Below are positions 1 through 64,000 of a stretch of DNA of 64,000 bases, piece by piece. A program made the position numbers and the translations under genes. The notes beneath the pieces were generated by a model. It worked only from the letters and a program-made list of their open reading frames with translations. It ran no database searches and was not told the origin of the DNA. The number at the start of each line of letters is the position of its first letter. The stretch's first letter is position 1. Source of the stretch: Clostridia bacterium (GTDB lineage: Bacteria; Bacillota; TC1; UBA5767); contig CP069393.1 of the NCBI GenBank assembly GCA_016887505.1, forward strand, positions 1,722,001 through 1,786,000, read 5' to 3'.

Positions 1-320
1 AGTAAAAAACTACCCACAAGCAACAGTAGGACAGACGTGATCACTCTCGGCAACAAGTAATTTAAGCGGCGCCAGACCGCTATAGGGGGCGTTTCTTCTT
101 CCGAAGATTGCTCTTCTACCAAAGCAAAACCCGACTCATAGCGTTTGCCCGTAGCCTTAATGACTTCAAGCATCGATCCCGTATCTCCGTCAAACTCAAT
201 ATCTATTAGATTATTCAGCGTATCTACTTTTACATAGTGGACTTGGTCCATCTGTTCTAGCTCCCATTCCATATCTAAGGCGCAGCTAGCACAACTCATA
301 TCCTTATAATATATTTTCAT
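1..320 (-). CDS. Heavy-metal translocating P-type ATPase (CadA/ZntA-like), N-terminal part, cut by window edge
   Basis: Partial gene; only the first ~106 codons lie in the window and the rest runs off the left edge. The start ATG at 320-318 overlaps the stop of the CadC gene in an ATGA arrangement, so the two are translationally coupled. The N-terminus is a heavy-metal-associated (HMA) domain with a CxxC metal site (Cys-Ala-Ser-Cys near residues 10-13). A hydrophobic stretch begins near residue 95, as expected for the first transmembrane helix of a P1B ATPase. Known role of the family: ATP-driven export of Cd, Zn, Pb or related soft metals. The catalytic DKTG region is not visible, so metal specificity and completeness are unknown. 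Pairing with a CadC-type repressor supports a Cd/Zn/Pb efflux role. Confidence 0.8.
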   Translation of the reverse strand, partial: MKIYYKDMSCASCALDMEWELEQMDQVHYVKVDTLNNLIDIEFDGDTGSMLEVIKATGKRYESGFALVEEQSSEEETPPIAVWRRLNYLLPRVITSVLLLLVGSFL

Positions 321-679
321 CGTTCTTCTCCAATATGTTCCATGCCCACCGCAACCAAGGTCTGCACATGGTCATCGTCAAGTCGGTAGTATACACTACG
401 TCCCTCTTTACGATAGCGGACTAGCCGATGTGCCTTTAGCACTCTAAGTTGCTGTGAGACAGCAGATTGCTTCATGGAAAGCAATTGCATAAGTTCACAA
501 ACACATAGCTCATGCTCGGTTAATGCGGATAGAATCCGCATCCGTGATACATCTCCTAAGACTTTAAATAGTTCGCTCAGTCTTTGTAAAGAATCCAAAT
601 CCGGTTGGCTTTTCTGCAATGTAGACAGCAAATCCTCATTTATGCATGTTTCTGTACAGCAAGGTACTTGTTTATCCAT
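317..679 (-). CDS. cadC: CadC/ArsR-SmtB family metal-responsive repressor
   Basis: 120-aa winged-helix repressor. The start at 679 follows an AGGAGGAT ribosome binding site; an upstream in-frame ATG at 724 lies inside the operator palindrome and is not used. Visible metal ligands: Cys7, Cys8 and Cys12 in the N-terminal arm and Cys59/Cys61 in the ELCVC motif of the alpha-3 helix, which is the CadC/ArsR thiolate site pattern. The recognition helix is around residues 72-81. Known role of the family: represses its own operon and dissociates when Cd, Pb, Zn or As binds. It overlaps the P-type ATPase start by 4 bp. Its promoter is covered by a 40-bp palindrome. The exact inducing metal is inferred, not proven. 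Confidence 0.88.
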   Translation of the reverse strand: MDKQVPCCTETCINEDLLSTLQKSQPDLDSLQRLSELFKVLGDVSRMRILSALTEHELCVCELMQLLSMKQSAVSQQLRVLKAHRLVRYRKEGRSVYYRLDDDHVQTLVAVGMEHIGEER

Positions 680-696
680 TCTATCCTCCTTATAAC

Positions 697-736
697 TAAT
701 ATTAATATATGAATACGTATTCATATATTAATATTA
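697..736. promoter_or_regulatory. 40-bp perfect palindromic operator of the cad locus
   Basis: Bases 697-716 are the exact reverse complement of 717-736, centred on a GAATAC/GTATTC core. It covers the -10 box and likely start site of the cadC promoter, which is where an ArsR/SmtB repressor would be expected to bind. The assignment to CadC is inference from position and symmetry. Confidence 0.8.
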
Positions 737-753
737 CTGGAGTGATTTGTCAA
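725..753 (-). promoter_or_regulatory. Promoter of cadC-P-type ATPase operon
   Basis: Reading the minus strand: a consensus -35 TTGACA at 753-748, a 17-bp spacer, then -10 TAATAT at 730-725. The -10 is inside the palindromic operator, so repressor binding would block it directly. Confidence 0.8.
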
Positions 754-757
754 CATT

Positions 758-786
758 TTGACAAGTATGCTCAATCTAAGTATGAT
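758..786 (+). promoter_or_regulatory. Divergent promoter of the 815-1183 gene
   Basis: -35 TTGACA at 758-763, 17-bp spacer, -10 TATGAT at 781-786. The two opposed -35 boxes (753-748 and 758-763) are only 4 bp apart and form an inverted repeat (747-753 with 758-764), so polymerase cannot occupy both promoters freely. Confidence 0.75.
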
Positions 787-814
787 AAGCAAAGAAACTC
801 AAAGGAGGATAATC

Positions 815-1183
815 ATGTCATACGAAAAAATTGAAAAAATGAAAGTCGTTTTTCAAACAAACCAAGAAAAATCCATGCGAATAAAATATGTTGGTGATGC
901 TTGTACTAGTTATATGAAAACCGTGGCAGACATTGAAAATGCCTATTCTTCCCTCAGCCTGCAACTTTTAAAAACAGAATTGAAACCGTTCCGAGAAGAA
1001 TTAGACAAAAATCGTTTCATGGCCTTAAATAACGTTAAAGAAGCTGTAGACTATGTGAATAAGCTAGCAAAAGAAAATGATATGGACTTGGTTTATGAGG
1101 ATGATTTAAATGACTCTAAAAAACTAGAAGAATATGCCTTTGGTCTATTCCAGAGCTACTACAAACAACGTCCCAGTAAATAA
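815..1183 (+). CDS. Uncharacterised 122-aa soluble protein
   Basis: The start at 815 is fixed by an AAAGGAGGA ribosome binding site at 801-809; a longer reading frame from 758 would run through the promoter and is rejected. The protein is charged, predicted mostly helical, with no signal peptide, no membrane segment and no cysteine cluster (a single Cys near residue 29). It resembles small clostridial DUF proteins (possibly the DUF3232 type), but I cannot confirm this and assign no function. It is transcribed away from the cadC operon from a promoter adjacent to the CadC operator, so co-regulation by metals is possible but unproven. A strong terminator follows the gene. Confidence 0.75.
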   Translation: MSYEKIEKMKVVFQTNQEKSMRIKYVGDACTSYMKTVADIENAYSSLSLQLLKTELKPFREELDKNRFMALNNVKEAVDYVNKLAKENDMDLVYEDDLNDSKKLEEYAFGLFQSYYKQRPSK

Positions 1184-1248
1184 CCTGACCTTTTTGTAAG
1201 AGCACTTTTAAACTCAAGTATCCAACCTAAATTAATCAATTCAACTAT

Positions 1249-1293
1249 AAATGCATGACCTAGATAGCTTCAAGATCTAGGTCATGCATTTTT
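1249..1293 (+). terminator. Rho-independent terminator
   Basis: A 17-bp perfect stem (1249-1265 with 1275-1291), 9-nt loop and a T-run ending at 1293, located 66 bp after the small uncharacterised gene. The rest of 1184-1448 shows no gene. Confidence 0.85.
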
Positions 1294-1448
1294 GCACCCA
1301 CTAATTTTTAAGTTCCCATATTTAATAAACCAAGCAAGTATCACTCAAATCCATTCCTAAAAACCTACGCTCCCAATTCTCATTTATTTCGTTCAGTGAT
1401 ATTATTATATTAGCTAGTAAATCCAAAATAAGAAATGAGGGAAACTCT

Positions 1449-1910
1449 ATGGACTACAAAATCCAAATTGTGGAAACGGATGCTCAACCTGTGCTTTCTA
1501 TTCGGACTAGAAGTAGCGTGGCAGATTTACCAAAGAGAATTGGCTCTAGTTACCAAGCTATTTTGGAGTACATGACCCCCCTTGGAATTCAAGCAAGTGG
1601 TATGCCCTTCGTCGCTTATTATAATTTAGACATGGAGGATTTAGATGTTGAAATCGGCTTTCCTGTAAGTGAAATAGTAGACGGACAAGGCGATATTCAG
1701 TGCAGTGAAATTCCTAGTGGTAAAAAAATCACCTGTATGCATCAAGGTTCCTACCAAGAATTACCAGAAACCTATCATGCCATAATTGACCATATTGGCA
1801 CTAAAAAGCTAGAACCCTCAGGTGTAGTATATGAACACTATTTCAATGCACCGGACAAGGTACCAGAAGAGGAACTATTGACAGAAGTCGTTTTTCTCTT
1901 AAATGACTAG
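1449..1910 (+). CDS. GyrI-like / AraC-effector-binding-domain protein
   Basis: 153-aa stand-alone effector-binding domain of the GyrI-like (SOUL-related, BmrR C-terminal) fold. Typical features are the N-terminal IVETDAQPVLSIRT strand, a central PFVAYYN segment, the EIGFPV motif around residues 68-73 and a C-terminal YEHYFNAP stretch with acidic residues. No helix-turn-helix is attached, so it is not itself a regulator of the AraC or MerR kind. The known family binds small hydrophobic or cationic molecules; some members hydrolyse xenobiotics. The start has a GAGGGA ribosome binding site. It stands alone between two terminators and is convergent with the DUF429 gene. The ligand is unknown. Confidence 0.8.
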   Translation: MDYKIQIVETDAQPVLSIRTRSSVADLPKRIGSSYQAILEYMTPLGIQASGMPFVAYYNLDMEDLDVEIGFPVSEIVDGQGDIQCSEIPSGKKITCMHQGSYQELPETYHAIIDHIGTKKLEPSGVVYEHYFNAPDKVPEEELLTEVVFLLND

Positions 1911-1928
1911 ATAGACCCAAAATAATAT

Positions 1929-1970
1929 AGGGGGAGAACCTAGATACAACCTAGGTTCTCCCCCTTCACT
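1929..1970 (+). terminator. Strong terminator, possibly bidirectional
   Basis: A 15-bp stem 1929-1943 with 1951-1965 (five G:C pairs at the base) and a 7-nt loop, just after the GyrI-like gene. The minus strand also reads into a T-rich stretch after the stem, so it may also stop transcription from the glmS/DUF429 side. Confidence 0.8.
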
Positions 1971-2069
1971 CTTGTCTCTTTTTAGGAAATGTTGGATGTG
2001 CCATTCCATCTTATCTCAAGTTGGTAATTATGTAGTTTTCTTTTCTACATGATCCGTCAATAATACTTT

Positions 2070-2804
2070 TTATGAAGTTTTGTGAAACCAAATCCAGCCC
2101 TCTTTGGCAACCAACTGTCTATTTTCCGGCATGTACACTTGGCCTTTTAGAAAGTCCAATCCTCCTAGCACACATATTGCACTATCCAAAACATCTGCAT
2201 TGGCAATCAGGGTCGTCTCCAAGGCTGGTTCTACCTCCAAATGTTCTTTCAGATCCTGCAATATCTTTTTCCTTAGATGCTTTTTATCTCCATCCTTATA
2301 ACCCGAATAAATCATACCGTAGGTTTTCATAGTTGCTGCAGGATACACTTCTATTGCAGAGACTGGTTGAAGATGCCCTGGTTTCCAAGCCATCTCCAGT
2401 TCGATACCCCGCATTTCCCTCAGCTCTCCTATTAGTGCTAAGGCAGTATGCGCAGTACGAGCAATCCGGTCCGCTCCAACATCTAGCGGGTTTTTCCCTA
2501 TTATTTCTTTTACATATTTATCCGTCATCCTGCGAAAAAGCATATTCGGTTCTACAGGTATTGGCTCACCCGCTAGATGCTTTTGCAATTCTTCTCCTAG
2601 ATGAGCCGGCCAGCCTAGTGGTGCATCTAGTGCTAGCAAAACTGTTTCATCCTTCGTAAACCAGTCTGAAATAATTTCGGCTACGCTCATAACCCCTTTG
2701 CCTGTTCGAGCTTCCTTGAGAAAACATCTCCCATTTTCATAAGTTGCCAAAGATAAACCAGTTTTCATTTTTTGGGTAGCACAATCCACACCAATAATTT
2801 TCAT
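2070..2804 (-). CDS. DUF429 family protein (predicted RNase H-like nuclease fold)
   Basis: 244 aa from the ATG at 2804, which follows AAGGGGA; longer in-frame starts at 2819 and 2885 lack a good ribosome binding site or typical family sequence. DUF429 hallmarks are an N-terminal IIGVDCATQ strand (the acidic residue of an RNase H-like fold), a central LALDAPLGWP motif and a C-terminal segment ending NADVLDSAICVLGG with a second acidic pair. The family is predicted to be a nuclease but has no established substrate. It follows glmS by 113 bp and could be the last gene of that transcript. There is no signal peptide or membrane helix. Function is unassigned beyond the family. Confidence 0.78.
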   Translation of the reverse strand: MKIIGVDCATQKMKTGLSLATYENGRCFLKEARTGKGVMSVAEIISDWFTKDETVLLALDAPLGWPAHLGEELQKHLAGEPIPVEPNMLFRRMTDKYVKEIIGKNPLDVGADRIARTAHTALALIGELREMRGIELEMAWKPGHLQPVSAIEVYPAATMKTYGMIYSGYKDGDKKHLRKKILQDLKEHLEVEPALETTLIANADVLDSAICVLGGLDFLKGQVYMPENRQLVAKEGWIWFHKTS

Positions 2805-2917
2805 ACCGTTCCCCTTCATCCTTGAAAGCAAGTCCCATATATTAAAAATGGAATCCAGAAGCAGTAAAGACTGTCTGAATTCCATTGGTTTACGCCTTAT
2901 TTCCTTACATTCATCGA

Positions 2918-4738
2918 TTATTCCACCGTTACACTCTTCGCCAGGTTTCTAGGCTTATCTACATCATTACCCCTAGCCACTGATACATAGTAGGCGAGCA
3001 ATTGAAGCGGTACAACCGTCACTACCGGTGCTAGTATTTCTTGAGTAGTAGGCAAAACGAATAGTCCATCACTCGCAGCTTCCATACTCTCGCAACCCTC
3101 GAAACATAGAGAGTATACACTTGCTCCTCTAGCTTTAATCTCTTTAATATTGCTGATTGTTTTCTCCCTCAGATGACTCTGGGTAGAAATCGCAATCACC
3201 GGTGTTCCTTCTTCGATAAGAGCCAAGGTCCCGTGTTTCAGTTCTCCAGCTGCATATGCCTCAGCATGGATATAAGATATTTCCTTCAACTTCAAAGCCC
3301 CTTCTAAAGAAGCGGTGAAGTCTACTCCCCTACCGATAAAGAATACGTGTTCGCTATCTTTGATCTCTGCAGCCATAGCAATCAGTTCATCCTTGCGCTC
3401 AAGTATTTTCTGAATTTGGTCTGGCAGTTTTCGTATTCCTCGGACCATTTCTCCGATTTTTTCTTCACTGATACTACCTATAATTCGACCCAAGTGCAAG
3501 GTCAGAAGGTAAATCGCTATCAACTGAGTCACATAGGCTTTCGTCGAAGCAACCGCAATTTCCGGTCCAGCCTGAGTGTAAATAACCTCATCCGATTCTC
3601 TTGCAATGGAAGAACCAACAACATTGGTAATGGATATAACCTTGGCGCCACGGCTTCTTGCTTCTTTTAGGCCTGCCAAAGTATCTGCGGTTTCGCCCGA
3701 TTGGCTAATAATAAGAGCCAAGGTGTTTTCGTCCACAATCGGATCCATGTAGCGGAATTCACTGGCCACATCAACGGAAACCGGTATCCTTAGTATTTTT
3801 TCAATTAAGGTTCGTCCTACTCTGCCAGCATAACTTGCCGTGCCACAGGCAATCACGACTACCTTGTTTATCTTCTTCAGCTCCTCAGCCGTAATGGATA
3901 AGTTGAGCTTGACCAAATCTCCATCCAATCGTCCAGCCAAGGTTTTTCTAATTGCTTCCGGCTGTTCGAAGATTTCTTTAAGCATAAAATGAGGGAAGCC
4001 ACCCTTTTCTGCTGCCTCCATATCCCAATCTACCTTAGTAATTGGTTTATTGATCAAATCGCCTTCTGCACTATATACTTTGATGCCCTCGCTCGTTATG
4101 ACAGCCATCTCACCGTCTTCGAACACCATTATGTCCTTGGTATACTTCAATACCGCAGGAATATCTGAGGCCACAAAACATTCATGTTCTCCAATTCCAA
4201 CAATCAACGGAGAATCTTTCCTTACTGTAATCATGGTGTCTGAATCTTCAGAAGACATGGCACAGATGGCATAGGAACCATCCAGCTGGGCTACAGTCGT
4301 CCTCATAGCCTCTTTAAAATCTCCTTGGTAGTTTTCTTCTAATAAATGCGGAATTACTTCTGTATCCGTCTCGGAAGAAAATTCATGACCCTTCTCTATA
4401 AGCATCTTCTTCAATTCTTGGTAGTTCTCAATAATACCGTTGTGGACCACCGCAAAACGGGTCGTGCTTCCATTATGGGGATGGGAGTTCTCATCCGAGG
4501 GTTTCCCATGAGTTGCCCATCTTGTATGCCCAATGCCCATTGTACCGTTAAAATCCTCATCTGCTATGGCATTCTTGAGACAATCTAGCCGGCCCTTTTT
4601 CTTTCCTGTCTTCAGACCGTCTCTTTGCATAACCGCGATACCAGCTGAATCATAACCACGGTACTCTAACTTTTCCAATCCCTGCAACAAAACTTCTTGG
4701 GCCGATCTCGAGCCCAAATAGCCTACAATACCACACAT
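2918..4738 (-). CDS. glmS: Glutamine--fructose-6-phosphate aminotransferase (isomerising)
   Basis: 606 aa, the usual length. It converts fructose 6-phosphate and glutamine to glucosamine 6-phosphate, the entry step to UDP-GlcNAc and peptidoglycan. The mature N-terminus would be the catalytic Cys2 of the MCGIVGY motif (class II glutaminase, residues ~2-220). Two SIS sugar-isomerase domains follow, with CGTASYAG and SQSGETADT motifs and VASTKAY; the C-terminal LAKSVTVE is typical. The start at 4738 follows AGGAGGATAT; an upstream in-frame extension to 4840 runs through the ribozyme and is not coding. Expression is controlled by the glmS ribozyme immediately upstream, giving feedback from its own product. 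Confidence 0.97.
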   Translation of the reverse strand: MCGIVGYLGSRSAQEVLLQGLEKLEYRGYDSAGIAVMQRDGLKTGKKKGRLDCLKNAIADEDFNGTMGIGHTRWATHGKPSDENSHPHNGSTTRFAVVHNGIIENYQELKKMLIEKGHEFSSETDTEVIPHLLEENYQGDFKEAMRTTVAQLDGSYAICAMSSEDSDTMITVRKDSPLIVGIGEHECFVASDIPAVLKYTKDIMVFEDGEMAVITSEGIKVYSAEGDLINKPITKVDWDMEAAEKGGFPHFMLKEIFEQPEAIRKTLAGRLDGDLVKLNLSITAEELKKINKVVVIACGTASYAGRVGRTLIEKILRIPVSVDVASEFRYMDPIVDENTLALIISQSGETADTLAGLKEARSRGAKVISITNVVGSSIARESDEVIYTQAGPEIAVASTKAYVTQLIAIYLLTLHLGRIIGSISEEKIGEMVRGIRKLPDQIQKILERKDELIAMAAEIKDSEHVFFIGRGVDFTASLEGALKLKEISYIHAEAYAAGELKHGTLALIEEGTPVIAISTQSHLREKTISNIKEIKARGASVYSLCFEGCESMEAASDGLFVLPTTQEILAPVVTVVPLQLLAYYVSVARGNDVDKPRNLAKSVTVE

Positions 4739-4744
4739 ATATCC

Positions 4745-4893
4745 TCCTAGTTTTTTGCAGGTGCTGACAACTTTCCTTTTGTTAACCAATTCCTTGGCAT
4801 TTTTTGAAAAGTCTCCGACTACAGCAAGCCGATAGGGCATCCGCCGAATATTCGATAACCCTACTCCTCGTCACCCACATGGGGTCTGGCGCT
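4745..4893 (-). ncRNA. glmS ribozyme-riboswitch (GlcN6P-activated self-cleaving RNA)
   Basis: On the minus strand the leader carries the conserved core in order: A-GCGCC cleavage site (A at 4893, G at 4892), a short P1 hairpin (CCC/GGG around 4886-4873), then the GACGAGG, GGGTTATCGA and TTCGGCGGATGCCC blocks, followed by distal helices and the glmS ribosome binding site. This order matches the known class. Known mechanism: glucosamine 6-phosphate acts as coenzyme for cleavage and the cut mRNA is degraded. The 3' limit is approximate. Confidence 0.93.
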
Positions 4894-5011
4894 ACCTTGC
4901 GGTTTCATTTATTCTACCTGCAATTTGACTTCATTCTACCACATTCCTGAACCATAAGAAATATGTGGTAAGGAATATTTAGCTAAAACTAACTAGCCTT
5001 TATCATTATAT

Positions 5012-5045
5012 ATATAAAAGAGCAATCCTTTCGGATTGCTCAAAA
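5012..5045 (-). terminator. Terminator after glmM
   Basis: Minus-strand hairpin: 9-bp stem 5041-5033 with 5028-5020, GAAA tetraloop, then TTTT. It ends the cdaA-cdaR-FAD-glmM transcript 14 bp after the glmM stop, so glmS has its own promoter in 4894-5010, where I could not fix a convincing -35/-10 pair. Confidence 0.85.
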
Positions 5046-5058
5046 TTTTGCTCTTAAT

Positions 5059-6384
5059 TTACTGTATTATAATCTTTTTCAATTCTCGTGCCATAAAGTC
5101 CAGTTCTTCAAGATCTTGACCTTCCACCATAATACGAATCTTAGGCTCAGTGCCACTAGGTCTTACTAAAATACGTCCCTGGTCTCCTAATTTCTTTTCC
5201 ATCCGTTTAATTTCTTGTATAAACTCAGGATTTTCCATAGCTTCTTGCTTGTTCTTTACCACAGCATTTACCAATACCTGGGGATAGGACTGCATCTGAG
5301 TCGCTAATTCAGACAAGGGCTTCTTTTTGCTAACCATGACTTCCATAAGCTTTAAGGCTGACATCAGACCATCTCCAGTTGTATTGGTATCTAAAAAGAT
5401 AATATGTCCCGACTGCTCTCCTCCAAGAGAGGCCTCCTTGTCTACCATCCGTTCCAATACATAACGGTCTCCCACACCGGTGACCTCAACCTCAATCTCT
5501 GCTTCTTCAAACGCCTTCATTAGGCCAATATTACTCATAACGGTGACCACTACTTTGTTGTTTTTTAGTAGTCCCTTCTCTTTTAAATGTTTGGCACAAA
5601 TTACTAAAATTTTATCTCCATCCACTTCATCGCCAGTTTCATCCACTGCCAACATCCGGTCAGCATCGCCATCATGTGCTATCCCAATATCTGCTTGATG
5701 CTTTATGACCTCTTCTTTAAGAAAGTCCAGATGGGTTGAACCGCAATTCGCATTGATGTTGATTCCATCAGGTTGGTTGTTAATAACAATCAGGTCTGCA
5801 CCCAATTCCTTAAGTACGTGAGGGCTTACCTCACTGGCTGCACCATTCGCACAATCTAAAACCACTTTAAGACCAGACAGTGAACCACTAAATTGTTTAA
5901 TCATATACTGACTGTATACTTCCTTGGCATTCTCAAAATCGATGATTCGTCCAATATCGCTGCCAGTAGCTTGGGGCAATTCTTTTCCCTCCAGCACAAG
6001 CGCTTCTACTTGCTCTTCGATTTCATCAGATAGTTTAAAACCAAATCGGTTGAAAAATTTGATGCCATTGTCTTCAAAAGCGTTGTGTGAGGCAGATATT
6101 ACCGCCCCCGCATCTGCCTTTAAGTGTTTGGTTAGATAAGCAATAGCCGGCGTAGGGATGACCCCCAGGCGATACACATCTACACCACGAGAAAGGATAC
6201 CCGCAATAAGAGCTGACTCCAACATATCACCGGAAATTCTGGTATCCTTACCAATGGCGATTGCCGGAGTCTCTTCACCCACCAATACATGTGCAACTGC
6301 CTTACCCAACTGGCAAGCCAGTTCCGGAGTTAAATCTACATTTGCTTTACCCCGTACTCCATCCGTTCCAAATAGTTTTCCCAT
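5059..6384 (-). CDS. glmM: Phosphoglucosamine mutase
   Basis: 441 aa, close to the family norm. It interconverts glucosamine 6-phosphate and glucosamine 1-phosphate, the step after GlmS. Visible: the N-terminal FGTDGVRG substrate loop, the phosphoserine loop ISASHNAFEDNG with Ser99 as catalytic phospho-acceptor, the metal-binding DGDADR loop near residue 240, the GEQSGH sugar-binding motif and the C-terminal RPSGTEPKIR phosphate-binding loop. The start shares one base with the stop of the upstream FAD gene (TAATG), so translation is coupled. It is the last gene of the c-di-AMP cluster; in other Bacillota GlmM interacts with and inhibits CdaA, and this gene order supports the same link here. 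Confidence 0.96.
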   Translation of the reverse strand: MGKLFGTDGVRGKANVDLTPELACQLGKAVAHVLVGEETPAIAIGKDTRISGDMLESALIAGILSRGVDVYRLGVIPTPAIAYLTKHLKADAGAVISASHNAFEDNGIKFFNRFGFKLSDEIEEQVEALVLEGKELPQATGSDIGRIIDFENAKEVYSQYMIKQFSGSLSGLKVVLDCANGAASEVSPHVLKELGADLIVINNQPDGININANCGSTHLDFLKEEVIKHQADIGIAHDGDADRMLAVDETGDEVDGDKILVICAKHLKEKGLLKNNKVVVTVMSNIGLMKAFEEAEIEVEVTGVGDRYVLERMVDKEASLGGEQSGHIIFLDTNTTGDGLMSALKLMEVMVSKKKPLSELATQMQSYPQVLVNAVVKNKQEAMENPEFIQEIKRMEKKLGDQGRILVRPSGTEPKIRIMVEGQDLEELDFMARELKKIIIQ

Positions 6385-7973
6385 TACTTTCTCCTGTAAA
6401 TCTCTATAATTTTTTCTGCAGCCCGAATACCATCTACTGCTGCCGACACGATGCCTCCAGCATAGCCAGCACCTTCGCCCACGGGGTAAAGGTTTTCTAG
6501 TTCCAGACTCTGCATATCTTGGTTTCTAGTCACCCGTATCGGACTAGAAGTTCTACTTTCCACACCAACCAAAAGTCCTTGGTCTAAGAATCCTGGTATC
6601 TGTTTATCGAAATGTCTTAGGCCTCTTTGTAATACGGCAGTAGTCTCTTTATCAAATACTTGCCGTAAATCAGCCAACTTTGTGGATGGTAAAATGCTAG
6701 ATTTCAAGTCCCTGCTACCACTACCTCCTACAAAGCCAGTCGCTGCCTGGATTGGAGCTGCAAAGTTCCCTCCACCTAGTTCAAAGGCCTTCTTTTCAAG
6801 TGAACGTTGATAGGAAATACCCTTAAGGGGGCCATCTCCTGGTAGGTCCTGGGTTTTAACGCCAACCACTACGGCTGAGTTTGCTTGTCCTGAATCCCTA
6901 TTGGAATAACTCATTCCATTAACACAAAGACTTCCCGCTTCGGTGGAAGCATTTACCACACTACCGCCGGGACACATGCAAAAGGAATAGACACCTCGTC
7001 CACTCATTCTATCCTTGTAGGTGAGTTTGTATTCGGCAGCTCCAATAGAAAGTTCTCTGCTGTCTATACCCAATTGTTTTACATCAATTAGCTTCTGGGG
7101 ATGTTCTATTCTCAAGCCGACAGCAAAATCCTTCGGTTCCAGAAAAACACCATTTCGTTGAAGCATTTCATAGGTGTCTCTGGCACTATGGCCGGTGCAC
7201 AACAGTACGGTTTCTGCCGCTATTATCTCTCTACCATTAATCTCTACACTCTCTAGTAATCCCTTGGTACTCTGTATGCCCGTAAGCTTAGCACCAAAGC
7301 GAACAGTCCCCCCCAAGCGTTCAATTTCTTCTTTCATCCGTACCACAATTGCCCGAATCATATCTGTCCCCAAGTGGGGATTCTTCACCTGGGCAATGTT
7401 CGCACAAGCCCCATGTCGAATAAATAATTCTAATACTCGATGAACACGTGGGTCCTTACTTCTAGAAGTTAATTTACCATCCGAAAAGGTTCCAGCACCA
7501 CCTAAACCAAATGCTACGTTGGATTCAGGATTCAAGATACCTTCCTGCCAAAATTGTTCCACTTCTTTGACGCGTTGCGCCATATCTGCGCCTCGCTCCA
7601 AGACCAAGGGACAGTAACCTTGTTCCGCCAATGTATATGCCGCGAACAGTCCCGCAGGACCTGCCCCAACTATTATCATCGGTTTATCCCATGGTTTCCT
7701 TCCCGGTTTCGACGGATGGTACAGGGGTAATTCATAAGATACAATTTTTTTCTTTCCTAGCAGTTCTGTAGCCAGCTTTTCTTCTTTAAAAGAAAGAGCG
7801 ACTGAATGAACATAATATAGCTGTGGTTTCTTACGAGCATCCAAAGACCTCTTGATCGGTATCAGCTCCTCAATATCCTCAGCGCGAACCCTAAGCTTTC
7901 TACATACAGCATCCATCAACAACTGCTCCCAATCATCGATGGATGTCTTAATTTCATCTATTCTATATAACAA
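6384..7973 (-). CDS. FAD-dependent dehydrogenase of the COG2509 type
   Basis: About 529 aa. An N-terminal ~90-residue region precedes a Rossmann FAD site with IIVGAGPAGLFAAYTL (GxGxxG near residues 102-108), then the FGLGGAGTFSDGKLTSR motif characteristic of this uncharacterised oxidoreductase family and a C-terminal FAD-contacting EGAGYAGGI segment. Start choice: TTG at 7973, one base after the cdaR stop and 6 nt behind AGAGGG, is better than the TTG at 7988. The biochemical reaction is unknown. It sits between cdaR and glmM, an arrangement seen in clostridial relatives, and overlaps glmM by one base, so it is probably co-expressed with cell-wall precursor genes. Confidence 0.85.
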   Translation of the reverse strand: MLYRIDEIKTSIDDWEQLLMDAVCRKLRVRAEDIEELIPIKRSLDARKKPQLYYVHSVALSFKEEKLATELLGKKKIVSYELPLYHPSKPGRKPWDKPMIIVGAGPAGLFAAYTLAEQGYCPLVLERGADMAQRVKEVEQFWQEGILNPESNVAFGLGGAGTFSDGKLTSRSKDPRVHRVLELFIRHGACANIAQVKNPHLGTDMIRAIVVRMKEEIERLGGTVRFGAKLTGIQSTKGLLESVEINGREIIAAETVLLCTGHSARDTYEMLQRNGVFLEPKDFAVGLRIEHPQKLIDVKQLGIDSRELSIGAAEYKLTYKDRMSGRGVYSFCMCPGGSVVNASTEAGSLCVNGMSYSNRDSGQANSAVVVGVKTQDLPGDGPLKGISYQRSLEKKAFELGGGNFAAPIQAATGFVGGSGSRDLKSSILPSTKLADLRQVFDKETTAVLQRGLRHFDKQIPGFLDQGLLVGVESRTSSPIRVTRNQDMQSLELENLYPVGEGAGYAGGIVSAAVDGIRAAEKIIEIYRRK

Positions 7974-7974
7974 T

Positions 7975-8898
7975 CTATTCCCTCTCAATCTTTACAATCA
8001 CTTGAACTAATTCCGGATCAATCTGTACAAACTCATTTTCATTGATTATGCGGACTGAGGTTGAAAAAGTCTTGGTTGCTCCAGTGATATCCACAGGTTC
8101 TGTATCATAGTAAATTATATTACGGAAATTTTCATAATCTCCATTAATTCGCACTTCATCTGGTGTCACATCAATACCAACCAGTTTATAACCAACTGCT
8201 GGTTCACCCACAAGAGGAACATGTACCGGTTTTAAAAGTGTTGCTAGTTCAGAATAAATGGGTAAGTCAACTTGTATAACACTGGGTTCAATGCGCAACC
8301 GGTCGGTAATTTCATTGCCTTGATCATCCAAAACCCGGATGGGCAAGGTTTTACTGTATGATGTCTCATAATTCAGAATAATATTCACGATTACCCTGTC
8401 GATTGCATCTAGCCACTCCTGTGGCCCTTCTACCAAGACCTCTGAAGGAGAAAGCACAGCAGACAGAGTATTGTACCCTTCGCTTGGATAGCCAGTTACA
8501 CTCGCAACAACCGGCAGCTGGACAGATTCTATTTCAGCAATGGATACTTCTACCTTAGGCGGATTGACATCCACAAGTTCCACAGATTCAGGCACATTTA
8601 CAGTTACATCCAAGGTATTCGAGCCTATTTTGCTTGCGGAAAGATCTACAGTACCTACAATATCTTCCTCAGAAATGAACTCTAAGTCCTCGCTACGACC
8701 TTCTAGGCGAACGTTTACAGTATCTTCTTGGCTTGCAATCATTTGGTCTTGTGGTAGATTAATATATTCAACGGGAACCAACAAGATTTTTTGCTCCATG
8801 GGATTGTCTGCAAAACTAACGCCAACCCAAAGAGCCATCGCTAGAATTACTGCCACGATTTTATAAACCAAATCAGTATCAAATATCCTATTTTTCAT
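7975..8898 (-). CDS. cdaR: CdaA regulatory protein, YbbR-domain membrane protein
   Basis: 307 aa: a short cytoplasmic N-terminus, one membrane anchor at roughly residues 11-30, then an extracellular array of about three YbbR repeats (each with VxVPVxxxN- or VxLxG-type strands). In known systems CdaR binds the membrane part of CdaA and modulates its cyclase activity. It overlaps the end of cdaA by 11 bp, and the FAD gene starts one base after its stop. Placement between cdaA and glmM is the conserved Bacillota order. No enzymatic motifs are present. Confidence 0.93.
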   Translation of the reverse strand: MKNRIFDTDLVYKIVAVILAMALWVGVSFADNPMEQKILLVPVEYINLPQDQMIASQEDTVNVRLEGRSEDLEFISEEDIVGTVDLSASKIGSNTLDVTVNVPESVELVDVNPPKVEVSIAEIESVQLPVVASVTGYPSEGYNTLSAVLSPSEVLVEGPQEWLDAIDRVIVNIILNYETSYSKTLPIRVLDDQGNEITDRLRIEPSVIQVDLPIYSELATLLKPVHVPLVGEPAVGYKLVGIDVTPDEVRINGDYENFRNIIYYDTEPVDITGATKTFSTSVRIINENEFVQIDPELVQVIVKIERE

Positions 8899-9757
8899 TT
8901 ACGCCACCTCGATTCGAGAAGAAACCACCACTTTGGAAATTATTACTTAACAGCAAATCTTCCAGTTGTTTCTTCAAGGTATCTTCATCTAAATAACGCG
9001 TCAATTTGGCACTATTTGACAGAGAGATCGTACCCGTTTCCTCAGATACCACAATAGTAACCGCATCCGATACCTCTGAAATACCTAGACTAGCTCGGTG
9101 CCTAGTCCCTAAGTTATTGCTCAAATATGGGCTATCTGACAAAGGTAGAAAGCAAGATGCCGCAATAATGCGGTCTCCACGAATTACAACCGCACCGTCA
9201 TGCAATGGGGTGTTGGGTACAAAAATATTTTCCAACAGTTCACTAGAAACCATTCCATCTATTTTGATGCCTGTATCAATATAGTCATTGATACCAGTTT
9301 CTCGCTCTATTACAATCAAGGCGCCAGTATGTTGTTCAGAAAGATCCGTTGCAGCCCGAACCAATTCATTAATCACTTCGGCCATGTCTTCAGCTCCTAT
9401 CATCCGAAAAGAGCGCGAAAAAAGTCGACCCTTACCTAGCTGTGCTAGTGCTCGACGAATTTCTGGTTGAAAAACTACGGGAAGCGCTACTGCAATAGCA
9501 AGTTCCAAACGACCTAAAAGCCAATTAATGGTCGTTAACCCCAATACGTTAGAAACACTGGCAAACACCAAAAGAATCAACAATCCCTTCAATAATTGCA
9601 CAGCTCTAGTACCTTCTACTAGAAGGATCGCTTTGTAAAAAATATAGGATACGATAGCAATATCCGTAATAAGTAGAATCCAGCCGAGTATACCTTCCGG
9701 CAAAAGTGAATTAAACATGTTTGACCACCATTTATTTAGAGTTTCTGTTATATCCAT
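8888..9757 (-). CDS. cdaA: Diadenylate cyclase (membrane, DAC domain)
   Basis: 289 aa. Three N-terminal membrane helices (about residues 21-42, 50-70 and 75-95) are followed by a DisA_N (DAC) catalytic domain. The active-site motifs are present: DGA at residues 187-189 and GTRHRA at 217-222, with the SEETG motif at 238-242. It makes c-di-AMP from two ATP; c-di-AMP controls potassium/osmolyte transport and cell-wall homeostasis. There is a TATACT -10 element at 9786-9781 in the divergent region, but the ATG lacks a strong Shine-Dalgarno sequence. The first gene of cdaA-cdaR-FAD-glmM. Confidence 0.95.
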   Translation of the reverse strand: MDITETLNKWWSNMFNSLLPEGILGWILLITDIAIVSYIFYKAILLVEGTRAVQLLKGLLILLVFASVSNVLGLTTINWLLGRLELAIAVALPVVFQPEIRRALAQLGKGRLFSRSFRMIGAEDMAEVINELVRAATDLSEQHTGALIVIERETGINDYIDTGIKIDGMVSSELLENIFVPNTPLHDGAVVIRGDRIIAASCFLPLSDSPYLSNNLGTRHRASLGISEVSDAVTIVVSEETGTISLSNSAKLTRYLDEDTLKKQLEDLLLSNNFQSGGFFSNRGGVNEK

Positions 9758-9780
9758 GTTATCATATCCATAGCACCTAT

Positions 9781-9788
9781 AGTATAAT
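9781..9788. promoter_or_regulatory. Overlapping divergent -10 elements between cdaA and the DUF881 pair
   Basis: Within the 86-bp divergent gap the plus strand reads TATAAT at 9783-9788 and the minus strand reads TATACT at 9786-9781. Neither has a convincing -35, so these are tentative, but the overlap would make the two directions compete. Confidence 0.45.
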
Positions 9789-9843
9789 GATTTGTGTACA
9801 TAAGGAAAAAAACTGCAAACTTTTTACCACATGAGGAATTAAT

Positions 9844-10809
9844 ATGAGAATAAAGAATATGTTGTCCTTCTTTTTGGTTACAGTCCTGTTGGGACTGACG
9901 TCAGTTGCCCTCTATCAGGCCAACAACCCGTCTACCCCTCCAGCATCGGAGAACCAACAATTGATTGATATCATCACACAACAAGAATTGGATATTGAAA
10001 AAATGGAGCAGAAAATGGACGAGCTTAGACTGTCCATTGACACAGAGCTTGGTCAACAGACGCAGGGTCTAAGCGTCATAAGCTCACTTCGCAATTCTTT
10101 GCAAAGTGCCCGCTATTTTTCAGGCCTCAGCGAACGTACTGGCGAGGGTATCGTCATCACTCTTACTGACAATGTTCAAGGGGCAGAAATCGCTAAGGCT
10201 GAAAACCCTAGTCAATACCGACCAGACAATTATATCCTCCACGACAAGAATTTGCTCTATATCGTGAATGATCTTAAAGCTGCAAATCCAGACGGGATTG
10301 CCATAAACAATCAGCGACTAGTAAGCAACACCAACATTCGCTGTGTGGGTACTGTTATTCTGGTGAATGACCGTAGATTAGCGCCTCCCTACCAAATTTC
10401 AGTTTTGGGAGACAAAGATAAAATTATGCAAGCAATTTTTGATTCTGGAGAAGTGGAATACTTGGTAAGTAGCGGCTTTTCTATTACCTATGAAGAGAGC
10501 GATGAAATCGTATTGCCAGCTTTCAAGGGAAATCTAAACCTGCAATATGCTAAACGATATGTGGAACCAGTGGAAGAAATTCCTATGGAAAATCTGCAAG
10601 ATACTGTCGGTGAAACTAGTAGCGATACAGAAGACCTACCAGATGAGGATAATACCGTCTACACCGACAATAGCACCGGGCAAACAATCACACCAACAGT
10701 TGATGAACTAGAATCTGAAGGTGAAGCAGAAGAGCTAGTTGATGATGAGGCGAATCAAAGCATACGTGAGTCTAATGAAGAGGACGTGATCAACAATGAC
10801 GTGGAATAA
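9844..10809 (+). CDS. DUF881 membrane-anchored protein with acidic tail
   Basis: 321 aa. One N-terminal transmembrane segment (about residues 7-25), a coiled-coil-prone stretch (about 40-75, QQELDIEKMEQKMDELRL-like) and a DUF881 domain (about 85-225), as in the YlxW/YlxX proteins found near division genes in Bacillus. It differs in a strongly acidic, low-complexity C-terminal tail of about 75 residues rich in Glu, Asp, Ser and Thr. The ribosome binding site GAGGAAT precedes the ATG. It overlaps the next DUF881 gene by 14 bp. Function is unknown; surface-facing location is inferred from the single anchor. Confidence 0.8.
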   Translation: MRIKNMLSFFLVTVLLGLTSVALYQANNPSTPPASENQQLIDIITQQELDIEKMEQKMDELRLSIDTELGQQTQGLSVISSLRNSLQSARYFSGLSERTGEGIVITLTDNVQGAEIAKAENPSQYRPDNYILHDKNLLYIVNDLKAANPDGIAINNQRLVSNTNIRCVGTVILVNDRRLAPPYQISVLGDKDKIMQAIFDSGEVEYLVSSGFSITYEESDEIVLPAFKGNLNLQYAKRYVEPVEEIPMENLQDTVGETSSDTEDLPDEDNTVYTDNSTGQTITPTVDELESEGEAEELVDDEANQSIRESNEEDVINNDVE

Positions 10810-11497
10810 ACAATACTCTTGGATTGGAATGCTAACGGTTACCTTGCTGTTGATTGGAATAATCTTATCTAGCCAAAGTAATTCAATGGAAGAATATATC
10901 GCTACGCTAGAATCTCAAAAAGAACCAGACTTGTTGGCCCTATGGCACAGCAACGACCAACGTTTGGCCTCTTTGCAAGGCGAATACTACTTGATGCAAG
11001 CAGAATATGATGATATGCAATCCCAAACTAGCCAAGGAAAAGTTTCCATTGGAACCATTCTAACAGAAATAGATAGCATCCATGTTTTTAATGGGGATGT
11101 GGAAACAGAAGGGCCAGGTGTGGAAATTGTCTTCACGGGCGAAATTCCATTGGTAGCCAATGAAATACTAGATGTGGTCAATGAGCTTTACAATTCCGGA
11201 GCAGAGGCTGTATCAATCAATGGCAAACGCCTAACCTCAAGGACCCATCTAAATCAAATTGCTACTGACTTTGGATATGATATTAGACTAGATAAAATGC
11301 TTATTAGTTATCCTTTGACCATTCAGGCTATAGGAGATAGTCATGGACTCTACACTGGACTTACCATCATCGGTGGTATCGTAGATAAATTGAATAGTTA
11401 TTCCATCTTTCCTACCATTAGCTCAAGAGATAACATCGTAATCGATGCTTCCATGGACAAAGATAACTACCCAGCCTACCAACCAACTAGTGAATAA
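10796..11497 (+). CDS. DUF881 membrane-anchored protein (second copy)
   Basis: 233 aa. An N-terminal membrane anchor at about residues 10-27 (WIGMLTVTLLLIGIILSS), a short coiled-coil-like region to residue 80, then the DUF881 domain (VETEGPGVEIVFTG and INGKRLTSRTHL segments). It lacks the acidic tail of its neighbour, so the two probably form a complementary pair rather than redundant copies (inference). Translational coupling is likely because it starts inside the end of the preceding gene. Divergent from cdaA, which may suggest a cell-envelope role. A terminator follows. Confidence 0.8.
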   Translation: MTWNKQYSWIGMLTVTLLLIGIILSSQSNSMEEYIATLESQKEPDLLALWHSNDQRLASLQGEYYLMQAEYDDMQSQTSQGKVSIGTILTEIDSIHVFNGDVETEGPGVEIVFTGEIPLVANEILDVVNELYNSGAEAVSINGKRLTSRTHLNQIATDFGYDIRLDKMLISYPLTIQAIGDSHGLYTGLTIIGGIVDKLNSYSIFPTISSRDNIVIDASMDKDNYPAYQPTSE

Positions 11498-11500
11498 TTG

Positions 11501-11531
11501 AAAACCGCGGTTATCTTACCGCGGTTTTTTT
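11501..11531 (+). terminator. Terminator after the DUF881 pair
   Basis: 10-bp stem 11502-11511 with 11518-11527, GC-rich core, followed by a T-run. Confidence 0.87.
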
Positions 11532-11564
11532 ATGTCTAGAAGCTAAAAGCTAGACTCCCCTTAT

Positions 11565-12191
11565 TTACTTCAAAATGATATCTGTGGGATTCTCATGAAT
11601 AATCCTAGACAAACAGGCAATCCTATTTCCAAGATTAAATGCTGACCGAATCGCCTCTGGATCACGGTTCTCATCCCAGCGCTTATGGTCATTGGAAAAT
11701 ACATAGCTACCAGCATTCTCCCATTTTTCTCCACCCATTACCACCATACCTTGGCTAAGGAAAAAATTCAGAATACCGGATACGGTAATTTCCTGGCCAC
11801 CATTGCGTGATCCTCCAACAGCAATGGCTCCACCCACCTTTGAACCGAAGGGCCGGATATCTTGGTGTAGATCATGGGATCGGGAACGGAAGCGGTTGAA
11901 TAAGCAGGCAAGTTGCGCATTGTAATTCATATCATAAACCGGGGATCCTATGATAATCCCATCAGCCTCAAACATAGCCTGGATAATTTCTTGGGCATCG
12001 TCATCATAAACACAAGTATTCGTCCTCATACACTTCTCGCAATGAATACAAGGATGAATGGTCTTTCCGCGAAGTGAAATGTATTTCGTTTCTACTTCCC
12101 CAATATCGGCCGCACCCTCAAGCGCCTTCTTCACAGCGTAGTCGGTACCAGCTTTTCTAGGGCTACTGCTAATTCCTAAAATCTTTACCAT
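11565..12191 (-). CDS. Iron-sulfur flavoprotein (NADPH-dependent FMN reductase-like fold)
   Basis: 208 aa. Flavodoxin-like fold beginning MVKILGISSSPRK with the phosphate-binding SSSPRKAG loop. A compact cysteine cluster C48-x2-C51-x2-C54-x5-C60 matches the iron-sulfur flavoprotein (Isf) pattern for a [4Fe-4S] cluster next to FMN. The IIGSPVYDMNYN and GGSRNGGQE segments contact FMN. Family members pass electrons between ferredoxin and small oxidants in anaerobes; the partner here is unknown. It lies 67 bp after the permease gene nupQ but a terminator hairpin separates them, so it may be transcribed partly on its own. Confidence 0.87.
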   Translation of the reverse strand: MVKILGISSSPRKAGTDYAVKKALEGAADIGEVETKYISLRGKTIHPCIHCEKCMRTNTCVYDDDAQEIIQAMFEADGIIIGSPVYDMNYNAQLACLFNRFRSRSHDLHQDIRPFGSKVGGAIAVGGSRNGGQEITVSGILNFFLSQGMVVMGGEKWENAGSYVFSNDHKRWDENRDPEAIRSAFNLGNRIACLSRIIHENPTDIILK

Positions 12192-12215
12192 TTGGCTCCT
12201 CCTTCATATATAAAT

Positions 12216-12244
12216 AAAAAGGAGAGCAGTAAGCTCCCCTTTCA
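12216..12244 (-). terminator. Terminator after the nucleoside ABC transporter
   Basis: Minus-strand imperfect stem (12242-12233 with 12227-12218), 5-nt loop, then TTTTTATTTA. Lies between the nupQ-like and Isf genes. Confidence 0.75.
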
Positions 12245-12258
12245 TGTCAGTCAGTCAA

Positions 12259-13200
12259 CTACTCTTCATCAGGATAGTAAGGTACGCCCCAAGCTGCTGG
12301 AACAGCACCTGATCCCATTACTACCAACAATACCAAGGTCAGTATATATGGGAACATGATAGGAATCTGATAAGCCACTGGAATTCCAACTGTTTGAATT
12401 CTAAGCTGCAATCCTTGTGCTAAACCAAACATCAAAGCACCTAAACCAGCACCTAGCGGATGGAATCTACCGAAAATGATACAAGCAAAGGCAATAAAGC
12501 CACGACCTGCTGTCATGTTGTCGATAAAAGTATTCAATCCAGTAATGGAAAGTGCTGCACCGGAAAGTCCTCCCATGGCACCTGCAAAAAGCAATGCCAA
12601 ATAACGAACTTTAGCTACATTGACACCCATGGTTTCCGCTGCTTTAGGATACTCTCCTACTGCACGGATTTTTAAACCCCAGGTTGTCTTATAGAATACC
12701 CACCAGATAACCGGAACCGATAAAATGGCGATATAGACAAAAATAGTTTGTTGGAAAAATACTGGTCCGAAGAAAGGCAAATCCTTCAGAGCTTGCGGCC
12801 AACCAATTTCCGAAAATCCAGGAGAACGCAAGGCATTGGTGCTAGTCCCGAACAAGGTTCGAAGTAGGGAGCTGGCAAGACCCATACTGAAGGTATTGAT
12901 AGCAACCGCAACGACTACCTGGTTCATTACCAAGGTAATGGTAGTAAAGGCATGCAACAAGCCCAAAAGCATACATGAAATAACGGCAATTAGTACACCC
13001 ATCCATGGATTTCCTGTAAAATACGATCCAGCAAATGCTGCAAATGCACCAATCAGCATCATACCATCAATGCCAAGATTCAAAACACCAGTACGCTCGT
13101 TTACTACACCACCCATAGCAGCCAAAATCAAAGGAGTGGCAAAACGCAGACTGTTTCCTAGGAACTCAGCTGTAAAAATTACACTAGCTAACTCACCCAT
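12259..13200 (-). CDS. BMP-type nucleoside ABC transporter permease (NupQ/YufQ-like)
   Basis: 313 aa, hydrophobic, about eight to ten membrane helices of the BPD_transp_2 (branched-chain/ribose) permease family. Typical segments are the GAMGGLSGAALSI loop and an early RTGVLNLGIDGMMLIGAF motif that marks nucleoside permeases. It starts inside the end of the partner permease (8-bp overlap). With the neighbouring permease, the double ATPase and the BMP lipoprotein it forms a complete importer of the nucleoside class. The precise substrate (purine or pyrimidine nucleoside, or related base) is not visible from sequence. Confidence 0.9.
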   Translation of the reverse strand: MGELASVIFTAEFLGNSLRFATPLILAAMGGVVNERTGVLNLGIDGMMLIGAFAAFAGSYFTGNPWMGVLIAVISCMLLGLLHAFTTITLVMNQVVVAVAINTFSMGLASSLLRTLFGTSTNALRSPGFSEIGWPQALKDLPFFGPVFFQQTIFVYIAILSVPVIWWVFYKTTWGLKIRAVGEYPKAAETMGVNVAKVRYLALLFAGAMGGLSGAALSITGLNTFIDNMTAGRGFIAFACIIFGRFHPLGAGLGALMFGLAQGLQLRIQTVGIPVAYQIPIMFPYILTLVLLVVMGSGAVPAAWGVPYYPDEE

Positions 13201-14278
13201 TCTTTTTCACCAACCTTCTCTTATTAATGATTTTAATAATCCTCGGCATCTCGTTTGAAGCTACCACAAACAGGATTACCATAGCCTGTACCATGTAAAC
13301 AAAGGATACAGGAATACCCGTTGAAATCTGCATGGAGTTCGCTCCAGTCTTCAACGCCCCGAAGAAAAAGGCCGATAACAAGGTTCCAATAGGATTCAGG
13401 TTAGCCAATAGGGCTACTGCGATGGCATCGTAACCAATACCAACTGAGAAGTTTTCAATCAAACGACCGTGGACACCCATGATTTCAATAGCACCAGCAG
13501 TACCAGCGATGAAACCAGAGACAACCATAACTTTGGTCAAAAGATATTTCACATTTACACCTGCGTAATGTAGTGCATTGGGATTGTAACCAGCCGCTAC
13601 CATTTTAAAACCGGTAGTCGTTCTTTTAAAGAACCAAGCTAGGAAAACCGCCAACGCTATTACGAGTAGAACACCTACGTGCAAGTGGCTGCCAAACATT
13701 TTCGGCAAGGTCGCCGAAGGAACCATTGGCAAGGAACGTGGGAAAAATGAATCCGGCTCCTTTAATGGGCCTTGCACGATCATACTCAGAAAATACAGAG
13801 CAACATAGTTCATCAGCATGGTTACAACAATTTCATTGATTCCCTTATAGGCTTTCAAATATCCTGGTATAAAAGCGAACGCTGCTCCCAAGATACCGGC
13901 AAATGCAATAGCCAATCCAATGTGTAGTACCATTGGTAGCCCAGGAAAGTTAATTCCGATAATCGTAGCTCCAATTGCACCTAAGTACAATTGACCTTCC
14001 GCACCAACGTTAAAGATTTCAGATTTATAAGAAAATAGTACGGCCAAGCCGGTAAGAGCTAGTGGCACTGTCTTCACCAAAGAACCTGATAGGGAAGCCC
14101 AGCTCAAAATAGAGCCTTCCAGCAGGTAGTAATATGCTACAAATGGATTCACGCCCTGAGACCAAATGAATATGGCACCAACCAATAGGCCTAACAAAAT
14201 CCCGATGATTGGGGTTATGATACTACCCCACTGTATTCGAGAAGCGAATCCAAGAGATTTTTTATTATTGTCTCCCAT
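13193..14278 (-). CDS. BMP-type nucleoside ABC transporter permease (NupP/YufP-like)
   Basis: 361 aa from the ATG at 14278, which shares a base with the stop of the ATPase gene and follows GGGAGGAAG; the longer frame from 14299 is less likely. Multi-helix BPD_transp_2 permease. Characteristic are SYKSEIFNVGAEGQLYLGAIG in helices 2-3 (the nucleoside permease signature), a central SATLPKMFGSHL extracellular stretch and the VSGFIAGTAGAIEIMGVHG loop. It is the larger of the two permease subunits. Located in the cytoplasmic membrane. Confidence 0.9.
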   Translation of the reverse strand: MGDNNKKSLGFASRIQWGSIITPIIGILLGLLVGAIFIWSQGVNPFVAYYYLLEGSILSWASLSGSLVKTVPLALTGLAVLFSYKSEIFNVGAEGQLYLGAIGATIIGINFPGLPMVLHIGLAIAFAGILGAAFAFIPGYLKAYKGINEIVVTMLMNYVALYFLSMIVQGPLKEPDSFFPRSLPMVPSATLPKMFGSHLHVGVLLVIALAVFLAWFFKRTTTGFKMVAAGYNPNALHYAGVNVKYLLTKVMVVSGFIAGTAGAIEIMGVHGRLIENFSVGIGYDAIAVALLANLNPIGTLLSAFFFGALKTGANSMQISTGIPVSFVYMVQAMVILFVVASNEMPRIIKIINKRRLVKKNG

Positions 14279-15816
14279 TATTCTTCCTCCCTTGGACAAT
14301 CCATATCCGTTCGTCTAGTTCCAGCCATCATCAGACCAATTTCTTGAATGGTAACATCACCATTTTTCACTACGCCCATGAATTCGCCTTCATACATAAC
14401 AGCGATACGGTCTGCTACTTGCAGTATTTCTTCCAATTCAGTAGAAACAAGCAATACAGCAGCTCCACGGTCTCTTTGGTCAATTAACTTTTGGCGGACA
14501 AATTCAGTAGCTCCGATATCCAAGCCTCTAGAAGGTTGAACTGCGATTAGAATATCCGGTTCACGGCAGAGCTCTCTTGCTAAAATAATTTTCTGTTGAT
14601 TACCACCAGATAATTCTCTAGCAGGAACATTGGCGTCTGGTGCTTTAATATGATACTGATTAATCATATCAGCGCCATGACTATCCACTACTGCTTTGTT
14701 GAAAATACCGTTTTTGGAATATGGTTCCAAGTAATGATCTGTTAAAAGCAAATTGTCTTTGATGGCCATTTGTAGTACAAGGCCGGTATGTTGTCTGTCT
14801 TGAGGAATATGAGATACTCCTTGCTCATATACATCACGTACATCAAGTTTGTTCTTTTCAACGCCTTTAATGACTACTGATCCCTCTTGGAAAGTAATCA
14901 TACCAGTTAAGGCTTCGGCTAACTCATTCTGTCCATTGCCGTCAACACCAGCAATACCCAAAATTTCTCCACCATGAACTTTCATGGACAAATTGTTCAC
15001 ACGAGTGATGCCTTCTTTGTCAACCACTTTCAAGTTCTTGGCTTCCAAAAATACATCCTTCATATTTAATTCTTTTTCTTCAAATTCGAACAATACATCC
15101 CGACCAACCATGAGATTGGCAAGTTCATTTGGATTTGTTTCCGTGGTGCGAACACAACCAGCGACTTTCCCATCTCTTAGAACTGTCACGCAATTCGACA
15201 ATTCCATAACTTCTTCAAGTTTATGGGTAATAATCAGTACTGATTTTCCTTCTTTGGTTAATTTCTTAACAACTTTAAAAAGTTCTTCTACTTCTTGGGG
15301 TGTAAGTACAGCGGTTGCCTCATCTAAGATGAGAATCTCTGCCTCACGATATAATACCTTAAGAATTTCCACACGTTGTTGTAAACCAACGGGCAAGTTT
15401 TTCACTTTTTCTTTAGGATCAATGCCGAAATTATATCTGTCTGATAGTTCTTGAATTTTCTTTTCTGCTGCATCCAAATTCAAAAACGGCTCTCTGCCTG
15501 ACTTCAGACCCAGTATGATGTTCTCTGCCACAGTAAGCTCAGGAACAAGCATGAAATGCTGGTGCACCATGCCAATACCAAGTTTAATGGCATCATCACT
15601 GCTGTTGATCTCTACTTCTTTTCCTTTAACATAGATCTTACCGCCGTCTTGACGGTACAGACCATAGAGACAGTTCATCAAGGTGGATTTTCCTGCGCCG
15701 TTTTCTCCTAAAAGCGCTAGAACTTCACCCTTCTCCAATTTCAGGTCTACGTCCTGATTCGCAATTACTTTTGGAAAAATCTTGGTGATCTTTTCCAATT
15801 CCAATACAGTTGCCAA
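14278..15816 (-). CDS. Nucleoside ABC transporter ATP-binding protein, two fused NBDs (NupO/YufO-like)
   Basis: 512 aa. The first ATPase domain has Walker A GENGAGKST (about residues 36-44) and Walker B LILDEATAVL. The second has the degenerate Walker A GVDGNGQNE and IAVQPSRGLD in place of a standard Walker B, plus the LSGGNQQK signature; this asymmetry is normal for sugar/nucleoside importers. The start codon is TTG at 15816, 9 nt behind GGAGG. It energises import by the two downstream permeases. A terminator-like hairpin upstream (15890-15922) should make it less abundant than the binding protein. Confidence 0.92.
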   Translation of the reverse strand: MATVLELEKITKIFPKVIANQDVDLKLEKGEVLALLGENGAGKSTLMNCLYGLYRQDGGKIYVKGKEVEINSSDDAIKLGIGMVHQHFMLVPELTVAENIILGLKSGREPFLNLDAAEKKIQELSDRYNFGIDPKEKVKNLPVGLQQRVEILKVLYREAEILILDEATAVLTPQEVEELFKVVKKLTKEGKSVLIITHKLEEVMELSNCVTVLRDGKVAGCVRTTETNPNELANLMVGRDVLFEFEEKELNMKDVFLEAKNLKVVDKEGITRVNNLSMKVHGGEILGIAGVDGNGQNELAEALTGMITFQEGSVVIKGVEKNKLDVRDVYEQGVSHIPQDRQHTGLVLQMAIKDNLLLTDHYLEPYSKNGIFNKAVVDSHGADMINQYHIKAPDANVPARELSGGNQQKIILARELCREPDILIAVQPSRGLDIGATEFVRQKLIDQRDRGAAVLLVSTELEEILQVADRIAVMYEGEFMGVVKNGDVTIQEIGLMMAGTRRTDMDCPREEE

Positions 15817-15887
15817 ATCTACTTTCCTCCTCTAAAAGCCTAAAGGATAGGGCAAAATAGTTGCCGAATCCGAGTAATTGATAGAGG

Positions 15888-15922
15888 GGAAAAAGGCTTC
15901 TCAAACCCCTTTAAGAAGCCTT
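15888..15922 (-). terminator. Intra-operon attenuating terminator after the BMP lipoprotein gene
   Basis: Minus-strand 9-bp stem 15922-15914 with 15901-15893, 12-nt loop, then TTTTT. It sits between the binding-protein gene and the ATPase gene and probably gives the usual excess of binding protein over transporter. Confidence 0.72.
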
Positions 15923-15951
15923 ACTCCCTTTTTCTTAGTGTTTAGTAACTA

Positions 15952-16992
15952 TTATTTACCAATCATTTCTGCAACGTTTTCGATGTTGTATTCACCGGAT
16001 GCAAATTTTTCCCATTCAGCAATAGTTTTAGCTTTTGCTTCTTCTGGTACGTTTGCAGCCCAAGTACCTAAGGGTTGAGCGCCTTCAGCGATACCATAAA
16101 CGTTTGCACTACCTTCTTCGCCAGCTTGCAATTTGTTAACCATGTCGCCAATGATGTAGGCAACGTCTTGTACGCCAGAAGTAGCAACTAAGTCAGGTGA
16201 AAGTACATTCAGGTCTCCAGACCAACCAATGAACCATACGCCTTCAGTTTCTTCACATGCTTGAATAGCACCAGCGTCACATGCATCACCAATACCGATG
16301 ATTACGTCTACGCCTTGAGAAATCATAGCTTTTGCAGCTTCTTTACCAGCAGCGATGTCTACCCATGAACCGGTATAAGCAACGCTTACTTCAACATCAG
16401 GATACATAGAAGCCATAGTAGCTTGAATGGTGTCAACCTCGTCCAAAATGGTCGGGATTTCCATAGCGCCTACGAAACCAATGTGATTGGATTCAGTAAG
16501 TTCTGCAGACAATACAGCCATAACATAACCTAGCTCGCCAGTTCTAAATACACCTGACATCAAGTTAGGTTGTTCTCCACCAGCAAATCCGCCAACTTGA
16601 GCAAATTTCACTTCAGGGAACTCAGCAGCTACAGTAGTTAAAGCATCTCCATACTCGAAACCATGACCAATGATTACATCGTAACCTTTTCTTGCATAGT
16701 CTCTAAGAATGTTTACTTGGTCATCTTGTTTCACGTTCTCAGTGTAGCTTACTTCGTAGCCATCACGCTCTTCAATAAGAAGCAGACCTTCGTAAGCTTG
16801 GCTGTTCCAACCACCGTCGTTAATTGGACCGGAAGTCAGTAGGGCAGCTTTGGGTGCTTCATCCTCAGCAGCGGGTTCTTCAGCAGCAGGTTCTTCAGCG
16901 GCTGGTTCTTCCTCTGCAGGTGCACAACCTGCCACCATAGCGATTGCAAAAATCAAAACCAAACCTAGTGCTAGCAATTTTTTCAGACTCAT
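15952..16992 (-). CDS. BMP family nucleoside-binding lipoprotein (NupN/PnrA-like)
   Basis: 346 aa. A lipoprotein signal peptide ends in the lipobox VAGC, with lipidated Cys23. A short acidic linker follows made of repeated EEPAA units (about residues 27-45). The rest is a periplasmic-binding fold of the BMP/Med/PnrA family: TSGPINDGGWN (residues ~54-64), IIGHGFEYGDALT and a C-terminal YGIAEGAQPLGTW. Known relatives bind purine nucleosides. The ribosome binding site GGGGAGG is strong. It is the second gene of a transcript starting at the zinc dehydrogenase, separated from it by a small GTGGGC/GCCCAC hairpin (17027-17042). Confidence 0.93.
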   Translation of the reverse strand: MSLKKLLALGLVLIFAIAMVAGCAPAEEEPAAEEPAAEEPAAEDEAPKAALLTSGPINDGGWNSQAYEGLLLIEERDGYEVSYTENVKQDDQVNILRDYARKGYDVIIGHGFEYGDALTTVAAEFPEVKFAQVGGFAGGEQPNLMSGVFRTGELGYVMAVLSAELTESNHIGFVGAMEIPTILDEVDTIQATMASMYPDVEVSVAYTGSWVDIAAGKEAAKAMISQGVDVIIGIGDACDAGAIQACEETEGVWFIGWSGDLNVLSPDLVATSGVQDVAYIIGDMVNKLQAGEEGSANVYGIAEGAQPLGTWAANVPEEAKAKTIAEWEKFASGEYNIENVAEMIGK

Positions 16993-17086
16993 AAAACTTT
17001 ACCTCCCCGTAAATTAAGTAGTCTTTGTGGGCTTTAGCCCACGGTATAACACATTCGACGCGTATTTCCGTTCTCCTTTAAAGTGA

Positions 17087-18079
17087 TTAGAATTTAAATA
17101 AAATCTTCATCGCTTTCTGATTAGAAAGGTCTTCAAAGGCCTCTTCCCACTGATCTAAAGTGCGATCATCAGAAAGAAGTGGTTTGACATCGATTAAACC
17201 CTCAGATTCCAAGGTTAGTGATCGTTCCCAAGTTGGATAATTATGGCAGAACGTTCCTTGGATTTTTAATTCCTTGAATAGTAATGTATCATAATCAATG
17301 GTTACGGGCTTACCGGCAATTCCTACCTGCAGGAAATCGCCCCCTTTTCTCACTGATTTTAGAGCTGTATTAATTCCACCGGCAGCGCCTGAACAATCGG
17401 CTACCAAATCATACTTCTCGCTAGTTTCTAGTTCGTCTGGTGAAAGAACTGAAAGTCCATAGACTTTCGCTACTTCAAGACGCTCTTTATCTGCCGGAGT
17501 TCCGACAATATCCACCCTGCAGCCATAGGCTTTTAGAGTTGCACCAACTAAAATTCCAATTGGTCCAGGTCCTACAACCAGGCATTTAGTGCCTGCTTGA
17601 GGGTTAACCAATTCAACTGCATGTACAGCACATGCTAGTGGTTCGGTCATTGCACCTTCTCTGAGACTTACATTTTCAGGAAGTACATGAATGTATTCTG
17701 GGGACACTAGTAGATATTCAGCAAAAGCACCTGGCTTTTCGAATCCCACAGCAGTCCTTTGGTCACATAATTGATATTTTCCTTGTCGGCAATTAATGCA
17801 ACTTCCGCATACTTCGTATGTATGTTCTACAGTTACTTTTTGTCCTACTTCAAATCCTTCAACCCCTTCTCCTAGTTCAGAGATGGTTCCGCTGAATTCA
17901 TGTCCAAGTAATGCCGGTTCACCTAACGGCATCGCGCCATGATACATGTGTACGTCCGTACCACAGATGCCTGAATAGGCTACTTTAATTTTTACCTTGC
18001 CAGCTTGTATGGCAGGTTCCTCTATGTCCCTAAGCTCAAACGCTTTGGGCTCATCGCTCATTCTATATAACGCTTTCAT
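17087..18079 (-). CDS. Zinc-dependent MDR-family dehydrogenase (sorbitol/threonine dehydrogenase-like)
   Basis: 330 aa. Catalytic zinc ligands Cys39 (GICGTD), His60-Glu61 (GHEFSG) and Glu146 (TEPLAC). The structural zinc site is Cys91, Cys94, Cys97 and Cys105. The Rossmann nucleotide site is VVGPGPIGILVG (GxGxxG). It oxidises a secondary alcohol or polyol with NAD(P); the substrate cannot be read from sequence. It heads the nucleoside transporter transcript, with its own promoter at 18151-18123, so a pentose/ribitol-like product of nucleoside breakdown is one plausible substrate (inference). GAGGTG ribosome binding site. Confidence 0.88.
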   Translation of the reverse strand: MKALYRMSDEPKAFELRDIEEPAIQAGKVKIKVAYSGICGTDVHMYHGAMPLGEPALLGHEFSGTISELGEGVEGFEVGQKVTVEHTYEVCGSCINCRQGKYQLCDQRTAVGFEKPGAFAEYLLVSPEYIHVLPENVSLREGAMTEPLACAVHAVELVNPQAGTKCLVVGPGPIGILVGATLKAYGCRVDIVGTPADKERLEVAKVYGLSVLSPDELETSEKYDLVADCSGAAGGINTALKSVRKGGDFLQVGIAGKPVTIDYDTLLFKELKIQGTFCHNYPTWERSLTLESEGLIDVKPLLSDDRTLDQWEEAFEDLSNQKAMKILFKF

Positions 18080-18122
18080 AACTGCACCTCACTCATTTTA
18101 AGTTGTATATACGACTGAACCT

Positions 18123-18151
18123 ATTTTACTACGTCGATACATATTGTGCAA
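18123..18151 (-). promoter_or_regulatory. Promoter of dehydrogenase-nupNOPQ transcript
   Basis: -35 TTGCAC at 18151-18146, 17-bp spacer, -10 TAAAAT at 18128-18123. The remaining part of the 243-bp gap 18080-18322 shows no gene and no convincing terminator for the amidohydrolase. Confidence 0.65.
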
Positions 18152-18322
18152 GTATCTTGCGTGGCAAGCGTAATGCTGTCGTACTCATCCTTAAGCCGAA
18201 AAAGTAGCGTCCTGAAGATGGTACCACATTGGTATAAATCTCAAACACGCTTAAATTCCGCTCTTCATAGTAGCACTTCAATAAACTTTTTACAATAGGC
18301 TATGCGGTAGTACACATTTATA

Positions 18323-19738
18323 CTATTGAAAGGGTCCTACTTTGATTTTTTGATTCCACTGTGTATTGCCCAATCCTACACGTTCTCTGAGCTTGTAGGC
18401 TACCTCTTGAAGTCTTACAAGGGCTGCTTCCTCATCCACTGTTTGAATCTTTCCTTCTTTAAGGATAACCTTGCCAGCCACTACTGTACTATCTACATTT
18501 TGTTGAGTACTGTGGTAGACCAAGGCAGCCACGGGATCAGCAACCGGCACACAACGCGAGGTCATCGGATTCATCAGCCAGAAGTCTGCTACCTTGCCTT
18601 CTTCTATAGCTCCCAGGTCATCTTGACGTCCAATAGCCTTCGCACCACCTAGTGAGGCCATTTCCAATACCTCCGAAGCACTCATTACTTCCGGGTCTCT
18701 TAATACGCACTTGTGAATTAAAGCAGAAGTTTTGATAACTTCGATCATATCCTGCGTATCGTTTGAGGCACTCCCGTCTGTAGCCAGCGAAATGGTAAGG
18801 CCTTCTTTTTGCATTCTAGGAATCGGTGCAACACCAGAAGCCAATATCATGTTGCTAACTGGGTTATGCGATACCTTTATATCGTGTTTCTTGAAAATAT
18901 CAAAGTCTTCGTCAGACATATCCACACAGTGTACAGCGATGAAATCCGGACCTAGCACCCCTGTTTTTTCTAGAAAGGGTATCGTGTTTAGCCCGTATAC
19001 GTCTTGAGCAAACTTGTTGTCGTCTTCTGTTTCAAGCACATGCATCGTGATGGGTATTTTGTATTTATCTGCTACTGTCCGACACTGCCTGTATCCTTCT
19101 TCCGAAAGATCCCAGATAATGCCAGGAGCTAGTGCCAAACTGATTGTGTTATGGTTTGCGTACTTTTTCTGAAGTCTTTCCACATCATCGAAAAAGTCCT
19201 GTTCCGTTTCCACGTGTGGACAGGCTGCGCCTTCCGGCATTTTACCGACTTTTGTGTGAGCTCTACCTAAAATACCACGAATCCCAACATCCTCAAAAGC
19301 CTGGGTTACCGCGTCATCCATACCCCGCTCCTTGGCATGGGCATAGTGATAATCCAACACGGTAGTGGAACCGGAGCGTAGGTTTTCGATTGCACCTACT
19401 ACTGCTGCCGCATAGACTTCCTCATACCCTGTTTCATGTAAAGCGAAGCGTACCGAGCTATCCAACCAATCAAACAAGCTCTTATCACGTCCCAACCCCT
19501 TCATTGCACCTTGAAATAGGTGAGAGTGGGTATTCACAAATCCTGGGAAGACCGTCTTATTAAGACCGTTTAACACTTCGTCTGCTTGGTATTTGGACTC
19601 CAGCAGTTTGCTGTCTCCTACTTCCAATATTCGGCCCTTTTCAACTGCAATCGCAGCATCATAGAGGACGCGACGTTCTTTATCCAATGTAACTACTGTC
19701 GTATTTACGACTAGTAGGTCAATCTTTTTCTTTTCCAT
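18323..19738 (-). CDS. Amidohydrolase (8-oxoguanine/guanine deaminase or AtzB/TrzN-like subgroup)
   Basis: 471 aa, TIM-barrel metallo-amidohydrolase. Metal ligands: His71 and His73 (NTHSH), His233 (MHVLE), His270 (AVHCVD) and Asp321 (ATDGSASND), with Glu236 as likely proton shuttle; the single-metal pattern belongs to the aminohydrolase subgroup acting on aromatic N-heterocycles. The GAMKGLGRDKSLFDWL segment is typical of 8-oxoguanine deaminase and triazine hydrolases. It is expected to deaminate a purine, pterin or similar ring. It follows the second RibD-like gene by 19 bp and is probably co-transcribed with it. SAH/5-methylthioadenosine deaminase is a less likely alternative. Confidence 0.85.
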   Translation of the reverse strand: MEKKKIDLLVVNTTVVTLDKERRVLYDAAIAVEKGRILEVGDSKLLESKYQADEVLNGLNKTVFPGFVNTHSHLFQGAMKGLGRDKSLFDWLDSSVRFALHETGYEEVYAAAVVGAIENLRSGSTTVLDYHYAHAKERGMDDAVTQAFEDVGIRGILGRAHTKVGKMPEGAACPHVETEQDFFDDVERLQKKYANHNTISLALAPGIIWDLSEEGYRQCRTVADKYKIPITMHVLETEDDNKFAQDVYGLNTIPFLEKTGVLGPDFIAVHCVDMSDEDFDIFKKHDIKVSHNPVSNMILASGVAPIPRMQKEGLTISLATDGSASNDTQDMIEVIKTSALIHKCVLRDPEVMSASEVLEMASLGGAKAIGRQDDLGAIEEGKVADFWLMNPMTSRCVPVADPVAALVYHSTQQNVDSTVVAGKVILKEGKIQTVDEEAALVRLQEVAYKLRERVGLGNTQWNQKIKVGPFQ

Positions 19739-19757
19739 CTACTGTCTCCCTACATAA

Positions 19758-20771
19758 CTAATACTTGTATTTGCTTAAATCCTCTTGGCTAGTTACACCG
19801 TAAAAAATCTTCTGTCTCGTAAATATAAAGCTAGATTTATGGGTACCAACCGTCAGCAATTTTGCATGCGGATGTCGATTGTGCTCAAAGCCCCGGCTGT
19901 AACCAGGCGTAATACCTCCGCCTGCATACACCATGGAATAATTGATAAAATATTCATCTAACATATCGTTTTCCATCAAGTGCCAATTGTAGCTTGGTGA
20001 TTCAATTAAAAGTCTTTCTTGTCCTAGTTTTCGTAACAAATATAGCAATACTCTTGAGTCAGGACGATTGTCTTCTCCTGTAATAAATACGGGTATGCCT
20101 ATATTTGCTTTCATTAGTTCTTCAATTTTTTTAATCTCTTGTTCGTCGATCTCATTTACAGATTTATAAGGACCAACCAAATAGTGGTTTCTTTCAAAAT
20201 GAGCATCTACGTACTCTCCACCCTCGGGTGATGTAGCAATGGCTACTGGAAAATTTTCTTCTTCGTCTACATCGAAAATAATATGTTCAAAGGGTATGTC
20301 CTGGGCGTCGAACGATACGACTATGTTCATAGGGCATGCTGATTTACCTAGTTGTTCTACTCTTTGTTTGGCCATCTCGATATCAAAAATATGGCTAGTA
20401 TTGTGTGCTTCGCTTTGTAAGGTCTTTGCACCCAAAATAATTCCATCAGAGTAGACACGCATCGCATTGAGCATCCAAAAATCTGCCAAGGCACCGTCTG
20501 GGTCAAAGTAATTTTCTTTTGCAATGAGTGGGCCAGCCGACATATTTGTAAAAGCCATCTTTCCATCTGCCGAAAGAACGACAGAGCAGAAGGTATACGG
20601 CCTGTCTTCTGGTGCTGGTGGAAATAGCATTTCTCCATAAACTTCTTGGATCTTGTCTATGGTCTTATCTGGGCTAATAGCCCTTATATCGCCAAGGACT
20701 GCTTCGTCTCTGAAACAATTCTCAATTTTTACTTGCTTTGTTGGAAACTCCATCATAAAAAGTTTTCCCAT
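19758..20771 (-). CDS. RibD_C/dihydrofolate reductase-like protein, copy B
   Basis: 337 aa. An N-terminal extension of about 60 residues (DKIQEVYGEMLFPPAPEDRPYTF) is followed by a RibD C-terminal/DHFR-fold reductase domain with SVVLSADGKMA, a GPLIA motif, RVYSDGIILGAKTL and a C-terminal LLIESPSYNWHL segment. In the family this fold binds NADPH and reduces a ribosylaminopyrimidine or pterin-like substrate. No deaminase domain is fused, so it is not a classical RibD. The start at 20771 follows GAGGAGG. A paralogue lies upstream and an amidohydrolase follows. No riboflavin genes are nearby. The substrate is unknown. Confidence 0.72.
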   Translation of the reverse strand: MGKLFMMEFPTKQVKIENCFRDEAVLGDIRAISPDKTIDKIQEVYGEMLFPPAPEDRPYTFCSVVLSADGKMAFTNMSAGPLIAKENYFDPDGALADFWMLNAMRVYSDGIILGAKTLQSEAHNTSHIFDIEMAKQRVEQLGKSACPMNIVVSFDAQDIPFEHIIFDVDEEENFPVAIATSPEGGEYVDAHFERNHYLVGPYKSVNEIDEQEIKKIEELMKANIGIPVFITGEDNRPDSRVLLYLLRKLGQERLLIESPSYNWHLMENDMLDEYFINYSMVYAGGGITPGYSRGFEHNRHPHAKLLTVGTHKSSFIFTRQKIFYGVTSQEDLSKYKY

Positions 20772-20818
20772 ATTTCATCCTCCTCTACAATAAACAGTGC
20801 ACTAGTTCAGGCATCCTG

Positions 20819-20866
20819 TTAATAGATCTTTAAGAGTTTGATGTAATCTTTTTCTTTTTTTCTCAT
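20819..20866 (-). CDS. Possible 15-codon peptide ORF upstream of RibD-like copy B
   Basis: A minus-strand ATG at 20866 stands 5 nt behind GGAGG and opens a 15-codon frame encoding a Lys-rich peptide (MRKKEKDYIKLLKIY) with stop at 20821-20819, 47 bp before the start of copy B. It could be a translated leader or chance. Just upstream, ATGCAT repeats (two copies spaced by 4 bp) lie within the larger inverted repeat 20882-20910. Confidence 0.35.
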   Translation of the reverse strand: MRKKEKDYIKLLKIY

Positions 20867-20917
20867 GGCTCCTCCAAATTAAGTATGCTACATGCATCAT
20901 TATGCATACTGTATTTG

Positions 20918-20953
20918 TCCATAAAATAGGGTATCTTGCAAGATACCCTATTT
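20918..20953 (-). terminator. 30-bp palindrome acting as terminator of RibD-like copy A
   Basis: Perfect palindrome 20924-20938 / 20939-20953; the minus strand continues into ATTTTAT. It lies 46 bp after the copy A stop and separates the two paralogues into different transcripts. The absence of a proper loop means the fold must open a few central pairs. Confidence 0.65.
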
Positions 20954-20999
20954 ACTCATACAGTATAACTCATTCCCCATAAATTTGTAAAGCAGAAAG

Positions 21000-22004
21000 C
21001 TACATGGTGCGTTCGTCACGTACCGGTTCATCTTCTACCAAACCATAATATAATTTTTGTCTAGTAAAAATGAAATTATTCTTATGCATTGCTGTAGTTA
21101 AAATTTGGGAATGTGGATGCGCATTCACCGAGAAGGCATGAAAAGCACCTGGTGCTTTATGGCCTCCCACAAATACAGAAGAATAGTTAATAAACATCTC
21201 ATCCATAGCGCCAATACTCATCAAATGCCACATATAGGAAGGTGATTCAATCACGAGTTTTTCTAGACCAATCTTTTTAAGGATATACATTAATACAGCA
21301 CTATCAGGGTTTGATCCTTTGCCGGTTAGGAAAATGGGTATGGCTTTTTCGTCCGATGCCATTTTCTTTTTAATTTCAGCAATATCCACTTCTTCGGTGT
21401 TTGCATACGGTCCAAAGATTATATGCTTGTTTTTGAAATTAGTCTTTAGATAGTCACCACCATCTGGTGAAGTTGCAATGGCAGCTGCTAATCCTTCTGT
21501 GGAAAATACGCCATGCTCCAAGGGGATATCTGTGCCATCAAAGGAAACAACGATATTCATTGGTGCAACAGTCTTTTTGCCTAGCACTTCAAAGCGAGCA
21601 TCTACCAAGTCTTGGTCAAAGCAGTTTGAAATCATCAAGGGTTCAGCTGCTAAGGTTCCAGCACCAATTATTACACCATCTGCATAGGCTCTGAGTACAT
21701 TTAAAATCCAGAAATCTCCAAGTCCACCATCTAGGTCCAACAGATTTTTAGCTGCAATTAAGGGACCTTGTGGGTCATCTTCATAGGCCATTTTTCCATC
21801 CATAGACAAAACGATGGAGCCGAAGGTATAGGGTCTGTTTTCCGGGGATGCCGGAAAGAACAGTTCGTCATATACCGACTTAATTTTTTCTGGTGTTGCT
21901 TTTTCATTGGAGCTTTCCTTTAGTTCTGCAAGAATCTCTTCCGCTTTGTTCAATACGGTGAGTTTCATCGCTTCAACAGGAAAGTTCATCGTTACCATAT
22001 CCAT
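21000..22004 (-). CDS. RibD_C/dihydrofolate reductase-like protein, copy A
   Basis: 334 aa, a clear paralogue of the next gene: the same N-terminal extension (PEKIKSVYDELFFPASPENRPYTF), the SIVLSMDGKMAY strand, GPLIA, ADGVIIGAGTL and LVIESPSYMWHL, in the same order and spacing. The reductase fold is expected to use NADPH. The two copies differ in the middle (for instance EPLMISNCFDQD here against EAHNTSHIFD there), so they may act on different substrates or form a heterodimer (inference). GGGAGGATAATT ribosome binding site. It has terminators on both sides. Function unknown. Confidence 0.72.
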   Translation of the reverse strand: MDMVTMNFPVEAMKLTVLNKAEEILAELKESSNEKATPEKIKSVYDELFFPASPENRPYTFGSIVLSMDGKMAYEDDPQGPLIAAKNLLDLDGGLGDFWILNVLRAYADGVIIGAGTLAAEPLMISNCFDQDLVDARFEVLGKKTVAPMNIVVSFDGTDIPLEHGVFSTEGLAAAIATSPDGGDYLKTNFKNKHIIFGPYANTEEVDIAEIKKKMASDEKAIPIFLTGKGSNPDSAVLMYILKKIGLEKLVIESPSYMWHLMSIGAMDEMFINYSSVFVGGHKAPGAFHAFSVNAHPHSQILTTAMHKNNFIFTRQKLYYGLVEDEPVRDERTM

Positions 22005-22035
22005 AATTATCCTCCCAAATAAAAATATCGCCGCT

Positions 22036-22075
22036 TATAAAAAAATACTTCTACGTCATTATAACCTAGAAGTAT
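22036..22075 (-). terminator. Terminator after the corrinoid protein gene
   Basis: Minus-strand 9-bp stem 22075-22067 with 22054-22046, then seven T. The loop contains TATAAT, which could also be a -10 element for RibD-like copy A (weak -35 TTTTCA 17 bp upstream). Confidence 0.8.
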
Positions 22076-22114
22076 CGTGTTGAAAACAATAATATGTTAT
22101 ACCGCCTTACAAAT

Positions 22115-22744
22115 CTACGCCAATAATCCTGCACACAACCTAGCAGCACTAGCGGCATCTTTGGAAAATCCATCCGCCCCAATCTCATCTGCATATTCCT
22201 GGCTGAGTGGAGCGCCTCCTACAATAACGTGGACCGAGTCACGTAGTCCCTCGGAATCTAGTTTTTTCACTACTTCGCTCATGACCTTCATGGTGGTGGT
22301 TACCAAGGCACTCATGCCAATAATTTGTGCACCGTTTTTCGCTTCGTTGACAAAGCTTTCAGGGGATACGTCCACCCCTAAATCCAATACTTCAAAACCA
22401 CTTGCTTCTAGAAACATCGCTACCAGATTTTTCCCGATGTCATGTAGGTCTCCTTTGACTGTACCTAGAACTATTTTCCCTTTGGATTCAATTTTTTCTC
22501 CTTCCAATAAGGGTTTTAGTCTATCTACCGCCATATTCATGGCATTAGCACACATTAGAACTTCCGGAACATACATTTCACCTGAACCAAAACGGTCTCC
22601 CACAATTGCCATTGCTTCCATCATGCCGTCTGCAATGATTGCCACCGGGGATGCACCCTGTTCTAGCAAATCTTCCACTTGATCCAATAATTCTTCTTCG
22701 TCTCCCTCAATCAGAGCTTCCTGCAATTCTTCATAATCAAGCAT
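22115..22744 (-). CDS. Corrinoid (B12)-binding protein of the methyltransferase type
   Basis: 209 aa. An N-terminal helical B12-binding cap (about residues 1-85) is followed by a Rossmann-like cobalamin domain with the DxHxxG signature D99-L-H101-D-I-G104 (lower axial His101), then GMSALVTTTM and VIVGGAPLS. In known systems such proteins (MtbC, MttC, MtaC class) shuttle a methyl group between a substrate-specific methyltransferase and tetrahydrofolate or CoM. Neither a substrate methyltransferase nor a corrinoid reactivator is adjacent. The start at 22744 follows AGGAGGAAG; the frame to 22765 is rejected. Flanked by terminators, so probably monocistronic. Confidence 0.9.
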   Translation of the reverse strand: MLDYEELQEALIEGDEEELLDQVEDLLEQGASPVAIIADGMMEAMAIVGDRFGSGEMYVPEVLMCANAMNMAVDRLKPLLEGEKIESKGKIVLGTVKGDLHDIGKNLVAMFLEASGFEVLDLGVDVSPESFVNEAKNGAQIIGMSALVTTTMKVMSEVVKKLDSEGLRDSVHVIVGGAPLSQEYADEIGADGFSKDAASAARLCAGLLA

Positions 22745-22842
22745 ATTCTTCCTCCTATACAACAACTAGGCCACCCGCTAGGGGCAGAGCATCCATTGTC
22801 ATGGACATATTTTATTTTACCTTAATCCCATGATTTGTGGAA

Positions 22843-22866
22843 GAAAAAAAGGGCAATCGCCCTTTA
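22843..22866 (-). terminator. Terminator overlapping the end of the ECF-like gene
   Basis: AAAGGGC/GCCCTTT stem with a 4-nt loop followed by seven T; the stem begins inside the stop codon of the membrane protein gene at 22864. Confidence 0.82.
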
Positions 22867-23625
22867 TCGGTCGTGCAATTCTCTTTTTTTGGCTAGTTTA
22901 CCGTGATCCTTCCAAAAATATTCCTTCCCTAGAACGAATCCAAAGTTGGGTAAAAGAATTTTAAAAAGCAACACTGGTAGCAAGGCTACAAAGGAAAAGA
23001 TATAGGCAATGCTGAGAAAGGTATAGGTGTTCATGTTTTCCCACATAAAGGCGGGCAGTTCATAGTATCCAACTGAAAGGGTGGCCGCTATAAAAACACC
23101 CACGTGCATTCCAGCCAGCACCACAATCAAGAAACCCATTACCTGCACAAAGTAATTGTCTGATGTTGTGAACCCAGTTCCGTAGACTCCCGCTACTATC
23201 GTATAGGCAAGCACTGACAAGGTAAAAATCAATGCTAGTGAACCCGTATTCAAATCAGCGGGGACCTTGTAATACCAAAAGCCTATCACAGCCAGAGCCA
23301 ATAGCAGGGATAGAATCCAATTTCTTTTCTTTATCCAGGCGCAACTCAAAGCAATTAATGGAGCCATTACAAAGGTGTAAGGACCGGCAAAGGCGGTTAT
23401 CGGACTAAGCATTTGTCCGAAATAAGCCATGGCCAAGGCACCTACAGCACCAAGGATTGGTCCATACAAGATTCCCATCAGGGGTACTAAAATCAACCCT
23501 AATCCAATTCTTTTCGCTTCACCGAATACAGGAAAAACTTGTATCCCCAGATCTTGACGAGCCATAAGCGTGCCCAGTCCAATTAATAATAAATATGCAA
23601 TAATATTGATTGTTTTCTTTTTCAT
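22864..23625 (-). CDS. Probable ECF transporter S-component-like membrane protein
   Basis: 253 aa with about seven hydrophobic helices and a basic C-terminus. The early part (GLGLILVPLMGILYGPILGAVGALAMAYFG) resembles the helix pair seen in S-components of energy-coupling-factor vitamin transporters, but the protein is longer than most. The EcfA and EcfT subunits are not nearby, which is normal for group II systems. Its 5' end is 63 bp after leuA without a clear terminator, so it may be read through from leuA. The ligand is unknown. An unrelated small membrane protein family is an alternative. Confidence 0.55.
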   Translation of the reverse strand: MKKKTINIIAYLLLIGLGTLMARQDLGIQVFPVFGEAKRIGLGLILVPLMGILYGPILGAVGALAMAYFGQMLSPITAFAGPYTFVMAPLIALSCAWIKKRNWILSLLLALAVIGFWYYKVPADLNTGSLALIFTLSVLAYTIVAGVYGTGFTTSDNYFVQVMGFLIVVLAGMHVGVFIAATLSVGYYELPAFMWENMNTYTFLSIAYIFSFVALLPVLLFKILLPNFGFVLGKEYFWKDHGKLAKKRELHDR

Positions 23626-23688
23626 GCTACCTCACATCGTTTAATACTTTAATATATGGTAAACCTATTCTCACTATATAGCAACAAA

Positions 23689-25353
23689 TTACGCGAAGCG
23701 GTTTAAAGCAGAAATAAGCGCTATAACAGAGGCTTTGTTGATATTTGCATCCGTTCCAACACCGTAGTGCATTATTCCATCCTTGTCCGATAATACGATG
23801 TACGCTGCTGCTATAGCATCGGCGCCATCCGAAATGGCATGTTCTGTATAGTCTATTAATTTGTAGCCATCATACCCCAGTTCCTTGATTGCATTGAAAA
23901 AAGCTGATATTGGTCCGTTGCCCATACCCCTGATGCTCTTTTCTTCTCCATCTAATAGCACCGAACCCTTAACTTTTACCTTGTCTTTTTCATCATCCTT
24001 GTAGGTACTCTTAAAGGATACCAGTGAAAGAGGTTCTTTTACATTGACAAACTCATTGCTAAAGATTTCGAAGATTTCGTTCGGTTTCAGTTCTTTACCG
24101 GTATCATCGCTGACTTTCTGTACTGAGACAGATACTTCCGGATGCATCTTTTTCGGTAGTTTGTAGCCAAATTCTTGTTCTAGTATGAAAGCTACACCAC
24201 CTTTGCCAGACTGACTGTTGATGCGGATAATGGGTTCATATTTTCTGCCAATATGGTCTGGGTTAAGAGGCAGATACGGAACGTCCCAGAATATTGAGTT
24301 ATTCTCTTTGTTGAATTCCAAGCCTTTGCGTATGGCATCTTGGTGTGAACCAGAAAATGCGGTATACACTAATGCTCCTGCATATGGATGCCGATCATGA
24401 ATATCCATGCCTGTACATCTTTTGTACATCTTGGTAATCTCATTGATTTGCTCCACATAGATTTGGGGGTCAATACCTTGGGAATACATATTCATGGCAA
24501 CATTCAATATATCTACGTTACCAGTGCGTTCACCATTGCCGAACAGGGTTCCCTCTACTCGGTCCGCTCCAGCAAGCATAGCCAGCTCCGTGGCTGCTAC
24601 CGCTGTACCACGGTCATTGTGGGCATGAAGAGATACGAGTACGGAATCTCTTTTGTCAATATTCCTGCAGAACCACTCTACTTGGTCGGCATATACATTC
24701 GGTGAGGACATTTCAACCGTAGCAGGGATGTTCAGAATGCATTTTTTCTCCGGTGTGGGTTGCCATACATCAATGACAGCATTGCATACGTCTACCGCAT
24801 ATTCCATCTCAGTTCCAGTGAAGCTCTCCGGGCTATATTCAAAAATAAATTCTGTTTCTGGATACTTGGCTGCTTCCTCTACCAACATTTTTGCTCCAGC
24901 AATAGCGATATCCTTAATTTCTGCCTGTGATTTTCTAAACACCATATTTCGTTGTTGGGTGCTGGTGGAGTTATATACGTGTACAATGGCTTTTTCTACA
25001 CCTTTCAATGCTTCAAAAGTCCTTTTTATGAGGTGTTCTCTAGCCTGCGTAAGTACTTGTATGGTGACCCCTTCTGTTGCGCCTTCATCTATTAGTTTTC
25101 TCAAGAATCTATATTCTGTTTCGCTGGCAGAGGGAAATCCAATTTCTATTTCTTTGAATCCCATATTCTTTAGGAATAAAAACATTTCCATTTTTTCCCG
25201 AATGCCCATCGGCTTAGGTAGAGCTTGGTTGCCGTCCCTTAAATCCACACTACACCAAATGGGTGCCTGGGTTATCTCTTTGTCTGGCCAGGTGCGGTCT
25301 GCTAGGCTAATGGTCTTGAACTTTCTGTATTCTTTTACGTGTTTGTTTTCCAT
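23689..25353 (-). CDS. leuA: 2-isopropylmalate synthase, long (LeuA2, Mycobacterium-type) form
   Basis: 554 aa. It condenses acetyl-CoA with 2-oxoisovalerate, the committed step of leucine synthesis. HMGL-like TIM barrel with CSVDLRDGNQAL (catalytic Arg-Asp), the SLHAHNDRGTAVA metal site and GNGERTGNVDI; a C-terminal LeuA dimer/regulatory domain (about residues 430-554) for leucine feedback. The length and the N-terminal lead-in before PIWCSVD are those of the actinobacterial-type enzyme rather than the ~515-aa form. It is transcribed separately from the ilv-leu operon under its own T-box. GAGGAAACT ribosome binding site. Confidence 0.93.
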   Translation of the reverse strand: MENKHVKEYRKFKTISLADRTWPDKEITQAPIWCSVDLRDGNQALPKPMGIREKMEMFLFLKNMGFKEIEIGFPSASETEYRFLRKLIDEGATEGVTIQVLTQAREHLIKRTFEALKGVEKAIVHVYNSTSTQQRNMVFRKSQAEIKDIAIAGAKMLVEEAAKYPETEFIFEYSPESFTGTEMEYAVDVCNAVIDVWQPTPEKKCILNIPATVEMSSPNVYADQVEWFCRNIDKRDSVLVSLHAHNDRGTAVAATELAMLAGADRVEGTLFGNGERTGNVDILNVAMNMYSQGIDPQIYVEQINEITKMYKRCTGMDIHDRHPYAGALVYTAFSGSHQDAIRKGLEFNKENNSIFWDVPYLPLNPDHIGRKYEPIIRINSQSGKGGVAFILEQEFGYKLPKKMHPEVSVSVQKVSDDTGKELKPNEIFEIFSNEFVNVKEPLSLVSFKSTYKDDEKDKVKVKGSVLLDGEEKSIRGMGNGPISAFFNAIKELGYDGYKLIDYTEHAISDGADAIAAAYIVLSDKDGIMHYGVGTDANINKASVIALISALNRFA

Positions 25354-25407
25354 AGTTTCCTCTTCTCTACTTTCTCTAGTTTTTCAGCTTGTTCCAATTT
25401 TATATAC

Positions 25408-25720
25408 ATAAAAAGCCCTCTCGTCTCATCTGAGACGAAAGGGCTACTTCCGCGGTACCACTCAAGTTTAGCCATATGGCTACTCTTACGATATGCAATA
25501 AAAACAAAAACCCTCGTCTAAGAGACAAAGGCTACCACTCTAGTGCATATCTCCGATGTAACGGTCGAACCCGTCCTAGCTTACTATTCTTTCAGCCGGA
25601 AACTCCGAGGCCAGTTCAACATAAGTCCACCTAACGCCTTCCACCAACCGACGTCTCTCTATAGGCTTCATTATACCTACTATTCCTCTTCTTAGTCTTA
25701 CTCTTATCTAAATTGTATAT
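25408..25720 (-). promoter_or_regulatory. T-box leader of leuA (probable Leu specifier)
   Basis: Minus-strand leader with an AGTAGG motif and GAGAGA, the GGTTGGTGGAAGGC distal loop motif, an antiterminator T-box TGGTACCGCG at 25460-25451, and a terminator (25445-25408: a long AGCCC...GGGCT stem then TTTTT). The specifier loop reads GAACTGGCC; aligned by the purine after the triplet, the codon is CTG (Leu) at 25614-25612. An overlapping register TGG (Trp) cannot be fully excluded. Uncharged tRNA-Leu would favour read-through into leuA. Confidence 0.9.
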
Positions 25721-25726
25721 GCATTA

Positions 25727-25755
25727 ATAATAAAGGAGGATAGGCTTGCTGTCAA
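25727..25755 (-). promoter_or_regulatory. Promoter of leuA
   Basis: Consensus -35 TTGACA at 25755-25750, 17-bp spacer, -10 TATTAT at 25732-25727, immediately upstream of the T-box leader. Positions 25756-25890 hold no visible gene. Confidence 0.85.
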
Positions 25756-25893
25756 TAATTTTATTATTGGAAATTAAGAAGTACCTATTATGGATCCATA
25801 TAAGAGAGTTGAAAAATACCAATACATACATGATCCCATCTAAATCTCTACTAATTTTTAAGTGTTTATTCCAACACCTCTAGGATAAAGTTT

Positions 25894-25925
25894 CCAAAAA
25901 CAAGGCGAACCTTTCGGCTCGCCTT
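25894..25925 (-). terminator. Terminator of the ilv-leu-cimA operon
   Basis: Minus-strand stem 25925-25916 with 25911-25902 (AAGGCGAGCC type), GAAA tetraloop, followed by a G and five T. 49 bp after the cimA stop. Confidence 0.87.
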
Positions 25926-25974
25926 CATACTTCTAATTATTCTATTTTTTCTTTTCGGCAGCCTAAAAATGTTT

Positions 25975-27561
25975 CTACTTCTTGCTGGTGCCATTACCAT
26001 TTTTCTTATCTTTCATCATTTTATAACTGATTGAATCGGTTAGTGCCTGCCAGCTGGCTTCAATGATATCTGAAGAAACTCCAATCGTACCCCACTCGTC
26101 ATTTTGGTCCTTAGAATCTACCAAAACCCGTACTTGGGCACCCGTTGCATCCTTGCCTTCTAGTACACGAACCTTGTAGTCTGCTAGATGCATTTCTTCA
26201 ATCTCTGGATAACCAACACGTAACGCCTTCCGTAGAGCATTGTCGAGAGCATTAACGGGGCCATTGCCATCAGCTGCTGTGTGCATTACTTTGTCTCCCA
26301 CCATAAGCTTTATGGTTGCTTCGGAATGGACCTTTGAATTGCCTAGCTTTTGGGTTATCACACGGAATGAATCAAGCTCAAATCCTGGCTCAAATTCCCC
26401 TGTCTCCTTTTTAAGTAAAAGCTTGAAGGAACCTTCTGCGCCCTCAAATTGATAGCCAGCATGCTCCATTTCTTTGACCTTGTTGATAATGCTTCTTTGC
26501 AAGTTTTTATCATCCGGAAATTCTAGGCCCATCTCCTTCACTTTGTATCTCAAGTTGCTGGCCCCAGACTGATCCGAAATCAGAACACGGCGTTTGTTGC
26601 CAATATCTTCCGGATTGAGATGTTCATAGGTCTTAGGATTTTTCATCACAGCACTCACATGGATGCCACCCTTATGTGCAAAGGCACTATGTCCCACAAA
26701 CGGCTGCCCCGTAGCCATACTTAAATTGGCAATTTCTGCCACATAGCGTGCTGCTTCTGTCAAAAATGAGATACGTTCACCCAAGCAATCATAACCCATC
26801 TTCAATTGAAGGTTGGGGATGATTGAACAGATATTCGCATTCCCACAGCGCTCGCCCAAGCCATTCATCGTGCCTTGCACTTGACTAGCACCAGCCTCTA
26901 CAGCGATTAGTGAATTGCAAACTGCCAAGTCACCATCATTATGACAATGAATTCCAAGCGGAGTCGTAATAGACTTTTTCAATGTATCCATGATCGCAAC
27001 AACTTCATGCGGCAAGCAACCACCATTCGTATCACATAAGATGATGCATTCAGCACCTGCCTCTTGCGCTACCAAGAGGGTTTTAATTGCATACTCTGGA
27101 TTGGCCTTAAAACCATCGAAAAAATGTTCCGCATCGTAAAAAACACGTTTCCCGTGGTCTTTCAAAAAGAGGATAGACTCCCGAATCATAGCTAGGTTTT
27201 CTTCTAAAGGCACACCTAGAGCATCCGTCACATGGAAATCCCAAGTTTTACCAAAAATGGTAATTACTTTTGCGCCAGATTCAATGAAGGCCTTCAGATT
27301 GGCATCCTCTTCCACCTTACCGTTAGGACGTCTGGTGCTACCAAACGCCGTTAGTGTGGCATGCTCAAAATCCAACTCTCTTGCTTGTTTAAAAAACTCC
27401 AAGTCTTTAGGATTAGAACCGGGCCAACCACCTTCAATATAATCCACACCCAAATGATCCAACTTGAGTGCAATTTTTATTTTATCCTTAACAGAAAAGC
27501 TGACGCCTTCTCCCTGACCTCCATCTCGGAGTGTCGTGTCGTATATGGATACTCTGTTCAT
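25975..27561 (-). CDS. cimA: (R)-citramalate synthase
   Basis: 528 aa, the CimA length. It joins pyruvate and acetyl-CoA to citramalate, giving 2-oxobutyrate for isoleucine without threonine deaminase. Motifs: IYDTTLRDGGQGEGVSF at the N-terminus (metal and catalytic Arg), GIHCHNDGDLAV, GTMNGLGERCGNANI and a C-terminal LeuA-dimer regulatory domain. The DGGQGEG variant and the GGWPGSNPKD motif mark the CimA branch rather than LeuA. The start at 27561 follows GGAGG; a frame to 27666 would overlap leuB and is rejected. Last gene of the operon; LeuCD and LeuB would carry out the following steps. Confidence 0.93.
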   Translation of the reverse strand: MNRVSIYDTTLRDGGQGEGVSFSVKDKIKIALKLDHLGVDYIEGGWPGSNPKDLEFFKQARELDFEHATLTAFGSTRRPNGKVEEDANLKAFIESGAKVITIFGKTWDFHVTDALGVPLEENLAMIRESILFLKDHGKRVFYDAEHFFDGFKANPEYAIKTLLVAQEAGAECIILCDTNGGCLPHEVVAIMDTLKKSITTPLGIHCHNDGDLAVCNSLIAVEAGASQVQGTMNGLGERCGNANICSIIPNLQLKMGYDCLGERISFLTEAARYVAEIANLSMATGQPFVGHSAFAHKGGIHVSAVMKNPKTYEHLNPEDIGNKRRVLISDQSGASNLRYKVKEMGLEFPDDKNLQRSIINKVKEMEHAGYQFEGAEGSFKLLLKKETGEFEPGFELDSFRVITQKLGNSKVHSEATIKLMVGDKVMHTAADGNGPVNALDNALRKALRVGYPEIEEMHLADYKVRVLEGKDATGAQVRVLVDSKDQNDEWGTIGVSSDIIEASWQALTDSISYKMMKDKKNGNGTSKK

Positions 27562-27565
27562 GGTA

Positions 27566-28639
27566 CTAACCTCCGATGATTTCACAGATGAGGTCACCCG
27601 CTGTTTGAGTGTCCACCAACTGCATTCCCTCCTGCATGATATCAGGGGTACGATAGCCACGGTCAAGATATTCTTTTACCGCATCTTCGATTTTTTGTGA
27701 AGCTTCTTCATATTTGAAAGAATACTTCAACAACATTGCAGCAGACAGAATCGTAGCCAAAGGATTGGCTTTTCCTTGTCCTGCAATATCCGGTGCCGAA
27801 CCATGAGCTGGCTCATAAAGACCTACATCGCCACCTAGACTAGCGGATGGCAACATACCAATGGAACCAGTAAGTACTGATGCCTGATCTGTCAAGATAT
27901 CCCCGAACATATTGCTCGTAACGATCACATCAAGGGATGAAGGTCTAAGAATCAGTTGCATGGCCGCATTGTCTACATAGAGATGTTCTAATTCAATATC
28001 CGGAAACTCCTCATCGTGCAAACGAATCACGGTTTCTCTCCACAAACGAGAACTCTCCAATACATTGGCCTTGTCCACAGAGGTAACCCTACCCTTGCGA
28101 GTCCGAGCTACTTCAAAAGCAAGACGCGCAATGCGTTCCACTTCCTCTGTCGTATAGGTCATCATATCTGTAGCGGTTTCACCTGTCGCTGTCTTTTCTC
28201 GCGTCTTCCCACCAAAGTAGATTCCTCCTGTTAGTTCACGAATGGTAAGGATATCTACACCTTCTATTACTTCCCGTTTTAAGGTTGACGCATCAGCAAG
28301 GGCGTCAAACAGAACACAAGGACGAATGTTGGCAAAAAGTTTTAATTCTTTCCGAATAGGTAGAAGTGCACCTACCTCAGGACGCAATGCAACAGGCAGG
28401 CTATCCCACTTAGGACCGCCTACAGCTCCTAAAAGAATGGCATCAGAAGCCTTACACAATTCCAGTGTTTCCTCGGGTAGAGGTTTGCCTGTTTTATCAA
28501 TCGCTGCACCACCGATTAATCCTTCTGTGTACTCAAACTCATAGCCATATATTTCACTGATTTTATTAAGTACCTTGATGGCCTCCGGGACAATTTCCAC
28601 CCCAATGCCATCACCTGGTAAAACTGCTATTTTATGCAT
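27566..28639 (-). CDS. leuB: 3-isopropylmalate dehydrogenase
   Basis: 357 aa. Oxidative decarboxylation of 3-isopropylmalate with NAD; with CimA present it likely also handles 3-methylmalate. Motifs: LPGDGIGVEIVPEA, the substrate-binding RELTGGIYFG segment, LYVDNAAM (catalytic Asp region), TSNMFGDILTD and the NAD-specific GSAPDIAGQGKANP. Two ATGs occur in tandem; the second (28639) is better spaced from AGGAGG than the first (28642). It starts 8 bp after leuD and is 4 bp from cimA, so tightly operonic. Confidence 0.96.
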   Translation of the reverse strand: MHKIAVLPGDGIGVEIVPEAIKVLNKISEIYGYEFEYTEGLIGGAAIDKTGKPLPEETLELCKASDAILLGAVGGPKWDSLPVALRPEVGALLPIRKELKLFANIRPCVLFDALADASTLKREVIEGVDILTIRELTGGIYFGGKTREKTATGETATDMMTYTTEEVERIARLAFEVARTRKGRVTSVDKANVLESSRLWRETVIRLHDEEFPDIELEHLYVDNAAMQLILRPSSLDVIVTSNMFGDILTDQASVLTGSIGMLPSASLGGDVGLYEPAHGSAPDIAGQGKANPLATILSAAMLLKYSFKYEEASQKIEDAVKEYLDRGYRTPDIMQEGMQLVDTQTAGDLICEIIGG

Positions 28640-28647
28640 CATTCCTC

Positions 28648-29145
28648 CTACTTATCCATCTTATTCTTTTTGATATAGTTCATCAGTCCACCTGCAGCAA
28701 TCAGTTCCTGCATAAAGTCAGGAAACGGTACTGCCTGATAACTCTTGCCAGTCGTCATATCTTCAATAACACCACTCGTGGCATCTATTTTCACTTCATG
28801 GCCTTCCTCAATCGCTTCCGCGGCTTCTTTGGATTCAAAGATAGGCAAGCCAATATTGATTGAATTGCGATAGAAAATTCTGGCAAAGGAAGGAGCTATT
28901 ACACCAGTAATGCCTGCAGCCTTTATACAAATAGGCGCATGCTCTCTCGAACTACCACAACCGAAATTCTTTCCGGCCACAATGATATCACCTTGGCCAA
29001 CGATTTCAGCAAATCCAGCCCGGGCATCCTCCATGGCATACTTCGCCAATTCTTTCGGATCTGATGAATTAAGATATCTTGCCGGGATAATCTGATCTGT
29101 ATCTACATCATCCCCAAATTTCCATACTTTACCTTGTAGAATCAT
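28648..29145 (-). CDS. leuD: 3-isopropylmalate dehydratase small subunit
   Basis: 165 aa, swivel domain of the aconitase family. The [14 protein letters not shown] motif binds substrate and the N-terminal [15 protein letters not shown] motif is diagnostic. It pairs with LeuC to isomerise 2-isopropylmalate and probably also citramalate. It starts within the leuC stop (4-bp overlap, ATGA), ensuring equal subunit synthesis. The short single-domain form goes with the ~420-aa LeuC type, which is what precedes it. Confidence 0.96.
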
Positions 29146-30410
29146 TTGGAAAGCACCTCCTTAGGACCTGCAATCTTACCTTTTATTGCACTACATGCTG
29201 CTACCGCAGGGCTAGCCAAATAGACTTCACTCTCGGGGTGGCCCATACGTCCAATAAAGTTTCTGTTTGTTGTGGAAACTGCGCGCTCACCCTTGGCTAA
29301 AATCCCCATATGTCCTCCCAGACAAGGGCCACAAGTTGGAGTGCTCACAATCGCACCCGCATCCAAGAAGATATCAAACAAGCCTTCATGCATAGCCTGA
29401 CGATAAATTTCCGGTGTACCAGGAATCACGATGCAACGTATATGGGAAGCAACCTTTTGTCCCTTTAGAAACTCAGCTGCAATCCGCAGGTCAGAAATTC
29501 TACCATTCGTACAGGACCCGATGACGACTTGGTCAATTCGAATATCTCCCACTTCAGAAATGGGTTTGGTATTCTCAGGCAAATGTGGGAAAGCAACTTG
29601 AGGCTCTATTTTAGAACAGTCATATTCTATAACCTTAGCATACTCCGCATCTGCATCCGATTGGTAAACCACTGCTTCCCGTTTAAAACGACCATTCACA
29701 TACTCCATGGTTTTCTCATCAGCGGCAATAATTCCGTTCTTACCACCTGCCTCGATAGCCATATTGCACATGGTAAAGCGGTCGTCCATGGGCAGATTAT
29801 CGATAACCGGACCCGTAAACTCCATGGCCATATAACGAGCGCCATCAACTCCAACATCCCCGATTGTGTAAAGAATTAAATCCTTACCACTCACGTGGGG
29901 TTGCAACTCACCCTTATAGACAAACTTAATGGATTCTGGCACCTTGAACCAAGCTTCACCAGTAATCATACCAGCAGCCATATCTGTAGAACCCACGCCA
30001 GTAGCGAAAGCACCTAGGGCGCCATACGTACAGGTATGGGAATCCGCACCAATAATAGCATCCCCTGGCCCTACCAATCCTTGTTCCGGCAAGATACAAT
30101 GCTCAACACCCATCTGTCCAAGCTCGAAAAAGTTCTCAATCTCATGTTTGTTAGCGAACTCTCTTACCTGTTTAACCTGCTCAGCAGATTTAATGTCTTT
30201 ATTCGGTGTAAAGTGGTCCGGCACCAAACAGATCTTGCATTTATCGAAGACTGTTTCAGAGCCAACCTTCTCAAACTCATTAATTGCAACAGGAGAAGTA
30301 ATATCATTACCCAACACAATATCCAGCTTCGCATTAATCAGCTGACCCGGTTTGACTTCGTCAAGTCCGGCATGTGCGGCTAAGATTTTCTCCGTAATGG
30401 TCATACCCAT
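29142..30410 (-). CDS. leuC: 3-isopropylmalate dehydratase large subunit
   Basis: 422 aa, the shorter LeuC/homoaconitase-type large subunit common in Clostridia and archaea. The [4Fe-4S] ligands are visible as Cys in GSCTNGR and the two Cys of [11 protein letters not shown]. Also [14 protein letters not shown] and [19 protein letters not shown]. Catalyses dehydration-rehydration of 2-isopropylmalate. The oxygen-sensitive cluster fits an anaerobe. Strong AGGAGGATTTAAG ribosome binding site; 48 bp from ilvB1 with no terminator. Confidence 0.96.
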
Positions 30411-30458
30411 CTTAAATCCTCCTACTATTCCTTATTCAAATTACATAGCTACTAAATC

Positions 30459-32144
30459 TTAATCAACTTCGTTAAAACTAACCATCTCATCCAAGCCTTT
30501 TTTTCCAGGCACGAATGGAAATACCATTTCCTCATTACTAACGATACACTCAATCAAGGTAAGACCTGGAGAAGCCAAAGCCTGCTTCAACTTGTCTTCC
30601 ATTTCTTCTTCCGTCTCAATTCGGAAAGTTTTAGCACCGTACGCTTGCGCCAACATGCAAAAATCAGGATTTGCCGTAAAATCAATCCCGGAATATCGCT
30701 TGCCACATTGGAAATGTTGCAACTGCTTTACTAGCGACAAACTCGAGTTGTTCATCAAAAGAATCTTTATTGGAAGGCAATGCTCAATGGCCGTTGCCAT
30801 CTCTGGTAAATTCATCTGAAAACTACCGTCTCCCGTTATGCAGATTACCAACTGCTTTGGATCTGCCATCTGTACTCCGATGGCTGCCGGCAACCCATAT
30901 CCCATGGTTCCCAATCCACCAGAAGTAATGAAGCTTCTTTCCTTTACAAAACCATAATGAAGTGCTGTCCACATCTGATGTTGGCCTACATCCGTAGTCA
31001 CCACAGCACGATCACGAGTCAACTCTCCCAATTTTTCAATAATTTTTTGGGGCTTCAAATCTGCTTCATTGCCATACTGGTCCTGCATAGGATGTGTCTG
31101 CTTCCATTCAGCTACTTGCTTAGACCAAGGCGCATGTTCTTGCTGGGTCATCGCATCGTTTAAGTCCTTCAGAATGATTTTTACATCACCAACTATTGGT
31201 ACGTCGGCACGTACATTTTTTCCAATCTCCGCCGGGTCAATATCTATATGTATAATCTTCGCTTGTTTAGCAAATTTGGCCACAGACCCTGTTGCCCTGT
31301 CACCAAAACGAGCACCAAGGGATATCAACAAATCACAATGGGACACTGCATAGTTTGCCGCTGGCCGTCCATGCATGCCCAACATACCAAGCGCACGCTC
31401 ATTTGTCTCCGGGAAAACGCTGATTGCATTTAGGGTTGTTACTACGGGTGCATCAATGCACTCCGCAAATTGCAATAACTCTTTTCCTGCTCCAGCATAT
31501 TGCATCCCGCCACCAGCTAAAATCAATGGTTTAGAGGCTTTCCCCAACGCCTTAACAATCTTCTTAATCTGGGAATTATGGCCCTTATAGGTCGGCTTGT
31601 ATCCCTTAATATTTACAACTATTTCGTCTGGATGCTCAATCATGGTATCCGCAACATCCCTAGGAATATCAACTAGTACCGGGCCAGGACGACCAGTCGA
31701 AGCAACATGAAATGCCTCCGCGATAATTCGTGGTAATTCATTGGCATCCTTGACCAGATAATTGTGCTTGGTTATCGGCATGGTAATGCCGGTTATGTCT
31801 ACTTCCTGGAAAGCGTCCGTTCCAATCATTGGTGTAGACACCTGACCTGTGATCGCCACAATAGGAACCGAGTCCATGTAGGCAGTCGCCAGGCCTGTCA
31901 CCAGATTGGTAGCGCCTGGACCAGAAGTTGCCAAGCATACACCAGTACGATTCTTCATCCGCGCATAGCCAGATGCCGCATGTGGCGCAGCCTGCTCATT
32001 TCTAACCAAAACATGCTCAATATTATCGTTCTTCAAAATAGCATCATATAGGGGAAGCACTGCTCCACCAGGATAACCAAAGATTACTTCCACGCCTTGG
32101 TCTTCCAATATTTTCATTAGGCTTTCCGCCGCTTTCATTTTCAT
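30459..32144 (-). CDS. ilvB: Acetolactate synthase large subunit, copy 1 (Trp-to-Leu at selectivity site)
   Basis: 561 aa, ThDP-dependent. FGYPGGAVLPLYDAI, catalytic Glu in VRNEQAAPHAASGYAR, the [12 protein letters not shown] ThDP-Mg motif and an FAD-binding middle domain are all present, so it looks active. At the position where biosynthetic AHAS enzymes carry Trp in QWQ (Trp464 of E. coli AHAS II), this copy has Leu (VKQLQHFQ). Known mutational work on AHAS II links that Trp to preference for 2-oxobutyrate, so this copy is inferred to favour pyruvate and serve valine/leucine. Lies 9 bp after ilvN. Confidence 0.93.
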   Translation of the reverse strand: MKMKAAESLMKILEDQGVEVIFGYPGGAVLPLYDAILKNDNIEHVLVRNEQAAPHAASGYARMKNRTGVCLATSGPGATNLVTGLATAYMDSVPIVAITGQVSTPMIGTDAFQEVDITGITMPITKHNYLVKDANELPRIIAEAFHVASTGRPGPVLVDIPRDVADTMIEHPDEIVVNIKGYKPTYKGHNSQIKKIVKALGKASKPLILAGGGMQYAGAGKELLQFAECIDAPVVTTLNAISVFPETNERALGMLGMHGRPAANYAVSHCDLLISLGARFGDRATGSVAKFAKQAKIIHIDIDPAEIGKNVRADVPIVGDVKIILKDLNDAMTQQEHAPWSKQVAEWKQTHPMQDQYGNEADLKPQKIIEKLGELTRDRAVVTTDVGQHQMWTALHYGFVKERSFITSGGLGTMGYGLPAAIGVQMADPKQLVICITGDGSFQMNLPEMATAIEHCLPIKILLMNNSSLSLVKQLQHFQCGKRYSGIDFTANPDFCMLAQAYGAKTFRIETEEEMEDKLKQALASPGLTLIECIVSNEEMVFPFVPGKKGLDEMVSFNEVD

Positions 32145-32153
32145 GGTATCCTC

Positions 32154-32663
32154 CTAGTGGGATTTTTTGTTGTGCTTGGGATTCTTGATCCCCCGCACCA
32201 TGGCAATCTGACCAGTTCGTACAAAATCACGAATGCCAAAAGGTCTCAAAGTGTCCTCAATCGCATCGAGCTTACCTGCTTCACCCGTTGCTTCAATAAT
32301 CATGGTATCCTTGCCGATATCCACTACTCTAGCGCGGAAGATGTCCACGAACTGCAAGATTTCCATTCTAGCCTTCGCATCGGAACAGTTGACCTTAATG
32401 AAAATCATTTCCCGTGCGATAAATTCTTTGTCCGTAATGTCGGTTAGCTTAATAATGTCAACCAATTTGTTCAACTGTTTGCAGACCTGCTCTATGACCA
32501 CTTCATCTCCTGAAACTACGATGGTCATCCTAGATACATCTGGGTCATCCGTTTCTCCAACTGCTAGACTGGAGATATTGTAACCCCTTCTAGCAAACAG
32601 TCCAGCGATTCTCGTCAGGACGCCCGGCTTGTTCTCAACCAATACAGACAATGTATGTTTCAT
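32154..32663 (-). CDS. ilvN: Acetolactate synthase small (regulatory) subunit
   Basis: 169 aa. An N-terminal ACT domain (LSVLVENKPGVLTRIAGLFARRGYNISSL) for valine binding and a C-terminal ALS_ss domain (about residues 85-160). It activates the large subunit and confers feedback inhibition. It is placed between two different large-subunit genes, so it could partner with either or both; the sequence cannot tell which. GAGGTAAAT ribosome binding site. 13 bp from ilvB copy 2. Confidence 0.95.
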   Translation of the reverse strand: MKHTLSVLVENKPGVLTRIAGLFARRGYNISSLAVGETDDPDVSRMTIVVSGDEVVIEQVCKQLNKLVDIIKLTDITDKEFIAREMIFIKVNCSDAKARMEILQFVDIFRARVVDIGKDTMIIEATGEAGKLDAIEDTLRPFGIRDFVRTGQIAMVRGIKNPKHNKKSH

Positions 32664-32676
32664 CTTATTTACCTCA

Positions 32677-34365
32677 CTATTTCAACATGTTATTCAATGA
32701 GCCACCAGCGGGCACCATAGGGAATACGTTCTCCTCCGATTCAATGGCAATATTCAAAAGGTAGGGTCCATCATGAAGAAGCGCTTCTTTTATTGCATCC
32801 TCAACTTCTTCTGGATTCATAACCATGCGGCCTCTGATTCCATACGCCTCAGCAATTCTCACAAAATCAGGTTTGTCTGAAAATACAGTACAGGCATAGC
32901 GCTTATCCATAAATAAGTCCTGCCACTGACGCACCATACCTAGACACCCATTGTTCAAAATGACAATCTTAATCGGAAGGTTTAGTTCCTTAACGGTTTG
33001 CAATTCTTGGATATTCATTTGGAAAGAGCCATCACCTGCCAAACAAAGAACCGTTTTGTCTGGGTGAGCCAGTTGTACTCCGATCGATGCAGGAAAACCA
33101 AAGCCCATCGTGCCTAGTCCCCCTGAAGTAACAAACTGCTCCGGAGTCTTTACCTGCAAAAACTGCGCACTCCACATCTGATTCTGCCCTACTTCTGTCG
33201 TTGCAAAACATTCGCCCTTCGTTAGTCTATTGATGGTTTCCAATACGTACTGTGGTTTGATGACATCTTTTTGTTCATAGGAAAGCGGATGAGACCTCTT
33301 CCAATCTCCCACTCGATCATGCCATTGCGTGATATCCTTCCGATCTTCCACTTCTCCCAATCTTTGAAGGAACAATTGTGTTACTTCTTTGGCATCACCA
33401 TGAACAGCGGAACTAGTCGGTACGATTTTATCAATCTCAGCATCATCAATATCCACATGAACCACACTGGCATTTTTAGCAAAAGTAGACAACTTTCCAG
33501 TAACTCGGTCATCAAAACGAACACCGATACCCAAAATCAAGTCGCACTCTGAAAAAGCATAATTGGCATATGCGGTACCATGCATTCCCACCATACCAAT
33601 ATTCAGTTCATGGTCATCTGGTATAACGCCTTTGCCCATCAGGGACCAAGAAACCGGCATATTTAGCTTTTCAGCCAAAGCCAATACTTCCTTAGCCGCG
33701 CCTGCATTTCTAACACCACCACCTACAAACATAATCGGACGTGAAGCGCTACAAATCATTTTTAGTGCAGCATCTACTTCAGCCATATCAATATTCGTCT
33801 CAACTGCGTAGCCGGGGAGGTCCATCTCGGGCGGATAAATAAAATCAGCCATTTCCTGGGTAACATCCTTCGGAATATCAATCAAAACCGGTCCAGGACG
33901 TCCAGTCGTAGCTATATGAAAGGCCTCCCGGAAGATGCGTGCTAGGTCCTTAATATCTTTCACAAGATAGCTGTACTTGGTTATGGGTATGGTTATACCC
34001 ACAATATCTGCCTCCTGAAAGCTATCCTTACCCAGCAGAGACCTTCCCACTTGGGCTGTTATAGCAACGAGGGGCACCGAATCCATATAGGCATTGGCTA
34101 AACCAGTCACCAGATTGGTCCCGCCCGGTCCAGAAGTTGCTAGAACAACGCCAGGTTTTCCTGTAGTTCTAGCATAGCCGTCCGCGGCATGAATGGCCGC
34201 TTGCTCATGTCTAGTCAATATATGGTTTATCTCTTTTTCGTCGTAGAGAGCATCATAGATGACCATGTTGGCACCACCAGGATAACCAAACATGGTATCG
34301 ACGCCTTCTGCTTTCAAAGCTTCAACGACGATTTGCGCACCTCGGATGTTTTCTATTTTAATCAT
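32677..34365 (-). CDS. ilvB: Acetolactate synthase large subunit, copy 2 (canonical QWQ site)
   Basis: 562 aa, ThDP-dependent. Catalytic Glu in [16 protein letters not shown], the [12 protein letters not shown] cofactor motif and the canonical MVRQWQDLF segment, with the Trp associated with preference for 2-oxobutyrate as second substrate. By comparison with copy 1 this is the likelier acetohydroxybutyrate (isoleucine) enzyme, which fits an operon that also makes 2-oxobutyrate through CimA and is controlled by tRNA-Ile (inference). It overlaps the ilvD stop by 8 bp. The two copies are clearly paralogous but well diverged. Confidence 0.93.
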
Positions 34366-36016
34366 TGAACACCGCCCCCGTATTCGCAGAGGTCACCATC
34401 ATAGCATAGCGCTTGAGATAACCTGTCTTAATTGGCGGTTCCTTGGCAACAAACTGTTTTTCTCTTTGGGCCAATTCCGTATCATCCACCAATAAATCGA
34501 TGCTGTTATTGGGAATATCGATTGAAATCATATCTCCCTCTTTGACCAACCCAATCGGACCTTTTGCTGCTGCCTCAGGCGATACGTGGCCAATACAAGC
34601 ACCTCTAGTTGCCCCAGAGAAACGTCCATCTGTAATCAATGCAACTTCCTTATCCAAACCAATACCGGCTATGGCTGCAGTAGGTGTCAACATTTCGCGC
34701 ATTCCCGGTCCTCCTTTTGGACCTTCATACCGGATAACCACGACATCTCCCGAAACAATTTTGCCCGCATTAATCGCTTCAACACAGTCTTCTTCCGATT
34801 CAAAAACGCGGGCTGGGCCTTTGTGGGTCATCATTTCCGGAGCTACTGCACCTTTTTTAACTACACAGCCATCCGGTGCCAAAGAACCCCAAAGAATAGC
34901 TAGACCACCATCTTGGCTGTATGCTGTTTCCTTGGTACGAATTACTTCTCTGTCTGTGATGACAGCTTGATCCAAATTATCCTTTATACTACCGGATACA
35001 GTAGGCAGCGAAGTATCCAACAAGCCTTGGCTAGCCAGTTCCTTCATAACACCTTGGATGCCACCCGCGTAATACAATTCCTCAATATGTGTATCTGATG
35101 CTGGAGAAAGCTTGCAAATTTGAGGTGTAATCTTTGACATCTCATTAAACTCCTCAAAGCCCATCTTAATACCAGCTGCATGAGCAATGGCCGGGATATG
35201 CAATGCTGTATTCGTAGAACATCCTAATGCCATGTCCACCTTAACTGCATTTCTGAAAGCTGCCTCCGTCATAATATCTTTTGGCTTAAGGTCTTGCTTC
35301 AGCAAATCCATAATTCTCATGCCTGCATGTTTGGCCAAACGAATCCGTTCCGAAAAAACCGCAGGAATTGTACCATTGCCAGGTAGAGCCATTCCGATGG
35401 CTTCTGTTAGGCAATTCATGGAATTGGCCGTGAACATACCTGAGCAGGAGCCACACGTAGGACAAGCTTCATTTTCCATTTGCAAAAGCTCTTGTTCGGT
35501 CATTTTGCCAGCATTCACACTACCAGCTGCCTCAAACATATTTGACAAACTGATTGATTTTCCTTTATGTCTGCCAGCCAACATAGGTCCACCAGACACG
35601 AAGATCGATGGAATATTAACATTGGCTGCAGCCATCAACATGCCCGGTACCACCTTATCGCAGTTGGGTACGAAGACCAAAGCATCGAAAGGATGTCCCG
35701 TAGCCATAATTTCTACCGTATCAGCAATCAGTTCACGGCTAACCAAGGAATATTTCATACCCTTATGGTTCATGGCGATACCGTCACACACGGCGATGGT
35801 ATGAAATTCCAGCGGGGTTCCGCCAGCCATCCGGACACCGGCCTTAACCGCTTCCGAAATTTTATCGAGGTTAATATGCCCCGGTACGATTTCGTTATGG
35901 GAATTAACGATTCCGATAAGAGGTCTTGCAATCTCTTCTTCCGTCAATCCGCTGGCTTTAAGTAATGATCTATGTGGGGCTTTGTTAACGCCGCATTTGG
36001 CGATATCACTTCTCAT
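34358..36016 (-). CDS. ilvD: Dihydroxy-acid dehydratase
   Basis: 552 aa. Dehydrates 2,3-dihydroxy-isovalerate and 2,3-dihydroxy-3-methylvalerate. The iron-sulfur cysteines occur in [11 protein letters not shown] and in [17 protein letters not shown]; catalytic-loop motifs [11 protein letters not shown] and [22 protein letters not shown] are complete. The cluster makes it oxygen-sensitive. Start behind AAGGAG. Second gene after ilvE (14-bp gap). Note that the preceding enzyme, ketol-acid reductoisomerase (IlvC), is not encoded in this window. Confidence 0.96.
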
Positions 36017-36030
36017 GGTTTACTCCTTAT

Positions 36031-36900
36031 CTAGAAGATTTCAGGGCCGTCTATTTTGGTCAGCTCGCCGAAATCAGCATTTAACATCATTGTTGTCTCA
36101 CCGGGTGTACCGTCACCGATCTGACGTCCATCCACGGATACGACCGGGATAACTTCTGCAGCAGATCCTGTTAGAAAACACTCATCTGCATTATATACAT
36201 CATGACGTGTAAGCAAGGCTTCCTTAACTTTGAGACCTCTTTTTTCCGCAAGTTCCATTACGGTATTGCGCGTAACACCTTCCAAGGCACCAACGGAAGA
36301 TGGTGGGGTTAAAAGGGTACCTTTTTTCACCAAGAACACGTTATCGCCTGTAGCCTCCGCCACGTATCCTTCATTATTCAGCATCAATGCTTCAGCACAA
36401 CCCATTTGTACTGCTTCAATCTTCGCTAAAATGTTGTTCATATAGTTAAGAGACTTAATTCTGGGGTTTACACCTTCAGAAATATTTCTTCTAGTTGCAA
36501 CAGTACTAATCTTCAACCCTTTTTGGTATAACTCAGCCGGGTATAGTTGAATGTCAGCCGCAATACAAATTACACTTGCTTTGGGACATTTATTAGGATC
36601 TAAACCCAAATCTCCAACACCACGGGTCACCAACAAACGGATATACCCTTCACGCAAATCATTCTTACGCATGGTCTCCAAAACCACTTCTGTCATCTCA
36701 TCCTTGCTCATCCCGATATTCAGCATAATGGACTTTGCGCTTTCATATAAGCGGTCAATATGCTCTTCCATCTTGAAAACACGGTTGTGATAGGCGCGAA
36801 TGCCTTCGAATATTCCATCACCATACAATAGTCCATGATCAAAAACAGATACTACTGCTTGCTCTTTTGGTACATACTTTCCATTCAAATAAATAATCAT
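36031..36900 (-). CDS. ilvE: Branched-chain amino acid aminotransferase
   Basis: 289 aa from the ATG at 36900, which follows AGAGGAATG; the frame to 36939 is rejected. PLP fold-type IV: MIIYLNGKYVP start, HGLLYGDGIFEGIR, the lysine region SLNYMNNILAKIEA (Lys schiff-base candidate in IKSLNYMN) and EATGDNVF. Transfers the amino group from glutamate in the last step of Val, Leu and Ile synthesis. A D-amino-acid or aminodeoxychorismate lyase role is possible for this fold, but first position in an ilv-leu operon behind a T-box argues for IlvE. Confidence 0.9.
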   Translation of the reverse strand: MIIYLNGKYVPKEQAVVSVFDHGLLYGDGIFEGIRAYHNRVFKMEEHIDRLYESAKSIMLNIGMSKDEMTEVVLETMRKNDLREGYIRLLVTRGVGDLGLDPNKCPKASVICIAADIQLYPAELYQKGLKISTVATRRNISEGVNPRIKSLNYMNNILAKIEAVQMGCAEALMLNNEGYVAEATGDNVFLVKKGTLLTPPSSVGALEGVTRNTVMELAEKRGLKVKEALLTRHDVYNADECFLTGSAAEVIPVVSVDGRQIGDGTPGETTMMLNADFGELTKIDGPEIF

Positions 36901-36954
36901 GACATTCCTCTTTCCTTCAATATTGAAACCTAGAAACAAAACTGAAATTTAATT

Positions 36955-37227
36955 TAAAAAAAATCCCGCCACTGGGCTTATGCCAGGGGCGAGATATTAT
37001 TCACGCGGTACCACCCTGCTTTCATCACTCACAACGTCAATCAACGTCTAAGCTATAACGGGCCCTCCCGTTCGACCTTACTTAATTGGGGCCGACAGTT
37101 CGAAAGTGATATCTATCTTGGGAATTCGTACCGGCTTACACCAAAGCGCCGGCTCTCTGAAACTCGTTCTGCAAGTAGACTTGTCTTTCTCATTACCTTT
37201 AGATGAATCGCAATACTATTACTGATT
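36955..37227 (-). promoter_or_regulatory. T-box leader of the ilvE-ilvDBNB-leuCDB-cimA operon (Ile specifier)
   Basis: Minus-strand leader with AGAGAGCCGG and the GGTGTAAGCCGG loop, the specifier loop reading AGATATCAC with codon ATC (Ile) at 37110-37108, an antiterminator T-box TGGTACCGCG at 37013-37004, and a terminator (about 36993-36955: CTCGCC...GGCGGG stem then at least eight T). Uncharged tRNA-Ile would allow transcription of all nine genes. Confidence 0.93.
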
Positions 37228-37233
37228 GAAACA

Positions 37234-37262
37234 AGTATAGATTTAACTCCCTTGCCTGTCAA
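37234..37262 (-). promoter_or_regulatory. Promoter of the ilvE operon
   Basis: -35 TTGACA at 37262-37257, 17-bp spacer, -10 TATACT at 37239-37234, directly before the T-box leader. Confidence 0.87.
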
Positions 37263-37315
37263 GTAAATTATCAAAACTTCTCACCAACTACACACAATTA
37301 TATCACAGAAAACCC

Positions 37316-37350
37316 AAAGTGCGGGTGGGCCATCAGGCCACCCGCACTTT
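37316..37350 (-). terminator. Terminator after nrdG
   Basis: GC-rich 13-bp stem 37350-37338 with 37328-37316 starting right at the nrdG stop; the T-tract after it is interrupted (TTTGGGTTTT). It separates nrdDG from the ilvE promoter. Confidence 0.75.
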
Positions 37351-38034
37351 CTATCTAATTAATACAGTTTCTATATGCTCACCAAGCTCTTCTTGCAAAA
37401 GATTCAGTTCCTCTGGCGCATAGGAAGTAAATTTTCCAACGCCAGCTAGCACTTCCTCATTATCCTTGAAACGCTGCAAGGCATATCGCTTGGCCCCATG
37501 AATTTCCTGTCCTATCTTACGGATGTCCGCAAGACTCAACAATTCCTTCGCTACTGTGGTTCTAAACTCATACCCTATACCGGAATCCATCAGTATCGCT
37601 TCGCTTTCTTGGATGTCTTGAATGGATACAATGGCCGCCGCAACTTCTCCATATTTCCGTAGTGGCGCTTTAATATCCATCGCAACGTAATCCACCAATC
37701 CCTTGCCTATCAATTGTCTTAGCATTTTCGGGTTTGTGCCATTCGTATCCAGTTTTAGAGGCAGTCCCCAAGTTTTAAGCCAAGCCAAAAATTCCGGCAA
37801 ATCCTTGTGAATAGTAGGTTCACCTCCAGAGACGACAATGCCATCCAGATATTTCTTCTTCTTATCCAAAAAATTCTGAATATAGGAAGATTCTGTATCA
37901 CCACTAGCATTCAAAACTAGTTCTGAGTTATGGCAGTAGGGGCAGCGAAAATTACAACCCCTCGTGAAGAAAACAGTAGATACCTTATCTGGGTAATCAA
38001 TAAATGAACTCTTCAAATGACCCCCAATAATCAT
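37351..38034 (-). CDS. nrdG: Anaerobic ribonucleotide reductase activating protein (radical SAM)
   Basis: 227 aa. The radical SAM cluster is C27-x3-C31-x2-C34 (GCNFRCPYCHN) with GGEPT following. It generates the glycyl radical on NrdD using SAM. The ~230-aa length matches the Thermotoga/clostridial NrdG form rather than the ~155-aa E. coli form. Its ATG begins immediately after the nrdD stop, so the two are coupled. The name fits by context; on its own it could be any small glycyl-radical activase. Confidence 0.93.
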   Translation of the reverse strand: MIIGGHLKSSFIDYPDKVSTVFFTRGCNFRCPYCHNSELVLNASGDTESSYIQNFLDKKKKYLDGIVVSGGEPTIHKDLPEFLAWLKTWGLPLKLDTNGTNPKMLRQLIGKGLVDYVAMDIKAPLRKYGEVAAAIVSIQDIQESEAILMDSGIGYEFRTTVAKELLSLADIRKIGQEIHGAKRYALQRFKDNEEVLAGVGKFTSYAPEELNLLQEELGEHIETVLIR

Positions 38035-40155
38035 CTATACAGCTTCCTTGTCATTCTTCTGAGCTCTATTTAAGCTAAGTTCAGTCTCAAATTCAACTCG
38101 TTGCTTATACTCTTCCTTTTTACCTTTGTTCCATGACTTAACTGGGCGGAAGAAGCCGACCACTCGAGTCCAAACTTCCGTTTCCATCCCACAGTCGGGA
38201 CATACTGGCTGTTCACCACGCAGATAGCCATGGTTGGGACAAATGCTGTAGGTTGGCGTAATGGTTATATACGGGATCTCTGAATTTTGGAATGCTTTTT
38301 TTAGAACCGATTTAACCGTCTCGATACTTTCGATTTCCTCCCCGATAAAGGCATGGAAGACCGTACCACCTGTATAGCGAGTCTGTAAGGGTTCTTGCAA
38401 TTCCATCGCCTCAAAAATATCATTCGTATGGCCTACAGGCAACTGCGTGGAATTGGTGTAGTACACCTCATCTTCTCCTGCGGTCACAATATTCGGATAA
38501 ATTCGCTTGTCGATTCTAGCAAAGCGGTAGGCCGCACCCTCTGCCGGAGAAGCTTCTAGGTTCCATAAAGTACCCGTCTCTTCTTGGTAGATTCCAATAA
38601 CCTTGTTCATGAAATCCATAATCTCTATCGCAAATTCCTGGCCCTCTTCCGTCGTAATGTCTTCACCAAGCAGGTTAATACAAGCCTCATTCATACCATT
38701 TAAGCCTATGGTATTAAAGTGGTTCTTGAAGTACTCTCCTTGTACATCCTTCACACCTTGGAGATAAAAACGGCTATAAGGATATAGACCTGACTCCATG
38801 TATCCCTCAAGCATCTCACGTTTGGCTTCACAGATGCGTTTACCTTTTTCCATTAGTACACGTACCCGTGACTTGAATTCCTCCACTGAATTGGATAAAT
38901 ATCCAATGCGGGACATATTTAAAGTTACAACATTGATGCTACCTGTTAGAGGATTGGCACCAAACAAACCACCACCACGTTTTCTGAGCTCTCGGTTGTC
39001 TAGTCTTAGTCTGCAGCACATGCTACGGATGTCTTCTGGTTTCATATCCGAATTTACAAAATTGGCAAAATACGGAGTTCCAAATTTACGAGTCATCTCC
39101 ATCACTGCATTCGAAACATCGGAATCCCAAGGAAAATCATCCGTTATATTGATGGTTGGGATGGGGAAGCTAAAGCTTCGACCTGCTCCGTCGCCTTCCA
39201 TCATTACTTCACAATAGGCTGTATTAAACATATCCATTTCTTTTTGGAACTCACCATACGTGCGATCCTTGCGTTCTCCACCAATCAAAACTTTCTCGTT
39301 TTTGAGAAGGGGATGCGCTACAATATCCAAGGTGATGTTGGTAAACGGAGTTTGAAATCCTACACGAGTCGGAATGTTCAGATTAAACACAAAGCTTCGT
39401 ACTGCACGTTTTACTTCCTCGTAGCTCAACTCATCATAGGCAATAAAGGGAGCCACATACGTATCTAGTGAGGAAATAGCCTGTGCACCAGCCGCTTCAC
39501 CCTGCAAGGTATACAACCAGTTTACAATTTGTCCCAACAGAGCACCCAGGTGTTTTGCTGGTCTAGATTGAATCTTGCCGACAGCCCCTTGGAAACCGTT
39601 TATGAGAAGTCCTTCAAGATCCCATCCGCAACAATACGGAGCCAACAGTCCCAAATCATGTATGTGTAAATCTCCACCCACGTGAGCATCTCGTATATCT
39701 TTTTCATAAATCTTATTTAGCCAATATTTTTTGGTAATCGAATCTACAATATGGTTATTCAGTCCTTGGAGGGAAAAGCCCATATTTGAATTCTCGTTAA
39801 CCTTCCAGTCAGCTAGTGAAATATAATCATCCACCATGGATTCAGCATCAAGGAATAGGTTCTTCGCTTCACGAAGTTCAGAATGCTTCTGGCGATATAG
39901 GATAAACGCTTTGGCAGTCGATGCACGACCATCTTCAATCAGCACCTTTTCTACCATATCCTGAATATCCTCAACGCTTGGGATGCCAAACCCAAACACT
40001 TCTACTACAATATTTTGGACCATTTCTGCTAATTCTCTCGCCTTATCCTTGTCTTCGCTGCCCACAGACTCTGCAGCACTAAAGATGGCTCTCTCAATTT
40101 TAGTAATGTCAAAATCCACGATGTCGCCATTCCTTTTTTGCACTCTGGTTATCAT
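38035..40155 (-). CDS. nrdD: Anaerobic (class III) ribonucleoside-triphosphate reductase
   Basis: 706 aa. Reduces NTPs to dNTPs under anaerobic conditions. An N-terminal ATP-cone (VQKRNGDIVDFDITKIERAI), a ten-stranded barrel core, a C-terminal zinc site (CPNHGYLRGEQPVCPDCG) and the glycyl radical loop WTRVVGFFRPV, with the radical Gly in RVVG. The start at 40155 follows GGAGGGTAAT; the ATG at 40167 has no ribosome binding site. No class I or II reductase is seen in the window. Under NrdR-type control, see the box at 40189-40210. Confidence 0.96.
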   Translation of the reverse strand: MITRVQKRNGDIVDFDITKIERAIFSAAESVGSEDKDKARELAEMVQNIVVEVFGFGIPSVEDIQDMVEKVLIEDGRASTAKAFILYRQKHSELREAKNLFLDAESMVDDYISLADWKVNENSNMGFSLQGLNNHIVDSITKKYWLNKIYEKDIRDAHVGGDLHIHDLGLLAPYCCGWDLEGLLINGFQGAVGKIQSRPAKHLGALLGQIVNWLYTLQGEAAGAQAISSLDTYVAPFIAYDELSYEEVKRAVRSFVFNLNIPTRVGFQTPFTNITLDIVAHPLLKNEKVLIGGERKDRTYGEFQKEMDMFNTAYCEVMMEGDGAGRSFSFPIPTINITDDFPWDSDVSNAVMEMTRKFGTPYFANFVNSDMKPEDIRSMCCRLRLDNRELRKRGGGLFGANPLTGSINVVTLNMSRIGYLSNSVEEFKSRVRVLMEKGKRICEAKREMLEGYMESGLYPYSRFYLQGVKDVQGEYFKNHFNTIGLNGMNEACINLLGEDITTEEGQEFAIEIMDFMNKVIGIYQEETGTLWNLEASPAEGAAYRFARIDKRIYPNIVTAGEDEVYYTNSTQLPVGHTNDIFEAMELQEPLQTRYTGGTVFHAFIGEEIESIETVKSVLKKAFQNSEIPYITITPTYSICPNHGYLRGEQPVCPDCGMETEVWTRVVGFFRPVKSWNKGKKEEYKQRVEFETELSLNRAQKNDKEAV

Positions 40156-40188
40156 ATTACCCTCCATATTGTAGAATTATTTATTCTT

Positions 40189-40210
40189 GAAACACTATAT
40201 ATAGTGTTTC
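40189..40210. promoter_or_regulatory. NrdR box upstream of nrdD
   Basis: A perfect 22-bp palindrome whose centre ACACTATATATAGTGT matches the NrdR consensus. It lies at the expected transcription start of nrdD. A degenerate second half-matching site (about 40224-40239) lies about 32 bp upstream across the -35/-10 spacer, close to the usual distance between paired NrdR boxes. Confidence 0.85.
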
Positions 40211-40218
40211 CTGTTCTC

Positions 40219-40247
40219 ATAATACATCATCATGTGTAGCAATGCAA
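40219..40247 (-). promoter_or_regulatory. Promoter of nrdDG
   Basis: -35 TTGCAT at 40247-40242, 17-bp spacer, -10 TATTAT at 40224-40219; the NrdR box follows directly. Confidence 0.75.
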
Positions 40248-40290
40248 TAGAGCAGCTCTCATTATTTTCCTTATATAGTAGTTATTTATG

Positions 40291-40330
40291 CAAAAAAATA
40301 AGCCCGGTACTATATCTAGTACCAGGCCTA
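40291..40330 (-). terminator. Terminator after the NifU-type genes
   Basis: Minus-strand imperfect stem (GGCCTGGTACTA with TAGTACCGGGC, one mismatch), small loop, followed by ATTTTTTT. 21 bp after the NifU-domain gene stop. Confidence 0.85.
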
Positions 40331-40350
40331 CTTATTCTTATACGATAATG

Positions 40351-40575
40351 CTATTTCACTTCAACTACTTCTTTAACTTCTGGGATTTCTGCCTTTAACA
40401 CACGCTCTACACCATTCTTCAGTGTCAGAAGAGCCATAGGACATCCACCGCAGGCACCTTTCAACTTCACTTCAACAACACCATCCTCGGTGATATTAAT
40501 CAGTTCAATATCTCCACCATCAGCTTGCAAAGACGGTCTAATCTTTTCTAATACTGCTTCTACACGTTCTTTCAT
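40351..40575 (-). CDS. NifU C-terminal-domain protein (Fe-S cluster scaffold/carrier)
   Basis: 74 aa, a single NifU C-terminal (Nfu) domain. The cluster-binding CxxC is Cys42-Gly-Gly-Cys45 in LKGACGGCPMA, and SLQADGGDIELI is the second family motif. Small Nfu proteins hold a [4Fe-4S] cluster between two monomers and deliver it to apo-enzymes, here possibly IorA or the dehydratases (inference). It lies 10 bp after a related cysteine-less gene. Last gene before the terminator. Ribosome binding site AAGGAG. Confidence 0.92.
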   Translation of the reverse strand: MKERVEAVLEKIRPSLQADGGDIELINITEDGVVEVKLKGACGGCPMALLTLKNGVERVLKAEIPEVKEVVEVK

Positions 40576-40585
40576 TTCTTTCTCC

Positions 40586-40873
40586 TTAAAATAAATTTTT
40601 AAAATACCCTTTAAAACCTTTTTCCCGGGGTGTCTCCCAAACGATCATTTCTATCTTCTGGTAAAGTTCAATTTCAGAATCGTTGCGAAGGACATAATCC
40701 AAAAGACGTTTCAACGTCTCCCGCGTCCTCGGTTTGTTATTCTTGCTGCCTTTGATCTTCAAAGTAACTATTCCATCATCCGTAACTTCCACAATCTGGA
40801 AGTCTGCACCATCTGCTTGAATGTCTGGACGAATATCCAACAGTCTCTTTTCGATAAGCTCCTTGTTATCCAT
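40586..40873 (-). CDS. NifU-like domain protein lacking the cluster cysteines
   Basis: 95 aa. The first 60 residues align by eye with the following Nfu protein (DIRPDIQADGADFQIVEVTDDGIVTLKIKGS against KIRPSLQADGGDIELINITEDGVVEVKLKGA), but the CGGC site is replaced by KNNKPRT and there is no cysteine in the protein. A C-terminal extension of about 30 residues (VWETPREKGFKGYFKNLF) is basic. It cannot bind a cluster the usual way; it may be a partner or a regulator of the intact paralogue. It follows the DGK-like gene by 9 bp and has a good AGGAGA ribosome binding site, so it appears to be maintained. Confidence 0.8.
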   Translation of the reverse strand: MDNKELIEKRLLDIRPDIQADGADFQIVEVTDDGIVTLKIKGSKNNKPRTRETLKRLLDYVLRNDSEIELYQKIEMIVWETPREKGFKGYFKNLF

Positions 40874-40882
40874 TGATTTCTC

Positions 40883-41743
40883 CTATGCCAGAATATGTAG
40901 TTTCTTAGGACAAATCTCAAACACCACAGATTTGCCTCTAAACACTTCACCATCCTGATGATAAAGCATATCATCTTTACTTGAAACACTCAAGGTTGTT
41001 CTGTCTAACATGGTAACAAACTCTTCATCACCATGTTTGCCGGCCAAAACCTTGCGCAAATACTGAAGCCTTTTCAAAAATCCGATGTTTTCAATGATGG
41101 AAAAACTTAGTAATCCATCTGCATTGTCCGCTTCCGGTACCACCGGAATGCCACCACCTAAAAATGGACCATTACCTGCCGTCAAACAAAGGATATTCTT
41201 TCTTTCCGTTTTTTCATCGTACTGAATGTCCACCGTTAGTCCCGGGTAGAAAAAAAGATTTTTAAAGACGGCAATCAGGTAGGCCAACTTGCCCTGAATA
41301 AGGCCGCTGCGATGATTCACATCATCCGTTACCTTTGCATCATACCCTATTCCTGCGCCATTGACAAAATATTCGTGGCCAATTTTGCCTAGATCAATAG
41401 TTTTTAATTGTTTTTTGCCAAGTACTTCCAAGGCTTTTGCAGGGTCCTCTGGGAGACCTAGAGAACGTGCTAAATCATTACCGGAACCTGCAGGCAAAAT
41501 GCCCATCTTACAGTCTCCAGACACACTTCCTTGCAACGCTTCGTGAAAAGTACCGTCTCCACCCACCACAATCAAGCACTTGTGGGGATTTTTCGTAGCG
41601 ATGACCTCCGCATGGTCCTTGCCTTTGGTAAAGACAACTTCCGCTCCAGGAAACAGTTCCATAGCCCGTTCACTCAATTTGCTCCATACCTTAGCAGCTC
41701 GTTTTCCCCCTGCATTTGGATTTACAATAAACAGTATATCCAT
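40883..41743 (-). CDS. Diacylglycerol/lipid kinase family protein (YegS/DgkB-like)
   Basis: 286 aa. DAGK catalytic domain: IVNPNAGGKRA at the N-terminus, the nucleotide-binding VVGGDGTFHEAL (residues 59-70) and GILPAGSGNDLARSLG; the C-terminal beta-sandwich ends in DGEVFRG. The family phosphorylates diacylglycerol, undecaprenol or related lipids at the cytoplasmic face of the membrane. The start shares one base with the iorB stop (TAATG). There is no obvious metabolic tie with iorAB; co-transcription may be incidental. Substrate not visible. Confidence 0.88.
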   Translation of the reverse strand: MDILFIVNPNAGGKRAAKVWSKLSERAMELFPGAEVVFTKGKDHAEVIATKNPHKCLIVVGGDGTFHEALQGSVSGDCKMGILPAGSGNDLARSLGLPEDPAKALEVLGKKQLKTIDLGKIGHEYFVNGAGIGYDAKVTDDVNHRSGLIQGKLAYLIAVFKNLFFYPGLTVDIQYDEKTERKNILCLTAGNGPFLGGGIPVVPEADNADGLLSFSIIENIGFLKRLQYLRKVLAGKHGDEEFVTMLDRTTLSVSSKDDMLYHQDGEVFRGKSVVFEICPKKLHILA

Positions 41744-42321
41744 TATCCCTGGTAGCCATAGCCCCTGCGGAAGGCCCTAAGATTCAAATCTAGAAACTTC
41801 TGAGGCACTGTGCTCTCAAGCGCTTCTTCCCATATAGCCATATCGTGACCAAGATTCTTGGCGAGAGCACCCAGTAGCACTACATTGGTGGCTTTCTGGT
41901 TGCCTTCTTCCCGGGCCATATCTATAGCAGGAACCTCGATGAGTTCCTCACCAACAAAAGCAGCTTCGATATCCTGGGGATAATCGACTGCCCCCATAAT
42001 AACTGGCATCGGGTCAATTTCTTGATCATTGACCACCATTTTGCCACCTTTTTTCAAAAACTTAGCCCATCTGAGCGCCTCTAGTTTTTCAAAGCCAATG
42101 ATGATGTCCGCGGTGCCCTCAGCAATTACGGGTGCATAAACTTTATCACCATAACGCACTTGAGTTACTACGGAACCGCCTCTTTGACTCATTCCATGAA
42201 TTTCAGAAACCTTTACATCCGCAGCAATTCTTTGAGCCACAAAAGCCAAGATTCTCGACGCCAAAATGGTACCCTGTCCACCTACACCAACAATCAAAAT
42301 ATTTACCGTTTTATTACTCAT
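41743..42321 (-). CDS. iorB: Indolepyruvate:ferredoxin oxidoreductase beta subunit
   Basis: 192 aa from the second ATG (42321), better spaced from GAGGTG than the first (42327); it overlaps iorA by 8 bp. Pyruvate-ferredoxin oxidoreductase gamma-type domain with the GVGGQGTILASRILA motif and SQRGGSVVTQVRYG. Together with IorA it decarboxylates aryl pyruvates (indolepyruvate, phenylpyruvate, 4-hydroxyphenylpyruvate) to aryl acetyl-CoA, reducing ferredoxin. Used in amino-acid fermentation. Confidence 0.95.
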   Translation of the reverse strand: MSNKTVNILIVGVGGQGTILASRILAFVAQRIAADVKVSEIHGMSQRGGSVVTQVRYGDKVYAPVIAEGTADIIIGFEKLEALRWAKFLKKGGKMVVNDQEIDPMPVIMGAVDYPQDIEAAFVGEELIEVPAIDMAREEGNQKATNVVLLGALAKNLGHDMAIWEEALESTVPQKFLDLNLRAFRRGYGYQG

Positions 42322-44059
42322 TGTCATTCACCTCACTGATGGCACCAAATGGACATACGTCAACACACACACCGCATCCGTTGCAAAGCGAAATGTCGAT
42401 GGTTGGCTTATCTCCTTTGAAAACAATGGCTGGGCAACCCAGCTTAGCACACAGGCCACACGCTCTGCATACGTCCTGGTCAACATTCACTACGTTGCCA
42501 GATGGTGCACAACCTTTTAGCAGAACACAAGGCCGTCTAAAGACGATTACAGAAGTTTCTGCAGCCGAAGTTTCTTCTTTAAGTGCCTGTTCTGTTGCTT
42601 TCAAATCATAGGGATCAACCACACGAACCCGTTTAATGCCCATAGCCTCAGCAACTTTCACTACGTCAATTTGACTACCATCACCCTGGCTCAAGGTCTT
42701 TCCTGTAGTCGGATTATCTTGGTGCCCTGTCATGGCTGTTGTGGAATTATCCAAAATTAAGATGGTGGAAGTACCACCGTTATACACTACATCAGCCAGT
42801 CCCGTCATACCAGAATGCATAAAGGTAGAATCACCAATTACGGCTACGGTATCTTTAACAAAGTCCCGGCCTCGTGCGAGTTCCATACCATGAGACACTG
42901 GAATTGACCCGCCCATGCAAACGCAAGTATCCATCGCGGAAAGTGGGGGAGCTGCACCTAAGGTATAACAGCCTATATCCCCAGTTACTCTGAGTTTCAG
43001 TTTGTTGATTATGAAATAAATACCACGATGAGGACAACCCGGGCAAAGTACCGGAGGCCTTACCGGGATACCTTCACGACCAGCTAGGGCCGCTTTTTCT
43101 CTGGGTATATTCAACTTTTCAGCAATCAGTTCCGGACTGAACTCGCCAACACGTGGAAATAGATCTTTGCCAATAACGGAAAGTCCCCAAGCCTTCAGCT
43201 GATCTTCCACCACGGGTTCTAATTCTTCAATCACATAGCATGTTTCAACCTGATTTACAAAACTACTAATCATCTTCTTAGGTAGTGGATAACTAAAGCC
43301 CAACTTAAGTACGCTAGCCTCGGGCATAACTTCCTTAACATACTGGTAAACAGCACCCGAAGCGATGATACCTACTTTTTTGTCGCCCCATTCAATCCGG
43401 TTCATGCTGGTTGTTTCTGCATACTCAGCCAGTTTCTCTCTTCTGGCTTCTACTACAACATGTCGCAGCTTACCGTGTGCCGGCAACATGACATTCTTTT
43501 TAGCATCCTTAACGTAGTCCTTTAAGGGAATATCCAGTCTTTCCTTCTGTTCTACCAAGGATTGTGAATGTGCAATTCGAGTAGTTTCACGGAACAAAAC
43601 CGGTGTGTCGAATTTCTCAGAAATCTCATACGCTTCCTTAATAAAGTCAATCACTTCTTGGCTATCCGACGGTTCGATTAGAGGAATTTGAGCAAAACGA
43701 GCAAATATGCGGTTATCTTGCTCATTTTGGGAGCTGTGCATTCCAGGGTCATCGGCTGTAACCAAGACTAATCCACCATTCACCCCCATATACGTAAAGG
43801 TCATCAAGGGATCGGCTGCTACATTGACACCCACATGCTTCATCGCTACTAGCGTTCTAGCACCTGCTATTGAAGCCCCGATTCCGACTTCCATCGCAAC
43901 CTTCTCATTGGGTGACCATTGAGAGCGAATTTCATCATACTTGGCTACATTTTCAAGAATTTCCGTGCTGGGTGTTCCCGGATAGGCCACACCTACCCGA
44001 ACGCCAGCTTCATAGGCTCCTCTTGCGATGGCCTCGTTACCTGTCATCAATGTTTTCAT
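42314..44059 (-). CDS. iorA: Indolepyruvate:ferredoxin oxidoreductase alpha subunit
   Basis: 581 aa. An N-terminal pyrimidine-binding domain (GNEAIARGAYEAGVRVGVAYPGTPS), a ThDP-binding region (GDIGCYTLGAAPPL, then GDSTFMHSGMTGLADVVYNGG) and two C-terminal [4Fe-4S] ferredoxin motifs (CRACGLC with a later CP, and CNGCGVCVDVCP). A strictly anaerobic enzyme of aromatic amino-acid breakdown. It follows the ligase gene by 11 bp, so the aryl-CoA forming or activating steps are made together. AAGGAGAAG ribosome binding site. Confidence 0.96.
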   Translation of the reverse strand: MKTLMTGNEAIARGAYEAGVRVGVAYPGTPSTEILENVAKYDEIRSQWSPNEKVAMEVGIGASIAGARTLVAMKHVGVNVAADPLMTFTYMGVNGGLVLVTADDPGMHSSQNEQDNRIFARFAQIPLIEPSDSQEVIDFIKEAYEISEKFDTPVLFRETTRIAHSQSLVEQKERLDIPLKDYVKDAKKNVMLPAHGKLRHVVVEARREKLAEYAETTSMNRIEWGDKKVGIIASGAVYQYVKEVMPEASVLKLGFSYPLPKKMISSFVNQVETCYVIEELEPVVEDQLKAWGLSVIGKDLFPRVGEFSPELIAEKLNIPREKAALAGREGIPVRPPVLCPGCPHRGIYFIINKLKLRVTGDIGCYTLGAAPPLSAMDTCVCMGGSIPVSHGMELARGRDFVKDTVAVIGDSTFMHSGMTGLADVVYNGGTSTILILDNSTTAMTGHQDNPTTGKTLSQGDGSQIDVVKVAEAMGIKRVRVVDPYDLKATEQALKEETSAAETSVIVFRRPCVLLKGCAPSGNVVNVDQDVCRACGLCAKLGCPAIVFKGDKPTIDISLCNGCGVCVDVCPFGAISEVNDNE

Positions 44060-44070
44060 ATTTCTTCTCC

Positions 44071-45375
44071 TTATTTTCTATCTCTCTTATCTACAATTCT
44101 CTTTGCTTTTCCTACAAAGCGTTCCAATGATCTGGGTTCTAGCAATTTCACCTTGGCCTTAATACCCAATATAGTCTTTAATCTGTGTGCTAGGTCGCAT
44201 TCGATATCCTCCAGCACCTTATAATCATCGCTAAAAGCATGTTCGACCATTTCTACCTGCACTTCCAAGGCATCCATATATCCTTGGGTTGTCACGACCA
44301 GTTGATACTGAGGCGCCACACCTTTAGTAGATACGATAACACTCTCAATCTGACTAGGAAACACATTGACACCACGAATAATGAGCATATCATCCGTGCG
44401 TCCTCGAACCTTGCTCATGCGGGCAGTCGTTCTACCACAAGCACATGGCTCTTTGGTAATCGTCGCTAAATCCATCGTACGATATCTAAGCAAGGGCAAA
44501 GCCTGCTTGGTAATAGCCGTAAATACCAGCTCTCCCACTTCACCATCTGGCAGCACTTCTCCGGTGTCCGGATCGATTACCTCCGCAATAAAATGGTCTT
44601 CATTGATATGCATACCATTTTTCTGCATGCATTCGCCAGAAACTCCTGGACCGATTAGTTCACTCATTCCGTAGTTGTCTGTGGCTTCGACATTCCAACG
44701 TTTTTCAATTTCGACACGCATCGCATCAGTCCAACCTTCTGAACCGAATAAGCCCCATTTAAGCTTCAAGTCTTCTCTTGGGTCGATTCCCATCTTTTCT
44801 GCAACTTCCAACATATAGAGTGCATAGGAGGGAGTACAGATAAGACCAGTCGCTTCAAAATCATGCATCAGCATAATCTGTTTTTCAGTATTTCCCGATG
44901 AGGTTGGTACTACCGTTGCCCCTATTTTCTCTAATCCATAATGCATACCGAAGGCTCCAGTGAAAAGACCATACCCAAAGGCTACCTGAACCGTAGATTC
45001 TGCTGTTACGCCTCCTGCACTTAGGACTCGAGCTGTCAATTCACTCCAGGTTTCTAGGTCTTGAGCTGTATAGCCTACCACGGTAGGTTTGCCCGTAGTA
45101 CCAGAGGATGCATGAACACGCACCAACTCTTTTTTCGGTACTGCGAATAAACCAAACGGATAGTTATCTCGTAAATCCGCTTTATAGGTCATGGGAAGAT
45201 TACGCACATCAGCCAAGGATTTCACATCGCCCGGCAAAAAGCCAATCTCATCCAGTTTATTTTTATAAAATGGCACATGATCGTAAACATGCTGCACCGT
45301 ACTTTTAAGACGGGCTAATTGCAGTGCTTCCAGTTCTTCCCTATCCATGGTTTCATATTTCTTGTTCCAAATCAT
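44071..45375 (-). CDS. paaK: Phenylacetate-CoA ligase family protein
   Basis: 434 aa from the ATG at 45375 behind GAGGAAAAAGG; the frame from 45393 is less likely. AMP-forming adenylate enzyme with the phosphate loop [14 protein letters not shown], the [10 protein letters not shown] segment and [12 protein letters not shown]; a four-Cys-poor [11 protein letters not shown] motif and the C-terminal [20 protein letters not shown]. It activates phenylacetate or a similar aryl acetate, or works in reverse to make ATP from an aryl acetyl-CoA produced by IorAB (inference). It overlaps the symporter stop by 23 bp. Confidence 0.92.
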
Positions 45376-46852
45376 ATCCTTTTTCCTCTTCATCTTTATA
45401 AATTTTATCCAAATATTCTGTTGGCAACGGCCAGCTGAAATAGCTTACCACCGGTACGACCAACAAAGGTAATACTATAGCCGCTGCGCCAATGGTAGGA
45501 ATAAGCGGTGACTTGGTACCAACCAACAGTGCACCTATGCACATAATGCCAAGTCCCGTCAAAAGACCTGCCCAAGCACCCGCTCGGGTAGTCCTACGAT
45601 TGAAGAGTCCATATATATACGGGGCTAAAAACGACCCCGCCATGGCCCCCCAAGAAATACTCATAAGATTAACGATGGCTGTCGGGTAAAGTGCAATGAG
45701 TACCGAGCATGCAATGAACACGACACAGAGCACCCGCATCAATAAGACCACTTTTCTTTTTTCAATCTCCTTGAAAAAGGTTTGCTCCACTAGATCAATT
45801 GCAATAGCAGAACTAGCTACCAACACGAGGGCCGCTAGTGTCGACATGGAAGCAGCAAGCACCAAGAGAAGTAGTAACACTACGCCCCACTCGGGCATGG
45901 CCGCCACCAACATTTTGGGCATCACCATATCAAAGTTTACTGCCCCATCAATAATCGGCAGGGTGTTATCTAAAAATAGTCTTCCAAAAGCACCTGTAAA
46001 ATAGGCTCCAAAAGCAATTACACCAGCAAAAATGGTGGACACAACCGTAGCCGGCAAGACTGCTTTTTCATCCCGAATGGAATAAAACTTTTGGGTCATC
46101 TGAGGCAATCCCCATACACCGAGTGATGTCAAAATAACCAGTGAGGCCAAGGAAATTATTCCTGGAGGTCCCACGGTTGCAGTAAGTTGAGGATCAATCT
46201 CGCTTAGTTTGGCTATACCAACAGAAAAACTACCACCGAGCTGCGTTGAGTGGCCCACATAAAAAAGGAGCACAAACACGCCAAAGATCATCACGATGCC
46301 CTGAACTAAATCGGTCAAGGTCAAAGCAAAGTAACCGCCCAAGGTTAGATAGACTGCGGTCAGAACAGCAATAAACAATAGAGCATAAATAAATGGAATA
46401 TTGAATACTTGCTCAAATAGATAGGACAAGCCCATATAAACAGATGCCGAATACGGCACCATAAATACAAATATAATAATGGCGGAAACCACCTTCATTT
46501 TAGGTGCATTATAGCGTTTCTCCAAAAAAACCGGCATAGTCAAAGCACCAATCCTGTTGGTTATGGTTCTCGTAGGTTTAGCCAATACTGTCCAAGCCAG
46601 CATTGTACCCACTACCGCATTGCCCAAGACAACCCAAAGTCCGGACAAACCAAAACCCCAGCCAATCTTGCCTGCGTAACCTATGAAAATTACAGCGCTG
46701 AAGTAGGAGGTGCCATAAGCAAAAGCCGATAGCCATGGCCCTATGGTCCTGCCGCCTAAAAAGAAATCATCTACGTCCTTCGTTTTCTTAGATGAGTAGT
46801 AGGCGATGGTAATCAAGAGCAAGACGTATGCCCCAACGACAAAAATTTTCAT
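45353..46852 (-). CDS. Sodium:solute symporter family (SSS) permease
   Basis: 499 aa from the ATG at 46852 behind GGAGGATAT. About 13 membrane helices; the N-terminal [26 protein letters not shown] segment is the SSS signature around helix 1, as in PutP/PanF. Na+-driven import of an organic acid, amino acid or vitamin. Being the first gene of the paaK-iorAB transcript suggests an aromatic or branched acid as substrate, but this is inference only. A C-terminal hydrophilic tail ends DLEQEI. Confidence 0.88.
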
Positions 46853-46896
46853 ATGATATCCTCCAAAATACGTAGTAATGTTTGACCCATTTCTAA

Positions 46897-46924
46897 ATTC
46901 TATCAAATATAGAGGGAATATCAA
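46897..46924 (-). promoter_or_regulatory. Promoter of the symporter-paaK-iorAB transcript
   Basis: -35 TTGATA at 46924-46919, 16-bp spacer, -10 TAGAAT at 46902-46897; it follows the terminator of the preceding transcript. Confidence 0.6.
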
Positions 46925-46931
46925 GTGAAAG

Positions 46932-46964
46932 CAACAAAACAGGCGGACCAAGACCCGCCTGTTT
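46932..46964 (-). terminator. Terminator after the cysteine hydrolase gene
   Basis: 10-bp stem 46964-46955 with 46946-46937 (AAACAGGCGG type) and short T-run; 12 bp after the stop. Confidence 0.8.
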
Positions 46965-46976
46965 CATCCTACCAAC

Positions 46977-47498
46977 TTACACTAGTTCAGCACCCAATAC
47001 CGATTCCATCTGTGTAAGAGCAAATTCATGTGCCGCCTCATCAAACGAAGCTACACCTTCACGGTATACCACCGTCCGGATATCCCTATTCCTCAGTTCC
47101 TCAACTGTATATAGCACACAGATATTAGTACAAACACCTACTACATGAACCGTAAGGTCTTTTCCTTTTCTCAAGCTGTCCAGTATATCCTCTAGTTGTG
47201 TGCCATAGAAAGCACTGTAGCGTTTTTTATGAATCAGGCGGTCACCCTCTTCCATTAGTCCCGCCAAAACCTTTGCTCCCTTTGTACCTTTAACACAATG
47301 AGGTGGGAACATGTCAAACTCCTTGTCATCCGGTTCATGGCTATCTGCCACAAAAAGCACCGGTGCCCCCTTGGTTCTAAACTGAGCAATCTTATCTCTA
47401 ACAAAGGGAACCATCTTTTGAGAGGCCGGCCCACAATAGAGAGCGCCATCCTCCTTAATGAAATCATTCAGCATATCGATTACCAGAAGTATCTCCAT
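46977..47498 (-). CDS. Cysteine hydrolase of the isochorismatase/nicotinamidase family
   Basis: 173 aa. Catalytic triad candidates Asp8 (VIDMLNDF), Lys91/92 (HKKRYSAFYGT) and Cys127 (GVCTNICVLYT). Asp52-x-His54 and His67 resemble the metal site of nicotinamidases, so deamidation of nicotinamide is the best guess; other amidase substrates are possible. The ATG follows the M20 peptidase stop directly, so the two are coupled. No signal peptide. Last gene of the DUF1893 transcript. Confidence 0.82.
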   Translation of the reverse strand: MEILLVIDMLNDFIKEDGALYCGPASQKMVPFVRDKIAQFRTKGAPVLFVADSHEPDDKEFDMFPPHCVKGTKGAKVLAGLMEEGDRLIHKKRYSAFYGTQLEDILDSLRKGKDLTVHVVGVCTNICVLYTVEELRNRDIRTVVYREGVASFDEAAHEFALTQMESVLGAELV

Positions 47499-48683
47499 TT
47501 ATCGTTTCCACTCCTTCCCCAAATGTTGCATCAGTAGCAAATATCCTTTAGCACCACGATATAGATTTTCCACATCAATGTATTCATCCACCGTATGTGC
47601 CTGAACTTCATTTCCAGGACCATATCCCAGAGTAGGAATATTTTTAGCCCCAGCACTCGCACTACCATTGGTACAAAAATCATAGGTCCCTAGTCCCTCG
47701 AGTAATCCGTCTTTCGATAACAAACTGCAGGCCGCCTCCTTCCAAGGCTCTTCCTTGTCGTAGTTCCAGGCAGGTGCAAATCGCACCCCACCCAATTCTC
47801 GTCCGGTCCACGTCAAAACGTCGTTGGGCCTAATGGATAATTCGTATTTCACCTCATCCTTATGGTGTGAAAGAAGTTCTTCTATTTGTGCTAGTACCTG
47901 TTCTTGGGTCTCACCTGGCAAGAGTCTTCTGTCAAAGGTCACCTCACAAAGCTCTGGCACCACAGACGCTCCTGGATAGGGGCTAGAGATAATATCTGTT
48001 AGTTCTAGTATCGCCTCTCCTAACACGGGATGACGATTGGGTACATAGGCCTCCATACTCTTTAGGAGTAACATCATTTTCTTAACTGCGTTGATTCCAA
48101 TTTGAGGACTAGCGCTGTGTGCCCGTTTGCCCATGGTTTTTAGTGAAATCTCCGCCCTGCCTCTTTGACCAGTATTGACGCGAAGTCCTGTCGATTCCCC
48201 AATAACCACTAGGTCAGGATGAATTGTTGCCAATACACCCATAAGTGAAATGCCCTCGGCTACTTCCTCATCCACAGTACCACTTACCGTAACGCTACCC
48301 CGCAGTTTTTCTCTGTCAATGCAGCCAGCCGCATACACCATGGCGCCAAGGGCACCTTTCATGTCTGAAGTTCCCCGTCCATATAGACGCCCGTTTCGAA
48401 TCTCTCCTGCAAAAGGGTCTAGTTGCCAGTCTGATGGATTGCCGATCTCTACTGTATCTAAATGCCCATCAAAAAGAAGTGAGGGTCCAGCATGGTTACC
48501 ATGAATTGTTCCCATTAGGTTTCCCATTTCATCAATTTTCACTTCATCAAAGCCCTGTTTTTTCATATACTTTTCAAGAAAGTCTACCAGTTTTTCTTCA
48601 TTCCCGGTATAGCTGGGAATGCGAATCATCCCCTGAACCAATTCCAGTAATTCTGCCTTATCTACAGCATACACCTTATTCAT
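47499..48683 (-). CDS. M20 family metallohydrolase (ArgE/DapE/YgeY-like)
   Basis: 394 aa. Di-zinc amidohydrolase/peptidase: metal and active-site residues in LFDGHLDTVEIG, the GRGTSDMKGALGAM motif, the catalytic TVDEEVAEG and a C-terminal NEVQAHTVDEYIDV histidine. A lid/dimerisation domain lies at about residues 180-290. Likely removes an acyl group or splits a small peptide-like amide. Closest in feel to YgeY-type hydrolases, but the substrate cannot be read. AGGAGGAAAA ribosome binding site. Confidence 0.87.
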   Translation of the reverse strand: MNKVYAVDKAELLELVQGMIRIPSYTGNEEKLVDFLEKYMKKQGFDEVKIDEMGNLMGTIHGNHAGPSLLFDGHLDTVEIGNPSDWQLDPFAGEIRNGRLYGRGTSDMKGALGAMVYAAGCIDREKLRGSVTVSGTVDEEVAEGISLMGVLATIHPDLVVIGESTGLRVNTGQRGRAEISLKTMGKRAHSASPQIGINAVKKMMLLLKSMEAYVPNRHPVLGEAILELTDIISSPYPGASVVPELCEVTFDRRLLPGETQEQVLAQIEELLSHHKDEVKYELSIRPNDVLTWTGRELGGVRFAPAWNYDKEEPWKEAACSLLSKDGLLEGLGTYDFCTNGSASAGAKNIPTLGYGPGNEVQAHTVDEYIDVENLYRGAKGYLLLMQHLGKEWKR

Positions 48684-48691
48684 TTTTCCTC

Positions 48692-49201
48692 CTATTTAGC
48701 TTGTAAAATCATTCCTATTCTTTGAGACATAGATGGCAGCCATAGAATCTGTATCAGGATTCCAGGCAGACCCATAACGAAAATAAGACCAACAATTCCC
48801 ATCAAGTCAAATGTAAACCCCAACAGCTGCGCCATAATCCAGGTTCCGCCTATTCGGGCCGCTCTAGATAGAAGCATGGCGAAGATAAGTCCTAGTCTGC
48901 TTGAACCCATGCGCTGTCTTAATAGCGCTAAACTAACACCCAGTACCGATAGTTCAATCACCATCAAATAATTCAGTGGAAATATCGGCATACCTGTTAA
49001 GACAGAAGATGCAAGGGGTGTAATAATACCTAAGGCTAGGCACCAGCCCGGCGGAAGCAAATAACCTGCCAAAACCATGCCGATATGCATGGGTAGAAAA
49101 ACCGCACCCCAGTTACCCAAGACATGGAAAAGCCACGGCAGAATAAGACCCATTGCTAAAAGTAGCGCAGAAAAAGTGATATTCCGACCCAACTTATTCA
49201 T
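48692..49201 (-). CDS. ECF transporter S-component
   Basis: 169 aa from the ATG at 49201 that overlaps the DUF1893 stop by 8 bp (earlier starts to 49213 possible). About six hydrophobic helices; NITFSALLLAMGLILPWLFH followed by FLPMHIGMVLAGYLLPP is the pattern of S-components with the helix-1 AxxxA-type motif for contact with EcfT. Expected to bind a vitamin or small metabolite and use a shared EcfAAT module encoded elsewhere. The ligand is unknown. Confidence 0.8.
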   Translation of the reverse strand: MNKLGRNITFSALLLAMGLILPWLFHVLGNWGAVFLPMHIGMVLAGYLLPPGWCLALGIITPLASSVLTGMPIFPLNYLMVIELSVLGVSLALLRQRMGSSRLGLIFAMLLSRAARIGGTWIMAQLLGFTFDLMGIVGLIFVMGLPGILIQILWLPSMSQRIGMILQAK

Positions 49202-49637
49202 GCGCATCACCACGCAATTTTTTTAGGGTAGTCTGAATTAGCATGAGCGCTTCATTCGGCTCATTTGTAGAACGTACGGCATATTCAAGCGGGCAAGGAC
49301 CATTTTTCTCACGGTTAATAATTCCATCCACTAGATGATCATATTGTAGGAAAATACCAGCATCACTAAGCACAGTTTTAGCCTGAGCGCTTACGGTCAG
49401 GCCATACACTGCTTCCACGCCAAGTAGTACAAACAATAGTGCAGCAGCCTTGCCTACTACCTTATCGGCAATAACCCCCCCACAAAGTTCTACCTTGTTT
49501 GTAACTAATTCTAGTCCTGGGGCTACCCCTTTCTTGCTCGAAGAGTAGATTTTCCCCACACTGTCTATCGCCACAAAACTAAGGTTCTCATCAATCAAAC
49601 TATTCTTGGCCCTCAACAGGGCATTTTGTATGTCCAT
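49194..49637 (-). CDS. DUF1893 family protein (cytidine-deaminase-like fold)
   Basis: 147 aa. LSFVAIDSVGKIYSSSKKGVAPGLELV, GGVIADKVVGKAAALL and GPCPLEYAV are the DUF1893 landmarks; the fold is deaminase-like but without a standard HxE/PCxxC zinc set. Function unknown. The ATG at 49637 has no Shine-Dalgarno sequence: a -10 TATACT ends 6 nt before it, so the mRNA is probably leaderless. First gene of a four-gene transcript with the S-component, M20 hydrolase and cysteine hydrolase. Confidence 0.82.
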   Translation of the reverse strand: MDIQNALLRAKNSLIDENLSFVAIDSVGKIYSSSKKGVAPGLELVTNKVELCGGVIADKVVGKAAALLFVLLGVEAVYGLTVSAQAKTVLSDAGIFLQYDHLVDGIINREKNGPCPLEYAVRSTNEPNEALMLIQTTLKKLRGDAHE

Positions 49638-49643
49638 AAAATT

Positions 49644-49671
49644 AGTATACTCTATCAGGATAACAATTCAA
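49644..49671 (-). promoter_or_regulatory. Promoter producing a leaderless DUF1893 mRNA
   Basis: -35 TTGAAT at 49671-49666, 16-bp spacer, -10 TATACT at 49649-49644, then six bases and the ATG at 49637, where transcription is expected to start. Confidence 0.65.
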
Positions 49672-49750
49672 CCATGGCAATGAACTATCCCAACACCTCC
49701 TCCTCTGCTATACTTATATAAGAAACATTTCATGTGAAAGAAGGAACCCG

Positions 49751-50662
49751 ATGAAGAAAAGTAAAGAAAATAATAAGAAGGCACAAGGCATTCAAGTTGC
49801 CATCGTTTACTTCAGCCCCAGTGGTTCCGCTAAAAAAGTAGCGGAAGCATACCAAAAAGAATTCCACACACTTGGCTCAAAATGCCAAATGTTGCCACTC
49901 GCCCGGAGCAAAGAAGTTTTCGATAAGAATGATGCTTCTGCCTTTTGGAAACAACTTGAGCCTTGCGATTTATTGTTGGTCGGTGGCCCCATATACATCA
50001 AGCACATGCAATATCACCTCTTGGACCTTATTTATGAGGCCCCCTTCGCCAATACAAACGGGATTAAAAACTATGCTGCTGTTTTTTCCACCTTTGGCAA
50101 AGTTTCTAGTGGTGTAGGGCTAGCCGAAACAGCTCGAATTTTATCTAGGAAAGGATATAGTGTGATTAGTGGACTAGACGTTGATAGTCTGCATAGCGCT
50201 ACCCGTTTACTAGCTGAGCCTGTAAGTCAGGGACTTCCTGGAGCAGAACTTGATGCCTGGATTAAGACTTCCGTAAAAAGCATGCTCGATACCGTCCAAA
50301 AACGCAAAAAAGGCAGTTTAGACCTTATCCTCAGCCAAAGCTATGATGATTTTCCAGAGTTAAAAGATGAAAAATCCGTTTTAGCAAGCTATCCCACGGT
50401 AACCTTTGATGAGACTAAATGCATCGCGTGCGGACGTTGCGTCAAATCCTGTCCCACACTAGACCTGACATTGGATGCCAGCATTCCAACACACCGAGAA
50501 GAATCCCATTGCATCCACTGCACCAACTGTCTAGTTGTTTGCCCTGAAGACGCTGTAATCTTGCCCTTAGAAAATCGCAGCAAACTAGTTTTAGGTCTAT
50601 TAAAAAAACAACGACTGGAACCCTCAAGTCCCAGTCGAACAAAGCTATATCTATTAGGTTAG
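49751..50662 (+). CDS. EFR1-type flavodoxin/ferredoxin fusion protein
   Basis: 303 aa. A flavodoxin domain (about residues 15-170: VAIVYFSPSGSAKKVAEAY phosphate loop, LLVGGPIYI) fused to a C-terminal ferredoxin domain with two [4Fe-4S] motifs (CIACGRCVKSCP near 229-240 and CIHCTNCLVVCP near 257-268). A self-contained electron carrier or small oxidoreductase in anaerobes; partner unknown. The only plus-strand gene in the right half. Its stop abuts the atpC stop, and its last 20 codons contain the terminator of the atp operon on the other strand. Confidence 0.87.
   Translation: MKKSKENNKKAQGIQVAIVYFSPSGSAKKVAEAYQKEFHTLGSKCQMLPLARSKEVFDKNDASAFWKQLEPCDLLLVGGPIYIKHMQYHLLDLIYEAPFANTNGIKNYAAVFSTFGKVSSGVGLAETARILSRKGYSVISGLDVDSLHSATRLLAEPVSQGLPGAELDAWIKTSVKSMLDTVQKRKKGSLDLILSQSYDDFPELKDEKSVLASYPTVTFDETKCIACGRCVKSCPTLDLTLDASIPTHREESHCIHCTNCLVVCPEDAVILPLENRSKLVLGLLKKQRLEPSSPSRTKLYLLG
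50602..50637 (-). terminator. Terminator of the atp operon, inside the convergent EFR1 gene
   Basis: Minus-strand stem CGACTGG/CCAGTCG (50637-50631 with 50618-50612), 12-nt loop, then TTGTTTTTTT. It starts 26 bp beyond the atpC stop but is embedded in the last codons of the plus-strand EFR1 gene. Confidence 0.72.
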
Positions 50663-52475
<1,813 letters not shown>

Positions 52476-52826
52476 CTAATATTCATGCAGGACACACCAG
52501 GTGGAGGTGAGAAAGGAGTACTCTACACTCCTTAACCCTGCTTCCCCTTTCTTAAAAGAATCTATCACTACAACCGTATTGGACTAGCCAATTATCTTTA
52601 CTGCCGCTGCCTCAAATAAAATCGATACCAAAATCTTGATCCATTTAGGATCAGTCCAGAAAATAAGATTACAACTGCAACCAATCGGTCATGAATCGTT
52701 CGCGATGAAGAAAACCTTCTTCCTTTCGCAAAAGAGTATACATACCCTCCTTAGTATGTTAGATATCTGAAGTACACAATGAGCTAAAAAATAACGGTAA
52801 TACAACTATTCGGAATGGAGCTTTGT
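52476..52826. other. 351-bp spacer between atpG and atpD with hairpins, no clear gene
   Basis: atp operons usually have spacers below about 50 bp here. On the minus strand I see: ACATAC/GTATGT pairing around an AAGGAGG (about 52760-52741), a GCGA...TCGC hairpin with a GAAGAA/TTCTTC inner stem (about 52731-52699), TGATCC/GGATCA with 5-nt loop (52653-52637) followed by AGATTTT, and GGAGT/ACTCC (about 52530-52512). A 24-codon frame 52743-52669 begins 2 nt behind the AAGGAGG but spacing is poor. No protein family is recognisable. Confidence 0.7.
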
Positions 52827-53687
52827 TCATCGTTGTTTTTTTTGGGCTTCCACGCCGCCTACCAGTTCTGCCAATTCATTGGTAATTTGCTCCTGCCTAG
52901 CCCGGTTAAGGTTGAGCTTAAGGTCATGGATTATATCATCCGCACTCTGGGTTGCTCCTTCCATAGCAGCCATACGAGCCGCATGCTCGCTAGCTCTTGC
53001 TTCTAGCATAGCTCGAAAGGTTTCTGTTTCCATATATTTTGGAAGGATTTTTTGCACCACACGTTTAGATTCAGGTTCGAAAATATACTCTACATCCTTA
53101 TGTAGGTTGGAGTCGACCGGAATGGGTAGAATCTGGTCAAATATGGGGTCTTGGGTCACAGCAGAAACAAAGCGGTTATACACCAGATTGACCTCTTTGT
53201 AACCTTCATCTACAACCAAATGGCCCAAAGCATCTGCCAAGATCCGAGCGTCCTGGTAGCTGGGTTTCTCTTCATAAAGAAAACCAACCAATTCCCTAGC
53301 CTGAGGATATTCCTTGAAATACTCTCTGCTCTTCTTACCCAAGGGAAAAAGCACAATTTCTTCTTGGCTCCGTTCAGATAGCACCTGGTCCATAGCCTTG
53401 TTCAAGTTAATGTTATAGCCGCCACATAAACCACGCTCCGAAGAAAACAACACATAGGCCACTTTGCCTTCTTTTCTGTGCTCCAACAAAGGATGATCAT
53501 AATGATTCTCATCTTGATATAAATGAGCAGCAATCAGCTTTATCTTATCAGCATATGGCCTGGCCTCAAGCACTTGTTGCTGGGCTTTCGCCAGTTTCGC
53601 TGCGGAAATCATACGCATCGCGCGCGTGATTTTCTGGGTATTCTCAATGCTTTTGATGCGGGAACGAATATCCCGGATACTCTTCAT
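52827..53687 (-). CDS. atpG: ATP synthase F1 gamma subunit
   Basis: 286 aa. Central rotor stalk: N-terminal SIRDIRSRIKSIENTQKITRAMRMISAAKLAKAQQ helix and the C-terminal conserved GATQSADDIIHDLKLNLNRARQEQITNELAELVGG helix, with SERGLCGGYN in the middle. Complete. 3 bp after atpA. Confidence 0.97.
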   Translation of the reverse strand: MKSIRDIRSRIKSIENTQKITRAMRMISAAKLAKAQQQVLEARPYADKIKLIAAHLYQDENHYDHPLLEHRKEGKVAYVLFSSERGLCGGYNINLNKAMDQVLSERSQEEIVLFPLGKKSREYFKEYPQARELVGFLYEEKPSYQDARILADALGHLVVDEGYKEVNLVYNRFVSAVTQDPIFDQILPIPVDSNLHKDVEYIFEPESKRVVQKILPKYMETETFRAMLEARASEHAARMAAMEGATQSADDIIHDLKLNLNRARQEQITNELAELVGGVEAQKKQR

Positions 53688-53690
53688 ATC

Positions 53691-55211
53691 TTACCCTTTC
53701 TCGGCTGTGTGCAATACCCTTTGGAAGTTCAAAATGGTTTCATCCAACCGCTTTAAATCATGCGCCAACAATTTATCACCATCCGCAATCTTATTGAGCA
53801 AAGCTTGCAAACTAGTGTGCAAATACTTAATAAGTTTTTGCTCTGCAGCATGAATATCTTCCAATTCTACATCGTCATAAAATCCGATGCCCAAGGCCCT
53901 TAAGCTTACAACTTGATCCGCAGCGGCCATGGTATGGTACATCGGTTGCTTCAAAATCTCCACAATACGGCTACCCCGATCTAGTTTCTGCTTGGTAGCC
54001 TTATCCAAATCAGAACTAAACTGAGAAAATGCTGCTAGTTCTCGGTACTGGGCCAAATCTAAACGAAGAGTTCCAGACACCTGTTTCATGGCAGCAAGCT
54101 GAGCTGCACCACCTACACGAGAAACCGAAATCCCAGGGTTGATGGCCGGCCTCACACCAGAATGGAATAAATCAGCTTCCAAGAATATTTGTCCATCTGT
54201 GATAGAGATAATATTCGTTGGGATATAGGCTGATACGTCTCCAGCTTGGGTCTCAACAATGGGCAGTGCCGTTATTGAGCCTCCCCCTAAACTGTCACTC
54301 AACCTAGCAGAACGTTCTAAGAGCCTTGAATGCAAATAAAATACATCCCCAGGAAACGCTTCACGGCCTGGTGGTCTTCTAAGTAATAGCGATAATTCTC
54401 TATATGCTGCTGCATGTTTACTAAGATCATCATAGATAATCAGTACATCCTTGCCTCGCTCCATAAAATACTCTGCAATTGCGCACCCAGCATACGGTGC
54501 TAGGTAGAGCATCGGTGCCGGTTCGCTGGCACAGGCAGATACTACTATGGTATTCTCCATCGCTCCTTTGGCAGCCAAGTCATCGATCACGCCCACAACC
54601 GAAGAAGCTTTTTTGCCAATAGCCACATAAATCGAAATTACACCTGTATCTTTTTGGTTGATAATCGTATCTACTGCAATCGCGGTTTTCCCCGTTTGGC
54701 GGTCTCCAATAATCAGCTCACGCTGCCCTTTGCCGATGGGAACCAAAGAATCTATCGCTTTTAGTCCCGTCTGCATGGGCTCGCTTACTGGCTGTCTACT
54801 TAAAATGGCCGGAGCAGGTCTTTCGACTAGGCCATATCCATCATGTTCAAGAGCGCCTTTTCCATCAATAGGATCACCAATTGCATTTACAACCCGTCCG
54901 AGCAAACCTTCACCTACAGGAACGTCTACCACCCGATTGGTTTTGGTTACAATATCCCCCTCTTTGATGTTTGTATAAGGGCCTAGGATTATGGCGCCCA
55001 CATTGTCTTCTTCCAAATTCTGGACCATACCCATTGTGCCATCGGGAAATTCTATTACTTCCCCGGCCATGGCTTTATCCAATCCATAAATGATGGCGAT
55101 ACCATCACCGACTTGAACCACATGGCCTACTTCAGCGGTTTCGATTTTGAAATCGAAATCAGATATTTTGTCCATCAGTATGGAGGTAATCTCGTCCGGT
55201 CGTAAGTACAT
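53691..55211 (-). CDS. atpA: ATP synthase F1 alpha subunit
   Basis: 506 aa, non-catalytic nucleotide-binding subunit. Walker [43 protein letters not shown] and the [18 protein letters not shown] motif. Complete and normal length. It starts 30 bp after atpH. Confidence 0.98.
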
Positions 55212-55241
55212 CTATTTCACCTCATTAGGCGGTTTGCCAAT

Positions 55242-55790
55242 CTATCTGTCGTTCTCCGCCCTCATCTTCTTCTCTAATTTCTGCAATTTATAGGATATGG
55301 AGTCATTGATAACTCTATCCCCAAAACTCAAGATGGAGCCACCAATCAGGGAAGGATCCTGTTTAGACCGTAGAGCTACCTCACGTCCTGTTACTTCCTC
55401 TAATTTTTTCTCCAACGAAGCAATATTTTCTTCTGTCAAAGGTACAGCAGTAATAATCTTAGCCTCTACAATATTATGATGTTTGCGGTATAAGCGCTGA
55501 AATTCTGCTCCCATAGAAATTAAGTATTCCTCACGGTAATTTTCAATCACCACAGTCAGAAAAGTCATCGTTGTGTAATGAATGATTCCGTCAAAGAAAT
55601 TCTTGAACAATTTCTTTTTATTCACAGAATAAATCTTCTTATCCTCGTACACCTTGCGAATCCTAGGAAAATCTTTAAACACATGGACCACTACATCCAA
55701 GTCCTTCATAATCTCTTCCAGGTTACCTTTGGTTAAGCCCATTTGAAACAGGGCATTGGCATAGCGCCGGGCCACGGCTCCCGCTGACAT
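55242..55790 (-). CDS. atpH: ATP synthase F1 delta subunit (OSCP)
   Basis: 182 aa. N-terminal helical bundle (VARRYANALFQMG) and a C-terminal domain with the EVALRSKQDPSLIGGSILSFGDRVINDSI motif. Links F1 to the peripheral stalk. The start base is shared with the atpF stop, so translation is coupled. Confidence 0.96.
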   Translation of the reverse strand: MSAGAVARRYANALFQMGLTKGNLEEIMKDLDVVVHVFKDFPRIRKVYEDKKIYSVNKKKLFKNFFDGIIHYTTMTFLTVVIENYREEYLISMGAEFQRLYRKHHNIVEAKIITAVPLTEENIASLEKKLEEVTGREVALRSKQDPSLIGGSILSFGDRVINDSISYKLQKLEKKMRAENDR

Positions 55791-56293
55791 TATAGTTTAC
55801 CCGCTTCCTTCAGCAGATTTTGAATCAGTTCCTGGTGCTCTGCAGGATTAATCTCCTTCTGAAGTACCTTTTTGGCGGCCTCTATGGCAAGCTTGGTAAC
55901 TGCATTTTGAACCTCACGCTCCGCTCTTTGGCGTTCCGCTGCGATTTCTCCTTCAGCCTTTGCGATGATTACATTGGCCTTCACTTTGGCTTCATCAATA
56001 ATCTGGCGTTTCATATCCTCACCGACGTCATTGGCCTTATTCACCAAATTCTTGGCTTGGTAGCGAGCATTACTTAACTCCTCGCTATATCTGACTTCAT
56101 TCAGTCTAGCGTGCAGATTCGCCTGAGCAGCCTGTTCTAGTTGCTCATTAATATGCCTTTGTCTTTCTTCTAGCATCCTTCCCACAGGTTTATAGAAAAG
56201 TTTGTACAACACAAACAATACAATCAACACATTGATTGTCATTAAAAAAAACGTCATGGGATGGAAGTGCAAAGCTTCAAATATCTGACTCAT
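55790..56293 (-). CDS. atpF: ATP synthase Fo subunit b
   Basis: 167 aa. One N-terminal membrane helix (about residues 13-31) and a long charged helix forming the dimeric peripheral stalk (RMLEERQRHINEQLEQAAQA onward). Only one b-type gene is present. 31 bp after atpE. Confidence 0.96.
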   Translation of the reverse strand: MSQIFEALHFHPMTFFLMTINVLIVLFVLYKLFYKPVGRMLEERQRHINEQLEQAAQANLHARLNEVRYSEELSNARYQAKNLVNKANDVGEDMKRQIIDEAKVKANVIIAKAEGEIAAERQRAEREVQNAVTKLAIEAAKKVLQKEINPAEHQELIQNLLKEAGKL

Positions 56294-56324
56294 AGCTGAC
56301 CTTCCCTATCTACAGGTTAATCTA

Positions 56325-56549
56325 TTACAGCAACGTCCAGAGCAGGATGGATACGACCAGCCCAAACAGTGTCAAGGCTTCAATAAAGGCCAATGACAGA
56401 AGCAATGTGGTACGAATATCCCCTGCTGATTCCGGTTGCCTTGCTATCGCTTCCATTGCTGAACTTGCAACTTTTCCTTGTGCTGTGGCCGAACCAAATG
56501 CTGCTATAGCAAATGTAAGACCAGCGGCGAGTGCGCCTAAATTTTCCAT
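56325..56549 (-). CDS. atpE: ATP synthase Fo subunit c
   Basis: 74 aa, two-helix hairpin with the ARQPE loop. The ion-carrying Glu sits in FIEALTLF. Compared with the Na+ ring of Ilyobacter, the Gln in helix 1 (13 residues before the ARQPE Arg) is kept, but the residues after the Glu are Ala and Leu instead of Ser and Thr and the Tyr is Phe, so the full Na+ ligand set is missing and H+ coupling is more likely. A good AAGGAGG ribosome binding site fits the high copy number. Confidence 0.97.
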
Positions 56550-56567
56550 TTCTTCCTCCTTGTAATT

Positions 56568-57260
56568 CTAGTGGTCTCCTAAGATTCCAGCGATATATAG
56601 TGCAGTAAGTAGCGAAAAAACATATGCCTGAATGCTACCCATCAAAACGCCCATCAGTTGGATAGGCACAGGTAACAGTAATGGTACCAAAATAAACAAT
56701 ATGAGAACGACCATTTCCTCGCCAAACATATTGCCGAATAAACGTAAACCCAGTGAAAAGGGTTTAACCAATTCCTCAATGATGTTCATTGGAAGCATCG
56801 CGGGTGTAGGTGATATATAATGTTTTAGATACTTTTTTAACCCTTTTTGTTGGATACCAATAGCTTGTACGCCAAGAATCGCCACTAATCCCAATGCCAC
56901 CGTCGCACTAAGGTCGATCGTAGCGGGTGTCAATTCAGGAATAAACCAAGATAAATTCATAAACAAGATTAGCAAAAACATGGTCCCACTGAGGAAAACA
57001 AACTTTCTTCCCTTTTTACCAACCAACTCATCCAACATACCATAAAGAAAAACTAGTATTAGTTCAGCAAGCAGTTGTCTTTTTGTTTCAGGAACAGGTT
57101 TTAAATTCCTAGTGATGATAAAAATAAAGAGAAATAAAATGGCCATTGCAACCCAAGCCGATATTACCGTAGAAGTAACCTCTACCGGCCCTACCGTAAA
57201 CACCACATGTGGTGTCATCTCTTCAACTACTTTCCCTAATTCAGCGATCCTCTTTTCCAT
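56568..57260 (-). CDS. atpB: ATP synthase Fo subunit a
   Basis: 230 aa with five to six membrane helices. The essential Arg is in SLGLRLFGNMFGEE. The ion-channel residues around MLPMNIIEELVKPFS and GSIQAYVFSLLTALYIAG are conserved. It starts 20 bp inside the end of the atpI-like gene. Confidence 0.97.
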   Translation of the reverse strand: MEKRIAELGKVVEEMTPHVVFTVGPVEVTSTVISAWVAMAILFLFIFIITRNLKPVPETKRQLLAELILVFLYGMLDELVGKKGRKFVFLSGTMFLLILFMNLSWFIPELTPATIDLSATVALGLVAILGVQAIGIQQKGLKKYLKHYISPTPAMLPMNIIEELVKPFSLGLRLFGNMFGEEMVVLILFILVPLLLPVPIQLMGVLMGSIQAYVFSLLTALYIAGILGDH

Positions 57261-57546
57261 GACGAGGTCCTTTCTTGAGGCTGACGATGCCGTTTGCTAA
57301 GATGCCCACGAAAAGTCCCGTAGCCGCCCCCAGCATATGGGCCGTATCTGTCCGGCTCATGGCTATTAGAACTAGAGCATATATGAAAAGCTTGAGCACT
57401 TGGACAATCAAAATCCAAGCCAACTTTTTCCCGGATTCTTGTGAATCCTCTTTCTTCACCTGCTTCTGCCAAACAATCATCCACTGAAACAGAAAGAAGG
57501 GTACGGATACCGTGATGCCAATGGCAAACCCAATTGCAGCTCCCAT
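57241..57546 (-). CDS. atpI: ATP synthase subunit I-like protein (AtpI)
   Basis: 101 aa from the ATG at 57546 behind AAAGGATG; the frame to 57576 overlaps the previous gene. Four hydrophobic segments. First-position neighbour of atpB, as AtpI usually is. Family members assist c-ring assembly or divalent cation supply. The sequence is poorly conserved, so the name rests partly on context. Confidence 0.8.
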   Translation of the reverse strand: MGAAIGFAIGITVSVPFFLFQWMIVWQKQVKKEDSQESGKKLAWILIVQVLKLFIYALVLIAMSRTDTAHMLGAATGLFVGILANGIVSLKKGPRHGKEDR

Positions 57547-57547
57547 A

Positions 57548-57778
57548 TTAATCATCCTTTCTGCGTAAGCTATCAAAATATAATATTTCCTTTACCACCG
57601 TGTAGAGGCCAAGAATAATGCTCAACAAAAGACCCAGAATCAAAAATATGGGTTCAGTCCCTAAACGCCCATCAACATAAATACCCACACGGTACCCAAG
57701 ATACATGGATACGAGCATGGTACCAGCATATGAGGTGGATAAAACCACACCTGTACTAGCTCTCCTTACTCTTTTCAT
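57548..57778 (-). CDS. atpZ: AtpZ/AtpI family small membrane protein
   Basis: 76 aa with two hydrophobic helices (about residues 12-30 and 42-62) joined by the [21 protein letters not shown] segment, which is typical of AtpZ. It overlaps the wecB stop by 23 bp and lies 1 bp from atpI. In Bacillus relatives AtpZ and AtpI work together in Mg2+/Ca2+ supply to the synthase. Confidence 0.87.
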
Positions 57779-58874
57779 GGATAAGATTCACGATCCTTTC
57801 AGCTGCACTTCCATCGCCATACGGATTGGCAGCACTGCTCATCTTGTCGTATTGATCTTGTTTGGTCAATAATGTCTGAGTAACATTATACACTTGTTGG
57901 TATGAAGTACCAGCCAAAAGTACAGTGCCAGCCAAAAGTGCCTCTGGCCTTTCTGTGGTGTCCCTCAAAACGACAACTGGTTTACCCAGTGCCGGTGCTT
58001 CTTCTTGGATTCCCCCTGAATCTGTAAGAATAATATAGGCATGTTTCATTAGGGATACGAACGGTAGATATTCTTGTGGTTCTATCAGAAATACGTTATC
58101 ACGACTTCCCAATTCTGCATTTACTTGCTCGCGCACCTTTGGATTTAAGTGCATGGGAAAAACCACTTGGACAGAATCTGCATAATTTTTTGCTATATCT
58201 GCAATAGCTCTAAAAATTTCTGTCATCCGGTCGCCCAAGTTTTCTCGCCTATGGCTGGTCACTAAAATCGTCTTCTTCGTCTGGTCCAGCGCAGATAGAC
58301 CCTCAATACTTGTCACATCCAGGCTTTTTTCAGCCACAGAAAGCAGTGCATCGATTACCGTATTCCCAGTTACATAAATCTTCTCCTCTGCCACATTTTC
58401 CTTAAGTAAATTTTCTTTGGCCATAACAGTCGGAGCAAAATGGTAATCTGTCATCACCCCAGTCAGGGTCCGGTTTACTTCCTCCGGAAAGGGAGAATAT
58501 TTATTGTATGTCCTAAGTCCCGCTTCCACATGCCCTACCGGGATCTGTTGATAGAAGGCAGCAAGCGCTCCACAGAACGTGGTCGTCGTATCACCATGAA
58601 CTAAAACCAAATCAGGTCGGTCCACTGCAAAAATATCTCCTAGACCAGTCAAAGCCCTTGCCGTAATTTGATTCAGTGTCTGGTTCTTCTGCATGATATC
58701 CAGATCGTAATCCGGAACAATACCAAATAATTGTAGTACCTGGTCTAGCATCTCACGATGCTGTGCCGTCACGATGACCTGTGTTTCAAAGAACGGATGG
58801 TCCTTTAAAGCCTTCACGACTGGTGCCATTTTGATGGCTTCCGGCCTAGTGCCGAATATGCAAGCTACTTTCAT
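57756..58874 (-). CDS. wecB: UDP-N-acetylglucosamine 2-epimerase (non-hydrolysing)
   Basis: 372 aa from the ATG at 58874 behind AAGGAG; the extension to 59006 runs through the promoter. GT-B fold: [49 protein letters not shown] and [29 protein letters not shown]. Converts UDP-GlcNAc to UDP-ManNAc for wall polymers. Head of the atp transcript, a common order in Bacillota. Confidence 0.95.
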
Positions 58875-58968
58875 TTCTACTCCTTCATTGTCCACTATCG
58901 TTTTGTTCTCATTTGCTAGGTCTTTCCACACCAAAATCAAGTCAGATCGTATCTCTGCCCTCAACCCC

Positions 58969-58996
58969 ATTATATGTATATTACCACCGCAAACAA
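58969..58996 (-). promoter_or_regulatory. Promoter of wecB-atp operon
   Basis: -10 TATAAT at 58974-58969 with -35 TTGTTT at 58996-58991 and a 16-bp spacer. Lies 95 bp before wecB. No clear terminator follows mazG, so read-through from upstream is possible. Confidence 0.65.
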
Positions 58997-59125
58997 TCCA
59001 CGTCACTTTTCAGACACGTTTTATCCTGTATTTTTAATATTCTAGGTGTTTTTCATAACAATCCAGCCTAGCACCAAATTGTACAAAAACGATGTATGAC
59101 ATTCGCCCCTGTCAATCATTTTTCT

Positions 59126-59449
59126 CTATTTTTCAGCTTCTGCCTTAATATATCCTTTGCGGACCAGTTTGGCGATATGTTCTTCTACTTCCTTATCGAT
59201 ATTAATATCAAACTCTTGTTCCAGCACAAACATCATCGATACGGCAGTCTGCGCTACATCCAACAGTTCTTTGGACATCATATCCACCGTTTCTTGTTTG
59301 CTGTAACAAGCCTTTTCTCCATTCATGCAACGAAACTTGCCTATAGCTTGAGCCAGTTCCCCCGCTTCCTCCATCAACTTCAATGCCGTAGATTCCAGCG
59401 TAGGAGAAAGATTGTTAAGTCTAGGTAGGGATATTGTCTTTAACTCCAT
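59126..59449 (-). CDS. MazG-like nucleotide pyrophosphohydrolase
   Basis: 107 aa, all-alpha NTP-PPase fold. Metal-binding EExxE in LKLMEEAGELAQAIGK and ExxD in KELLDVAQTA. Removes pyrophosphate from (d)NTPs, possibly a housecleaning role; the substrate is not certain. 20 bp after the dCMP deaminase gene, in a nucleotide-metabolism run. GGAGCACC ribosome binding site. Confidence 0.85.
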   Translation of the reverse strand: MELKTISLPRLNNLSPTLESTALKLMEEAGELAQAIGKFRCMNGEKACYSKQETVDMMSKELLDVAQTAVSMMFVLEQEFDINIDKEVEEHIAKLVRKGYIKAEAEK

Positions 59450-59469
59450 GGTGCTCCTTCCTTTGCAAA

Positions 59470-59886
59470 TTACTCTTCAGGATTCAAGCAAACAACTTCA
59501 ATCCAGTCCGCCTGGGAAAAGAAATCTACTTCCGTGGGATAGGGATTGGCATATACGACCCGTTCTATACCCGATGCAATGATAAGCTTGGTACATTCCA
59601 TACACGGCTGTGCCGTAATATATATGGTTGCTCCAGCACGTTCTTCCGGAGAGCATTCCATGAGTGCATTCACTTCTGCATGGATAGTACGTTTGCAGTG
59701 ACCGTCTATCATCAGGCAACCCACATCATCACAGTGTGGAAAATGTGGCGGGCTTCCATTATATCCAGTCCCCTTGATGCGCTTATCCTTAACGATGACT
59801 GCCCCCACCCTTAATCGAGGGCAGGTACTGCGCTCCTTGACCTGGTGCGCAATGTCCATAAAATATTCGTCCCAGCTTTTTCGCAT
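59470..59886 (-). CDS. comEB: Deoxycytidylate (dCMP) deaminase family protein
   Basis: 138 aa from the ATG at 59886 behind AAGGAGATG; the extension to 59961 is rejected. Zinc site: His and catalytic Glu in HAEVNAL, PCMEC cysteines; the CPRLRVGAVIVKDKRI and GYNGSPPHFPHC segments give the second zinc site seen in dCMP deaminases. Makes dUMP for thymidylate synthesis. Between upp and mazG. Confidence 0.93.
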   Translation of the reverse strand: MRKSWDEYFMDIAHQVKERSTCPRLRVGAVIVKDKRIKGTGYNGSPPHFPHCDDVGCLMIDGHCKRTIHAEVNALMECSPEERAGATIYITAQPCMECTKLIIASGIERVVYANPYPTEVDFFSQADWIEVVCLNPEE

Positions 59887-59902
59887 GATGCATCTCCTTA
59901 CT

Positions 59903-60532
59903 TTAATCGGTTCCAAACAGTCTGTCGCCTGCATCGCCCAATCCTGGTACAATGTATCCATGTTGATTTAAGCAATCGTCTAACGTACCCATAAAGATTT
60001 TTACATCCGGATGTTCGTCGTTGAGCTTCTTAACACCTTCTGGCGCTCCAATCAAACACATGAAACGAATCTTTTCAACACCACAGCTTTTCAGAAAAGT
60101 GATAGCCTGGCTAGCTGAGCCGCCCGTTGCCAACATCGGATCTACTAAGATGACTTCTCGCTCAGCAATATCCTTTGGAAGTTTAACGTAATACTCCATC
60201 GGTTTCAGTGTTTTTTCGTCCCTACATAGTCCAATATGGCCCACAGATGCATTGGGTATTAAGTTGAGCATACCATCAACCATACCCAGACCTGCACGTA
60301 GTATTGGCACGATTACTACGCCTTTTCCAGCCAACTTGAATCCTTGGCAAGTTGTCAGCGGTGTCGTGACACTATGTTCTTCCGTCTGCAAGTTCTGGGT
60401 GGCTTCGTAAGCCATCAGCATGGCTATTTCCCCAGCCAACTCCCGAAACTCCTTGGTCTTTGTGTTGATATCCCTCAGGTAAGTTATTTTGTGTTGTATT
60501 AATGGATGGTCCATGACCCTAAGATTTTTCAC
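59903..60532 (-). CDS. upp: Uracil phosphoribosyltransferase
   Basis: 209 aa, full length. PRPP-binding loop [15 protein letters not shown], the [12 protein letters not shown] motif and the uracil-binding [17 protein letters not shown] at the C-terminus. Salvages uracil to UMP. Its start base is shared with the rpiB stop. Confidence 0.97.
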
Positions 60533-60981
60533 TACTTTTGATACTCCTTTTCTATATCACAGATTGCGTCAATACGGCGCTGGTGTCGGCCGCCATCAAA
60601 ATTTGCATTTAACCAAGTTTCTACAATTTCCAATGCTAGACCTGGCCCGATTACCCGGCCACCCATTGACAACATGTTAGAATCATTATGATTTCTTGTG
60701 GCTTTTGCGCTAAATACATCATGGCATAGTGCACATCGTATACCTGGTACCTTATTGGCTGCAATTCCTATACCAATACCAGTACCACAAATAACGATAC
60801 CTCTGTCAAAATTCCCGGCCGCAACTTCTTGCCCTACCTTCCGGCCATACTCGGGATAGTCAACCGACGCCTCGCTATTAGTACCAAAATCGGTATAGTC
60901 AAAACCTTTTTCTTTAAGGTAGCTGACGACAGTTTGTTTCAGTTCATATCCTCCATGGTCGGAGGCGATAGCAATTTTCAT
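60532..60981 (-). CDS. rpiB: Ribose-5-phosphate isomerase B
   Basis: 149 aa. RpiB/LacA fold: [13 protein letters not shown], the active-site [17 protein letters not shown] and [21 protein letters not shown] (catalytic Cys/His region). Interconverts ribose 5-phosphate and ribulose 5-phosphate. 18 bp after the phosphatase gene. Confidence 0.96.
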
Positions 60982-60999
60982 AGTTATCTCCTTTTATCT

Positions 61000-61428
61000 T
61001 TATTGCAAACGACGCCAGACGGCGTCAAGCAACGTATTCAATTGAATAAGGGTTACATGGTAGTCTGAAATCGTTCCTCCAAAAGGATCCGATACTTCTT
61101 TTATGTCATCTACCCCTGCGTATTCTCCCAGAGTATACAATCCAGGGTGTTTCCCAAAGTGCTCCAGTATCCAGTCCTTATGTTGTGAGGTCATGGTTAA
61201 AACCAATTGAGCCTGGTCCAGCAGTTCACGGTTTAAAAGCCTTGCTCTGTGTTCTTTTAGAGAAAGATTATGCTCATGACAGATTTGTGTCGCTAAAAGA
61301 CTCGCTCTGCTACCAGGTTGGGCATAAATCCCCGCCGAACTGCACGTATGCTCCCCGCGTTGCATACCGAGTGCTTCAGCCATGGGACTACGGCAGGTGT
61401 TTCCGGTACATACAAATAGGATCTTCAT
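61000..61428 (-). CDS. ywlE: Low-molecular-weight phosphatase, probable protein arginine phosphatase
   Basis: 142 aa. P-loop CTGNTCRS (Cys7, Arg13) and the general-acid DPFGG loop. Thr11 in the P-loop is the residue that favours phosphoarginine over phosphotyrosine in YwlE. The neighbour order tsaC-like, ywlE, rpiB is that of the Bacillus ywl region. No arginine kinase (McsB) is in the window. Confidence 0.9.
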   Translation of the reverse strand: MKILFVCTGNTCRSPMAEALGMQRGEHTCSSAGIYAQPGSRASLLATQICHEHNLSLKEHRARLLNRELLDQAQLVLTMTSQHKDWILEHFGKHPGLYTLGEYAGVDDIKEVSDPFGGTISDYHVTLIQLNTLLDAVWRRLQ

Positions 61429-62462
61429 TACTGGTTCTCCTCCAATGCATGAGCCGCTTTTTTCAATCGGTTCATAATTGTTCGCCCCATGTTCTCTTCC
61501 TTGAAAGATTCTACAAAAACCGTCCGTATACCTTCTTGATCCGCTTCCCGTAGATAAGCATACACATTTTTTCCCAGCATTTTATCCTGTTGCTGGGTTC
61601 CTAGTGAGAAAAAGGTCAATTTGAAATCTGTTTTTCTAGTCTCCAAAGATTCAAGCAATTCTTGAGAAGCCATCAAGGCCATCGGTGCTTCATACTGTTT
61701 GCTTCTGTAGGCCGTCTCCAAATGGTCTAATTGTTGTTCCCCTTCTCCCTCTAGCAGCACCACCATCGCATCTGGTGCATAATGGCGGTATTTCATACCA
61801 GGAGCCCTAGGAGCCTCCTCTTTTGCGGATTCTCCTCCGGCCACTATCATCGGTGCTATCTTACGGACTTCTTCTAGAGTCAATCCTCCCGGTCTAAGTA
61901 GACACGGTACCGCACCGCTCACATCGACAATGGTTGATTCCATGCCCACCTGGGAGCATCCTCCCATCAATACTGCTTCAATGTGACCATCCAAATCTTC
62001 TAATACGTGTTCTGCACTAGTTGGACTGGGGCGTCCAGAACGATTGGCACTGGGGGCTGCAATGGGCCGTCCAGTTCGTTCAATCAATTTAAGAGCCATG
62101 GGGTGGTCCGGCATACGAACCGCTACCGTCGGAAGAGATGCACTCACTTCACTCGGTACAGCATCACTTTTCTTAAATATTAAGGTTAAGGGACCTGGCC
62201 AAAAGGCAGCCATCAATTTTTCCGCTACCAAAGGAATTTCATCTACAATGCTCTCGAGCATCTCTCTATTACTGACATGTAATATCAGCGGGTTATCGGA
62301 TGGTCTTCCCTTGGCGGAATAAATGTTCTTGACTGCCGTCTGATTTAGACCATCAGCACCTAGGCCATACACCGTTTCTGTGGGAAAAGCCACCAAGCCG
62401 CCGGCCAATAAAATCTCAGCCGCGACATCTATTTCGTCTTGATTCAATCTTCTAGTCTTCAT
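61428..62462 (-). CDS. ywlC: L-threonylcarbamoyladenylate synthase (Sua5/YwlC)
   Basis: 344 aa. YrdC domain (GGLVAFPTETVYGLGADG, KGRPSDNPLILHV, SANRSGRPSPTSAEHV) plus the C-terminal Sua5 domain (about residues 215-340) after the RAPGMKYRHYAPDA linker. Makes threonylcarbamoyl-AMP for tRNA t6A37 modification. It overlaps prmC by 11 bp and shares one base with ywlE. Confidence 0.95.
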   Translation of the reverse strand: MKTRRLNQDEIDVAAEILLAGGLVAFPTETVYGLGADGLNQTAVKNIYSAKGRPSDNPLILHVSNREMLESIVDEIPLVAEKLMAAFWPGPLTLIFKKSDAVPSEVSASLPTVAVRMPDHPMALKLIERTGRPIAAPSANRSGRPSPTSAEHVLEDLDGHIEAVLMGGCSQVGMESTIVDVSGAVPCLLRPGGLTLEEVRKIAPMIVAGGESAKEEAPRAPGMKYRHYAPDAMVVLLEGEGEQQLDHLETAYRSKQYEAPMALMASQELLESLETRKTDFKLTFFSLGTQQQDKMLGKNVYAYLREADQEGIRTVFVESFKEENMGRTIMNRLKKAAHALEENQ

Positions 62463-63321
62463 TCCTGCCTCCTACCACCCTAGGATGACCAGCCATATCA
62501 TATCTGACTAGCGTATGTACATATCCCGCATCCAAAAGTAAGTTTGTCACTGCCTCTGCCTGCGTATATCCAATTTCCATCAGCAGCAATCCTCCCTTTT
62601 TTAGATATGGTTTTGCTTTCCCTACAATAGAGCGATAGTACTCTAAGCCATCTAGACCACCATAAAGGGCCAACACTGGTTCCTGCTTTACTTCTTTTTG
62701 TAGCGTTTTCATCTCAGGTTCACTAATATAGGGCGGATTGCTGGCAATTAAGTCAAATGGTCCATCGTCATCCTTCAATGCATCGAATAAATCGCCTTGT
62801 CTAAAATAAACGTCTGCACCCAAGCGCCTGCTATTATCACAAGCGACTTTTAGTGCTTTTTCACTAATGTCACTTGCCAGTACGGATACCCCTCGTTCAA
62901 GGCTTATGGTCACAGCTACGATGCCACTGCCCGTACAAAGGTCCATAATCTGGGGATTTCGTATTTCTGAAAGCTCCTGCAGGCTCGTTTCCACCAACAC
63001 AGCCGTATCATCCCTTGGAATCAGTACATCTGGGGTAATTTGAAAATCACGGCCCATGAATTCTTTGTGTGCTAGCAGATATTGTACCGGCACACCTTCT
63101 GCCCGTTTTTTGAGTAAGATTGAGAAACGCACCTGATCTGCTTCGCCAACGAACTCCAAGGCATCGATAAGAAGCCTTGTCCTACTTTTTTTAAGTACCG
63201 ACCCTAATAGTAGCTCCGCCTCTAAGCGACTTGCCTCAACACCTGCCTCGCTTAGAAAAAAAGCTGCCTGAGAACACAATTCCTGTATCCTCGGCAGCCC
63301 TTGGGTCATTTTATTACACAT
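62452..63321 (-). CDS. prmC: Peptide chain release factor N5-glutamine methyltransferase
   Basis: 289 aa. SAM-binding [17 protein letters not shown] and the substrate-Gln NPPYI motif; a helical N-terminal domain for release factor contact. Methylates the GGQ glutamine of RF1/RF2. It follows prfA with an 8-bp overlap. The start could also be the ATG at 63309. Confidence 0.94.
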
Positions 63322-64000
63322 TCTTTAATCTCTCAGCCTGATCCGTTGTAATCAAAGCTTCAATCAATTCATCGATTTCCCCAGCGAGCATCACCTCAAG
63401 CTTATGCAAGCTCAATCCGATGCGGTGGTCGGTGACCCGATTTTGAGGGAAATTGTAGGTCCGGATTCGCTCGCTGCGATCTCCTGTACCTACCTGCAGT
63501 TTCCTAGCTTCCGCCAGTTCCCCGTGCGCTTCCTGTTGCGCTCGCTCCAACATTCTAGAACGAAGTACCTTCAGGGCCTTTGCCTTATTCTTATGTTGTG
63601 ACTTCTCATCTTGGCAGGATACCACGATTCCGGTTGGAATATGGGTTACCCGCACAGCAGACTGAGTCGTGTTAACCGACTGGCCTCCCGGTCCGCTACT
63701 GCAAAATATGTCCACTCGAATCTCGTTGGGATCTAGTTCCACATCTACTTCTTCTGCTTCCGGCAAAACGGCTACCGTCACAGTGGAAGTATGAATCCGT
63801 CCTCCGGACTCAGTAGATGGAATTCTTTGTACCCTATGTACGCCAGACTCAAACTTCAGTTTGCTATACGCACCTGCTCCTTCGATGGAGAATACCATTT
63901 CTTTAAAACCGCCTACATCGTTGGCGTGGCTGTTTAGAATATCTATCTTCCAACCATTTTTTTCCGCATAACGTGAATACATGCGGAATAAATCCCCAGC
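63314..64000 (-). CDS. prfA: Peptide chain release factor 1, C-terminal part, cut by window edge
   Basis: About 228 codons are visible; the N-terminal third lies beyond the right edge. The catalytic GGQ is present in [10 protein letters not shown]; the [23 protein letters not shown] region and the [16 protein letters not shown] segment identify RF1. The codon-recognition domain motif (PxT) is not fully in view. Its substrate-modifying enzyme PrmC follows. Confidence 0.95.

Follow-up and report, generated by a model that had tools for sequence, protein, structure and literature searches.

Several described proteins resemble products of the locus studied here. Rib7, the C-terminal RibD reductases and Rv2671 have the fold that is predicted for its RibD-like protein, BMP/PnrA-type ABC importers are composed of a substrate-binding protein (SBP), an ATPase and two permeases, and pterin deaminases belong to the amidohydrolase superfamily. 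The RibD homologue of M. tuberculosis is reported to replace dihydrofolate reductase if highly over-expressed, with low activity (PMC10812664). In our searches of open-access literature, we found no description of the module discussed below or of an anaerobic route of pterin breakdown. Here, we suggest that a gene set conserved in anaerobes, on balance and by a modest degree of belief, imports and breaks down a pterin-type heterocycle (2-amino-4-oxo-pteridine), a substrate to which its partner genes and the fold of its reductases point.

The window, that is, the whole stretch of 64,000 nt analysed from contig CP069393.1 of a Clostridia bacterium, carries all the genes named in the original prediction as intact open reading frames (ORFs) on the minus strand. 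A flavodoxin-fold protein with an Fe-S-type cysteine motif (11565-12191, FMN_red 91.8 bits in Pfam) lies beside a BMP-type importer, in which two permeases (12259-13200, BPD_transp_2 131.8 bits in Pfam; 13193-14299, assigned from its ORF and the BLAST family of the first permease only, without a Pfam scan), an ATPase (14278-15816, two ABC_tran stretches in Pfam) and a substrate-binding lipoprotein (15952-16992, Bmp PF02608, 172.4 bits) stand together. Next come a threonine-3-dehydrogenase-like zinc alcohol dehydrogenase (17087-18079, ADH_N and ADH_zinc_N in Pfam; 215.8 bits vs the NCBIfam cut-off of 380 for L-threonine 3-dehydrogenase), the amidohydrolase (18323-19738, Amidohydro_1 206.6 bits), a putative ring 2-amino deaminase, and the RibD-like reductases copy 2 (19758-20771, identified by profile alignment A2 and the S-x-D-G-K motif) and copy 1 (21000-22004, identified by RibD_C and a predicted model). 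A corrinoid protein (22115-22765, B12-binding PF02310 90.9 bits and B12-binding_2 PF02607 85.8 bits) and a membrane protein that may be an ECF S component (22864-23625) complete the region. The label "nucleoside importer" was not accepted as evidence of substrate. Long terminator-like stem-loops, which had been taken to divide the region, were indeed present on the minus strand in the gap between the permease and flavoprotein genes (12243-12217, 11 pairs) and after the membrane-protein gene (22865-22848, 7 pairs), but such sites were in no clear excess (15 observed vs 12.2 +/- 3.6 in shuffled sequence). Riboswitches gave no clue to a ligand of the module, the window holding two T-boxes and a glmS element, and seven partner loci had no Rfam match at the gathering score.

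The RibD-like proteins of the window share 48% identity and scored 27.1 (21000-22004) and 21.2 bits (19758-20771) against the Pfam RibD_C cut-off of 24.1, while the NCBIfam riboflavin-reductase cut-offs were not reached (best 31.5 vs 150.15 and 31.2 vs 184). The predicted model of the 21000-22004 protein (pLDDT 93.6) has the Rib7/RibD reductase fold (Foldseek E 4.2e-16). Its top structural match was archaeal Rib7 (5xux; Z 23.9 over 230 residues, rmsd 2.2), and Rv2671, solved with a dihydropteridine ring (4xt4), followed at Z 23.5; these scores are tied, so the predicted fold would fit both equally well and does not discriminate between them. All 35 aligned RibD-like proteins carry an S-x-D-G-K/R motif, the Asp of which presumably maps to the D33 mutated in Rib7 entries; alignment A2 was made without L050, for which the coordinates used extended past the normal stop codon. 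ORFs came from a simple script, and the RibD-like genes of L050, L052 and L055 were recovered only by tblastn. The family is patchy, occurring in 13 of 398 genomes, where 31 genomes gave any match and the 18 with less than 45 bits were counted as lacking it.

Homology searches that started from the RibD-like proteins of the window yielded 40 loci, in which the amidohydrolase-linked subfamily may be over-represented. Among them are close relatives (three C. difficile records and the g3 genomes), a 3-kb contig, a decayed locus and a gene interrupted by an in-frame stop; 3 to 41 kb was read per locus, and two short G003 fragments (C13 and C145) were left out. At 22 of the 40 loci, an amidohydrolase was the same-strand neighbour of a RibD-like gene with a gap of at most 139 bp (tblastn, ends extrapolated), under hand-set identity and coverage thresholds and with two of these neighbours (G001c and Oscillibacter) sharing just 37% identity with the amidohydrolases used as queries. 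Such pairs occurred in uncultured Clostridia, Halanaerobiales, gut Oscillospiraceae and C. difficile. The other 18 loci lacked such an amidohydrolase beside the RibD-like gene, and in one of them (G006a, L122) a cytosine-deaminase-family gene stood there instead. Within the window's own genome, RibD-like genes were near amidohydrolases (two of three within 5 kb, p 0.014), and no significant clustering was found at that distance for BMP (3/15, p 0.07) or Mch (methenyltetrahydromethanopterin cyclohydrolase) genes (1/3, p 0.18), or near amidohydrolases for double-FolB genes. Since adjacency and partners are conserved in other genomes, the grouping of the amidohydrolase, the RibD-like genes, the importer and the flavoprotein is more than chance, and the original caveat of a link by neighbourhood only is too weak. 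That the region merely assembles unrelated accessory genes is extremely improbable: the two stem-loops divide it, and outside the window's family its corrinoid and ECF-S-like genes were not found beside RibD-like genes, but the frequent adjacency, the partners common to distant genomes and the joint decay in G005, where the Mch and RibD-like genes lie side by side and broken, already contradict this explanation for the four kinds of gene just named. The breakdown of an N-heterocycle, as originally suggested, is thereby supported more strongly than had been claimed, BMP genes recurring along with the amidohydrolase/RibD-like pair.

Independent distribution, which had been named as the refuting outcome, was not seen for the amidohydrolase, RibD-like and BMP genes and was nearly reached for the corrinoid and zinc dehydrogenase genes. 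Relatives of the corrinoid gene were found at 4 of the 40 loci, and the zinc dehydrogenase and the ECF-S-like gene at 3 each, all within the window's own family, as is a more distant zinc dehydrogenase copy in G002b (by BLAST family). The corrinoid protein has B12-binding domains and the D-x-H-x-x-G motif as DLHDIG, and it stayed under the cut-offs of TIGR02370 (196.2 vs 215.3) and MtgC/MtbC (203.9 vs 370 and 173.7 vs 350). No partner methyltransferase was found among the ten window proteins scanned with Pfam. One hint of the corrinoid-dependent demethylation originally considered came from L044, where a pterin-binding methyltransferase-like gene, closest to methyltetrahydrofolate:corrinoid methyltransferase (223.6 bits vs a cut-off of 259), lies two genes downstream of the corrinoid relative and before the RibD-like gene. 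The membrane protein had no Pfam match and resembled the folate-family ECF S component TIGR04518 weakly (22 vs 60 bits). It is 22% identical to a protein, cut by the stretch end, that passes the riboflavin ECF family PF07155 (41.7 vs 26.7) and is the S component of L096, an ECF/Mch/pterin-binding locus of the same genome; the model of the window's membrane protein (pLDDT 65.4) gave ECF S components or transporters as the 17 best Foldseek matches, with E of at least 0.046. Membership of the corrinoid and ECF-S-like genes in the module is uncertain.

The likeness of the amidohydrolase to 8-oxoguanine deaminase is real, that family being nearly tied with two others for the best NCBIfam match, but the score for the equivalog PRK08203 (303.4 bits) is below the cut-off of 532, so that membership in that family did not stand. 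The closest solved structures were 3hpa and 7ww2 (named 8-oxoguanine deaminase), while 2paj, which we take to be isoxanthopterin deaminase, was a distant match (117.9 bits); this order of relatives speaks against pterins. In the tree, 13 of 17 RibD-linked amidohydrolases and the L103 copy formed one supported group apart from other amidohydrolases of the window's genome, with three RibD-linked copies outside it and the L054 copy just outside. We abandoned the idea that the window as a whole is folate-specific, since amidohydrolases from the ECF/pterin-binding loci fall in a clade apart from the window's.

Several partners recur over the 40 loci: Mch, an archaeal-type cyclohydrolase (14), the BMP SBP (14) and ATPase (11), the flavoprotein (13), E1 subunits (12) of a lipoyl/TPP dehydrogenase complex beside the RibD-like and amidohydrolase genes, and a Mo-hydroxylase (9), which is absent at the window's own locus. 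The flavoprotein and E1 were not found in 13 comparison loci, a hand-picked, non-random set selected to contain Mch or amidohydrolase genes. A C-x2-C-x2-C-x4-7-C cluster was present in all 16 flavoprotein copies inspected (C-x2-C-x2-C-x5-C in the window). Of the 13 genomes that encode a RibD-like protein, 10 (all except G009, G383 and G389) also had Mch (PF02289; the L053 and L104 copies are over the TIGR03120 cut-off), vs 15 of the 385 other genomes (Fisher 3e-11); by genus, the figures were 6 of 8 vs 11 of 258 (7e-7), phylogeny being ignored in both comparisons. Moreover, clusters of Mch, an extra FolB, the flavoprotein and a BMP importer occur in other Bacillota (L103, L104, L105 and L107), three of them with a related amidohydrolase and all four in genomes with another FolB elsewhere; the Mch loci L102 and L106 had neither amidohydrolase nor flavoprotein in the stretch read. 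FolB adjoins the amidohydrolase in L054 and L133, and FolB matches among the 40 loci number two, of which the full-strength G003b match may be a housekeeping gene. Additional Mch, double-FolB and ECF/pterin-binding loci are present in the window's own genome. At L119, UbiD adjoins the RibD-like gene and aldehyde oxidoreductases lie nearby; the GntR, LacI, FGGY kinase, aldolase and E3 labels at these loci were given by eye from sequence or by BLAST family.

From the purines, pterins and methylated bases originally listed, these partners point to pterins rather than purines, and we prefer pterins because of Mch, the extra FolB, the pterin-binding methyltransferase and the Rv2671-like RibD fold. 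The main rival, rather unlikely in our view, is purine breakdown or salvage, in which BMP would import purine nucleosides, the Mo-hydroxylase make the 8-oxo base and the amidohydrolase deaminate it; cleavage of the imidazolium ring by Mch-like enzymes would give a formamidopyrimidine, reduced by the RibD-like enzyme as by Rib7 in riboflavin synthesis. It fits the best-scoring amidohydrolase relatives, the top structural match to Rib7, an XdhA-like subunit in C. difficile locus L053 (638.9 bits vs a cut-off of 780), the Xan_ur_permease of another C. difficile locus (L057) and a YgeY hydrolase gene in the window (47499-48683, above its family cut-off), the last two of which fit purines; but it leaves unexplained the extra FolB, the pterin-binding methyltransferase-like protein and the ECF/pterin-binding/Mch locus, and the Mo-hydroxylase is confined to the minority of loci given above. 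Against the pterin reading, it is not evident what Mch would do with a pterin that lacks N10.

Two further readings are less probable still. Pterins and folates scavenged in oxidised or C1-substituted form might be repaired by reduction and ring opening and returned to the cofactor pool, as the M. tuberculosis RibD homologue (PMC10812664) and L096 would allow; this is improbable, as a deaminase would destroy the pterin, presence is patchy, and lipoyl/TPP complexes, a lipoate-ligase-like protein, AFOR, UbiD and kinase/aldolase neighbours fit carbon breakdown. Very improbable is flavin or lumazine breakdown, in which opening of a lumazine ring would release a C4 unit resembling diacetyl or acetoin, to be turned into acetyl-CoA by the SDR and the lipoyl/TPP complex. 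The RibD-type fold, the PF07155 assignment of the L096 S component, meso-2,3-butanediol dehydrogenase among the five best SDR matches (under cut-off) and the PDH-type E1/E2 matches (under cut-off except one E1-beta subfamily) are in its favour, but flavins carry no 2-amino group for the amidohydrolase to remove, and FolB and Mch are, to our knowledge, not flavin enzymes.

The gene identities, their conserved adjacency and the predicted fold of the RibD-like protein are results; for pterin breakdown, we infer the substrate, step order, cofactor and catabolic direction as follows. The BMP system would import a pterin-type compound and the amidohydrolase would release the ring 2-amino group as ammonia, and the RibD-like pair may use NAD(P)H to reduce either the pterin/lumazine ring or a diaminopyrimidine formed by ring opening. 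A putative electron carrier, the Fe-S protein with the flavodoxin fold, would give or take electrons, and the zinc dehydrogenase may oxidise an alcohol of the side chain. Side-chain and one-carbon steps could be supplied by modules elsewhere in the same genome: an SDR with Mch and a lipoyl/TPP complex, an amidohydrolase with a double FolB, and the ECF/pterin-binding/Mch locus. More tentatively, and with rather less than even confidence, these genes may represent an undescribed anaerobic pathway of pterin/folate breakdown that recruited biosynthetic and C1 enzymes (the RibD fold, FolB, archaeal-type Mch and a pterin-binding methyltransferase) and has interchangeable side-chain modules. If so, the organism that carries the window would be specialised, having several loci of this kind, and a biopterin-like variant would be present in some C. 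difficile lineages and in gut Oscillospiraceae. Pterins, whose ring is found in folate and allied vitamins, occur widely in cells (as folates, biopterin and neopterin), and a defined gene set would make their fate in sediments and gut testable. It would also give a role to a family of RibD-like proteins and to the bacterial Mch copies that are currently annotated as C1 enzymes, and would caution that FolB or Mch annotation in Clostridia need not imply folate synthesis or methanopterin use.

Compared with the known systems, the importer has the BMP/PnrA-type composition, and its SBP best matched a putative B6 transporter in NCBIfam (94.8 bits vs a cut-off of 400). The amidohydrolase aligns with 3hpa and 7ww2 over most of its length and contains the NTHSH, SNM-LASG-AP and DG-ASN segments of the 8-oxoguanine/pterin deaminase group. 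The R-x-x-E of Mch, which has a catalytic role, is kept in 15 full-length aligned copies from clusters and elsewhere, while two short paralogues (L103 and L104) lack it. Cluster Mch proteins have a rough mean identity of 21-37% to four higher-scoring copies, one of which (canon_L091) is in the wrong frame and which are the only ORFs obtained from eight comparison loci, and their neighbours are unlike those of L111-L114. The RibD-like proteins, at about 310-340 residues, exceed the 216-246 of the single-domain entries, and, unlike Rib7 and Rv2671, their genes sit with a deaminase and further partners.

The window covers positions 1,722,001-1,786,000 of a genome that consists of one contig of 2,563,013 bases, and its region 11565-23625 carries eleven genes, each on the minus strand and each intact as an open reading frame. 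By rising coordinate, these encode a flavodoxin-fold protein, a BMP-type ABC importer (two permeases, ATPase and lipoprotein), a threonine-dehydrogenase-like zinc dehydrogenase, an amidohydrolase (18323-19738), two RibD-like proteins (19758-20771 and 21000-22004), a corrinoid protein and a membrane protein. Among the 25 best NCBIfam matches of the amidohydrolase, none reached its cut-off. Between the end of the RibD-like gene at 19758-20771 and the amidohydrolase start lie 19 bp. Each RibD-like gene is preceded by a promoter-like site (22086-22058 and 20991-20962); these sites are weak clues, since such sites are overall rarer than in shuffles (23 vs 37.3). Elsewhere in the window, we observed two T-box leaders and a glmS element (25428-25702, 36982-37202 and 4761-4904, all minus strand), and branched-chain amino acid genes at 23.7-36.9 kb, including two ORFs judged by eye to be acetolactate-synthase-like.

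RibD-like proteins form a narrow family. In a search of 398 genomes sampled from the phylum, a profile built from 35 members gave strong matches (at least 185 bits) in 13 genomes, and the remaining 18 matching genomes reached at most 41 bits. Scanning one genome per species yielded 19 loci, partly overlapping those from relatives, with new carriers in the Clostridioides difficile records CD10-165, CD160 and HC132 (which we take to be cryptic clades), two Pseudoflavonifractor, Oscillibacter, Clostridium sp. 1001271st1, two Halanaerobiales MAGs and Anaeromonas. The original prediction had linked the amidohydrolase, RibD-like and corrinoid genes by neighbourhood. Among 40 loci with a RibD-like relative, the first two indeed adjoin directly on the same strand in 22, with a gap of at most 139 bp, while the corrinoid gene occurs in 4 and, like the membrane-protein gene, adjoins RibD-like genes only within the window's family. 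A cytosine-deaminase-family gene takes the place of the amidohydrolase at one locus (G006a). The RibD-like gene stands ahead of the amidohydrolase in the window, at loci L043, L044 and L054 and in genus g3, and behind it in the C. difficile records, Clostridium sp., locus L055, genome G158 and Halanaerobiales; because gene order differs in this way, the pairing has outlived rearrangement. In the tree, the window's two copies fall into separate clades: 21000-22004 groups with L043, L044, L045 and L046, whereas the relatives of 19758-20771 are from L043 and L054, which belong to the same genus. RibD-like loci of another type (L064, L068, L070, L073 and L077) carry a kinase and an aldolase, both labelled by eye, and an SDR, without such an amidohydrolase; they perhaps serve a polyol side chain. 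Fragmented RibD-like and Mch genes adjoin in another genome (G005 C1:1199958-1201894, locus L072).

The partners of the RibD-like gene were then counted over the 40 loci: Mch, the archaeal-type methenyltetrahydromethanopterin cyclohydrolase, and the BMP substrate-binding lipoprotein (14 each), flavoprotein (13), E1 (12), BMP ATPase (11), SDR (10), Mo-hydroxylase (9), aldolase (6), kinase (5), AFOR and lipoate ligase (4 each), ECF-S and zinc dehydrogenase (3 each), FolB (2) and a pterin-binding protein (1). The 13 hand-chosen comparison loci, which hold Mch (5) and amidohydrolase (4) by selection, gave one each of BMP lipoprotein, ATPase, corrinoid protein, Mo-hydroxylase and FolB, and no flavoprotein, E1, SDR, aldolase, kinase, AFOR, lipoate ligase, ECF-S, pterin-binding or RibD-like gene. 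Three genomes of genus g3 (L071/L079, L074/L080 and L076/L081) share a one-strand series of RibD-like, amidohydrolase, four BMP, lipoate-ligase-like, GntR-like regulator, SDR, Mch, E1-alpha, E1-beta, E2, second Mch and flavoprotein genes, and the C. difficile records have the order Fe-S subunit, Mo-hydroxylase, SDR, Mch, E1-alpha, E1-beta, E2, amidohydrolase, RibD-like and E3-like. The motif of archaeal iron-sulfur flavoproteins, C-x2-C-x2-C-x4-7-C, is present in each of the 16 flavoprotein copies inspected. The corrinoid and membrane proteins may act on a methylated pterin or folate, as hinted at L044, where a pterin-binding methyltransferase-like gene lies close to the corrinoid gene, or may be unrelated. 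The main rival explanation is that purines, instead of pterins, are the substrate. It is favoured by a YgeY-family hydrolase at 47499-48683 (minus strand; 402.6 bits vs an NCBIfam cut-off of 321), a family linked to selenium metabolism by its NCBIfam model name and also to purine metabolism. The partner genes favour a pterin as the RibD-like substrate.

Mch served as an independent probe. Of the 398 genomes, 25 have PF02289 (Mch), among them 10 of the 13 that encode a RibD-like protein. Four clusters in other Bacillota (L103, L104, L105 and L107) lack a RibD-like gene and carry LacI-like regulator, Mch, flavoprotein, FolB and BMP genes, and L103 and L104 also have a short paralogue of Mch. A related amidohydrolase is present in L103, L105 and L107, and none was found at L104, over 20 kb. 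Because another FolB lies elsewhere in each of the four genomes, the one in the cluster is an additional copy. At L101, flavoprotein, BMP, Mch, AFOR and another amidohydrolase gene are grouped. In genus g50, the amidohydrolases of L100 (with RibD-like, Mch and E1/E2 genes) and L103 (with Mch, FolB and BMP genes) are sisters with support of 100/100, and thus tie the two cluster types together. Neither amidohydrolase nor flavoprotein was found in the stretches read at Mch loci L102 and L106, the latter with BMP genes on the opposite strand, and four of the top-scoring Mch loci (L111-L114) had no amidohydrolase, flavoprotein, BMP lipoprotein or RibD-like gene.

The window's own genome, of 2.56 Mb, has 3 RibD-like, 3 Mch, 15 BMP lipoprotein and 17 amidohydrolase matches (one of the last with an in-frame stop), and the 15 and 17 copies suggest a heterocycle specialist. 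It also encodes 3 FolB-domain and 3 pterin-binding proteins. The FolB-domain protein at 567,765, with a pterin-binding protein in the same 20 kb, is perhaps the housekeeping copy, and an amidohydrolase with double FolB lies at 312 kb. GntR-like, SDR, Mch, E1-alpha, E1-beta, E2 and Mch genes at 570-578 kb would constitute the side-chain module absent from the window. The locus at 2,066-2,078 kb, with a pterin-binding protein, Mch, FAD oxidoreductase, two Amidohydro_2, an amidohydrolase, EcfT, two EcfA, an M20-family hydrolase and an ECF S component, may serve folate uptake and cleavage. These positions by themselves are no proof of clustering. At about 328-330 kb (locus L136:10092-12239), we observed a corrinoid protein with an MtmB-family methyltransferase (PF05369, 221 bits), a single 465-residue ORF with no in-frame stop, adjoined by BMP importer genes and a LacI-like regulator.

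For catabolism of a pterin-type heterocycle, we infer the following mechanism as a proposal. The substrate would be taken up via the BMP system, and its side-chain alcohol oxidised by the zinc dehydrogenase in the window or an SDR elsewhere. By analogy with acetoin dehydrogenase chemistry, the lipoyl/TPP complex would then split the resulting acyloin or diketone into an acyl-CoA and a pterin aldehyde or acid; with biopterin as substrate, this step would give acetyl-CoA. Deamination at C2 would follow, then reduction by the RibD-like enzymes together with the Fe-S flavoprotein, and hydrolytic opening, perhaps by Mch. The least secure step is that of Mch, because the known Mch substrate has N10 and simple pterins do not. 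The AFOR and UbiD carried by locus L119 would be suited to oxidising and decarboxylating a 6-formyl or 6-carboxyl group.

The S-x-D-G-K/R motif is kept in 35/35 RibD-like proteins, and an AlphaFold2 model from a 35-row alignment reached a pLDDT of 93.6. This predicted model is closest in fold to archaeal Rib7 (Z 23.9), tied with the M. tuberculosis RibD homologue Rv2671 (Z 23.5), whose matched structure holds a dihydropteridine ring, and dihydrofolate reductases come next (Z 12-14.5). The M. tuberculosis RibD homologue is described as replacing dihydrofolate reductase if highly over-expressed, with low activity (PMC10812664). Therefore, from its likeness to Rib7 and Rv2671 and from the M. tuberculosis case, the RibD-like fold suits diaminopyrimidine and pterin substrates alike.
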